DNA of 64,000 nucleotides from Chondrosia reniformis. Its lineage: Eukaryota > Porifera > Demospongiae > Chondrillida > Chondrillidae. The translations under genes were made by a program, and so were the position numbers. Positions 1-64,000 of the stretch are shown here, piece by piece. Positions within the stretch are counted from its first letter, which is position 1, and each line of letters opens with the position of its first letter. Location: positions 5,828,001 through 5,892,000 of the forward strand of contig OX359190.1 of the NCBI GenBank assembly GCA_947172415.1. The letters are read 5' to 3'. The notes below the pieces were generated by a model. It searched no databases, was not told where the DNA came from, and saw only the letters and a list, made by a program, of their open reading frames with translations.

Positions 1-1343
1 TTTCCGTAATACCATCGGTCACGTGGGTTCCACAATATATGTTGTAAATGATGTCCTATTTATATACCACTCACTTTGGACTCTACATATATATGCAGTA
101 TATATATATATAATATGCATATAAGATATATACAATATATATTACATATAAGATATATAATACATATATAAGTTGTTTTCTTTTTTCTTTTTTCAGGACC
201 CAACCTGGTATTGAACTAGGGCATCCTCGTACGACGATGTTATCCGTAACACCATCGGTCACGTGGGTTCCACAATGTATCTTGTAAATGAAGTCCTATT
301 TATATACCACTCACTTTTGACTCTACATATATATGCAATATATAAGATATATAATATGAATATAAGATATATACAATATATATTACATATAAGATATATA
401 ATACATATATAAGTTGTTTGCTTTTTATTTAGGACCCAACCTGGTAATGAATCAGGGCATCCTCGTACGACGATATTATCCGTAACGCCATCGGTCACGT
501 GGGTTCCACAGTGTATATTGTAAATGAAGTCCTATTTATATACCACTCACTATTGACTCTACATATATATGCAATATTTAAGATATATAATATGCATATA
601 AGATATATACAATATATATTACATATAAGATATAGAATATATATATAAGATGTATGCTTTTTTCCTTTTTCTTTTTTCAGAACCCCACCTAGTATTGAAC
701 CAGGGCATTCTCGTACGATGATATTATCCGTAACATCATTTGTCACGTGGGTTCAACTATGTATCTCGTAAATGAAGTCCTATTTATATACCACTCACTT
801 TTGATTCTACATATATAAGCAATATATAAGATATATTATATGCATGTAAGATATATACAATATATATTACATATAAGATATATCATACATATATGTTGTT
901 TTCTTTTTTTCTTTTTTTCTTTTTCAGGACACAACCTGGTATTGAACTAGAGCTTCCTCGTACCTTGTATCCAGACGATGTCATCCGTAACACCATCGGT
1001 CACGTGGGTCACCCAATATATGTTGTAAATGTAGTCCTATTTATATACCACTCACTTTTGACTCTACATATATATGCAATATATATATACATATGTAAAA
1101 TGCATATAAGATATATACAATATATATTACATATAAGATATATAATACATATATATTATGCATGCTTTTTTCTTTTTCAGGACCAAACCTGGTCATCCTC
1201 GTACCTTCTATCCAGACGATGTTATCCGTAACCCCATCGGTCACGTGGGTTCCACAATATATGTTTTAAATGAAATACTATTTATATGCCACTCAATTTT
1301 GACTGTACATATATATTCAATATATGAGATATATAATATGCAT
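1..1343. repeat. Satellite block 1 (about 240-bp monomers)
   Basis: About 5.5 tandem monomers. Each has a core starting GGACCCAACCTGGTATTGAA and running through CACGTGGGTTCC and TTGTAAATGAAGTCC, then an AT-rich half and a pyrimidine tract ending CAG. Two core forms alternate. Form A has CGTACGACGATGTTATCC; form B has about 10 extra bases (CCTTGTATCCAGACGATG). The block ends at ATATGCAT, where the Naiad element is inserted. Short open frames run through every monomer on both strands, but they follow from base composition and are not called as genes. Confidence 0.95.
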
Positions 1344-1385
1344 CTTTGTGGACTAGCTTGTCTAGCCCTTGACCCATTTCCAATC

Positions 1386-4305
1386 ATGACATGTACAAAG
1401 TATAGAGATAGGATACCGGCTGGGAGGTCGCCCGGGTTAACAAGCTCCCCGTCATTAGGTAAAGGTAGGGTGCCTGGTGATGAAAAGTTAGCTAACTCTC
1501 CCCCATCTGTAGGTAGAGGGGTGCCTACTGGTGGGCAAGCTAGCCCCTCACTAGTTAAGAAGTGTAGCAATAAGCGGTGTAAAACATGTCCCTCTTTAGT
1601 TACTGGCCCTACTTTTAAGAGTTCAGTTACTGGCAGGACCTATCAAGTCCGTAGCCCTTGTGGTCCCCTAGGATGCCAGAGTAGGAATGTTGTGTATCTT
1701 ATTACTTGTAAACAATGTGATGTACAGTATGTAGGAGAAACCTCTCAGACGCTTAGGAGTAGAATGAACAATCATAGGACTAGTACCAAAGGTTTTAAGC
1801 CACTGTATCTTTACAATCACTTTAATTCTGATAGCCATAGTTTTGATGATGCCCTGATTATGCCCATAGAACAGATACCTGAGACACCTAATTCTACTAG
1901 CCTCAGACTACTGAGAGAAGCGTTCTGGTACAAGGAACTCTGCTCGATTTACCCATATGGACTTAACGATAACATTAAAGGCGTTGGCAATATTTCAAAA
2001 CTTAAAAAAGAAATCATTGTATGGAACCTTTTTAATCGCTTATCTCATAAAAGACGGCATTGGCGCTCCAATCTAAAATCGACAGGCAGTAGTAATAACG
2101 CTGCCTACGACCCTGAATGGCTCAAAGAACGACTACCACTTTACAAGAGCGTTGGCTTTCTAGCCAAACTTAAACGCGATCCTTTTGCATTACCAGCTCG
2201 ACACCTTCATCGTTTGTTAAACTCGGTACAATGTCTCATCGATACCCCAGAAACACCTTTTCCGCTTAGACTTATGCTAATGATTAAAGACGTTATTAAA
2301 GCACGCGCTTCAGCCAGCCTTCCCAAACACCCAACGAAAACGACAAGTCCAGAAGGGTTTCTTAAAATCATGTTTCATAATAAAGGTGTAGAAAAAATAG
2401 GCCTCTCAGGTATCTTAAACCAAAAGTTAGTGTTAGAAACTGTCCCACCCTTTATACAAAACAAAGAGCCCCCATGTGTAGTATATAAGTATACCCAACC
2501 AATAGGACCTCAAATCTTTAACTTTTCACAAACCTCTAAGTCAGATGTCTTTAGAAAACCAGAACCATGTGAGTGTCACAAGTCCCCCTTCATTTACAAG
2601 CCCCTAGGCCATGTTTTAACAGGTGATCTACGTATTGTTAGTAACCCAAAACTTAGAAAACTTCTTAAGAAAGGACCAAAATTTAGAGAACCTAATAACT
2701 TTAATTGGGTAACTGCTTTAAAAATGTGTAAGGAAGGTCTTAGAAAATATAAGATTACCTGGGCCCGTAGAGAAAATGTATCTACTTCTGTATTTAGTGA
2801 GTGGGAAAATGCTGTACTTAAGAAAATTAATGATAGGATCTCTAAGCTGTCTAAATCGTATACCAAATCCTCAGTAGCCAAGAAGACCATTACTTGCCCT
2901 AAAATTAAGAAATTCTTAGCAGACCTACATGATAAGTATGTTATAGCCCCTGCCGATAAGGCCTCTAACAATATAATTTTTATATGTAAGTCCTACTATA
3001 GACAAATTATTAATGAAGAACTAGGCAGTACCTCCACTTATGCTAAATGTACAGTAGAATCCCAACAGTTAATTAGGAAACACATAGATTTCTTAAAACT
3101 AGAGAACTTAGAACCTAAACCAGACTGGTGTAACCTTCCCTCTTTTTACTGGATGCCTAAGCTACATAAGAACCCTTACAGCTACAGATTCATAGCCGCC
3201 TCTCACAAATGTACTACCAAACCCCTTTCTAGATTTCTAAATTCGGCGCTCAGACTAATTCTCAAACATTTTAGAGAATACTGCCTAGGTATATATAGGA
3301 ATACTGGTGTTAATGCCTTTTGGATAGTAGAAAACTCACTAGAAGTCTTAGATAGTCTTAAGTCTACCCACTAGAAAAGCCCAGCTAGCTAGTTTTGATT
3401 TTTCTACATTATATACAGCGATCCCCCATAATCTACTAAAAGATAAGATTACTAACCTAATTCATAGTGCCTATACCTGTAGAAAGTCCCAATATATAGA
3501 AGTCTGTCAGAATAAAGCCTTTTGGTCTAACAATGTCTCCAATAAAGCAGTCACAGCTGTTCATTTAGTAGAGCTCTTTAATTACCTTATTAACAACATT
3601 TATGTATGTGTAGACGGTTCTGTATTTAAGCAATGTGTAGGTGTCCCTATGGGTACTGACTGTGCCCCTGTAGTTGCTAAACTTTTTCTGTTTGCCTATG
3701 AGTATGAGTTTATGAAAGGACTACTTAAGGATAACATCACCCTAGCTATTAAATTTTCCAAAACTTATAGGTATATTGATGACCTTTTATGTATTAACAA
3801 CAAGGATTTTGAACTGTCAATTAGTGATATTTACCCCAAAGAACTTATTCTTAAAAAGACAAATACCAGCCCTAAAATATCCCCCTTTTTAGACTTAGAT
3901 ATAACCATTACTACCAATCAATTTATCACTAAAGTATATGATAAGCGAGAGGACTTTAACTTTGATATAGTAAATTTCCCCCATTTAGATAGTAATATTC
4001 CTAATACTCCAGCCTATGGTGTCTTTATTTCACAACTAATTAGGTATTCTAGAATATGTAGTGACTTCTCCAGTTTTCAGGCTAAAAGTTTGCAGTTATG
4101 CAGTAGGCTTATTAAGCAAGGTTACAAATACTTTAAGCTAAAATCAACCTTTAAAACCTTCCTATCCCGGCAGCCTCTAGTTAGAATCAAGTATAAGCAA
4201 AAAGTAGCTAGTATGCTTAAGGACTGTCTTGTGTTACCCCATATTGTGTTACCCCACCTCCAAAGAAATGTTACTACTAGAAGACCTAAGGGTAGACTTA
4301 CGTAA
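1386..4305 (+). pseudogene. Naiad polyprotein: GIY-YIG endonuclease plus reverse transcriptase, one frameshift
   Basis: About 973 codons in two frames. The open frame extends upstream to 1158, but that part is satellite, so the first ATG inside the element (1386) is taken as start. Numbering from there: Cys60, Cys65 and Cys68 form a zinc-binding cluster before the nuclease. The GIY-YIG domain spans about residues 102-190 (VVY at 102-104, YVG at 115-117, His130, likely catalytic Glu178). The CEC motif at 395-397 (nt 2568-2576) is the CxC linker typical of Naiads. Reverse transcriptase begins near LPSFYWMPKLHK (residue 584). Frame 1 stops at 3374. The catalytic part continues in the frame starting at 3361, with FDFSTLYT (motif A, nt 3394-3417) and YIDD (motif C, nt 3772-3783), to the stop before 4306. 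No in-frame TGA was seen that would suggest selenocysteine. The product would copy element RNA at a nicked target. Confidence 0.92.
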
Positions 4306-4462
4306 TATGTCCTACTTGTGTCTATAGTTATGCTGAGTCTGTTTTACCTGTACAAGCAAGATTACTAATAGATTTATAATTAATTCATAAAAGTTAATTG
4401 GACCTACATTCCTTTCATAAAGTTAAATTTCATCATGTGTCTTATTTAACACCTTATTCAAC

Positions 4463-4489
4463 TTTTGGCGCCAAAATAGTGTATATAAG
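4463..4489 (+). promoter_or_regulatory. E2F-like palindrome and TATA box in the Naiad 3' region
   Basis: A perfect 14-bp palindrome, TTTTGGCGCCAAAA (4463-4476), matches the E2F site core. TATATAAG follows at 4482-4489. In Penelope-like elements the promoter lies in a pseudo-LTR that can be present at either end, so promoter-like signals after the coding frame are plausible. Activity is not shown; AT-rich DNA gives TATA matches easily, but the palindrome is less likely by chance. Confidence 0.45.
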
Positions 4490-4554
4490 GCCCCTAGATT
4501 TAGCATAGTGAGCCAAGGATTCACAGAAGATCAAGATAAAGAAAAAGACAAAGA

Positions 4555-4613
4555 CTCCCAGGATCACTGATGAAGGGTGGAATTCCCAGAAACGGCTGTC
4601 TGACCCAGTGGAG
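4555..4613 (+). ncRNA. Type I hammerhead-like ribozyme motif in the Naiad 3' region
   Basis: The core CTGATGA (4567-4573) and GAAA (4589-4592) are both present. Stem I pairs GGATCA (4561-4566) with TGACCC (4601-4606), five of six pairs, and CTCC (4555-4558) with GGAG (4610-4613). Stem II has three G-C pairs (4575-4577 with 4585-4587), but the closing 10.1-11.1 pair is A-A instead of G-C. Stem III is A-C/G-U with a GGCT loop (4592-4599), and C4600 is the expected cleavage base. The architecture matches the minimal hammerheads of Penelope-like elements. The weak stem II closure may reduce or abolish cleavage. Confidence 0.65.
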
Positions 4614-4755
4614 AAGAAGATGAAAGAAGGGAAAAGAGGGAAGAAAAGACTACTGTATCTTCATTTAAAGCTCTCTTAAGGTTTAGTTCCCCTATAGGCT
4701 CTTTTTACAGAATAGGCATATAGCATGTAGGAAAATGGTATCTTAGATTTTTCAT

Positions 4756-7700
4756 ATAAGATATATAAAATATACATTACATATAAGATATATAATACAT
4801 ATATAAGATGTTAGCTTTTTTCTTTTTTTCTTTTTTCAGCACCCAACCTGGTATTGAACCAGGGCATTTTCGAACGACGATGTTTTCCGAAACATCATCG
4901 GTCCCGTGGGTTCCAGAATATATCTTGTAAATGAAGTCCAATTTATAAACCACTCACTTTTGACTCTACATATATACAATATATAAGATATATAATATGC
5001 ATATAAGATACATAAAATATATATTACATATAAGATATATAATAGATATATAAGTTGTTTTCTTTTTTTTCTTTTTTTCTTTTTTCAGGTCTCAACCTGG
5101 TTTTGAACTAGGGCATCCTCGCACAGTGTTTCCAGACGATGTCATCCGTAACACCATCGGTCACGTGGGTTTCACAATATATGTTGTAAATGAAGTCCTC
5201 TTTATATACCACTCACTTTTGACTCTACATATATATGCAATATATATATATATAATATGCATATATACAGTATATATTACATATAAGATATATAATACTT
5301 ATATATTATGTATGCTTTTTTTTCTTTTTTCAGGACGCAACCTGGTATTGAACCAGGACATCCTCGCACCTTGTATCCAGACAATGTTCTCCGTAATACC
5401 ATCGGTCACGTGCGTCACCCAATATATGTTGTAAATGAAGTCCTATTTATATACCACTCACTTTTGACTCTATATATATATGGAATATATATATATATAT
5501 AATATGCATATAAAATATATTCAAAATATATTGCATATAAGATATATAATACATATATAAGTTGTTGGCTTTTTTCTTTTTTCAGGACCCAACCTGGTAT
5601 TGAACTTGGGCATCCTCGTACCTTGTATCCAGACAATGAAATCCGTAACACCATTGATCACGTGGGTCACCCAATATATGTTGTAAATGAAGTCCTATTT
5701 ATATACCACACACTTTTGACTCTACATATATATGCAATATATATATATATTTATGTATATATATATATATATATATATAAGATATATACAATATATTTTA
5801 TATATAAGATATATAATACATATATATTATGCATGCTTTTTTCTATTTTCAGGACCCTACCTGGTATTGAACCAGGACATCCTCGTACCTTGTTTCTAGA
5901 TGATGTTATCCGTAATACCATCGGTCACGTGGGTTCCACAATATTTGTTGTAAATGATGTCCTCTTTATATACCACTCACTTTTGACTCTACATATATAT
6001 GCTATATGTATATATATAATATGCATATAAGATGTATACAATATATATTTCATATAAGATTTATAATACATATATAAGTTGTTTTCTTTTTTTCTTTTTT
6101 CAGGACCCAACCTGGTATTGAACCAGGGCATCCTCGTATGACGATGTTATCCGTAACACCATCGGTCACGTGGGTTCCACAATGTATCTTGTAAATGAAG
6201 TCTTATTTATATACCACTCACTTTTGACTCTACATATATATGCAATATATAAGATATACAATATGCATATAAAATATATACAATATATATTACATATAAG
6301 ATATATAATACATATATAAATTGTTTGTTTTTTTTCTTTTTCACGACCCAACCTGGTATTGAACCAGGGCATCCTCGTATGACGATGTTATCCGTAACAC
6401 CATCGGTCACGTGGGTTCCACAATGTATCTTGTAAATGAAGTCTTATTTATATACCACTCACTTTTGACTCTACATATATATGCAATATATAAGATATAC
6501 AATATGCATATAAGATATATACAATATATATTACATATAAGATATATAATACATATATAAATTGTTTGTTTTTTTTCTTTTTCACGACCCAACCTGGTAT
6601 TGAACCAGGGCATCCTCGTATGACGATGTTATCCGAAACACCATCGGTCCCGTGGGTTCCACAATGTATCTTGTAAATGAAGTCTTATTTATATACCACT
6701 CACTTTTGACTCTACATATATATGCAATATATAAGATATACAATATGCATATAAGATATATACAATATATATTACATATAAGATATATATTACATATATA
6801 AGTTGTTTTTCTTTTTTCTTTTTTCACGACCCCACCTGGTATTGGACCAGGGCATCCTCGTCCGACGATGTTATCCGTAAAACCATAGGTCAAGTGGGTT
6901 CCGCAATGTATCTTGTAAAAGAAGTCCAATTTATATTCCTCACTATTTTGTCTCTACATATATATGCAATATATATATATATATATATAATATGTATATA
7001 AGATATATACAATATATATTACATATAAGATATATAATACATATATAAATTGTTTTGGCTTTTTTCTTTTTTCAGGACCCAACCTGGTATTGAACCAGGA
7101 CATCCTCGTACCTTGTATCCAGACGATGTTATCCGTGACACCATCGGTCACGTGGGTTCCACCATGTATCTTGTAAATGAAGTCCTATTTATATACCACA
7201 CACTTTTGACTCTACATATATATGCAATATATATATATTTATATATATATAATATGCATATAAGACATATACAATATATATTATATATAAGATATATAAT
7301 ACATATATATTATGCATGCTGTTTTTTCTATTTTCAGGACCCTACCTGGTATTGAACCAGGACATCCTCGTACCTTGTTTCCCGACGATGTTATCCGTAA
7401 TACCATCGGTCACGTGGGTTCCACAATATATGTTGTAAATGATGTCCTATTTATATACCACTCACTTTTGACTCTACATATATATGCAATATATATATAT
7501 ATAATATGCATATAAGATATATGCAATATATATTACATATAAGATATATAATACATATATAAGTTGTTTGCTTTTTTTCTTTTTTCAAGACACAAACTGG
7601 TATTGACCAGGGCTTCCTCGTACGACGATGTTATCCGTAACACCATCGGTCACGTCGGTTCCACAATGTATCTTGTAAATGAAGTCCTATTTATATACCA

Positions 7701-7988
7701 CTCACTTTTGACTTTACATTTATATGCAATATATAAGATATATAATATGCATATAAGATATATACAATATATTTTACATATAAGATATATAATACATATA
7801 TAAATTGTTGGCTTTTTTCTTTTTTCAGGACCCAACCTGGTATTGAACCAGGACATTCTCGTACCTTGTATCCAGACGATGTTATCCGTAATACCATCGG
7901 TCACGTGGGTTCCACAATATATGTTGTAAATGATGTCCTATTTATATACCTCACACTTTTGACTCTACATATATATGCAATATATATA
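4756..7988. repeat. Satellite block 2
   Basis: About 13 monomers of the same family. The stretch 6166-6650 holds near-identical form A monomers at a 241-bp period, a sign of recent local copying. TA runs at 5747-5780 and 6966-6990 vary between monomers. No gene is seen. Confidence 0.95.
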
Positions 7989-8820
7989 CAGTGAAACCTC
8001 TGAATAACGGACACGCTGGGACCCACCATTTTATCCTTTATTCAGAGGTTGTCCTCTTCTCGGAGGTCGGCCCATAACCACCCTCTAAACAACTAATTGT
8101 GGAATAGCAACTAGCTACCAGTTGTATATGTCATGCGCAGAGTATGGATTCGGACAATCCACGGATTGGCCTGCGCAAAGAGTTAATCCACACTATATTA
8201 CGGCTCATGATCAAGATCCAAGAGATGTAATAAATACACACCGACAAGTTATAGGAAGCTACAAACACTAACATTTTACTAACATAACGTTTTTCTAACT
8301 TAAAGGTTATGCTGGGCACGATCCTCAGAAGCAGGACTTCCTATTAGATGGTTTGGTACGAGTGGTTTTAGGACAGTTAAAATGAACAACTACCAAATGT
8401 ATAAATCATTCGCTTAGACCAATCAGGTTTAAGGCCACTTTTATCGACCTTTGAATAGTTGAAAAGTAGGAGCGCAATGAGCTAGCGGGCGGAACCGAAA
8501 TTCCCTTGAGACTACTGTACGTACGATCCGCTGGACATCTGTAGCTATTTTATGTACGTTAATTTTTTTAACTGTACTATTATCGTTTTATCGTATTAGT
8601 TTCGTCTCGTCTTTAGTTTAACTGTCTGCTTTCGGAGGTTAGTATGTATTGTCAGAGATCAGTCTGGTGGTTAGTGTCTGATGTCCGGAGTTCGGAGGTG
8701 CCGCTACTCCGAGGTTCGAAATGTACTAGTTCTATGGGAAAGTCAATGGGGGGCGTAAGATTTGTCCACTGTACTGAGGTTGTTCGCTTTTTGGAGAGTC
8801 CGCTAATAGAGGTTTTACTG
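7989..8820 (+). mobile_element. Pogo-like MITE, copy 1 (832 bp)
   Basis: Begins CAGTGAAACCTCTGAATAAC and ends TAATAGAGGTTTTACTG. The ends form an imperfect terminal inverted repeat of about 25 bp (left CAGTGAAACCTCT, right read inward CAGTAAAACCTCT). A TA lies immediately outside on the left, and copy 2 has TA on both sides, as expected for IS630/Tc1/mariner/pogo transposition. No transposase frame is present, so this is a non-autonomous element. AGAGGTTGTCC and TCGGAGG motifs recur inside near both ends. Confidence 0.8.
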
Positions 8821-9374
8821 TGTATATAATATGCATATAAGATATATACAATATATATTACATATAAGATATATAATACATATATAAGTTGTTTGGTTTT
8901 TCTTTTTTCACGACCCAACCTGGTATTGAACCAGGGCATCCTCGTACGACGATGTTATCCGAAACGCCATCGGTCACGTGGGTTCCACAGTGTATCTTGT
9001 AAATGAAGTCTTATTTATATACCACTCACTTTTAACTCTACATGTATATGCAATATATAAGATATATAATATGCATATAAGATATATACAATATATATTA
9101 CATATAAGATATATAATACATATATAAGTTGTTTGCTTTTTTTCTTTTCTCAGGACCCAATCTGGTATTGAACCAGGGCATCCTCATACGACGATGTTAT
9201 CCGTAACGCCATCGGTCACGTGGGTTCCACCATGTATCTTGTAAATGAAGTCCTACTTATATACCACTCACTTTTGACTCTATATATATATGCAATATAT
9301 AAGATTTATAATATGCATATAAGATATATACAATATATATTACATATAAGATATATAATACATATATAAGTTGT
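8821..9374. repeat. Satellite block 3
   Basis: About 2.3 monomers, form A cores. Ends in the ACATATATAAGTTGTTT segment just before the GGCGCC hairpin of the next element. Confidence 0.93.
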
Positions 9375-9386
9375 TTTTTGTTTTTG

Positions 9387-9403
9387 GGGCGCCACAGGCG
9401 CCC
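9387..9403. repeat. GC hairpin at the left edge of the composite element
   Basis: GGGCGCC-ACA-GGCGCCC, a perfect 7-bp stem with a 3-base loop, next to the satellite boundary. It resembles the GGGGCGC/GCGCCCC hairpin at the right edge (14557-14573), so it may mark the other terminus. A TA run lies at about 9451-9471; 9404-9852 otherwise holds no recognised feature. Confidence 0.6.
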
Positions 9404-9852
9404 TTATATTTTTTTCAGAAATTATGTTAAGGTATGGTTTGCTGTTCGTAGTCTTATATATATATATATATATCTGTCAAAAAATGGCCGACCTTTGGCT
9501 AGATTTCGTTTTCTAGCTTAAAAGTAGCTTTCTCTTCCTTAGCGTCGAACATTGAACCATCGAAAGGGATTTAAAAACCACCTTTACTCATACTATGTAA
9601 CGTAAAGCTTGCGCAAAAAAGTTTTCTACGAGATAGGGTCTTGAAATTGATGGCATACAAAAGTCTACCGGAATCGGAACCAGATATTAGCAGTGAGAAA
9701 CCACCTTTTGGTTTAGAAGAGGTTTGCCAGTTGTAATCTGTCGGTTTGACCTTTGTGTTTGGAACTGTGGCTTTTAATCGCTTTCTTAAGGGATAAATGA
9801 AGCAACATAAGAAAAGTTTGCAGGTCTATGTTGTTAAAAAAATTGGGATTAC

Positions 9853-11155
9853 TTCGGATGGACAAGGACTTATTGCATAGAGATGTTCTCTACGTGAGTT
9901 GAATTGGATATGCCCTAAGTTAGCCAGCAGTCCTGTAATAAACTTGACGCTTTACCTAAATCGTTTACAAGGACTTATTGTATAGAGTTTATAAGCGATG
10001 TTGTCTACGTGAGTTGAAGACGAACCCTGACACCTAGGTAGCATACTTTCTTGTCTTGAAAAAGTACTCGCCTTGCTGTAAGAAGGTAAAGAAAACCTTT
10101 CTTTCAAGTTAGGCTGTCATTTCAGAGCCCACTTTACCTTACTTTTGCCACATGTGTACTTAAGATTTTAAATTAATTAAATTCGGCCGGACAAGGACTA
10201 ATTGCATAGAGATATTCTCTACGTGAGTTGAATTGGATGTGCCCTAAGTTAGCCAGCAGTCCTGTAATAAACTTTACGCTTTACCTAAATCGTTTACACA
10301 GACTTATTGTATAGAGTTTATAAGCGATGTTGTCTACGTGAGTTGAAGACGAACCCTGACACCTAGGTAGCATACTTTCTTGTCTTGAAAAAGTACTCGC
10401 CTTGCTGTAAGAAGGTAAAGAAAACCTTTCTTTCAAGTTAGGCTGTCATTTCAGAGCCCACTTTACCTTACTTTTGCCACATGTGTACTTAAGATTTTAA
10501 ATTAATTAAATTCGGCCGGACAAGGACTAATTGCATAGAGATATTCTCTACGTGAGTTGAATTGGATGTGCCCTAAGTTAGCCAGCAGTCCTGTAATAAA
10601 CTTTACGCTTTACCTAAATCGTTTACACAGACTTATTGTATAGAGTTTATAAGCGATGTTGTCTACGTGAGTTGAAGACGAACCCTGACACCTAGGTAGC
10701 ATACTTTCTTGTCTTGAAAAAGTACTCGCCTTGCTGTAAGAAGGTAAAGAAAACCTTTCTTTCAAGTTAGGCTGTTATTTCAGAGCCCACTTTACCTTAC
10801 TTTTGCCACATGTGTACTTAAGATTTTAAATTAATTAAATTCGGCCGGACAAGGACTAATTGCATAGAGATGTTCTCTACGTGAGTTGAATTGGATGTGC
10901 CCTAAGTTAGCCAGCAGTCCTGTAATAAACTTTACGCTTTACCTAAATTGTTTACAAGGACTTATTGCAGAGTTTATAAGCGATGTTGTCTACGTGAATT
11001 GAAGACGAACCCTGACGCCTAGGTAGCATACTTTCTTGTCTTGAATAAGCACTCGCCTTGCTGTAAGAAGGTAAAGGAAACCTTTCTTTCAAGTTAGGCT
11101 GTCATTTCAGAGCCCACTTTACCTTACTTTTGCCACATGCGTACTTAGATTTTGA
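9853..11155. repeat. Minisatellite: four copies of a 329-bp unit
   Basis: Units start with TTCGGNNGGACAAGGACT at 9853, 10182, 10511 and 10840, exactly 329 bp apart; the last is slightly short. Units 2 and 3 are almost identical. Within a unit, ACAAGGACT...TAGAG followed by TCTACGTGAGTTGAA occurs twice about 105-115 bp apart, so the unit itself arose from a diverged duplication. No frame runs through it. Confidence 0.95.
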
Positions 11156-11926
11156 ATTCATTTCGAATGTGTAATCAATTATAATATGTAGTCACGTACC
11201 ATTTCCTTATCGTTAAACAAACATTGTTTATTTTAAACAGTGTCTATAGATTTGCTACACAAACATTCAATAGGTGAATTGAAGTGAAAATATGAATCGC
11301 ACATAGGAATCGGTTCAGGTGAGTAATCAAGTGTACAATTGTCTTCTGTACCTATCTATTGTGACCAACACTATCGAAAGTCCAGCTTGGATTTTAGTGT
11401 TGATTTCAGTGAATAGGTTTATTGGGCAACTAAAAGCATTGAGAGATTTCTAGGCTTTGCTATGTAATTTGTAGCTTCCAAAGTCTATATTCTTAGCATT
11501 ATAACAGGATGGATTGACTATATGTAATGTATTTTCATGGCAAGGTTTGTGCAGTGTAGATCTCATTGAATTGAGTTGATTTTACTTTGAACACTAAGCA
11601 ACAAGCAAAGAGGGATACCTAGACTTTTCTATAGTCCTTCATGCACCCTCATTACCAAAAATTAGTCAAAAATGTACTGATGGATGCCATGCATTTGAGC
11701 ATGACAATAAGATGGATTGCGCATGGGCTGGGGTGAATATTGAAATAGAACAACAAATTTGTAGGGACATCATCAAATTGCATATACATATAATAGAAGT
11801 ATTTTTGAAAATCTTTTATCTTTTGTTAAGTTGTGGCTTTGAAAAAAGCCGTTTCTGTTTCTTTAATATATTATTAATACTTGTACGAAATGTAAGTTAG
11901 TGTATTGCAATGGTCTAATAGTCTTT
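11156..11926. other. Unassigned AT-rich sequence
   Basis: No recognisable gene, repeat or terminal structure. A 62-codon open frame at 11712-11900 (+) has no recognisable features and is not called. Confidence 0.5.
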
Positions 11927-12094
11927 CTAATGGTAGTTATAGTTACGTGTAAGAAGATGTAGCAACAGCCTGCCTGGTGAGGGTGGTGGTACAGGCTGTG
12001 GTATCAATGCTGTTGGTGGAGCAGGGGCTTCTACTTTGGCTGCTTCCACTTTAGCCTTCTCTTTTTTCCTCATTCTTCTTTCCTTCCGCAACAT
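11927..12094 (-). CDS. Possible short ORF, charged then proline-rich (55 aa)
   Basis: Starts MLRKERRMRKKEKAK, then has alternating Ala/Val/Glu and Lys, then a Pro-rich stretch (ALIPQPVPPPSPGR). The biased composition differs from the surrounding AT-rich DNA and could be an exon remnant or a captured gene fragment. It is short, low-complexity and without homology I recognise. Confidence 0.2.
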   Translation of the reverse strand: MLRKERRMRKKEKAKVEAAKVEAPAPPTALIPQPVPPPSPGRLLLHLLTRNYNYH

Positions 12095-12364
12095 CTTGAA
12101 AAACAAAAGCCTTAACGGAGAACCTTGTTACTTCTTGCCTTAGTGTACTAAGGCAAGGAGTATCTGGCTTGGACAACCCTCAGTCAGTTATGTTTTCCTT
12201 TCTTTGGGTTTTTAGCCAGAAGCCTCGGCTTTTCCTCCTTCCGACAGCAGCAGACGGGTGCACATCGGGCCAAAGTTGGCCGTCATAATAGGAGGGAGTA
12301 CCTCCATACACCAATCCACCACTGCTTTCCAGAGGTCGACAGGCAAGGACTGGGACAGGACTAC
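12095..12364 (-). other. Probable 3' untranslated region of the R2-type fragment
   Basis: Sequence directly downstream of the endonuclease frame on the minus strand. No poly(A) end or target duplication was identified, so its lower limit is uncertain. Confidence 0.3.
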
Positions 12365-13432
12365 TTATTGTCCAGGCCCCAATCCCTCAACAGATAGATG
12401 TCGCCTCAATATCCTCACAGCCGAACAGAGAACAGTTCTCTGCATCGCTCTCATCACTTCTACTGCACTTTTTGACAGCTTTGGAATTCCCCTAAGGTCT
12501 TCCAGGAGCGTGTCCACTGTCCCCAAAGCACCAATTATCATCGGGACTACCTTAATTCGGTAGCCCCTAAATTGTTTCCTCATATCAGCTGCCAGCTTCT
12601 GGTACTTTTGGAACTTCTCTTGCCATCTTCCATTAATATTGCTGTCAGTAGGAACTGACATCTCAATAATGAAGATGGACTTACTTAGCCGATCCTCAAC
12701 CACTAAGTCTGGCCTTCTTTCTGTCATTTCATCATCTGTAGGGATACTAGGATCCCACAAGATTTTGACAGACCTATTCTCATAGACTGGTTTTGCTTCT
12801 AGTTTGTACCAGGGCTCTTCCTGCCTGAATCCATATTCTTTCAACAGTCTCCACAACACTATCAGTATTGCCCGGTCATGTCTCTCTTTGTAGAGAGAAA
12901 ATCCCTTGGGCTCACACATGTTTAGTATGTGTTTAACCGTTTCCATAGCCTTGCCACATTCTCTGCACATTAGGAGGCTAGAATTCTTCAGAATCCTATT
13001 TTGGTACCACCTAGTGTGCAGCACATCATCTTGGGCTGCGAGACTCAGAGCCTCAGTTTGAGGTCTGAGTCTCCCCTCAGAAAGCCACACATAAGACTCC
13101 CTATTTGTGACTTGTCTGTGGTATGAGCCCTGGTGAGACTTTTCGGCTAGGTTACTTTTTAACCTTTCAGTCTGAGCCTCCCGGAGCTCACGTGCCACTC
13201 TCCTCCATTCTCTTACACTATTTTGTGAGGGATCTGTCTTCAGCCACATTTCCGGTTCTAGTTCTATTCCGTGGCTTCTCAGTATCAATCTGGCTTCTTT
13301 CAAGACAGTCCTCCTGTGTGATGGCCTATGTACATAGTGGAGGTATTGATAGTAACTTGCACTGTACCATGTGCACTTTTTACACATATAGCAAACTGTA
13401 TATTTCATGCACTTACTATTCTTGCCATCCAT
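12365..13432 (-). pseudogene. R2-type non-LTR retrotransposon, C-terminal fragment with restriction-like endonuclease
   Basis: A 355-aa frame matching the end of an R2/NeSL-type polyprotein. In order it has a region after the reverse transcriptase with WLSEGRLRPQTEALSLAAQD; a CCHC zinc knuckle CRECGKAMETVKHILNMC (CX2C-X8-H-X4-C); then the PD-(D/E)XK-like nuclease with RRPDLVV, IIEMSVP and the downstream KFQKYQKLA and VPMIIGALG blocks. The reverse transcriptase itself is missing. That fits the 5' truncation usual for target-primed insertion. The start shown is the first ATG; the frame is open slightly further upstream to where homology should have continued. In an intact element this domain nicks the target DNA. 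It lies inside the Helitron-like composite, so it is probably a nested insertion. Confidence 0.85.
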
Positions 13433-13523
13433 TCGCCTGTAAAAAAAGGAGCACCAAAGCCCCTATTATCACCGTGTAAAGAGCCTATGTGCAGTGTGGA
13501 TGTATACCAAATAGATGGTAGAT

Positions 13524-14601
13524 TTTTAAGAATCTCACTTAACTTTAATTGACATTTAACAAAATAAACTTTTTGTTTAGTTTCTATTACAAGTAGCATA
13601 ATGATGATCCTGTGATGACTATATATACATACATTAGTATTACAAGGTCAACAGAACAAGTAATTTACAAAATTGTATGTAACAAATCTCCCCATTATAA
13701 TATAATGAATAATTGAAACTATTTGTTTTGGATTACGTACACAAATAAGAATTTAACATTTTACGGTTTCAATAATTAATAGACGATTGTGCAACAAAAA
13801 AGAAGAGATATTTCGGTATGAATTTAAATTTTACATAATAGATAGGTATACACATAGTTAATGCGTTGGTATAATTATTTATTTAATCGCTATATGTATA
13901 ATTGTATAATTATATATGTGTTATTGTATATTATATGTGTGTTTATATATATTTGTGTTTATATAGTATATGTGTAATTATATTGTATACATTTGCATAT
14001 GCATATGCATGTCTTTTACACATTTTCATGTGACTGATACATGCCTTTGTAAAGTATGTGTGTAGTAGCTGACACTCTCCTGCACAATTTAGCAGGATAC
14101 TAGGTGTAAGAGCTAATACTTATAACAGACTAAGTAAGAACTGTTCATGAATGTATTAGCATTCTACAAACTTAGACATAATGTCTTCATGTTTGTGCAA
14201 CTTTTGCACACTATATTAGTGAGTACTTTATACTCACTTGGTCCAATTAACTGTGTTTGGTTAGAGTACATTAATTCTAATTTTACAGTTTCCTTTAATG
14301 CAGGCACTTCCAAGACATGCACTAAACATGTCACACTGGCTACCACAGCCATCTGTACATCCTCCATTACATCCAGGGCTGGTAATATGCTTACGGGCAT
14401 CTACTTGCCCTCGAAAGCAAACACTTCCCTGTGGGATGCATTCACGCCTACCTCCGCGTGGTGCATCCTGGGATCACTCTAGCTATTAGGGTGCTGCTAA
14501 ATGGCATGAGTAATGGTGACATCTATGAAATACGCCAAGTAGTTAGAGTTTGCATAGGGGCGCTAGGCGCCCCCACGAGTTTTTTAAACTCGAACTACTT
14601 G
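13524..14601 (+). repeat. Shared Helitron 3' segment, copy 1
   Basis: Begins TTTTTAAGAATCTCAC and ends in the terminal hairpin. It is closely similar to 28796-29872 and 48732-49810. It contains AT-rich, TGT-rich sequence (13860-14010) and a segment that stays open on both strands. Compared with the other two copies it lacks one base near 14410. Confidence 0.9.
14536..14601 (+). terminator. Terminal hairpin of the Helitron-like 3' end, copy 1
   Basis: Outer arms CAAGTAGTTAGAGTTTG (14536-14552) and TAAACTCGAACTACTTG (14585-14601), with two mismatches. Inner stem GGGGCGC-TAG-GCGCCCC (14557-14573). The element stops exactly at the outer arm and the satellite pyrimidine tract follows. Helitrons carry a hairpin near the 3' end that marks the end of the transferred strand; here it is larger than usual. 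Confidence 0.7.
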
Positions 14602-17250
14602 TTTTCTTTTTTCTTTTTCAGGACCCAACCTGGTATTGAACCAGGACATCCTCGTACGACGATGTTATCTGTAACACCATAGGTCACGTGGGTTCCACAA
14701 TGTATCTTGTAAATGAAGTCCTATTTATATAGAACTCACTTTTGACTCCACATTTATATGCAATATATATGATATATAATATGCATATAAGATATATACA
14801 ATATATATTACATATAAGATATATAATTCATATAATAGATGTATGCTCTTTTTTTCTTTTTTCAGGACCAAACCTGGTATTGAACCATGGTATCCTCGTA
14901 CGACGATGTTAACCGTAACACCATCGGTCATGTGGGTTCCACAATGTATCTTGTAAATGAAGTTTAATTTATATACCACTCACTTTTGACTCTACATATA
15001 TACGCAATATATAAGATATATAATATGCATATAAGATATATACAATATATATTACATATAAGATACATAATACATATGTAAGTTGTAACCTTTTTTCTTT
15101 TTTCAGGAGCCAAACTGGTATTGAACTAGGGCATCCTCGTACCTTGTATCCAGACAATGTCATCCGTAACACCATCGATCACGTGGGTCACCCAATATAT
15201 GTTGTCAATTAAGTCCTATTTATATACCACACACTTTTGACTCTACATATATATGCAATATATATATATATATATAATATGCATATAAGATATATACAAT
15301 ATTTATTACATATAAGATATATAATACATATATATTATGCATGCTTTTTTCTTTTTTCAGGACCCAACCTGGTATTGAACCAGGACATCCTCGTACCTTG
15401 TATCCAGACGATGTTATCCGTAACACCATCGGTCACGTGGGTTCCACAATATATGTTGTAAATGAATTCCTATTTATATACCACTCACTTTTGACTCTAC
15501 ATATATATGCAATATATAAGATATATAATATGCATAAAAGATATATACAATATATATTACATATAAGATATATAATACATATATAAGTTGTTGGTTTTTG
15601 CTTTTTTCAGGACCCAACCTGGTATTGAACTAGGGCATCCTCGTACCTTGTATCCAGACGATGTTATCCGTAACACCATTGGTTACGTGGGTTCCACAAT
15701 ATATGTTGTAAATGAATTCCTATTTATATACCACTCACTTTTAACTCTATATATATATGCAATATATAAGATATATAATATGAATATAAGATATATACAA
15801 TATATATTACATATAAGATATATAATACCTATATAAGTTGTTTGCTTTCTTTTTAGGACCCAACCTGGTAATGAACCAGGGCATCCTCGTACGACGATAT
15901 TATCCGTAACACCATCGGTCACGTGGGTTCCAAAATGTATCTTGTAAATGAAGTCCTATTTATATACCACTCACTTTTGACTCTACATATATATGCAATA
16001 TATAAGATATATAATAGGCATATAAGATATATACAATATATATTACATATAAGATATATAATATATATATAAGATGTATGCTTTTTCTTTTTTTCTTTTT
16101 TCAGAACCCCACCTAGTATTGAACCGGGGCATCCTCGTACGATGATGTTTTCCGTAACATCATTGGTCACGTGGGTTCCACAATGTACCTTGTAAATGAA
16201 GTCCTATTTATATACCACTCACTTTTGACTCCACATATATATGCAATATATAAAATATATAATATGCATATAAGATATATACAATATATATTAGATATAA
16301 GAAATATAATACCTAAATAAGTTGGTTGCTTTTTTTTAGGACCCAGCCTGGTAATGAACCAGGGCTTCCTCGTACGACGATGCTATCCGTAACACCATCA
16401 GTCACGTGGGTTCCACAATATATGTTGTAAATGAAGTCCTATTTGTATACCACTCACTTTTGACTCTACATATATATGCAATATATAAGATATATTATAT
16501 GCATATAAGATATATAAGATATATTACATATAAGATATATCATATATATATAAGTTATTTTCTTTCTTTTCTTTTTTCTTTTTTCAGGACCCAAACTGGT
16601 ATTGAACTAGGGCATCCTCGTACCTTGTATCCAGACGATGTCATCCGTAACACCATCGGTCACGTGGGTGATCCAATATATGTGTTAATGAAGGCCTATT
16701 TATATACCACTCACTTTTTACTCTACATATATATGCAATATATATATATAATATGCATATAAGATATATACAATATATATTACATATAAGATATATAATA
16801 CTTATATATTATGTATGCTTTTTTTCTTTTTTCAGGACCCAACCTGGTAATGAACCAGGACATCCTCGTACCTTGTATCCAGACAATGTTATCCGTAACA
16901 CTATTGGTCACAGGGGTTTCACAATATATGTTGTAAATGAAGTCCTATTTATATACCATTCACTTTTGACTGTACATATATATGCAATATATGTATATAT
17001 AATATGCATATAAGATATATACAATATATATTACATATAAGATATATAATAAATGTATAAGATATATGCTTTTTTTCTTTTTTCTTTATTCAGGACCCAA
17101 CCTTTTATTGAACCGGGGCATCCTCGTACCTTGTATCCAGACGATGTCATCCGTAACACCATCGGTCACCTGGGTCCCCCAATATATGTTGTAAATGAAG
17201 TCCTATTTATATACCACTCACTTTTGACTCTACATATATATGCAATATAT
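14602..17250. repeat. Satellite block 4
   Basis: About 11 monomers with forms A and B mixed. Several monomers here have CCTTTTATTGAACC or CCTAGTATTGAACC at the T-arm position, which breaks the hairpin. No gene. Confidence 0.95.
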
Positions 17251-17542
17251 ACAGTACAAGTTACAATATACTAAGGTAATCTAATATAAATAATATAATA
17301 TAATTAATTAATTAAATAATTCATATGGCTCCAAGAAAGGACCTAGAAACAAAATGGGCATATCATCATAAAGTTTAGGGTATAAAACTCATTTTAAATT
17401 AAGGGATTTTTAATTTAGGCCTCCGTTTGTTAGAAAACAGATCGAGGACAAAGTCTACATATAAAAGGCCATAGGACTATAGAAAACCTATGGGAAATTT
17501 ATATGCGAACAATGTGTTATATTGATAAAAAATTTCAATTTG

Positions 17543-17734
17543 TCAGATAACTGTGAAATCAACATATATCATGGTACATGTGTATAAGAAACGTCTGACG
17601 AAGATTTGCTTAATTAAATGAACAAAATAATCAAGATATAATGAAGAATTCAAAGTTACGATTGCGCAAGCTGGTGATGTATTGTGATGTTTTTCTAATG
17701 CGTCACCAACACCTTCGTATGTCGCTCCGTACAC
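17543..17734 (-). CDS. Hypothetical 63-aa ORF, paired with 35153-35344
   Basis: Starts MYGATYEGVGDALEKHHN. The copy at 35153-35344 has the same length and start and differs at about nine residues, with no stop or indel. That could reflect selection or simply a recent duplication. No domain, signal peptide or family is recognised. Confidence 0.2.
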   Translation of the reverse strand: MYGATYEGVGDALEKHHNTSPACAIVTLNSSLYLDYFVHLIKQIFVRRFLYTCTMIYVDFTVI

Positions 17735-18088
17735 ACATTTTGTGAATCATGTGACGTTGCGTAAACGTCACCGACTCGTTGCTAAAGAAGATCATCCTTC
17801 GAGAACGGCTATGACAAGTCAACGCTCTCCTACGAGAAGGAGCTACTGAACAGGCGAGTTGTAGCGAAGGTTAGATAAAGCGTTTTTGTATATGTTCCCG
17901 TCAAGTTTGAGGCAGAGTTGTTCCTATATTAATGCGAGAGACTGGATTCGTTTGGTCGACCGTTTTACTTTGGTAATTGAAGCTCTGTCTTCTCTTCTTA
18001 CGTTTTCTGTTAATATTTTTACTTGTCCATGTGTAGGAATTAGGAGTGTTTGTTGCGATCATTACGAGAATAAAGCTTTGTTGAGTGT

Positions 18089-18208
18089 CAGCAACATGAA
18101 TTTACTAATTTCCTATTTATACTGAATTGTATTCCCACTCCTCATATATTGCTGATGCATGAAGACCTCTGGGTCGAAACGTCCAGAATTAGTAAATTCA
18201 TATTGCTG
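18089..18208 (+). ncRNA. Degenerate hammerhead-like motif within an inverted repeat
   Basis: CTGATG (18152-18157), then CATGAA, a stem II of GACC/GGTC with a TCTG loop, GAAA and CGTC (18180-18183). Relative to the hammerhead core CTGATGA there appears to be a 4-base insertion. The flanks 18089-18112 and 18184-18208 are complementary over about 24 bp with few mismatches, as a long stem I would be, but about 39 bp of extra sequence separates the 5' arm from the core. Probably inactive. Confidence 0.4.
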
Positions 18209-18459
18209 ACTTTCAACTAGGCTTTATTCTTATTCATGTTAGTACGTTTTCCATGTGTACTACATATAGTAACGAAATTGCTTATAGCGAATGTCTATAA
18301 GTATAGTGAAATACTTTGTTAGCTAATAACACTCAAGTACACTACACAGTGCAAGTTACTAGCAAATATATAAAATATTAAATTACAATCAAGTACTACA
18401 CAATTTAAGAGATCCAAGTGACTATGTAATATTAAAATTACAATCAAGTACTAGCTACA

Positions 18460-18836
18460 CAGTGCAAGTTACAAATTTAAAGAGATGCAAGTGACCCCTA
18501 GGATAATCAGTATTTTAAACAGTACAAGACTTTAGTCACACTAGTACTGTTGCAGGCTTTGAAATCCTCAACTACTGCATAGAGAGTAGTAGTTGATACA
18601 GATCATCCAATTGCAAGGTAGAACACATGGCCTACCAATTACCTTTTCACACCTTAGTATAGACTGAAGATGATGCATCTGCATGCCATATATCAACAAA
18701 GGCTCCAGTATTAAAGGGGTCTCAGCTAATAACCACAGCAGATTTGATTTGCCTTGTGAGGGAGCTAAGAACACCGACGGTTGGTTGCATGCATTGGCAT
18801 AATCAACAGGGTTAGAGACCATTTTGTAACTTGTAC
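18460..18836 (+). mobile_element. MITE-like element P, copy 1
   Basis: Left end CAGTGCAAGTTACAAATT, right end ATTTTGTAACTTGTACAC: an inverted repeat of about 17 bp with few mismatches. Related over its length to 35998-36413. No coding capacity. Ends are inferred from the inverted repeat. Confidence 0.55.
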
Positions 18837-18880
18837 ACAAGGGACATAAAAGGCCAAGGCCTTTATATACGTATATGATG

Positions 18881-19446
18881 TCACGTGACAATACCATTAC
18901 TTGAAGGAGAAGAGACAAATGGAAAACGAACCGATTATTAGACAGTGGAGAATTGTATATCTAACCATTTTTTGACATCAATCTCTTCAGTAAGTAACAG
19001 CCTAAAAGTTGTATGTATACTCCTGGAATATTCCCTTGTTTAACAGAGATATGAAGTACTAGAGGCGCCCGATAAAGGTACGAAAATACGTTTTCGATTA
19101 TAATTCAAAAAGTAAAGGGAATTTAAAAGGAGTATACATTCCATCGTTAGACATCATTATCCTTCATAGATTGGTGTTACCATTTATTCTATATTCGTAT
19201 TTTCCACTGTCTAATAAAACATTTTTGGCGATTTGGCAACTCTAACTTACGGCCGCTTACCTTCTCCTTTAAGCCTGCAATCATGACGCTCTTGTAGCCA
19301 AATTATTAACAAAGAATAGCGCATCAAATCTATATAATTGGTTTAGTGATACGATGTTTCTAAAGTAAAATAGAGTAGATTAAAAAGAGTGTTAGTTAAC
19401 GACTTTTTTTGAAACTTTCCGGAAGTCTGGACATGTTCCACTGGCG
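18881..19446 (+). mobile_element. MITE-like module M, copy 1
   Basis: Begins TCACGTGACAATACCATTAC and has inverted ends CTTGAAGGAGAAG (18901) and CTTCTCCTTTAAG (19261). Copies occur at 24308-24722 and 40994-41559. A tail of about 170 bp after the second end is present here and in copy 3 but absent in copy 2. No frame. Confidence 0.65.
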
Positions 19447-21181
19447 TATAAGATATATAATACATATATAAGATGTGTGCTTTTTTCCTTTTTTTCTTTT
19501 TTCAGGACCCAACCTGGTATTTAACAAGGGCATCCTCGTACGACGATGTTATCCGTAACATCATCGGTCATGTGAGTTCCACAATATATCTTGTAAATGA
19601 AGTCCTATTTATATACCCCACACTTTTGACTCTACATATATATTCAATATATATATATATATAATATGCATATAAGATATATACAATATATATTATATAA
19701 AAGATATATAATACATATATATTATGCATGCTTTATTTTCTTTTTTCAGGACACAACCTGGTATTGAACCAGGACATCCTCGTACCTTGCATCCAGACGA
19801 TGTTATCCGTAACACCATTGGTCACGTGGGTTACACAATAAGTGTTGTAAATGAAGTCCTATTTATATACCACTCACTTTTGACTCTACATATATATGCA
19901 ATATATAAGATTTATAATATGCATATAAGATATATACAATATATATTACATAAAAGATATATAATACATATACAAGTTGTTTTCCTTTTTCAATACCCAA
20001 CCTGGTATTGAATCAGGGCATCCTCATACGACGAAGTTATGTGTAACATCATCGGTCATATGGGTTCAACAATATATCTTGTAAATGAAGTCCTATTTAT
20101 ATACCACTCACTTTTAACTCTACATATATATACAATTTATATATATATAATATGCATATAAGATATATACAATATATATTACATATAAGATATATAATAA
20201 ATGTATGCTTTATTCTTTTTTTCTTTATTCAGGACCTAACCTTTTATTGAACCAGGGCATCCTCGTACCTTGTATCCAGACGATGTCATCCGTAACACCA
20301 TCGGTCACCTGGGTCACCCAAGATATGTTGTAAATGAAGTCCTATTTATATACCACACACTTTTGACTCAACATATATATGCAATATATATATATATATA
20401 TATATAATATGCATATAAGATATATACAATATATATTATATATAAGATATATACAATATATATTACATATAATATATATAATACATATATAAATTGTTTG
20501 CTCTTTTTTTTTTCAGCACCCAACCTGGTATTGAACCAGGGCATCCTTGTACGACGATGTTATCCGTAACATCATCGGTCACGTTGGTTCCACAATGTAT
20601 CTTGTAAATGAAGTCCAATTTATTTACCAATCACTTTTGACTCTACATATATATGCAATATATATATATATATATATATATAATATGCATATAAGATATA
20701 TACAATATTTATTATATATAAGATATATAATACATATATATTATGCATGATTATTTTCTATTTTCAGGACCCTACCTGGTATTGAACCAGGACATCCTCG
20801 TTCCTTGTTTCCAGACGATGTTATCCGTAATACCATCGGTCACATGGGTTCCACAATATATGTTGTAAATGATGTCCTATTTATATACCACACACTTTTG
20901 ACTCTACATACATATGCAATATATATATATATATATAATATGCATATAAGATATATACAATATATATTACATATAAGATATATAATACATATATAAATTG
21001 TTGGCTTTTTTCTTTTTTCAGGACCCAACCTGGTATTGAACCAGGACATCCTCGTACCTTGTATCCAGACGATGTTATCCGTGACACCATCGGTCACGTG
21101 GGTTCCACAATATATGTTGTAAATGATGTCCTATTTATATACCACTCACTTTTGACTCTACATATATATGCAATATATATA
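19447..21181. repeat. Satellite block 5
   Basis: About 7 monomers. The last monomer and the junction with the pogo-like MITE match 7840-7988, so this stretch and block 2 share a common duplicated segment. Confidence 0.95.
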
Positions 21182-22037
21182 CAGTGAAACCTCCGAATAA
21201 CGGACACGCTCGGACCCACCATTTTATCCTTTATTCAGCGGTTGTCCTCTTCTCGGAGGTCGGCCCATAACCACCCTCTAAACAACTAATTGTGTAATAG
21301 CAACTAGCTACCAGTTATATATGTCATGCGCAAAGTACGGATTCGGACAATCCACGGATTGGCCTGCGCAAAGCGTTAATCCACACTATATTACGGCTCA
21401 TGATCAAGATCCAAGAGATGCAATAAATACACACCAACAAGTTATAGGAAGCTACAAACACTAACATTTTACTAACATAACGGTTTACTAACTTAAAGGT
21501 TATGCTGGGCACGATCCTCAGAAGCAGGACTTCCTATTAGATGGTTTGGTACGAGTGGTTTTAGGACAGTTAAAATGAACAACTACCAAATGTATAAATC
21601 ATTCGCTTAGACCAATCAGGTTTAAGGCCACTTTTATCGACCTTTGAATAGTTGAAAAGTAGGAGCGCAATGAGCTAGCGGGCGGAACCGAAATTCCCTT
21701 GAGACTACTGTACGTACGATCCGCTGGACATCTGCAGCTATTTTATGTAGCTAGATACTTATGATTTACGTTAATTTTGTTCACTGTACTATTATCGTTT
21801 TATCGTAATAGTTTCGTCCCGTCTTTAGTTTAACTGTCTGCTTTCGGTGGTTAGTATGTATTGTCAGAGATCAGTCTGAGGCTTGGTTAGTGTCGGTTTT
21901 CCGGAGTTCGGAGGTGCCGTTTCTCGGAGGTTCGAAATGTACTAGTTCTATGGGAAAGTCAATCGGGGGGGGTAAGATTTGTGCGCTGTACAAAGGTTGT
22001 CCGCTTTTTGGAGAGTCCGCTAATGGAGGTTTTACTG
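21182..22037 (+). mobile_element. Pogo-like MITE, copy 2 (856 bp)
   Basis: Same termini as copy 1 (CAGTGAAACCTCCGAATAAC and GGAGGTTTTACTG), with TA on both sides. It differs from copy 1 mainly by about 25 bp of extra sequence near 21750. It is inserted at the same position of the satellite monomer as copy 1. Confidence 0.85.
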
Positions 22038-23585
22038 TATATATAATATGCATATAAGATATATACAATATATATTACATATAAGATATATAATACATTT
22101 ATAAGTTGTTTGCTTTTTTCTTTTTTCACGACCCAACCTGGTATTGAACTAGGGCATCCTCGTACGACGATGTTATCCGTAACACCATCGGTCACGTGGG
22201 TTCCACAATGTATCTTGTAAATGAAGTCCTATTTATATACCACTCACTTTTGACTCTACATATATATGCAATATATAAGATATATGATATGCATATAGGA
22301 TATATACAATATATATTATATATAAGATATATAATACATAAAATAGATGTATGCTTTTTTCTTTTTTTCTTTTTTCAGGACCCCACCTGGTATTGAACAA
22401 TGGTATCCTCGTACGACGATGTTATCCGTAACACCATGGGTCACGTGGGTTCCACAATGTATCTTGTAAATGAAGTCTTATTTATATACCACTCACTTTT
22501 GACTCTACATATATATGCATTATATAAGATATATAATATGCATATAAGCTATATTCAATATATATTACATATAAGATATATAATTCATATATAAGTTGTT
22601 GGCTTATTTTCTTTTCTCAGGACTCAACCTGGTATTAAACTAGGACATCCTCGTACGTTCTATCCAGACGATGTCATCCGTAACACCTTCGGTCACTTGG
22701 GTCACCCAATATATATCTTAAATGATGTCCTATTTATATACCACACACTTTTGACTCTACATATATATGCAATATATATATATATATATAGATAATATGC
22801 ATATAAGATATATACAAAATATATTACATATAAGATATATATTACATATATATCATGCATGCTTTTTTCCTATTTTCAGGACCCTACCGGGTAATGAACC
22901 AGGACATCCTCGCACCTTGTTTCCAGACGATGTTATCCGTAACACCATCGGTCACGTGGGTCACCCAATATATGTTGTAAATGAAGTCCTATTTATATTC
23001 CACACACTTATGACTCTACATATATACGCAATATATATATATATATATTATATGCATATAAGATATATACAATATATATTACATATAAGATATATAGTAT
23101 ATATATAATATGCATGCTTTTTTTCTTTTTTCAGGACCCAGCCTGGTATTAAACTAGGGCATCCTCGTACCTTCTATCCAGACGATGTCATTTGTAACAC
23201 CATCGGTGACGTGGGTCACCCAATATATGTTGTAAATGAAGTCGTATTTATATACCTCACACTTTTGTCTCTACATATATATGCAAATATATATAATATG
23301 CGTATAAGATATATACAATATATATTACATATAAGATATACAATACATATATATTATGCATGCTTTTTTTCCTATTTTCAGGACCCTACCTGGTATTGAA
23401 CCAGGACATCCTTGTACCTTGTTTCCAGACGATGTTTTCTGTAATACCATCGAACACGTGGGTTCCACAATATATGTTGTAAATGATGTCCTATTTATAT
23501 ACCACTCACCTTTGACTCTACATATATATGCAATATATATATATATAATATGAATATAAGATATTTACAATATATATTACATATA
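22038..23585. repeat. Satellite block 6
   Basis: About 6 monomers. Ends at TATTACATATA, immediately before block E. No gene. Confidence 0.95.
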
Positions 23586-24307
23586 CGCATGTGTGACATG
23601 TCCACAAATTTCCGATTTTTGTAAATCGTCTTATTAGCGCTTTCAGAGATGTCACATTCCAGGCGGAAGTGTCTCTAGCATGTGACCTGCGCTTGAAGCG
23701 GAGCACAAGCCACTGAAACGTCACGAGTCATCAATAGTCGTTACGATGTTAAAATATCAATTGTGAAAACTTATGAGCAATTTATATAGTATAGTGGAGG
23801 AAGGCCAACGACGGAGGAAGGCCAATTAAGGCCTACGTGACCGAAACGTTCTATTTTTCTCTTGATTATACTACGTTAATAATCAAAAGAAGAATAGAGC
23901 GTTTTTCTTTTGATTATACTACGTTAATAATCAAAAAAGAATACAACGTTTCTGTCACGTAAGCCTTAATTCCTCAGCTAATATTAACGTATTATAATAG
24001 CTGAGGAAATAAGGCTAACGTGACCGAAACGTTCTATTTTTTTGATTATACTTCGTTAATTGCTCATACACTTTCGCCATTGATAATTACAAAGATATTA
24101 GTAGACATGCAATATGCTTACTGTTTCCACTTACCTCTTAAAACAACAATAAACTCCGATCAAGGAAACTGTATCGCTACCGAGAAGCCTTACTTGACAT
24201 ATCAACTTCGGAAGTCTAATGTTTGTACCAAATATTTGGGTGCATATTAAACGTCATAAGACGTCATTGTATGATGGCTCAGGTATACTACTAATTTTAG
24301 CTGACAA
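23586..24307 (+). mobile_element. Duplicated block E, copy 1, with hairpins and hammerhead-like cores
   Basis: Starts CGCATGTGTGACATG. Nearly identical to 40272-40993. Holds a tandem GGAGGAAGGCCAA motif, a repeated GATTATACTACGTTAATAAT string, and an inverted repeat 23945-23980/23998-24033 whose right arm includes CTGAGGA and GACCGAAACGTT. No reading frame of note. It looks like part of a retroelement end; the family is not recognised. Confidence 0.6.
23996..24038 (+). ncRNA. Hammerhead-like core in block E, copy 1
   Basis: CTGAGGA (24001-24007) fits the CUGANGA core; GAAA is at 24026-24029 followed by CGTT. Stem I pairs AATAG (23996-24000) with CTATT (24034-24038) perfectly. Stem II is poor and is preceded by extra AATAA. 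ACGT could form stem III only between two molecules. A related core reads on the opposite strand in the left arm. Confidence 0.35.
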
Positions 24308-24722
24308 TCACGTGACAATACAATTACTCGAAGGAGAAGAGACAAATGGAAAACGAACCGATTATTAGACAGTGGAGAATTGTATATCTAACCATTTTTT
24401 GACATCAATCTCTTCAGTAAGTAACAGCCTAAAAGTTGTATGTATACTCCTGGAATATTCCCTTGTTTAAGTGAGATATTAAGTACTAGAGGCGCCTGAT
24501 AAAGGTACGAAAAAAAGTTTTCGATTATAATTTAAAAACTAAAGGGAATTTTAAAGGAGTATACATACCATCGTTAGATATCATTATCCTTCATAGGTTG
24601 GTGTCACCATTTATTCTATATTCGTATTTTCCACTGTCTAATAAAACATTTTTGGCGATTTGGCACCTATCACTTACGGCCGCTTACGTTCTCCTTTAAG
24701 GCTGCAATCGTGACATGCCATG
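24308..24722 (+). mobile_element. MITE-like module M, copy 2
   Basis: TCACGTGACAATACAATTAC to the CTTTAAGGCTGCAATCGTGAC end. It lacks the 170-bp tail of copies 1 and 3 and passes straight into satellite at TTGACTCTACATATA. Confidence 0.65.
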
Positions 24723-26324
24723 TTCTTGACTCTACATATATATGCAATATATATGATATATAATATGCATATAAGATATATACAATATATATTACATATA
24801 AGAAATATTATACATATATATTATGCATGCTTTTTTTCTTTTTTCAGGACCCAACCTGGTATTGAACCAGGACATCCTCGTACCTTGTATCCAGACGATG
24901 TTATCCGTAACACCATCGGTTACGTGGGTTCCACAATATATGTTGCAAATGAATTCCTATTTATATACCACTCACTTTTGACTCTACATATATATGCAAT
25001 ATATAAGATATACAATATGCATATAAGATATATACAATATATATTACATATAAGGTATAAAATTCTTATATATTATGTATGCTTTTTTTCTTTTTTCAGG
25101 AACCAACCTGGTTTTGAACCAGGACATCCTCGTACCTTGTATCCAGACGATGTTATCCGTAACACAATCGGTCACGTGGGTTCCAAAATATATGTTGAAA
25201 GTGAGGTCCTATTTATATACCACACACTTTTGACTTTACATATATATGCAATATATATATATATAATATGGATATTAGATATATACTATATATATTACAT
25301 ATAAGATATATAAAACATATATATTATGCATGCTTTTTTTTCTTTTTTAAGGCCACAACTTTGTATTGAACCAGGACATCCTCGTACCTTCTATCCAGAC
25401 AATGTCATCCGTAACACCATTGGTCACGTGGGTCACCCAATATATGTTGTAAATGAAATCCTATTTATATGCCACTCACTTTTGACTCTACAGATATATG
25501 CAATATATAAGATATATAATATGCATATAATATATATACAATATATATTACATATAAGATATATAATACATATATTAGTTGTTGGTTTTCTTTTTTCAGG
25601 ACCTACCTGGTTTTGAACTAGGGCATCCTCCTACCTTGTATCCAGACGATGTCATCCGAAACACCATCGGTTACGTGGGTCACCCAATAAATGTTGTAAA
25701 TGAAGTCCTTTTTATATACCATTCACTTTAGACTCTACATATATATGCAATAAATATATATATATATATATATAATATGCATATAAGATATATACAATAT
25801 ATATTACATATAAGATATAAAATACATATATAAGATGTGTGCTTTTTTCCTTTTTTTCTTTTTTCAGGACCCAACCTAGTATTGAACCAGGGCATCCTCG
25901 TACGACGATGTTATCCGTAACATCATCGGTCATGAGGGTTCCACAAGATATCTTCTAAAAGAAGTCCTATTTATATACCACACACTTTTGACTCTACATA
26001 TATATGCAATATATATATATATAATATGCATATAACATATATACAATATATATTACATATAAGATATTTAATACATATATATTATGCATGCTTTATTTTC
26101 TTTTTTCAGGACCCAACCTGGTATTGAACCAGGTCATCCTTGTACCTTGTATCCAGACGATGTTATCCGTAACACGATTGGTCACGTGGGTTCCACAATA
26201 TATGTTGTAAATGAAGTCCTATTTATATACTACTCACTTTTGACTCTATATATATGCCATATATATGTATATAGTATGCATATAAGATATATACAATATA
26301 TATTACATATAAGATATATAATAT
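24723..26324. repeat. Satellite block 7
   Basis: About 6.5 monomers, mostly form B. The last half-monomer (CCATATATATGTATATAGTATGC) resembles the one ending at 46260, so Helitron copies 1 and 2 share the same left junction. Confidence 0.95.
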
Positions 26325-26494
26325 AAGGTACGTACACACATGTCTATTACTTGCATACGTACATAATACATATTCTATATACTACAGTATATTTACTGAA
26401 AAGGGGAGTTTATTGTACTTAAGCCTCTGCTAGGCAATCATTGCAAACAATAAACATCACTGGTTGCCACAAATAGGACTTCGGTCCCCCAGCC

Positions 26495-28592
26495 AAGTAG
26501 ACGATTGTCACTTGGTTGGTTGGTACCAACTGTCCCCTGTAAATGGACATTATATATTCAGGTGCAATCAAGGAGGCTTGCATCCATTTGTGGAAAGACT
26601 TCTTCAGTATGATTGAATTGGAAGATAACATACGACAGCACAATGATCAGTCTTTCTCATCACTGCTGAATAGAATTCGAATAGGAGACCACACTCAGGA
26701 AGACATTGCCATCTTAGCAACTCGCAAGACATCCAACAATCAAGTGGATCTTTCGTAATCACCATTTTGCAATGCACTTAGACTGTTCCCTCGGGTTTCT
26801 GACTGTGACCTCTATAATGACCAGGAGCTGCACAAATTGACTTCTGCAACAGTGCAGTTGTTTGAAGCATCACATGTGATTTTGGAGAGTCGCAGATGCA
26901 CACATGGGGCAGTATCCTATGAGCATATATGAGAAGAACTCATTCCCAATGATGACAAAGAGTGTGGTGGCTTACCAAGGCGTTTGAAACTGGCTGTTGG
27001 GTCGGAAATTATGTTGAGAAGAAACATAAAATGCGGAGATGGACTTGTGAATGGTGCTCGAGGTATCACAGTAGGATTTAAATGGCCAGGAAATGTAAAA
27101 AATCAACCAAGCCCAGGTGCACTACCTGAGTATGTTCTTATCAAATTTCATGATCCTCGAGTTGGACAACTAAACAAAGTTCCAATTGAAAATGGACACC
27201 AGGAAGTGGTGCCAATTGAACCAATGTCAGTCAGGTTCTATGGACGACAGGGTACTGTGCTTCAGAGAACACAGTTACCTCTCATTCTTTGTTGGGCTGC
27301 TACTCTACACAAGGTTCAAGGTCTGTCATTAGATGCAGCTGTGCTGGACCTGGGAGAAAAAGTGTTCGAACCAGGGATGGCATATGTGGCCTTGAGTCGT
27401 GTTAGGACTCTAGATGGCGTGGCTCTATCAAGCTTTGAACCACAGAAGGTCAAGGCTAACAAACGAGTGCATGCAGAAATGGCCAGGTTACGGAAGAGAA
27501 GTGGTTCACATGATACATCAGACAATGAGTCACAAACATCCCACCTCTTGGTGCACAGTAGTTCCTCTCTATCCAACAAACCCAATCAACCAATGACCGG
27601 TTCCATTCCTGTCGTTGCTACTCCAGTACCCTCAGTGCAGAGGAATTCTTCTCCACCCATCCAAACCAACTCGCCAACCAAATCTGCTCCAGGTACACAC
27701 ATGCCCTCGGTGCAGAGTAATTCTTCTTTAATAATCCAACCCCAGACCCCAATCATTTCTGTTCCCCATGTTGCTTCACCAGTACTGTCACTTCAAGAAG
27801 AGTTAGAAACTATGGTGAACTGTGAAAATCCGGCTACTGATTTGATCAGCAATTGGGCAAAGTGTCATGAGGGTGATATTAGCTACTTTGATAGAAGTAA
27901 ATCAGCCATCCCGTGCAATTCTCAGCAGCTTCCACAGTACAGATGTTGGCGTGAGGGAAAAACTTTTACCTGCCTTTACATGGTTTTATGTTCCAGTAGT
28001 ACACTACAGGAAGTGCAAACTGCATGTACAACATGATTTCATTAACCCTTACAGGAACAGAGCAGTACATGTCTCACTTGAGGTTGCTGACTGCCTATAG
28101 CCTCATTACACATCGAGAACATATGTTTGAGGTCATTCAACCAACTGCAAAAATTCTTCTACCCTTAAATGGACGAAGTGCAGCTTCAGTTTTTAAGGAA
28201 GCAGAAATTCAGTGGTTGGACCTCGTTCGCAGTTCACTACAAGATGGATCCTGGGGGAATCAATTTCATTTACACGCCCTCTCTATTGCTTTGGAGAGGT
28301 CAATTTGCCTGTATGGAGTTATGCGTAACAGAACGGTTCAACATCAAGGCAGGCAGTTGCAACGCATTGATGTGACTACTTCAGCAACTGAATTACAGAA
28401 CCTCTTGATGCTAAAGACATGCGACTGAACAACAGCATTATTTACCATCCAAATGTGGAAAAAGATTCCCCACTTTTAGGATTCTTTGATGCAAGCCATT
28501 TCACTGCTATTTTACCAGCAAATGCATCGTGTAACTCCACAGAATTTTCTCCATTCACCACCTTTGCCTCCCTCTGGACTCCTGAGGAATGA
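26495..28592 (+). pseudogene. Helitron PIF1-like helicase (motif III onward) with OTU-like domain, copy 1
   Basis: Recognisable parts in order: a motif III-like GWYQLSPVNGHYIF frame; LWKDFFSMIELEDNIRQ and IRIGDHTQEDIAIL; GSEIMLRRNIKCGDG; and the motif VI region LPLILCWAATLHKVQG to YVALSRVRTL, with the arginine kept. A Ser/Pro/Thr linker follows (about 27550-27790), then an OTU-like cysteine protease: the catalytic Cys context is mutated to GSANC here, and the His context SHFTAIL lies near 28497-28517. Lesions: a frameshift near 26580, stops at 26756-26758 (TAA) and 26930-26932 (TGA), loss of two bases near 27880, and one base lost near 28405. OTU-like domains occur in animal Helentrons; the role is uncertain. 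Confidence 0.82.
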
Positions 28593-29530
28593 TATCCAGA
28601 GTGTGTGTTTCAATAACTATCTAACTATTTATGACAATCTTTGGAAGTGACATATGTTAATGGTACATGCAAATATGGCTAGCTGCCAAAGCGTGATGTA
28701 TATGGCAGAGGGCGGAATACCTTTTATCATGACATTGATATTGGCAAAAGAGAGAGACCCAGATTGTGTTAGACCAGCATTTTGAGCAGTCATATGTTTA
28801 AGAATCTCACTTAACTTTAATTGACATTTAACAAAATAAACTTTTTGTTTAGTTTCTATTACAAGTAGCATAATGATGATCCAGTGATGACTATATATAC
28901 ATACATTAGTATTACAAGGTCAAAAGAACAAGTAATTTACAAAATTGTATGCAACAAATCTCCCTATTATAATATAATGAATAATTGAAACTATTTGTTT
29001 TGGATTACGTACACAAATATGAATTTAACATTTTACCGTTTTAATAATTAATAGACGATTGTACAACAAAAAAGAAGAGATATTTCGGTATGAATTTAAA
29101 TTTTACATAATAGATAGGTATACACATAGTTAATGCGTTGGTATAATTATTTATTTAATCGCTATATGTATAATTGTATAATTATATGTGTTATTGTATA
29201 TTATATGTGTGTTTATATATATTTGTGTTTATATAGTATATGTGTAATTATATTGTATATATTTGCACATGCATATGCATGTCTTTTACACACTTTCATG
29301 TGACTGATACATGCCTTTGTAAAGTATGTGTGTAGTAGCTGACACTCTCCTGCACAATTTAGCAGGATACTAGGTGTTAGAGCTACTACTTATAACAGAC
29401 TAAGTAAGATCTGTTCATGAATGTATTAGCGTTCTACAAACTTAGACATAATGTCTTCATGTTTGTGCAACTTTTGCACACTATATTAGTGAGTACTTTA
29501 TGCTCACTTTGTCCAACTAACTGTGTTTGG

Positions 29531-29737
29531 TTACAGTACATTGATTCTAATTTTACAGTTTCCTTTAATGCAGGCACTTCCAAGACATGCACTAAACATG
29601 TCACACTGGCTACCACAGCCATCTGTACATCCTCCATTACATCCAGGGCTGGTAACATCCTTACGGGCATCCACTTGGTCCTCGAAAGCAAACACTTCCC
29701 TGTGGGATGCATTCATGCCTACCTCTGCGTGGTGCAT
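29531..29737 (-). CDS. Possible Cys-rich exon fragment in the Helitron 3' region
   Basis: The frame includes GCNGGCTDGCGSQCDMFSAC and then CLGSACIKGNC, seven Cys at spacings 3,3,3,5,4,5. The regular spacing suggests a captured small Cys-rich domain. The equivalent frame is broken by stops in the copies at 14.4 kb and 49.6 kb. A plus-strand frame over the same DNA (29417 onward) is also open, so neither is secure. Confidence 0.2.
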   Translation of the reverse strand: MHHAEVGMNASHREVFAFEDQVDARKDVTSPGCNGGCTDGCGSQCDMFSACLGSACIKGNCKIRINVL

Positions 29738-29806
29738 CCTGGGATCACTCTAGCTATTAGGGTGCTGCTAAATGGCATGAGTAAAGGTGACATCTATGAA
29801 ATACGC

Positions 29807-29872
29807 CAAGTAGTTCGAGTTTGCATAGTGGCGCCAGGCGCCCCCACGAATTTTTCAAACTCGAACTACTTG
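29807..29872 (+). terminator. Terminal hairpin of Helitron copy 1
   Basis: Arms CAAGTAGTTCGAGTTTG and CAAACTCGAACTACTTG are perfectly complementary over 17 bp and enclose 32 bases with a GGCGCC-containing inner hairpin. Satellite TCTTTTTTCAGG follows directly. Confidence 0.75.
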
Positions 29873-32296
29873 TCTTTTTTCAGGACCCAACCTGGTATTG
29901 AACCAGGACATCCTCGTACCTTGTATCCAGACAATGTTATCCGTAATACCATCGGTCACGTGGGTTCCACAATAAATGTTGTAAATGATGTCCTATTTAT
30001 ATACCACTCACTTTTGACTCTACATATATATGCATATATATATATATAATATGCATATAAGATATATACAATATATATTACATATAAGATATATAATACA
30101 TATATAAGATGTGTGCTTTTTTCCTTTTTTCCTTTTTCAGGACCCAACCTGGTATTTAACCAGGGCATCCTCGTACGACGATGTTATCCGTAACATCATC
30201 GGTCATATGAGTTCCACAATATATCTTGTAAATGAAGTCCTATTGATATACCACACACTTTTGACTCTACATATATATGCAATATATATATATATATATA
30301 ATATGCATTTAAGATATATTCAATATATATTACATATAAGATATATAATACATATATAATATGCATACTTCATTTTCTTTTTTCAGGAACCTACCTGGAA
30401 ATGAACCAGGACATCCCAGTAACTTGTATCCAGACGATGTTATCCGTAACACCATCGGTCACGTGGGTCACCCAATATATGTGTTAATGAAGGCCTATTT
30501 ATATACCACTCACTTTCGACTCTACATATATATGCAATATATATATATATATAAAATGCATATAAGATATATACAATATATATTACATATAAGATATATA
30601 ATACATATATATTATGCATGCTTTTTTTTCTTTTTTCAGGACGAAACCTGGTATTGAACCAGGACATCCTTGTACCTTCTATCCAGACGATGTTATCCGT
30701 AACACCATCGTTCACGTGGGTTCCACAGTATATGTTATAAATGAAATCCTATTTATATACCACTCAATTTTGACTGTACATATATATGCAATATATAAGA
30801 TATATAATATGCATATAAGATATATAAAATATTCATTACATATAAGATATATAATACATATATAAGATGTTAGCTTTTTTCTTTTTTTCTTTTTTCAGCA
30901 CCCAACCTGGTATTGAACCAGGGCATCCTCGTACGACGATGTTATCCGTAACATCATCGGTCACGTGGGTTCCACAATATATCTTGTAAATGAAGTCCTA
31001 TTTATAAACCACTCACTTTTGACTCTACACATATACAATATACAAGATATATAATATGCATATAAGATATATACAATATATATTGCATATGAGATATATA
31101 ATACATATATGTTGTTTTCTTTTTTTCTTTTTTTTTTTCAGGACCCAACCTGGTTTTGAACTAGGGCATCCTCATACCTTGTTTCCAGACGATGTCATCC
31201 GTAACACCATCGGTCACGTGGCTTTCACCATATATGTTGTAAATGAAATCCTCTTTATATACCACTCACTTTTGACTCTACATATATATGCAATATATAA
31301 GATTTATAATATGCAAATAAGATATATACAATATATATTACATATAAGATATATAATACATATATAAGTTGTTTTCTTTTTTCAGGAACCAACCTAGTAT
31401 TGAATCAGGGCATCCTCGTACGACGATGTTATCCGTAACATCATCGGTCATGTGGGTTCAACAATATATCTTGTTAATGAAGTCCTATTTATATACCACT
31501 CACTTTTAACTCTACATATATATGCAATATATATATATAATATGCATATAAGATATGTACAATATATAATTTACATATAAGATATATAATAAATGTATAA
31601 GATATATGCTTTTTTTTTTTCTTTATTCAGGACCTAACCTTTTATTGAACCAGGGCATCCTCGTACCTTGTATCCAGACGATGTCATCCGTAACACCATC
31701 GGTCACCTGGGTCACCCAATATATGTTGTAAATGAAGTCCTATTTATATACCACACACTTTTGACTCTACATATATATGCAATATATATATATATATATA
31801 ATATGCATATAAGATATATACAATATATATTATATATAAGATATATACAATATATATTACATAAAAGATAAAGAATACATATATAAGTTGTTTGCTTTTT
31901 TTTCAGGACCCAACCTGGTATTGAACCAGGGCATCCTTGTACGACGATGTTATCCGTAACATCATCGGTCACGTTGGTTCCACAATGTATCTTGTAAATG
32001 AAGTCCAATTTATATACCACTCACTTTTGACCCTACTTATATATGCAATATATAAGATATATAATATGCATATAAGATATATTCAATATATATTACATAT
32101 AAGATATATAATACATATATAAGTTGTTGGCTTTTTTCTTTTTTCAGGACCCAACCTGGCATTGAACTAGGGCATCCTCGTTCCTTGTATCCAGACAATG
32201 TCATCCGCAACACCATTGGTCAGTTGTGTCACCCAATACATGTTGTAAATGAAGTCCTATTTATATACCACACACTTTTGACTCTACATATATATG

Positions 32297-32334
<38 letters not shown>

Positions 32335-34082
32335 AGCAAATAAGATATATACAATATATATTATATATAAGATATATAATACATATATATTATGCATACT
32401 TTTTTCAATTTTCAGGACCCTACCTGAAATTGAACCAGGACATCCTCGTACCTTGTTTCCAGACGATGTTATCAGTAATACCATCGGTCAAGTGGGTTCC
32501 ACAATATATGTGTTAATGAAGGCCTATTTATATACCACTCACTTTCGACTCTACATATATATGCAATATATATATATATATAAAATGCATATAAGATATA
32601 TACAATATATATTATATATAAGATATATAATACATATATATTATGCATGCTTTTTTTTCTTTTTTCAGGACGAAACCTGGTATTGAACCAGGACATCCTC
32701 GTACCTTCTATCCAGACTATGTTATCCGTAACACCATCGTTCACGTGGGTTCCACAATATATGTTTTAAATGAAATCCTATTTATATACCACTCAATTTT
32801 GACTGTACATATATATGCAATATATAAGATATATAATATGCATATAAGATATATAAAATATTCATTACATATAAGATATATAATACATATATAAGATGTT
32901 AGCTTTTTTCTTTTTTTCTTTTTTCAGCACCCAACCTGGTATTGAACCAAGGCATCCTCGTACGACGATGTTATCCGTAACATCATCGGTCACGTGGGTT
33001 CCACTATATATCTTGTAAATGAAGTCCTATTTATAAACCACTCACTTTTGACTCTACACATATACAATATACAAGATATATAATATGCATATAAGATATA
33101 TACAATATATATTACATATAAGATATATAATACATATATAAGTTGTTTTCTTTTTTCAGGAACCAACCTAGTATTGAATCAGGGCATCCTCGTACGACGA
33201 TGTTATCCGTAACATCATCGGTCATATGGGTTCAACAATATATCTTGTTAATGAAGTCCTATTTATATACCACTCACTTTTAACTCTACATATATATGCA
33301 ATATATATATATAAAATATGCATATAAGATATGTACAATATATAATTTACATATAAGATATATAATAAATGTATAAGATATATGCTTTTTTCTTTTTTCT
33401 TTATTCAGGACCTAACCTTTTATTGAACCAGGGCATCCTCGTACCCTGTATCCAGACGATGTCATCCGTAACACCATCGGTCACCTCGGTCACCCAATAT
33501 ATGTTGTAAATGAAGTCCTATTTATATACCACACACTTTTGACTCTACATATATATGCAATATATATATATATATAATATGCATATAAGATATATACAAT
33601 ATATATTATATATAAGATATATACAATATATATTACATATAAGATAAAGAATACATATATAAGTTGTTTGCTTTTTTTTCAGGACCCAACCTGGTATTGA
33701 ACCAGGGCATCCTTGTACGACGATGTTATCCGTAACATCATCGGTCACGTTGGTTCCACAATGTGTCTTGTAAATGAAGTCCAATTTATATACCACTCAC
33801 TTTTGACTCCACATATATATGCAATATATAAGATATATAATATGCATATAAGATATATTCCATATATATTACATATAAGATATATAATACATATATAAGT
33901 TGTTGGCTTTTTTCTTTTTTCAGGACCCAACCTGGTATTGAACTAGGGCATCCTCATACCTTGTATCCAGACAATGTCATCCGCAACACCATTGGTCACT
34001 TCGGTCACCCAATATATGTTGTAAATGAAGTCCTATTTATATACCACACACTTTTGACTCTACATATATATGCAATATATAT
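29873..34082. repeat. Satellite block 8, with a 2029-bp higher-order unit
   Basis: About 17 monomers. The stretch from about 30.44 kb repeats from about 32.47 kb at a spacing of about 2029 bp; monomers at 30614 and 32643 are near-identical, including the variant ATTTTGACTGTACAT. A third copy of this group lies at 37.35-39.7 kb. The monomers at 30.81 and 32.84 kb are empty-site relatives of the Naiad insertion. Confidence 0.93.
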
Positions 34083-34156
34083 ACAGTGCAAGTTACAATA
34101 TACTAAGGTAATCTAATATAAATATATAAATAAATAATTAATATATATAAATAATA

Positions 34157-34399
34157 CTAGAAATATTAAAAATTTTCTACAAAAAGAGTGAAGATGTAGG
34201 GATGGCATAAAAAGTAGAGAAACAAGAAAGGGATGTTACACAGTGAAGCATTAGCTGTGCATGAATCATACAACACCCTTGCTTGTAGGATTCATGTATA
34301 GCTAATGCTTCACTGTGTAACATCCCTTTCTTGTTTCTCAACTTTTTATGCCATCCCTACATCTTCACTATTTTTGTAGAAAATTTTTAATATTTCTAG
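34157..34399. repeat. Fold-back: 111-bp inverted repeat
   Basis: Arms 34157-34267 and 34289-34399, starting and ending CTAG, are almost perfectly complementary around a spacer of about 21 bases. The transcript would form a very stable hairpin. It may be one end of the insert at 34151-34920, whose other end carries CATCCCTACATAGGGAGTAC. Confidence 0.85.
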
Positions 34400-34652
34400 T
34401 TTCTGTACTTTTTATGGAGCATGGGCTAGGAATTAGATTCATATAATTAAAATCATTTTGGTTTCGCAATCTTCGACTGATTATGACGTCATTAAAATGG
34501 CGACTTTATTGAGGCCTTGACTCTAGGGTCATGAAAACCGTCATGCTCAATAATAGCGTTATCGCTCTCGCTTCTACAAAAGAATACAGCTCGGAAAATT
34601 TGCAGTAGTTTCGTGTAACAATTAGTCCAAAAGCTTATATAGTTTTTTAGTT

Positions 34653-34724
34653 ATGGCTGACGAAGAAGAAGAAGAAGAAGAAGAAGAAGAAGAATATGAA
34701 GAACACGAAAATGGGAATTTTTAA
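34653..34724 (+). CDS. Short acidic ORF (23 aa) with poly-Glu
   Basis: ATGGCTGAC followed by eleven GAA codons, then a tail ending HENGNF. The GAA run may be only a microsatellite. The context looks like a captured 5' gene end, but no family is claimed. Confidence 0.15.
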   Translation: MADEEEEEEEEEEEYEEHENGNF

Positions 34725-35152
34725 AGTTTATTATTTCGCCAGCGGGACATATTCGCTTGCCTTTAAGGTCTATTTAGAGTATGTATATTGTATATTTAGC
34801 TATACATAGCCTTGTTTTGTCGATTTTCGGCCTATTTTGGGATTTCGCTCCGATACCAATGTATGGGGAAAACGAAAAAAACCGTGTCATCCCTACATAG
34901 GGAGTACTACCGTACTCCCTGATAATTAATTAATTCATATGGCTCCAAGAAAGAACCTAAAAACAAAATGGGCATATCATCATAAAGTTTAGGGTATAAA
35001 ACTCATTTTAAATTAAGGGATTTTTGATTTAGGCCTCCGTTTGTTAGAAAACAGAGGACAAAGTCTGCATATAAAAGGCCATAGGACTATAGAAAACCTA
35101 TGGGAAATTTATATTGAAACAATGTGTTATATTAATAAAAATTCTCAATTGG

Positions 35153-35344
35153 TCAGATAACTGTGAAATCAATATATATCATGGTACATGTGTATAAGAA
35201 ATGTCTGGCGAAGTTTTGCTTAATTAAATGAGCAAAATAATCAAGATATAATGAAGAATTCAAAGTTACGATTGCGCAAGCTGGTGATGTATTGTGATGT
35301 TTTTCTATTGCGTCACCAACACCTTCGTATGTCGCTCGGTACAC
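35153..35344 (-). CDS. Hypothetical 63-aa ORF, paired with 17543-17734
   Basis: Starts MYRATYEGVGDAIEKHHN. See the partner entry: same length and no indels, with a few substitutions. No recognised domain. Confidence 0.2.
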   Translation of the reverse strand: MYRATYEGVGDAIEKHHNTSPACAIVTLNSSLYLDYFAHLIKQNFARHFLYTCTMIYIDFTVI

Positions 35345-35997
35345 ACATTTTGAGAATCTTGTGACGTTGCGAAAACGTCACCGCCTCGTTGCTAAAGAAG
35401 ATCATCCTTTCGAGAACGGCTATGACAAGTCGACGCTCTCCTATGAGAAGGAGCTACCGAATAAGCGAGTTGTAGCGAAGGTTAGATAAAGCGTATTTGT
35501 ATACGTTCATGCTAAGTTTAAGCCAAAAGTGTTGCTATATATATTGATGTAAAGAAATAAAAGAAATTCGTTTAGACGACCATAGTAAAACTGTGGTACT
35601 TTAAGCTCCGTCATCTCTTCTTATGTTTTCTATTACTTATCCATGTGTGCAGGAGTGTAATTGGATACGTAGGGGTGGATTTGGATAAATATGCGTGCGT
35701 GCAAGCTCATGAGTTGAGTTGAGATGTGTTGAGATAATGAGTTTCACTATAATGAGATTCCACTCTATATACAGTGCAAGTAAATTCATGTACACATTCA
35801 TCCAGGGCTCCTGTGTACCTATTTCCTCATTTAGAGCATTTTAAAAGTCTTTGAATATGACTGTGTGTTCTGTTTGAGTTCTAGAGGTACATTCTAAGGC
35901 AAAGTCTACAATTAGTAATTTGTGTCTCAAGAAAACGTAAATGGGAGATTTTAAAGTTCATTCATTTGCACATGTATACTATATATATATATATACA

Positions 35998-36413
35998 CAG
36001 TGCAAGTTACAAATTTATACACGGATGCAAGTAACTCCCAAGATAATCACACTGAGGTAGATAATATAATACAGATGCAAATGACTCCCAAAATAATCAC
36101 AATCAGGTATAGAATTAAACGCTACAAGACTTTACCACACTGAAATTCTCAACTTCTGCATACAGAGTAGTAGTCTCTACAGATCATATAAGGTTAAACA
36201 CTTGGCCTTCCAATTACCTTTTCACACCTTAGTATAGACTCAAGATGATGCATCTGCATGCCATTATCAGCAACAATTCCAGTCTCATGTAGGGGGTCTC
36301 AGCCAATAATCACCATGGATTTGATTTGCCTTCAGTGTGAGGTACGAGTACTGTTGATTGCTTGGATGCATTCACATAAACAACAGGGTTAGAGACAATT
36401 TGGTAACTTGCAC
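35998..36413 (+). mobile_element. MITE-like element P, copy 2
   Basis: CAGTGCAAGTTACAAATT at the left and AATTTGGTAACTTGCAC at the right, an inverted repeat of about 17 bp. Its right half forms the left arm of the palindrome described next. Confidence 0.6.
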
Positions 36414-36675
36414 ACAAGGGTCATTATGAAATATATTAAAGGCCCCAGCCTTTATGTCCCTGTGTGCAAGTTACCAAATTGTCTCTAACCCTGTTGTTTA
36501 TGTGAATGCATCCAAGCAATCAACAGTACTCGTACCTCACACTGAAGGCAAATCAAATCCATGGTGATTATTGGCTGAGACCCCCTACATGAGACTGGAA
36601 TTGTTGCTGATAATGGCATGCAGATGCATCATCTTGAGTCTATACTAAGGTGTGAAAAGGTAATTGGAAGGCCAA
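36202..36675. repeat. Long palindrome, arms about 219 bp
   Basis: 36202-36420 and 36457-36675 are reverse complements with essentially one indel (CAAGGG against CCCTG), around a spacer of about 36 bases that itself has AAAGG-CCCCAGCC-TTT character. The right arm ends in GGAAGGCCAA and satellite starts at once. Block D copy 1 (18.62-18.84 kb) has only one arm. Confidence 0.93.
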
Positions 36676-39600
36676 TATATATATATATATATATATATAA
36701 TATGCAAATAAGATATATACAATATATATTATATATAAGATATATAATACATATATATTATGCATGCTTTTTTTCTATTTTCAGGACCCTACCTGGAATT
36801 GAACCAGGACATCCTCGTACCTTGTTTATAGACGATGTTATCCGTAATACCATCGGTCAAGTGGGTTCCACAATATATGTTGTAAATGATGTCCTATTTA
36901 TATACCACTCACTTTTGACTCTACATATATATGCAATATATATATATATATATATAATGCATATAAGATATATACAATATATATTACATATAAGATATAT
37001 AATACATATATAAGATGTGTGCTTTTTTCCTTTTTTCCTTTTTCAGGACCCAACCTGGTATTTAACAAGGGCATCCTCGTACGACGATGTTATCCGTAAC
37101 ATCATCGGTCATGTGAGTTCCACAATATATCTTGTAAATGAAGTCCTATTGATATACCACACACTTTTGACTCTACATATATATGCAATATATATATATA
37201 TATATAATATGCATTTAAGATATATACAATATATATTACATATAAGATATATAATACATATATATTATGCATGCTTTATTTCCTTTTTCAGGACCCTACC
37301 TGGAAATGAACCAGGACATCCTCGTAACTTGTATCCAGACGATGTTATCCGTAACACCATCGCTCACGTGGGTCACCCAATATATGTGTTAATGAAGGCC
37401 TATTTATATACCACTCACTTTCGACTCTACATATATCTGCAATATATATATATATATAAAATGCATATAAGATATATACAATATATATTATATATAAGAT
37501 ATATAATACATATATATTATGCATGCTTTTTTTTCTTTTTTCAGGACGAAACCTGGTATTGAACCAGGACATCCTCGTGCCTTGTATCCAGACGATGTTA
37601 TCCGTAACACCATCGTTCACGTGGGTTCCACAATATATGTTTTAAATGAAATCCTATTTATATACCACTCAATTTTGATTGTACATATATATGCAATATA
37701 TAAGATATATAATATGCATATAAGATATATAAAATATTCATTACATATAAGATATATAATACATATATAAGATGTTAGCTTTTTTCTTTTTTTCTTTTTC
37801 AGCACCCAACCTGGTATTGAACCAGGGCATCCTCGTACGACGATGTTATCCGTAACATCATCGGTCACGTGGGTTCCACAATATATCTTGTAAATGAAGT
37901 CCTATTTATAAACCACTCACTTTTGACTCTACACATATACAATATACAAGATATATAATATGCATATAAGATATATACAATATATATTACATATAAGATA
38001 TATAATACATATATAAGTTTTTTCTTTTTTCTTTTTTTCTTTTTTCAGGACCCAACCTGGTTTTGAACTAGTGCATCCTCGTACCTTGTTTTCAGACGAT
38101 GTCATCCATAACACCATCGGTCACGTGGGTTTCACAATATATGTTGTAAATGAAGTCCTATTTATATACCACTCACTTTTGACTCTACATATATATGCAA
38201 TATATATATATAATATGCATATAAGATATATACAGTATATATTACATATAAGACATATAATACTTATATATTATTTATGCTTTTTATTCTTTTTTCAGTA
38301 CACAACCTGGTATTGAACTAGGACATCCTCGTACCTTGTATCCAGACAATGTTATCCGTAATACTATCGGTCACATGGGTTCCACAATATATTTTGTAAA
38401 TGAAGTCCTATTTATATACCACTCACTTTTGACTCTACATATATATGCAATATATGTATATATAATATGAATATAAGATATATACAATATATATTACATA
38501 TAAGATATATAATAAATGTATAATATATATGCTTTTTTTCTTTTTTTCTTTATTCAGGACCCAACCTTTTATTGAACCAGGGCATCCTCGTACATTGTAT
38601 CCAGACGATGTTATCCGTAACACCATTGGTCACGTGGGTACCACAATATATGTTGTAAATGAAGTCCTCTTTATATACCACTCACTTTTGACTCTACATA
38701 TATATGCAATATATAAGATTTATAATATGCATATAAGATATATACAATATATATTACATATAAGATATATAATACATATATAAGTTGTTTTCTTTTTTCA
38801 GGAACCAACCTAGTATTGAATCAGGGCCTTCTCGTACGACGATGTTATCCGTCACATCATCGGTCATGTGGGTTCAACAATATATCTTGTTAATGAAGTC
38901 CTATTTATGTACCACTCACTTTTAACTCTACATATATATGCAATATATATATATAATATGCATATAAGATATATACAATATATAATTTACATATAAGATA
39001 TATAATAAATGTATAAGATATATGCTTTTTTTTTTTTCTTTATTCAGGACCTAACCATTTATTGAACCAGGGCATCCTCGTACCTTGTATCCAGACGATG
39101 TCATCCGTAACACCATCGGTCACCTGGGTCACCCAATATATGTTGTAAATGAAGTCCTATTTATATACCACACACTTTTGACTCTACATATATATGCAAT
39201 ATATATATATATATAATATGCATATAAAATATATACAATATATATTATATATAAGATATATACAATATATATTATATATAAGATAAAGAATACATATATA
39301 AGTTGTTTGCTTTTTTTCAGGACCCAACCTGGTATTGAACCAGGGCATCCTTGTACGACGATGTTATCCGTAACATCATCGGTCACGTTGGTTCCACAAT
39401 GTATCTTGTAAATGAAGTCCAATTTATATACCACCCACTTTTGACTCCACATATATATGCAATATATAAGATATATAATATGCATATAAGATATATTCAA
39501 TATATATTACATATAAGATATATAATACATATATAAGCTGTTGCCTTTTTCCTTTTTTCAGGACCCAACCTGGTATTGAACTAGGGCATCCTCGTACCTT

Positions 39601-40271
39601 GTATCCAGACAATGTCATCCGCAGCACCATTGGTCACTTCGGTCACCCAATATATGTTGTAAATGAAGTCCTATTTATATACTACACACTTTTGACTCTA
39701 CATATATATGCAATATATATATATATATAATATGCATATAAGATATATATATAATATGCATATAAGATATATACAATATATATTACATATATATTATTCA
39801 TGCTTTTTTCCTATTTTCAGGACCCTACCTGGTATTGAACCAGGACATCCTCGTACCTTGTTTCCAGACGATGTCATTCGTAAAGCCATCGGTCACGTGG
39901 GTCACCCAATATATGTTGTAAATGAAGTCCTATTTATATACCTCTCACTTTTGACTCTACATATATATGCAATATATATATATAATATGCATATAAGATA
40001 TATACAATATATATTACATATAAGATTTACAATACATATATATTATGCATGCTTTTTTCCTATTTTCAGGACCCCACCTGGTATTGAACCAGGACATCCT
40101 CGTACATTGTTTCCAGACGATGTTATCCATAATACCATCGAACACGTGGGTTCCACAATATATGTTGTAAATGATGTCCTATTTATATACCACTCACCTT
40201 TGACTCTACATATATATGCAATATATATATATAATATGAATATAAAATATATACAATATATATTACATATA
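36676..40271. repeat. Satellite block 9
   Basis: About 14-15 monomers. Contains the third copy of the higher-order group seen in block 8 and an empty-site relative of the Naiad insertion near 37.71 kb. Confidence 0.95.
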
Positions 40272-40993
40272 CGCATGTGTGACATGTTCACAAATTTCCG
40301 ATTTTTGTAAATCGTCTTATTAGCGCTTTCAGAGGTGTCACATTCCAGGCGGAAGTGTCTCTAGCATGTGACCTGCGCTTGAAGCGGAGCACAAGCCACT
40401 GAAACGTCACGAGTCATCACTAGTCGTTGCGATGTTAAATTATCAATTGTGAAAACTTATGAGCAATTTATATAGTGTAGTGGAGGAAGGCCAATGATGG
40501 AGGAAGGCCAATTAAGGCCTAAGTGACCGAAACGTTCTATTTTTCTCTTGATTATACTACGTTAATAATCAAAAGAAGAATAGAACGTTTTTCTTTTGAT
40601 TATACTACGTTAATAATCAAAAAAGTATACAACGTTTCTGTCACGTAAGCCTTAATTCCTCAGCTAATATTAACGTATTATAATAGCTGAGGAAATAAGG
40701 CTAACGTGACCGAAACGTTCTATTTTTTTGATTATACTTCGTTAATTGCTCATACATTTTTGCCATTGATAATTACATAGATATTAGTAGACATGCAATA
40801 TGCTTACTGTTTCCACTTACCTCTTAAAACAACAATAAACTCCGATCAAAGAAACTGTATCGCTACCGAGAAGCCTTACTTGACATATCAACTTCGGAAG
40901 TCTAATGTTTGTACCAAATATTTGGGTGGATATTAAACGTCATAAGACGTCATTGTATGATGGCTCAGGTATACTACTAATTTTGGCTGACAA
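40272..40993 (+). mobile_element. Duplicated block E, copy 2
   Basis: Nearly identical to 23586-24307, including the inverted repeat and the CTGAGGA (40687-40693) ... GAAACGTT hammerhead-like core. The left satellite junction is the same, so the copies come from duplication of a larger segment. Confidence 0.6.
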
Positions 40994-41559
40994 TCACGTG
41001 ACAATACCATTACTCGAAGGAGAAGAGACAAATGGAAAACGAACCGATTATTAGACAGTGGAGAATTGTATATCTAACCATTTTTTGACATCAATCTCTT
41101 CAGTAAGTAACAGCCTAAAAGTTGTATGTATACTCCTGGAATATTCCCTTGTTTAAGTGAGATATTAAGTACTAGAGGCGCCTGATAAAGGTACGAAAAA
41201 ACGTTTTCGAATATAATTTAAAAACTAAAGGGAATTTTAAAGGAGTATACATACCATCGTTAGATATCATTATCCTTCATAGGTTGGTGTCACCATTTAT
41301 TCTATATTCGTATTTTCCACTGTCTAATAAAACATTTTTGGCGATTTGGCACCTATCACTTACGGCCGCTTACGTTCTTCTTTAAGGCTGCAATCGTGAC
41401 ATTCTTGTAGCCAAACTATTAAGAAAGAATAGCACTTCAATTCTATATAATTTGTTTAGTGATACGATGTTTCTAAAGTAAAATAGAATAAATTAAAAAG
41501 AGTGTTAGTTAGCGACTTTTATCGAAAATTTCCGGAAGTATGGACATCTTCCACTTGCG
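40994..41559 (+). mobile_element. MITE-like module M, copy 3
   Basis: Same as copies 1 and 2, with the 170-bp tail ending CTTCCACTTGCG before the satellite resumes. Confidence 0.65.
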
Positions 41560-44500
41560 TAAGATATATAATACACATATAAGTTGTTTCCTTTTTTTCT
41601 TTTTTCAGGACCTAATCTGGTATTGAACCAGGGCATCCTCGTACGACAATGTTATCCGTAACACAATCGGTCACGTGGGTTCCACCATGTATCTTGTAAA
41701 TGAAGTCCAATTTATATACCACTCACTTTAGATTCTACATTTATATTCAATATATAAAATATATAATATGCATATAAGATATATACAATATATATTACAT
41801 TTAAGTTATATAATACATATAATAGATGTATGCTTTGTTCTTTTTTCTTTTTTCAGGACCCCACCTGGTATTGAACCATGGTATCCTCGAACGACGATGT
41901 TATCCGTAACACCATCGGTCAAGTGGGTTCCACAATGTATCTTGTAAATCAAGTCCTATTTATATACCACTCACTTTTGACTCTACATATATATGCAATA
42001 TATATATATATATATATATATGTATAATATGCATATAAGATATATACATTATATATTACATATAAGATGTATAATACATATATAAGTTGTTTTTCTTTTT
42101 TTCTTTTTTCACGACCCAACCTGGTATTGAACCAGGGCATCCTCGTCCGACGATGTTATCCGTAACACTATAGGTCACGTGGGTTCCACAATGTATCTTG
42201 TAAATGAAATCCTATTTATATACCACTCACTTTTGACTGTACATATATATGCAATATATAAGATATATAATATGCATATAAGATATATTCAATATATATT
42301 ACATATAAGATATATATATATTATGCATGCTGTTTTTTCTATTTTCAGGACCTTACCTGGTATTGAACCAGGACATCCTCGTACCTTGTATACAGACGAT
42401 ATTATCCGTAATACCATGGGTCAAGTGGGTTCCACAATATACGTTGCAAATGATGTCCTATTTATATACCAGTCACTTTTGACTCTACATATATATGCAA
42501 TATATATATATATAATATGCATATAAGATATATACAATATATATATATATAATATGTATATAAGATATATACAATATATATTACATATAAGATATTTAAT
42601 ACATATATAAGTTGATTGCTTTTTTCTGTTTTCAGGACCCAACCGGGTATTGAACCAGGACATCCTCGTACGACGATGTTATCCGTAACACAATTAGTCA
42701 CGTGGGTTCCTCAATGTATCTTGTAAATGAAGTCCTATTTATATACCACTCACTTTTGACTCTACATATATATGCAATATATAAGATATATACAATATAC
42801 ATTTCATGTAATATATATAGTACATATATAAGTTGTAGGCTTTTTTCTTTTTTTAGGACCCAACCTGGTATTGAACTAGGGCATCCTCGTACCTTGTTTC
42901 CAGACGATGTCATACGTAACACCATCGGTCACGTGGGTCACCCAATATGTGTTGTAAAAGATGTCCTCTTTATATACCACACACTATTGACTCTACATAT
43001 ATATGCAATATATATATATAATATGGATATTAGATATATACTATATATATTACATAAAAGATATATAATACATATAAAAGTTGTTTTCTTTTTTTCTTTT
43101 TTCAGGACCAAACCAGGTATTGAACCAGGGCATCCTCGTACGACGATGTTATCCGTAACACCATCGGTAACATGGGCTCAACAATGTATCTTGTAAATGA
43201 TGTCCTATTTACATACCACTCACTTTTGACTCTACATATATATGCAATATATATGATATATAATATGCATATAAGATATATACAATATATATTACATATA
43301 AGAAATATTATACATATATATTATGGATGCTTTTTTTCTTTTTTCAGGACCCAACCTGGTATTGAACCAGGACATCCTCGTACCTTGTATCCAGACCATG
43401 TTATCCGTAACGCCATCGGTCACGTGGGTTCCACAATATATGTTGTAAATGATGTCCTATTTATATACCACTCACTTTTGACTCTACATATATATGAAAT
43501 ACATATATATATAATATACATATAAGATATATACAATATATATTACATATAAGAAATATAATACATATATATTATGTATGCTTTTTTTCTTTTTTTAGGA
43601 ACCAACCTGGTTTTGAACCAGGACATCCTCGTGCCTTGTATCCAGACGATGTTATCCGTAACACAATCGGTCACGTGGGTTCCACAATATATGTCGAAAA
43701 TGGAGTCCTATTTATATACCACTTACTTTTGACTGTACATATATATGCAATATATAAGATATATAATATGCATATAACATATATACAATATATATTACAT
43801 ATAAGATATATAATACATATGTAAGTTGTTGCCTTTTTTTCTTTTTTCAGGACCCAACCTGGTATTGAACTTGGGCATCCTCGTACCTTGTATCCAGACG
43901 ATGTCATCCATAACACCATCGGCCACGTGGGTCACCCAATATATGTGTAAATGAAGTCCTATTTATATACCGCACAGTTTTGACTTTACATATATATGCA
44001 AAATGTATATATATATAATATGCATATAAGATATATACAATAAATATTGCATATAAGATATATAAAACATATATATTATGCATGCTTTTTTTTCTTTTTT
44101 CAGGCCACAACCTAGTATTGAACCAGGACATCCTCGTACCTTGTATCCAGACAATGTCATCCGTAACACCATCTGTCACATGGGTCACCCAATATATGTT
44201 GTAAATGAAGTCCTATTTATATACCACTCACTTTTGACTCTACATATATATGCAATATATATATATATAATATGCATATAAGATATATACAATATATATT
44301 ATATGTAAGATATATAATACATATATAAGTTGTTTGTTTTATTTCTTTTTTTCTTTTTTCAGGACCACAATATATGTTGTAAATGAAGTCCTATTTATAT
44401 ACCACTCACTTTTGACTCTACATATATATGCAATATATATATATATAGAATATACATATAAGATATATACAATATATATTACATATAAAATATATAATAA

Positions 44501-46260
44501 ATGTATAAGATATATGCTTTTTTTCTTTTTTTCTTTATTCAGGGCCCAACCTTTTATTGAACCAGGACATCCTCGTACCTTGCATCCAGACGATGTCATC
44601 TCTAACACCATCGGTCACCTGGGTCCCCTATATATGTTTTCAATGAAGTCCTATTTATATACCACTCACTTTTGACTCTACATATATATGCAATATATTT
44701 ATGTATATATATAATATGCATATAAGATATATACAATATATATTACATATAAGATATATAATGCATATATAAGATGTGTGCTTTTTTCCTTTTTTTCTTT
44801 TTTCAAGACCCAGCCTGGTATTGAACCTAGGCATCCTCGTACGACGATGTTATCCGTAACATCATCGGTCATGTGTGTTCCACAATATATCTTGTAAATG
44901 AAGTCCTATTTATATACCACTCACTTTTGACTCTACATATATATGCAATATATAAGATTTATAATATGCATATAAGTTATATAGAATATATATTACAAAT
45001 AAGATATATAATACATATATAAGTTGTTTTCTTTTTTTCTTTTTTTCTCTTTTCAGGACCCAACCTGGTATTGAACTAGGGCATCCTCCTACCTTGTATC
45101 CAGACGATGTCATCCGTAACACCATCGGTCACGTGGTTCACCCAATTTATATACCACTCACCTTTGACTCTACATATATATGCAATATATATATATATAA
45201 TATGCATATAAGATATATACAGTATATATTACATATAACATATATATTACTTATATATTATGTATGCTTTTTTTTCTTTTTTCAGGACCCAATCTGGTAT
45301 TGAACCAGGACATCCTCGTACCTTGTATCCAGACAATGTTATCCGTAACACTATCGGTCACATGGGTTCCACAATATATGTTGTAAATGAAGTCCTATTT
45401 ATATACCACTCACTTTTGACTGTACATATATGTATATATAATATGCATATAAGATATATACAATATATTTACATATAAGATATATAATAAATGTTTAAGA
45501 TATATGCTTTTTTTCTTTTTTCTTTATTCAGGACCCAACCTTTTATTGAACCAGGGCATCCTCGTACCCTGTATCCAGACGATGTCATCTGTAACACCAT
45601 CGGTCACCTGGGTCCCCCAATATATGTTGTAAATGAAGTCCTATTTATATACCATTCACTTTTGACTCTACACATATATGCAATATATATATATATATAT
45701 AATATGCATATAACATATATACAATATATATTACATATAAGATATATAATACATATATATTATGCATGCTTTATTTTCTTTTTTCAGGACCCAACCTGGT
45801 TTTGAACCAGGACATCCTCGTACCTTGTATCCAGACGATGTTATCCGTAACACCATTGGTCACGTGGGTTCCACAATATATGTTGTAAATGAAGTCCTAT
45901 TCATATACCACTCACTTTTGACTCTACGTATATATGCAATAAATAAGATTTGTAATATGCATATAAGTTATATGCAATATATATTGCATATAAGATATAT
46001 AATACATATATGTTGTTTTCTTTTTTCTTTTTTCTTTTTTCAGGACCCAACCTGGTATTGAACTAGGGCATCCTCGTACCTTGTATACCGACGATGTCAT
46101 CCGTAACACCATCGGTCACGTGGGTCACCCAATAAATGTTGTAAATGAAGTCCTATTTATATACCACTCACTTTTGACTCTATATATATATGCAATATAT
46201 ATGTATATAGTATGCATATAAGATATATACAATATATATTACATATAAGATATATAATAT
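41560..46260. repeat. Satellite block 10
   Basis: About 19 monomers. One monomer (44343-44400) lacks most of the core, jumping from CAGGACC to ACAATATATGTTG. No gene. Confidence 0.95.
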
Positions 46261-46430
46261 AAGGTACGTACACACATATCTATTACTTGCATACGTACAT
46301 AATACATATTCTATATACTACAGTATATTTACTGAAATGGGGAGTTTATTATACTTAAGCCTCTGCTAGGCAATCATTGCAAACAATAAACATCACTGGT
46401 TGCCACAAATAGGACTTCGGTCCCCCAGCC

Positions 46431-48530
46431 AAGTAGACGATTGTCACTTGGTTGGTTGGTACCAACTGTCCCCTGTAAATGGACATTATATATTCAGGTG
46501 CAATCAAGGAGGCTTGCATCCCATTTGTGGAAAGACTTCTTCAGTATGATTGAATTGGAAGATAACATACGACAGCACAATGATCAGTCTTTCTCATCAC
46601 TGCTGAATAGAATTCGAATAGGAGACCACACTCAGGAAGACATTGCCATCTTAGCAACTCGCAAGACATCCAACAATCAAGTGGATCTTTCGTCATCACC
46701 ATTTTGCAATGCACTTAGACTGTTCCCTCGGGTTTCTGACTGTGACCTCTATAATGACCAGGAGCTGCACAAATTGACTTCTGCAACAGTGCAGTTGTTT
46801 GAAGCATCACATGTGATTTTGGAGAGTCGCAGATGCACACATGGGGCAGTATCCTATGAGCATATACGAGAAGAACTCATTCCCAATGATGACAAAGAGT
46901 GTGGTGGCTTACCAAGGCGTTTGAAACTGGCTGTTGGGTCGGAAATTATGTTGAGAAGAAACATAAAATGCGGAGATGGACTTGTGAATGGTGCTCGAGG
47001 TATCATAGTAGGATTTAAATGGCCAGGAAATGTAAAAAATCAACCAAGCCCAGGTGCACTACCTGAGTATGTTCTTATCAAATTTCATGATCCTCGAGTT
47101 GGACAACTAAACAAAGTTCCAATTGAAAATGGACACCAGGAAGTGGTGCCAATTGAACCAATGTCAGTCAGGTTCTATGGACGACAGGGTACTGTGCTTC
47201 AGAGAACACAGTTACCTCTCATTCTTTGTTGGGCTGCTACTCTACACAAGGTTCAAGGTCTGTCATTAGATGCAGCTGTGCTGGACCTGGGAGAAAAAGT
47301 GTTCGAACCAGGGATGGCATATGTGGCCTTGAGTGGTGTTAGGACTCTAGATGGCGTGGCTCTATCAAGCTTTGAACCACAGAAGGTCAAGGCTAACAAA
47401 CAAGTGCATGCAGAAATGGCCAGGTTACGGAAGAGAAGTGGTTCACATGATACATCAGACAATGAGTCACAAACATCCCACCTCTTGGTGCACAGTAGTT
47501 CCTCTCTATCCAACAAACCCAATCAACCAATGACCAGTTCCGTTCCTGTCGTTGCTACTCCAGTACCCTCAGTGCAGAGGAATTCTTCTCCACCCATCCA
47601 AACCAACTCGCCAACCAAATCTGCTCCAGGTACACACATGCCCTCGGTGCAGAATAATTCTTCTTTAATAATCCAACCCCAGACCCCAATCATTTCTGTT
47701 CCCCATGTTGCTTCACCAGTACTGTCACTTCAAGAAGAGTTAGAAACTATGGTGAACTGTGAAAATCCAGCTACTGATTTGATCAGCAATTGGGCAAAGT
47801 GTCATGAGGGTGATATTACAGCTACTTTGATAGAAGTAAATCAGCCATCCCGTGCAATTCTCAGCAGCTTCCACAGTACAGATGTTGGCGTGAGGGAAAA
47901 ACTTTTACCTGCCTTTACATTGTTTTATGTTCCAGTGTACACTACAGGAAGTGGAAACTGCATGTACAACATGATTTCATTAACCCTTACAGGAACAGAG
48001 CAGTACATGTCTCACTTGAGGTTGCTGACTGCCTACAGCCTCATTACACATCGAGAACGTATGTTTGAGGTCATTCAACCAACTGCAAGAATCTTCTACC
48101 CTTAAATGGACGAAGTGCAGTTTCAGTTTTTAAGGAAGCAGAAATTCAGTGGTTGGACCTCATTCGCAGTTCACTACAGGATGGATCCTGGGGGAATCAA
48201 TTTCATTTATACGCCCTCTCTATTGCTTTGAAGAGATCAATTTGCCTGTATGGAGTTATGCGTAACAGAACGGTTCAACATCAAGGCAGGCAGTTGCAAC
48301 GCATTGATGTGACTACTTCAGCAGCTGAATTACAGAACCTCTTTGATGCTAAAGACATGCGACTGAACAACAGCATTATTTACCATCCAAATGTGGAAAA
48401 AGATTCCCCACTTTTAGGATTCTTTGATGCAAGCCACTTCACTGCTATTTTACCAGCAAATGCATCATGTAACTCCACAGAATTTTCTCCATTCACCACC
48501 TTTGCCTCCCTCTGGACTCCTGAGGAATGA
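46431..48530 (+). pseudogene. Helitron PIF1-like helicase (motif III onward) with OTU-like domain, copy 2
   Basis: One open frame runs to 48105 and then shifts; the rest of the OTU-like part (to the TGA at 48528-48530) is in another frame because one base was lost near 48092. The frame of motif III (GWYQLSPV) is joined to LWKDFF by a further shift near 46517. The helicase blocks are as in copy 1, but motif VI reads YVALSGVRTL: the arginine expected to act as the arginine finger is Gly. The OTU-like nucleophile is intact here (GSGNC, near 47950), and SHFTAIL supplies the likely His. So this copy keeps the protease Cys and loses the helicase Arg; copy 1 is the reverse. Confidence 0.84.
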
Positions 48531-49810
48531 TATCTAGAGTGTGTGTTTCAATAACTATCTAACTATTTATGACAATCTTTGGAAGTGACATACGTTAATG
48601 GTACATGCAAATATGGCTAGCTGCCAAAGCGTGATGTATATGGCAGTGGGCGGAATACCTTTTATCATGACATTGATATTGGCAAAAGAGAGAGACCCAG
48701 ATTGTGTTAGACTAGCATTTTGAGCAGTCATATTTTTAAGAATCTCACTTAACTTTAATTGACATTTAACAAAATAAACTTTTTGTTTAGTTTCTAATAC
48801 AAGTAGCATAATGATGATCCAGTGATGACTATATATACATACATTAGTATTACAAGGTCAACAGAACAAGTAATTTACAAAATTGTATGTAACAAATCTC
48901 CCTATTATAATATAATGAATAATTGAAACTATTTGTTTTGGATTACGTACACAAATATGAATTTAACATTTTACAGTTTTAATAATTAATAGACGATTGT
49001 ACAACAAAAAAGAAGAGATATTTCGGTATGAATTTAAATTTTACATAATAGATAGGTATACACATAGTTAATGCGTTGGTATAATTATTTATTTAATCGC
49101 TATATGTATAATTGTATAATTATATATGTTATTGTATATTATATGTGTGTTTATATATATTTGTGTTTATATAGTATATGTGTAATTATATTGTATACAT
49201 TTGCACATTCATATGCATGTCTTTTACACATTTTCATGTGACTGATACATGCCTTTGTAAAGTATGTGTGTAGTAGCTGACACTCTCCTGCACAATTTAG
49301 CAGGATAATAGGTGTTAGAGCTAATACTTATAACAGACTAAGTAAGAACTGTTCATGAATGTATTAGCATTCTTCAAACATAGACATAATGTCTTCATGT
49401 TTGTGCAACTTTTGCACATTATATTAGTGAGTACTTTATGCTCACTTTGTCCAACTAACTGTGTTTGGTTACAGTGCATTGATTCTAATTTTACAGTTTC
49501 CTTTAATGCAGGCACTTCCAAGACATGCACTAAACATGTCACACTGGCTACCACAGCCATCTGTTCATCCTCCGTTACATCCAGGGCTGGTAACATGCTT
49601 ACGGGCATCCACTTGCCCCTCGAACGTAAACACCTCCCTGTGGGATGCATTCATGCCTACCTCCGCGTGGTGCATCCTGGGATCACTCTAGCTATTAGGG
49701 TGCTGCTAAATGGCATGAGTAAAGGTGACATCTATGAAATACGCCAAGTAGTTCGAGTTTGCATAGGGGCACAAGGCGCCCCCACGAGTTTTTTAAACTC
49801 GAACTACTTG
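48531..49810 (+). repeat. Helitron 3' non-coding region, copy 2
   Basis: Shared segment from 48732. The terminal hairpin has arms 49745-49761 and 49794-49810; the inner GC stem is damaged here (GGGGCACAAGGCGCCCC). Confidence 0.85.
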
Positions 49811-52800
49811 TCTTTTTTCAGGACCCAAACTGGTATTGAACCAGGACATCCTCGTACGACGATGTTATCCGTAACATCATCAGTCATGTGAGTTCCACAA
49901 TATATCTTGTAAATGAAGTCCTATTGATATACCATACACTTTTGACTCTACATATATATGCAATATATATATATATAATATGCATATAAGATATATACAA
50001 TATATATTACATATAAGATATATAATACATATATATTATGGATGCTTTATTTTCTTTTTTCAGGACCCAGCCTGGTATTGAACCAGGACATCCTCGTACC
50101 TTGTATCCAGACGATGTTATCCGTAACACCATTGGTCACGTGGGTTCCACAATATATGTTGTAAATGAAGTCCTATTTATATACCACTCACTTTTGACTC
50201 TACATATATATGCAATATATAAGATTTATAATATGCATATAAGATATATACAATATATATTACATATAAGATATATAATACATATATAAGTTGTTTTCTT
50301 GTTTCTTTTTTTCTTTTTTCAAGACACCACCTGGTATTGAATCAGGGCATCCTCGTACGACGATGTTATCCGTAACATCATTGGTAATGTGGGTTCAACA
50401 TTATATCTTGTAAATGAAGTCCTATTTATATACCACTCACTTTTAACTCTACATATATATGCAATATATATATATATAATATGCATATAAGATATATAAA
50501 ATATATATTACATATAAGATATCTAATAAATGTATAAGATATATGCTTTTTTTTTATTCAGGACCTAACCTTTTATTGAACCAGGGCATCCTCGTACCTT
50601 GTATCCAGACGATGTCATCCGTAACACCATCAGTCACCTGGGTCACCCAATAAATGTTGTAAATTAAGTCTTATTTATATACCACACACTTTTGACTCTA
50701 CATATATATGCAATATATATATATATATATAATATGCAAATAAGATATATACAAAAATATATTACATATAAGATATAGAATACATATATAAGTTGTTTGC
50801 TTTTTTTTTCAGGACCCAACCTGGTATTGAACTAGGGCATCCTCGTACCTTGTATCCAGACGATGTAATCCGTAACACCATCGGTCACGTGGGTCACCCA
50901 ATATATGTTGTAAATGAAGTCCTATTTATATACCACACACTTTTGACTCTACATATATATGCAATATATATATATATATAATATACATATAAGATATATA
51001 CAATATATATTATATATAAGATAAATAATACATATATATTATGCATGCTTTTTTTTCTATTTTCAGGACCCTACCTGGTATTGAATCAGGACATCCTCGT
51101 ACCTTGTTTCCAGACGATGTTATCCGTAATACCATCGGTCACGTGGGTTCCACAATATATGTTGTAAATGATGTCCTATTTATATACCACTCCCTTTTGA
51201 CTCTACATATATATGCAATATATATATATATATAAATAATATGCATATAAGATATATACAATATATATTACATATAAGATATATAATACATATATAAGAT
51301 GGGTGCTTTTTTCCTTTTTTTCTTTTTTCAGGACCCAACCTGGTATTTAACCAGGGCATCTTCGTACGACGATGTTATCCGTAACATAATCGGTCATTTG
51401 AGTTCCACAATATATCTTGTAAATGAAGTCCTATTGATATACCACACACTTTTGACTCTACATATATATGCAATATATATATATATATAAATAATATGCA
51501 TATAAGATATATACAATATATATTACATATAAGATATATAATACATATATAAGATGGGTGCTTTTTTCCTTTTTTTCTTTTTTCAGGACCCAACCTGGTA
51601 TTTAACCAGGGCATCTTCGTACGACGATGTTATCCGTAACATAATCGGTCATTTGAGTTCCACAATATATCTTGTAAATGAAGTCCTATTGATATACCAC
51701 ACACTTTTGACTCTACATATATATGCAATATATATATATATATAAATAATATGCATATAAGATATATACAATATATATTACATATAAGATATTTAATACA
51801 TATATATTATGCATGCTTTTTTTTCTATTTTCAGGACCCTACCTGGTATTGAATCAGGACATCCTCGTACCTTGTATCCAGACGATGTTATCCGTAATAC
51901 CATCGGTCACGTGGGTTCCACAATATATGTTGTAAATGATGTCCTATTTATATACCACTCACTTTTGACTCTACATATATATGCAATATATATATATATA
52001 ATATGCATATAAGATATATACAATATATATTACATATAAGATATATAATACATATATAAGTTGTTTGCTTTTTTTCTTTTTTCAAGACACAAACTGGTAT
52101 TTAACCAGGGCATCTTCGTACGACGATGTTATCCGTAACATAATCGGTCATTTGAGTTCCACAATATATCTTGTAAATGAAGTCCTATTGATATACCACA
52201 CACTTTTGACTCTACATATATATGCAATATATATATATATATAAATAATATGCATATAAGATATATACAATATATATTACATATAAGATATTTAATACAT
52301 ATATATTATGCATGCTTTTTTTTCTATTTTCAGGACCCTACCTGGTATTGAATCAGGACATCCTCGTACCTTGTATCCAGACGATGTTATCCGTAATACC
52401 ATCGGTCACGTGGGTTCCACAATATATGTTGTAAATGATGTCCTATTTATATACCACTCACTTTTGACTCTACATATATATGCAATATATATATATATAA
52501 TATGCATATAAGATATATGCAATATATATTACATATAAGATATATAATACATATATAAGTTGTTTGCTTTTTTTCTTTTTTCAAGACACAAACTGGTATT
52601 TAACCAGGGCATCTTCGTACGACGATGTTATCCGTAACATAATCAGTCATTTGAGTTCCACAATATATCTTGTAAATGAAGTCCTATTGATATACCACAC
52701 ACTTTTGACTCTACATATATATGCAATATATATATATATATAAATAATATGCATATAAGATATATACAATATATATTACATATAAGATATTTAATACATA

Positions 52801-54315
52801 TATATTATGCATACTTTATTTTCTTTTTTCAGGACCCAACCTGGTATTGAACCAGGACATCCTCGTACCTTGTATCCAGACGATGTTATCCATAACACCA
52901 TTGGTCACGTGGGTTCCACTATATATGTTGTAAATGAAGTCCTATTTATATACCACTCACTTTTGACTCTACATACATATGCAATATATAAGATTTATAA
53001 TATGCATATATGATATATACAATATATATTACATATAAGATATATAATACATATATAAGTTGTTTTCTTTTTTTTTTCAGAACCCAACCTGGTATTGAAT
53101 CAGGGCATCCTCGTACGACGATGTTATCCGTAACATCATCGGTAATGTAGGTTCAACAATATATCTTGTAAATGAAGTCCTATTTATATACCACTCACTT
53201 TTAACTCTACATATATATGCAATATATATATATATAATATGCATATAAGATATATACAATATATATATCATATAAAATATATAATAAATGTATGATATAT
53301 GCTTTTTTTCTTTTTTTCTTTATTCAGGACCTAACCTTTTATTGAACCAGGGCATCCTCGTACCTTGTATCCAGACGATGTCATCCGTAACACCATCGGT
53401 CACCTGGGTGACCCAATATATGTTATAAATGAAGTCTTATTTATATATGACACACTTCTGACTCTACATATATATGCAATATATATATATATATATATAA
53501 TATGCATATAAGATATATACCATATATATTATATATAAGATATATACAATATATATTACATATAAATATATAATACATATATAAGTTGTTGGCTTTTTTC
53601 TTTTTTCAGGACCCAACCTGGTATTGAACTAGGGCATCCTCGTACCTTGTATCCAGACAATGTCATCCGCAGCACCATTGGTCACTTCGGTCACCCAATA
53701 TATGTTGTAAATGAAGTCCTATTTATATACTACACACTTTTGACTCTACATGTATATGCAATATATATATATATATAATATGCATATAAGATATATACAA
53801 TATATATTATATATAAGATATATAATACATATATATTATGCATGCTTTTTTTCTATTTTCAGGACCCTACCTGGTATTGAACCAGGACATCCTCATACCT
53901 TGTTTCCAGACGATGTTATCCGGAATACCATCGGTCACGTGGGTTCAACAATATATGTTGTAAATGATGTCCTATTTATATACCACTCACTTTTGACTCT
54001 ACATATATATGCAATATATATACATATAATATGCATATAAGATATATACAATATATGTTACATATAAGATATATAATGCATATATAAGTTGTTTTCTTTT
54101 TTCTTTTTTCAGGACCTAACCTGGTATTGAACCAGGGCATCCTTGTACGACGATGTTATCCATAACACCATCGGTCACGTGGGTTCCACAATGTATCTTA
54201 TAAATGAAGTCCTATTTATATACCACTCACTTTTGACTCTATATATATATGCAATATGTAAGATATATAATATGTAAGATATATAATATGCATATAAGAT
54301 ATATAAATATATATA
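49811..54315. repeat. Satellite block 11, with recent 255-bp and 499-bp amplifications
   Basis: About 18 monomers. Units at 51299 and 51554 are virtually identical 255 bp apart; units at 51809 and 52308 are virtually identical 499 bp apart (a dimer unit). This is the youngest part of the array. Confidence 0.95.
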
Positions 54316-55076
54316 TGTGGCAGTCGAGGTTAGAAACTCGACATTATGTCGCAATACTAGTTTTGAGAACGGCGTGTGCAAAGTTTTCGTTAGTATTCGA
54401 CTGTTTGCGTTCTCAGAAGTCGTGTTTGACTACTTGCAGCGTGTTGTCCAGTCAAAGGGCTATCTTTTGGTCTTTGACCGACGACAATATCACGTTCCTG
54501 GACCACGATATGCTCGCTCAAAGATGTGACATTAGCTATATGGTTTGTCAGATGTAGCTACATGTTATTTATGCTGCTTGTATTAGCTACCTAGTGGAGT
54601 ATGATTTTCTGCATGCATTTTGGTACATGTCGTTTTGCGTTCATCAGTAAGACTATTTAAGGATAAGGTAGCTAGTGAATGCTAGCTAGCTAGCTAACTA
54701 AAAACAATAATAGCTATTGTTTTCCTACTTGTCAATCTTTTGCTCTAGAATAAAATGCTGCTTATCATACTGTGTGGTGTAAATTGCTATGGAACTTACC
54801 AATTACGATGCAGGATCGGGCTGTTTTGGAACGAAATCCGATAGTCCGTGAATGTGGCGGCGGCCATTTTATAGCTTGTTAATATGCAAATTATATGGAA
54901 GGAGACGGCTGGAGTCCAATCGCGGATACTTCTGAGGCTCTAGCTCTGCCATAAATGAAGGCATTGCTTTGAAACTTTCAGCGAAGATAGTCCAATAGTT
55001 CTTCTTTCCAAAAATGCAAAAAACTTAAAATGCGACCCCCTGACATAAAGTCGAGTTTCTAACCTCGACTGCCACA
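54316..55076. mobile_element. Element with long terminal inverted repeats (761 bp)
   Basis: Left end TGTGGCAGTCGAGGTTAGAA continuing ACTCGAC; the right end is its reverse complement (TCTAACCTCGACTGCCACA). The inverted repeat covers about 27 bp without mismatch and then continues with differences (ATTATGTC against TTTATGTC). Both flanks are TATATA, so the target duplication cannot be fixed. No transposase. The superfamily is not assigned. Confidence 0.8.
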
Positions 55077-55089
55077 TATATAGTGGTCA

Positions 55090-55205
55090 GTATATACTGT
55101 CAGAGATCAGTCTGAGGCTTGGTTAGTGTCTGTTGTCCGTAAGATTTGTCCGCTGTACAGAGGTTGTCCGCTTTTTGGAGAGTCCGCTAATAGAGGTTTT
55201 ACTGT
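55090..55205 (+). mobile_element. Pogo-like MITE, copy 3a: detached right end
   Basis: The right 116 bp of the MITE, ending GAGGTTTTACTG, then 33 bp of satellite, then the main body. The 150-bp unit 55089-55238 is repeated at 55831-55980. Confidence 0.8.
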
Positions 55206-55238
55206 ATATATAATATGCATATAAGATATATACAATAT

Positions 55239-55944
55239 CGGCCCATAACCACCCTCTAAACAACTAATTGTGTAATAGCAACTAGCTACCAGTTATATAT
55301 GTCATGCGCAAAGTACGGATTCGGACAATCCACGGATTGGCCTGCGCAAAGCGTTAATCCACACTATATTACGGCTCATGATCAAGATCCAAGAGATGCA
55401 ATAAATACACACCAACAAGTTATAGGAAGCTACAAACACTAACATTTTACTAACATAACGTTTTACTAACTTAAAGGTTATGCTGGGCACGATCCTCAGA
55501 AGCAGGACTTCCTATTAGATGGTTAGGTACGAGTGGTTTTAGGACAGTTAAAATGAACGACTACCAAATGTATAAATCATTCGCTTTGACCAATCAAGTT
55601 TAAGGCCACTTTTATCGACCTTTGAATAGTTGAAAAGTAGGAGCGCAATGAGCTAGCGGGCAGAACCGAAATTCCCTTGAGACTACTGTACGTACGATCC
55701 GCTGGACATCTGTAGCTATTTTATGTAGCTAGATACTTATGACTTACGTTAATTTTGTTCACTGTACTATTATCGTTTAATCGTATTAGTTTCGTCTCTT
55801 CTTTAGTTTAACTGTCTGCTTTCGGTGGTTAGTATATACTGTCAGAGATCAGTCTGAGGCTTGGTTAGTGTCTGTTGTCCGTAAGATTTGTCCGCTGTAC
55901 AGAGGTTGTCCGCTTTTTGGAGAGTCCGCTAATAGAGGTTTTAC
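55239..55944 (+). mobile_element. Pogo-like MITE, copy 3b: lacks the left end
   Basis: Starts inside the element at CGGCCCATAACC (equivalent to 21262), about 80 bp short of the left end. Otherwise similar to copy 2. Confidence 0.85.
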
Positions 55945-56085
55945 TGTATATATAATATGCATATAAGATATATACAATATATATTACATATAAGATATAT
56001 AATACATATATAAATTGTTGGCTTTTTTTTTCACGACCCAACCTGGTATTGAACCATGGTATCCTCGTACGACACAACCTGGTAT
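55945..56085. repeat. Satellite fragment
   Basis: Part of one monomer (AT-rich half, pyrimidine tract and start of core), ending where ACACAACCTGGTATTGA meets the retrozyme-like repeat. Confidence 0.9.
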
Positions 56086-56182
56086 TGAAGTCTGATCTTG
56101 GCTGGGGGACCGAATGCCTATTAAGTTGGCAACCAGTGATCGCCTCCCAGTCATCCAAAGGTGGAAAAAATTCATCAAAGAA

Positions 56183-56225
56183 CCACAGACAGCTGTTTTG
56201 CCCTCATTTGGGCTCATCAGTGTGG
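56183..56225 (-). ncRNA. Type I hammerhead ribozyme, copy 1, with G12 changed to A
   Basis: Minus strand: CCACA-CTGATGA-GCCC-AAATGA-GGGC-AAAA-CAGCTGTC-TGTGG. Stems I, II and III are all formed, but the conserved GAAA reads AAAA. G12 is the general base of the hammerhead, so this copy is expected to be inactive. Confidence 0.88.
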
Positions 56226-56540
56226 TACACTTCAATGATGATAAATTGGATGACTGCCCTCACTTATAAATCTACCACAAATGAAACACTTGTGGTGTCA
56301 TTTTAAGTGAGGATGGAGGCTACAGTCTAAGTGAGACTGAGCACTCACAATGACAAAGGGAGTTAATTGCACTAAGCCTGTGCAAAGGCTGAAATGATCA
56401 GAAATAATCACTGGAACGTATTACGCCATACCAGCCAAGTGACCGAAGTCTGATCTTGGCTGGGGGACCGAAGTCCTATTAAGTTGGCAACCAGTGATCG
56501 CCTCCCAGTCATCCAAAGATGGAAAAAATTCATCAAAGAA

Positions 56541-56583
56541 CCACAGACAGCTGTTTCGCCCTCATTTGGGCTCATCAGTGTGG
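56541..56583 (-). ncRNA. Type I hammerhead ribozyme, copy 2, complete core
   Basis: Minus strand: stem I CCACA/TGTGG (5 of 5 pairs), core CTGATGA, stem II GCCC/GGGC with loop AAATGA, GAAA, stem III A-C/G-U with loop AGCT, and GTC ending in the cleavage base C. Further out, CATCA and TGATG extend stem I beyond an internal loop, where type I hammerheads make the loop 1-loop 2 contact. Every invariant base is present. Confidence 0.93.
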
Positions 56584-56761
56584 TACACTTCAATGATGGT
56601 AAATTGGATGACTGCCCTCACTTATAAATCCACCACAAGTGAAACACTTGTGGTTTCATTTTAAGTGAGGATGGAAGCTACAGTCTAAGTGAGACTGAGC
56701 ACTCACAATGACAAAGGGAGTTAATTGCACTAAGCCTGTGCAAAGGCTGAAATGATCAGAA

Positions 56762-59700
56762 CATTAAACTGGTACTTATAAATAGTTCATACAAAAGGTA
56801 CATACAAATAGTACATTCAACGTGAACATACAACGAGTACAAACAACTAGGATATATAACTAGTACATACACCTACTAAATACAACTAGGTCATACAAAT
56901 ATACCTAGTAAATATAAATAGTACATACAACTAGTACATACAAGAAATTAGTCCATACAACTAGTCCATACAACTAGTATATATATAACACTAGTACATT
57001 TAACTAGTACATAAAACTGGTATATACATACAAAGAGTACATTCAACTAGTACATAATATTAGTATGTACAACTAGTTCACCCAACTAATACATACAACA
57101 AACCTAATATATAGCTAGTACAAACAACTAGTGCATACATCTTGTACTTACAACTGGTTCATATCTAGTTCGTACAACTAGTACATACAACTAGTACATC
57201 CAACTAGTACATACAATTAGTACATACAACTACCACATACAACTTGTACATACAACTAGCACCTAGAACTAGTAAATATAACTAGTATTAGTACATACAA
57301 CTAGTAGATAGAATTAGTACATACAACCAGCACATACAGCTAGTACGTACAAGTAGTACATATACCTAGTACATAAACATATAAATAGTACATACAACTA
57401 GTACAATTACACACAACAGGTACATACAACTAGTACATACAATTAGTATCTAGGACTTCAACCGACAACTAGTACATACACCTAGTACATACAACTAGTA
57501 TATACAATTAGTACAAAAACTAGTTCAAACAAACAAACAAGTAGTATATAGAACAAGTTCCTTCCTAGTTCCTAGTATAACTTCTACAACTAGTTCAAAA
57601 AACTAGTACATACAACTAGTACATATAAATACTACATGTGATTGGTACATACAAATAGTATCGAGTACATACAACTAATACATACAACTAATACATATAA
57701 ATACTACATTTGATTGGAACATACAAATAGTATCGAGTTCATACAACTACTATATACAGTTAGAACATTCAACTAGTATATACAACTACTACATAAAGAG
57801 GAACTAGTACATACAACTAGTACATAGCTCCTACATACAACTAGAATATACATACAACTAGTGCAAACAACTAATACATACAATTAGTACATACAACTAC
57901 TACATCCAACTACTACATACAACCAGTACCTACAACTAGTTAATATTACTAGTACTAGTACATAGAACTAGTACATACATCTAATATGTTAAAATAGTCC
58001 TAACAACTAGTACATACAACTAATGCCTACTTAGTACCTAATATAACTAGTACTAGAACCTACAACTAGTACATACAACTAATACCTACTTAGTACCTAA
58101 TATAACTAGTACTAGAACCTACAACTAGTACATACAGCTAGCGGATACACGTAGTAAAGGCAACTTGTACACACAACTGTTACATACAACTACTACATAT
58201 AACCAGTACATACACATATAACTAGTATTTAAAAATAGCACATACACCTAGTACAACCAACAAGTACATACAAAACGTATATACAGCTAGTATATACGTA
58301 CAACTAGTACGTTCAACTGGTACATAACTAGTACATACAACTTGTACATAGTGTAACCAAAAGCTCTCTTTAGGTTTAGTTCCCCTATAGGCTCTTTTTA
58401 CAGAATAGGCATATAGCACGTAGGAAAAGGTATCCTAGATCTTTCATAGTGTGAGTACATAAAACTAGCATATACAACTACTACATAAACAACAAACTAG
58501 TATACACATACAACTAGAACATAGCTAGTACTTACAATTAGTATATACATACAACTGGTACATTCAACTAGTACAAACAATTAGTACATACAACTACTAC
58601 ATCCAACTACTACATACAACCAGTACCTACATCTAGTAATTATAACTAGTACCAGTGCATAGTACTAGTACATACAAAAACTACATACAACTAGTATATA
58701 CAATTAGAAACTAGTACATACAACTAATTCATAGAATGAGTACATACACATATACCTAGAAAATATAAATAGTACATTTAACTAGTACATACAGCTAGTG
58801 CATACAACAAGTACATATAAGTAGTACACAAACATATAACTAGTACATACAAATAGTAAATACAACTAGAACATACAACTAGGACGTACAACTAGTACAT
58901 GCAAATAGTACATGCAACTAGTATCTAGTACATACAAGTAGAACATACAACTATTTCAAAGCTAGTACATTCAACTAGTATAAACATAAAACTAGTACAC
59001 AGAACGTGTACATACAAGCAGCACATATATACAACTAGTACATATAACAAGTTCACACACCTACTATATTTAACTAGTACATACAACTGGTATATACATA
59101 CAACTAGTACATACAACTAGTTCATACAAGCAGCACATAAAATTCGTAGGCACCACTAGTTCATAAAATTAGTAACTAGTAAATATAATTAGAACATGCG
59201 ACTAGTACATTCAACTAGTACAAACAACTAGTACATGCAACTAGTACATACAACTATGACATATAACTAGTACATACACCTACTATATATCTTGTACATA
59301 CACGTATACCTAGTAAATGTAAATATTACATACAATTAGTATATATAGCTAGCGCATACAATTAGTACATATGACTAGTAAACACACATATAAATAGTTC
59401 ATACAAATAGTAAATACAACTGGTACATACACGTAGTACGTACAACTAGTACATACAACTAGTATCTAGTACATACAACTAGAAACTACAACTAGTACAG
59501 GGCTAGTATATACAACTAGTACATATAAATAGTACATACAACTAGTGTCTAGTATATACAACTAGTACCTCCTTAGTCCCTAGTATAATTAGGACTAGAA
59601 CCTACAATTAGTATATACTACTAGTACATGTGACTAGTACTTGCAACTAGTACATATAACTAGTACATATAACTATTACATTTGACTAGCACCTACACAT

Positions 59701-62700
59701 ATAATTAGTACATAAATATAGTACATACAACTAGTACAGAAAACTAGTTCACACAAACAAACAAGTAGTTCTTAGAACTAGTTCATTCCTAGTACCTAGT
59801 AAAACTTGTACTAGAACTTAAAACTAGTTAAAACATCTAATGCATACAACTGGTACATACAAATAGTACATACAACTAGTACATATAACTAGTACATACA
59901 ACAATTACCCACTACTTATACATTCAACTAGTACAAATGACTATTACATTCGACTAGTACATACAAATAGTATTGAGTACATACAACTAGTATATACAAC
60001 TAGTGCATACAAGTAGTACACACAAATAGTACCTACAGCTAGTTAATATTACTGGTTCATACGCCTAGTACATACAAATAGTACATACAAATAGTACATA
60101 AAAGTTGTACATAAAACTAGTACATACAACTGGTGCCCAGAACTAGGACTTAAAACTAATTCATATAACTAGTACATAACTAGTAAATACAATTAGTACA
60201 TAGAACTAGTTCAAAAAATTAGAACATACAACTACTACATACACCTAGTATATACAATTTGTACATTCAATTAGTATATCCAAATAATACATACAACTAG
60301 TACATACAACTAGTACATAGAAATAGGACATACGAATCGTACCTGCAACTCATAAATACAACTAGTACCTACAACTAGTACATATAACTGGAACTGATAC
60401 ATAAAACTAGTACATACAACTACTACTAACAACTAGTAACGAGTACATACAACTAGTACATTGAACTAGAACGCACAACATTTACATGCAACTAGTGCAT
60501 GCAACTTGTACATACAATTAGTAGATAAAATTAGTACCTATAACTAGTGCATACAATTAGTAACGAAAACATAAAACTAGTACATTGAACTACTACACAA
60601 AACTTGTACATGAAACTAGTAAATAGTACAATCAGCTAGGACAAACAACTGGTATATACAACTAGGACATACAACTGGTATAACAACTAGGTCATATAAC
60701 TACTTTATATAACAAGTACATACAAGTAGTTTCTAGTACATATAACTATATAGTCCCTCCCTAGTACCTAGTTTAAGTAGTACTAGAACCTACAACTAGT
60801 ACATACAATTATTGCATACAATTAGTACACACAAATAGTACATACAGATAGTAAATATAAATAGGACAAACGAATCGTACTTGCAACTAATAAATACAAC
60901 TAGTACTTACAACTAGTACCTATAACTAGATTCATATAACTGGAACTAGTACATACAACTAGTACATACAACTACTACTAACAACTAGTAACGAGTACAT
61001 ACAACTAGTACATTGAACTAGAACGCACAACATTCACATGAAACTAGTATATGCAACTTGTACATACAATTAGTAGATAAAATTAGTACATACCACTAGT
61101 ACATAAAACTAGTACATATGATTGGTACATATAACTAGTACATATAAAGAGTACACACAACTAATTCATAAAACTAGTTCATACAACTAGTACATGCAAC
61201 AAGCATCTAGTACATACAAATAATATTTACCTAGTACATAGTATAACTAGTACAAGAATCAACAACTGGTACATACACATAGTACATACAACTAGTACAT
61301 ATAACTAGTACTTACAACTAGAAACTAGTAAATACTACTAGTTCATAGAATGAGTACATAATACTATATAGAACATACAACTTGAATATACATCTAGTAC
61401 ATAGCTAATGTTAACAACTAGTATATAGATACAACTATTACGTACAACTGGTACATAACTAGTACATAGAAATAGTACATACTACTTGTACATACCAAAT
61501 AGTACACACACCTAGCACATACAATTAGAACATACAACTAGTACTTTCAACTAGTCCATACAACTAGGACAAACAACTAGGACATATATCTAGTACATAC
61601 ATCTACATTTAACTAGTAAATACACATATGACCAGTAAATACATATATAACTGGCACTTAAAAATAGTACATACGCATAGTACATACAATTAGTACATAC
61701 AACAAGTACATACAACTATAAACTAGTACATACAACAAGTACATACAACTATAAACTAGTACATACAACTGGTTCATAGAACGAGTACATAATACTAGAA
61801 CGTTAAACTTGTATATACAACTAGTGCATAGCTATTATTAATAATTAGTATATACATACAACTAGTACATACAACAGGTACATAACTAGTACCTACAACT
61901 ACTAAATATAACTAAGACTAGTACATAAAACTAGTGAATACAACTAGTACATACAATTATTACATACAACTAGTACATGCAACTAGCACATACACCTACT
62001 ACATATAACTAGTAAATACACATACCTTGTAATTATAAATAGTACATACAACTAGTACATAAAAGTAGTACATAAAACTAGTATCTTCTACATACAACTA
62101 GTACCTTCCTAACACCTAGTATAACTAGTAAAAGAACCTACCATTTGTACATACAACTAGTACATACAACTAGAACATACAACCAGTACATAGCTAGTAC
62201 ATACAACTAGTATATACATACAACTAGTACATACAACTAGTATCTACAACAAGTAAATATACCTAGTACTAGTCCATACAACTAGTACATACAACTAGTA
62301 CTTGCAATTAGTACATATAACTAGTACACACATCTACCACATATAACTAATACATAAAAATATAACTAGTATGTATAAATAGTACATAAACATAGTACTT
62401 ACAAGTAGTTCATACTACTACTAGTACATAGAACGAGTACATAAAACTAGGACCTATAACTAGTAAACACCTACTACATATAATTAATACATAAATATTT
62501 AACTAGTACATATGAATAGTGCATCCATATAGTATATATAACTAGTACATAAAACTAGTACATGCAACTAGAAACTAGTACATACAACTAATATATACAT
62601 AAAGCTAGTACGTTTAACTAGTTCATACAACTATTATATACAACAACTAGTTCATACAACTAGTATTTACAATTAGGCCGTACAAGTAGTTCACACAACT

Positions 62701-62915
62701 ATTAACTAGTACATATATATAACCAGTACATGAAACTAGTACATACAACTAGTATATACATACAACTAGTTCATACAACTAGTATTCAAAATTAGTACAT
62801 TCAATTAGTCCATACAACTAGGACAAAAAACTAGGATATACATCTAGGACATACACCAACTACATATAACTAGTAAATAAACATATACCTAGTAATTATA
62901 AATTGTACATATACT
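56762..62915 (+). repeat. Minisatellite of about 13 bp, ACTAGTACATACA type
   Basis: About 6.1 kb of degenerate repeats of ACTAGTACATACA, with many ACTAGT palindromes. Longer motifs recur inside, such as a segment with CAAACAAACAAGTAGT and CCTTCCTAGTTCCTAG (57.53-57.60 kb, again at 59.74-59.83 kb). No gene is credible; frames are repeat translations. Confidence 0.95.
58355..58447 (+). mobile_element. Naiad 3' end, 5'-truncated copy
   Basis: About 90 bp matching the last bases of the full element (4667-4755), for example GGCTCTTTTTACAGAATAGG. CATAGTGT lies on both sides (58347-58354 and 58445-58452), a likely 8-bp target duplication. It shows insertion by this family into a microsatellite-like array. 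Confidence 0.9.
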
Positions 62916-63930
62916 GGTTAAAAGTACTAGTTTTATATATATACTAGTTGTATGTACTAGTTTCTAGTTGTATGTACTATTCATATATACTAGTTATATG
63001 TAGTAGGTGTGTGTATTTGTTATATGTAGTAGGTGTGTGTACTTGTTATATGTACTAGTTGAAAGTACTAGTTGTTGGTCCTAATTGTATATACACGTTC
63101 TGTGTACCAGTTGTATGTTGATACTGGTTGTATGTACCTAGTTGTATGTACTAGTTGTATGTACTAGTGTTTTGAACTAGTTGTAGGTTCTTGTACAAGT
63201 TATACTAAGAACTAGGAAGGAACTCGTTCTCTATACTACTTGTTTCTTTGTTTGAACTAGTTTTATCTACTAATTGTATGTACTAGTTGTACGTACTAGT
63301 TTTAGGTTCAAGTCCTAGGTACTAGGGAGGGGCTAGTTGTATGTACTAGATTCTAATTGTATGTACTAGTTGTATGTACTAGTTGTATGTACTAATTGTA
63401 TATATACACTAGTTGTATGTACTAGTTTCTAGTTGTGTGCAGTATGTGTATGTACTATTCATATATACTAGTTATATGTTTAGGTATTAGTTATATGTAC
63501 TAGTTGTATGTCCTAATTGTATGTACACGTTCTGTGTACTAGTTGTATGTTTATAGTAATTGTATGTACTAGTTTTTTGAATTAGTTGTAGGTTCTGGTA
63601 CAAGTTATACTAGGAACTAGGAAGGAACTCGTTCTATATACTACTTGTTTGTTTGTTTGAACTAGGTTTTTGTATTAATTGTATATACTAGTTGTATGTA
63701 TTTAGTTGTAGGTTCAAGTCCTGGTTATATTAGGTACTAGGGAGGGGCTAGTTGTATGTACTAGATACTAATTGTATGTACTAGTAGTATGTACCCGTTC
63801 TGTGTAATTGTACTAGTTGTATGAACTATTTATATGTACTATTTTTATGTTTATGCACTATGTATATGTACTACTTGTATGTACTAGCTGTATGTTCTGA
63901 TTGTATGTGCTAATTGTATCTACTTGTTGT
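62916..63930 (-). repeat. The same minisatellite in inverted orientation
   Basis: From about 62.92 kb the repeats read ACTAGTTGTATGT. The longer motif CTAGGAAGGAACTCGTTCT (63.20 and 63.62 kb) is the reverse complement of that at 57.5 and 59.8 kb, so the two halves are inverted relatives. Confidence 0.93.
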
Positions 63931-64000
63931 ATGAAAAATCTAAGATACCATTTTCCTACATGCTATATGCCTATTCTGTAAAAAGAGCCTATAGGGGAAC
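63931..64000 (-). mobile_element. Naiad 3' end on the minus strand, running off the window
   Basis: Starts ATGAAAAATCTAAGATACC, the exact reverse complement of 4686-4755. The element must continue beyond the window edge; whether it is full length cannot be seen. Confidence 0.92.

Follow-up and report, generated by a model that had tools for sequence, protein, structure and literature searches.

Two families of dispersed hammerhead repeats in the genome of the sponge Chondrosia reniformis, family A with a 358-nt unit and family B with a 354-nt unit, are, at most of the loci read, inserted in a layout that supports a tie to integration of the Penelope type: two arms stand head to head, and the arms end at two preferred sites, one short and one extended by a tail. 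The stretch of 64,000 nucleotides analysed here, called the window throughout, carries a family A copy on its minus strand and a Penelope-like element (PLE) on its plus strand (Table 1). In our view the units probably belong to an animal retrozyme that is non-autonomous and relies on Penelope-type machinery for its insertion, and PLE machinery is supported as the mobiliser because the inverted arms and the short and tail ends match the marks of PLE insertion. Family A is not itself a PLE, since its unit has no RT/GIY-YIG ORF, though it may use PLE machinery.

Table 1. Positions of the retrozyme and Penelope-like features in the window
Feature	Positions	Strand	Details
Retrozyme family A, unit 1	56404-56761	-	358 nt; bears the intact hammerhead; compared with the whole genome
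Retrozyme family A, unit 2	56087-56403	-	unit positions 1-317; abuts satellite DNA
Type I hammerhead, intact core	56540-56584	-	Rfam RF00163, 34.6 bits
Second hammerhead, core G to A (CAAAAC)	56182-56226	-	RF00163, 28.1 bits
Unit 1, positions 1-53	56709-56761	-	has hairpin UUGCAC-AGGCUUA-GUGCAA
Unit 2, positions 1-53	56351-56403	-	second copy of this segment
Naiad-like PLE, GIY-YIG upstream of RT part	1344-4758	+	ORFs 1146-3374 and 3352-4305
Hammerhead-like motif, Naiad-like PLE 3′ region	4561-4606	+	core CTGATGA...GAAAC GGCT GTC

Hammerhead units and the two families

The two units in the window are arranged head to tail with a period of 358 and are 97.2% identical over 317 nt. A first-pass annotation of the letters had described two minus-strand copies at this spacing with a hammerhead in each, and both ribozymes were indeed recovered with the Rfam model, one on either side of its gathering score of 34: the intact motif scores above it (E = 6.9e-5 for the whole window) and the other below. 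The annotation's account of one hammerhead with all core bases, a perfect stem I, a 4-bp stem II and a tiny stem III also holds for the intact motif, which has the core CUGAUGA...GAAA...GUC, pairs at 6/6 positions of stem I and 4/4 of stem II, and has a stem III of 2 bp. Its C17 maps to 56546 on the minus strand, the base beside which cleavage had been placed, and the predicted cut therefore lies between 56546 and 56545. In the second hammerhead an invariant core G is lost, since CAAAAC replaces the expected CGAAAC. The opposite strand gave no Rfam ribozyme match between 55500 and 57500 at E values up to 5, so that in this interval the ribozyme is found on one strand only. No ORF of at least 120 codons is present in 56087-56761, and the GC content of the unit is 0.444.

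The pair is flanked by a 240-bp AT-rich satellite and by a 13-bp satellite. It is a broken copy, because it stops at unit position 317 and has neither of the two typed ends (short or tail) and no convincing target duplication, the best candidate being 9 bases with one mismatch.

The rest of the genome holds many further copies, which the first-pass annotation had proposed to look for. Compared with the whole genome, the family A unit gave at least 124 alignments in 40 scored regions, with copies up to 99% alike. Its 33-nt hammerhead core was matched at 227 places at up to three mismatches, 88 of them exact, against none for the reversed-pattern control, and exact copies lie on all 14 large contigs (C1-C14); the viral_contigs collection gave no exact match of this core. 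For family B the corresponding core gave 291 matches at up to three mismatches (67 exact), although the A and B counts may overlap, because the two patterns differ at only four positions. In most loci the similarity between A and B is confined to the surroundings of the hammerhead.

Pairing in the ribozyme was assessed on 11 hammerheads chosen from both the A and B sets and compared with 500 shuffles. Pairing holds for 98.5% of the cells in this set, and both sides have changed in 12 cells; 0/500 shuffles were as high in these two respects. The count of pairs with changes on both sides (3) and that of additional pair types (also 3) were not above the shuffles (305/500 and 500/500, respectively). 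Two subfamilies can be distinguished within family A, and their majority bases differ at 0/45 hammerhead positions versus 11.8% of the other 313; as a rough calculation rather than a formal test, raising 0.882 to the 45th power gives about 0.004. Within the main A subfamily the hammerhead is only slightly less variable than the remainder (1.0% vs 1.6%). Folded as a circle, the family A unit reaches -127.8 kcal/mol (z = -6.9) and the family B unit -121.4 kcal/mol (z = -5.9), each against 100 shuffles. Membership in the class of animal retrozymes, which had been suggested from the window alone, is thus supported for a dispersed non-coding family with a conserved hammerhead: the repeats are about 350 bp long and dispersed, contain a type I hammerhead of canonical form, lack ORFs of at least 120 codons, show target duplications at many insertions (see below), and fold as circles that are far more paired than their shuffles.

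The 13-bp satellite (GTATGTACTAGTT; 154,672 pattern matches in the genome at up to three mismatches) occurs in the flanks of 13/35 A loci and 3/21 B loci, and the retrozyme copies within it may reflect an insertion preference, or simply survival there.

Several other repeats were seen in the window. A decayed retrozyme relative, corresponding to unit positions 264-332 at 82.6%, lies on the plus strand at 26456-26520 and again at 46392-46456, adjoining ORFs for Pif1-like helicases, in a segment of about 9.5 kb that is present twice (24726-34085 and 44672-54024, 90%). A 42-nt stretch of family B (unit positions 44-85, 88-90%) is contained in another repeat, on the minus strand, at 8468-8509, 21661-21702 and 55639-55680, and an edge near the last of these, at about 55945, reads CAGTAAAACCTCTATTAGCGGAC. 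A 329-bp unit is repeated four times at 9853-11162, with matches of 97% and no Rfam match at gathering scores. A histone 3′ stem-loop (11809-11855, minus strand, 35.4 bits) is located downstream of the ORF 12365-13462 on the same strand, which matches zf-RVT weakly (E = 0.043) and falls short of the cut-off for that domain; this region is possibly the end of a LINE beside or carrying the stem-loop.

Insertion layout and the source of the units

Insertions were read at 40 family A loci (the window and L009-L047), of which 35 were counted after removal of five segmental duplicates recognised by their flanks, mostly by eye, and at 21 loci from the hammerhead search, mostly of family B. Head-to-head inverted arms are present at 25/35 A loci and 14/21 B loci, the other 10 and 7 being in a single orientation; 13 of the A or B loci without a typing conflict have no second arm. 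Among inverted loci with both ends typed, 17/18 in family A combine one short end with one tail end, one has two short ends and none has two tails, while all 7/7 in family B are of the short-plus-tail type; these fractions exclude the 7/25 inverted A loci and 7/14 inverted B loci that were not fully typed. Typing relied on fixed words, and the mutated ends at L019, L033 and L042, which look short by eye, were counted as untyped.

In family A the short end stops at ...CCAGTGATTATTTCTGATCA, near unit position 9, and the arm on the opposite strand stops about 45 nt further, at ...AATTAACTCCCTTTGTCA, near position 53. The two ends of family B map to about unit positions 134 and 190, and its tail end carries a T-run of varying length (L054); over both families the distance from short to tail site is about 45-55 nt. 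The hairpin between the two ends exceeds its shuffles in stability only in B (z = -2.3), the z values for A and for a PLE of this genome being -0.5 and 0.2, respectively. A pseudoknot in the short-to-tail segment was considered and dropped, the RF01081 match being weak (19.6 bits, where the cut-off is 38; E = 2.2).

Exact target duplications of at least 10 bases were found at 22/35 A loci versus 19/1190 mismatched flank pairs, and at 6/21 B loci versus 4/420. A narrower flank range, which had given duplications of at least 9 bases at 8/35 A and 7/21 B loci, was replaced by the wider one used here. The insertions vary greatly in length. One arm at L011 is a tandem of about five units, and the smallest insertion (L079, family B) consists only of unit positions 131-189, the 59 nt from short to tail site, bordered on both sides, by eye, by AAATATTAGG. 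L079 is one of four tail sites (L078-L081, three of B and one of A) that have no listed hammerhead nearby; three of them are short family B insertions, and L081 is a retrozyme with inverted arms. At L012 (1501-3429) two tandem retrozyme units are followed by 1.2 kb of other DNA and then by unit positions 1-54, a layout resembling the spacer before the last pLTR described for Pen1_Av (PMC3846280).

Seven A loci with at least two full units were used to compare the units within one insertion. Forty columns vary inside a locus; only 3 of them are shared, in that both alleles occur in at least two other loci, and 37 are private. Random groups assembled from different loci have a mean of 28.4 shared columns, with 0/1000 at or below 3, and when shared columns are expressed as a fraction, 3/1000 random groups are as low as observed. 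Between opposite arms (8 pairs from 4 loci) there are 2 shared and 33 private differences. Divergence within arms ranges from 0.3 to 2.5% (mean 1.4%) and averages 2.5% between loci, 18% of the between-locus pairs being as close as the within-arm mean. Because the differences are mostly private, the units on both arms of one insertion trace to a single sequence, which is what repeated reading of one RNA circle, or of identical RNAs with a common source, would produce. Duplication after insertion would explain the likeness of neighbours within one arm, but not that of the opposite arm.

Penelope-like elements in the same genome

Judging by its domain order, the PLE in the window is Naiad-like. 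Naiad PLEs have an N-terminal GIY-YIG domain and favour microsatellites, and they are not known to carry canonical hammerheads. The first part of its upstream ORF reads through satellite, and its RT part is related to the canonical PLE RT (E = 1e-9). The hammerhead-like motif in its 3′ region pairs at 5/6 positions of stem I and 3/4 of stem II and has no Rfam match at E values up to 5. At least 40 matches to this 3′ region at 98-100% were obtained (40 scored of 439 candidates), and many solo 3′ copies with the motif are present. A single 3′ end, ...GATTTTTCAT, was seen in all 15 copies read (the window copy and 14 more), in a set chosen because its members match as far as position 4690, in which an earlier short end would be missed. 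An 11-nt word is common to the Naiad-like PLE and family B, but with one 3′ end in this selection-biased set the element was not adopted as the partner of the retrozymes. At L041 and L042, near position 1500, retrozyme A insertions interrupt solo 3′ copies of the Naiad-like PLE at nearly the same point, and the DNA further out differs between the two loci. At L081, a 527-nt DNA match to the Naiad-like PLE (74.8%) lies about 1 kb away from the tail site.

A canonical PLE, with RT followed by GIY-YIG, is also present, and the main stretches of the three copies read agree at 98-99%. In the two copies for which both ends were read (L062 and L063), one end is at ...CATCCCAAAGAT and the other about 36 nt later; the tail pattern has 241 matches in the genome at up to three mismatches. 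Since retrozymes A and B and the canonical PLE all show a short and a tail end, they share one insertion layout. The L062 copy seems to sit inside a retrozyme, its flanks being retrozyme A tail with, by eye, AAAAGGGAGTT common to both sides.

Proposed mechanism, alternatives and known systems

Under the mechanism that we propose, transcripts of tandem copies would be cut by the hammerhead into RNAs of about 358 nt, which are presumably, and in our estimate more likely than not, ligated into circles. A Penelope-like RT/GIY-YIG protein, to which the insertion marks point, would insert these RNAs: both strands of a staggered target break would prime cDNA synthesis on the same RNA or on identical ones, one strand from the short site (about position 9) and its partner from the tail site (about position 53), the RT would travel around the RNA one or more times, and the two cDNAs would be joined head to head. 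We consider the chances even that both break ends are copied from one and the same small RNA circle, with short-site and tail-site priming and head-to-head rolling-circle cDNA. If they are, retrozymes would be parasites of PLEs that have kept only a ribozyme and two RT start sites.

The step through circular RNA has the most serious competitor, namely that tandem units arise from linear multimeric transcripts or from duplication at the DNA level. PLEs form tandems without known circles (PMC11167929, PMC3846280), hammerhead mutants of the purified anole PLE (PAc) still insert, so that insertion in vitro does not need hammerhead cleavage (PMC11167929), and copies within an arm do differ by the amounts given above. 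The locus-specific sequence is nevertheless common to opposite arms, and not just to tandem neighbours; intact hammerheads would be expected to remove linear multimers, and not a single hammerhead position differs between the subfamilies. We regard such an origin without circles as somewhat unlikely. A little further down the scale, and itself compatible with insertion by Penelope-type machinery, is the possibility that the units derive from a PLE as solo pLTRs, inserted with its hammerhead and without its ORF. It would account for insertion marks that are the same as those of PLE pLTRs, and the Naiad-like PLE with its many solo 3′ copies offers a parallel; BLAST of units A and B against this PLE, however, gave nothing better than E = 0.5, and no PLE protein match and no PLE with the same tail sequence were found at the four tail sites L078-L081, although few PLE loci were read and a matching pLTR may exist. 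Repeated units of 358 and 354 nt with intact hammerheads, moreover, look self-sustaining, and we judge a solo pLTR origin unlikely.

Twin priming yields inverted arms and target duplications, and a LINE-type element could therefore have mobilised the family by target-primed reverse transcription. The fixed 3′ ends at two internal sites, one on each strand and without poly(A), match PLEs, notwithstanding the T-run in the family B tail, and make LINE-type mobilisation improbable, even though a 2024 review names LINEs or PLEs as candidate movers (PMC11722881). A small self-paired RNA with a ribozyme also recalls an infectious viroid-like RNA copied into DNA; the finding of the ribozyme on one strand only at E values up to 5, the exact core copies on every large contig and the failure of the family A core to match viral_contigs exactly render this origin highly improbable. 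A chance hammerhead in ordinary satellite DNA, which the satellites on either side of the window pair might bring to mind, is refuted by the numbers of core matches for both families against none for the reversed pattern, by the paired stems and by the target duplications. The preferred reading remains a retrozyme moved by Penelope-type machinery.

The signature of two ends in head-to-head arms provides a concrete and testable link from animal retrozymes to PLEs, and it names the RNA positions at which reverse transcription should start. In the papers cited here, Penelope-type integration of retrozymes is only proposed: PLEs were called a strong candidate for moving animal retrozymes in 2020 (PMC7229834), and the review cited above leaves the choice between LINEs and PLEs (PMC11722881). 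Our findings also extend animal retrozymes to a sponge. The words “sponge” and “Porifera” are absent from the main text of PMC7229834, and among the matches listed from the open-licence literature no paper linked sponges to hammerheads or to retrozymes, and no paper dealt with retrozymes in inverted arrangement. With retrozymes up to 99% alike and two PLE types, their copies 98-99% alike, in one small genome, this species offers a workable system.

Animal (non-LTR) retrozymes are described as tandem repeats of 150-450 bp with canonical type I hammerheads (PMC7229834). Family A resembles them, as characterised there, in a GC content below 50%, the lack of LTRs, TSDs longer than 4 bp, a self-paired circle and the co-residence of PLEs in the genome, and differs from that description in its head-to-head arms with two preferred 3′ ends. 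Plant LTR retrozymes are likewise non-autonomous and carry hammerheads, and form circular RNA, which is here predicted (PMC4918200, PMC7229834, PMC7761336), but they are described as having type III hammerheads, LTRs, PBS/PPT and 4-bp TSDs (PMC7229834, PMC7761336). Compared with PLEs, family A has no ORF and a unit of only about 350 nt, and its hammerhead is canonical, while those of PLEs are said to be minimal variants (PMC7229834). It nonetheless shares with PLEs, as reported in PMC11167929 and PMC3846280, the inverted arms, the tail on one of them, the tandems and the hammerhead, the optional tail of PLEs being 30-40 nt long and their TSDs about 8-10 bp. In Penelope of Adineta vaga the pLTRs are inverted, one of them optionally bears a 31-bp tail, and the TSDs are 8, 9 or 10 bp (PMC3846280). 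The anole PAc enzyme, finally, cleaves both strands of the DNA and extends each of them, and its reverse transcription begins at two neighbouring internal sites that delimit the tail (PMC11167929).
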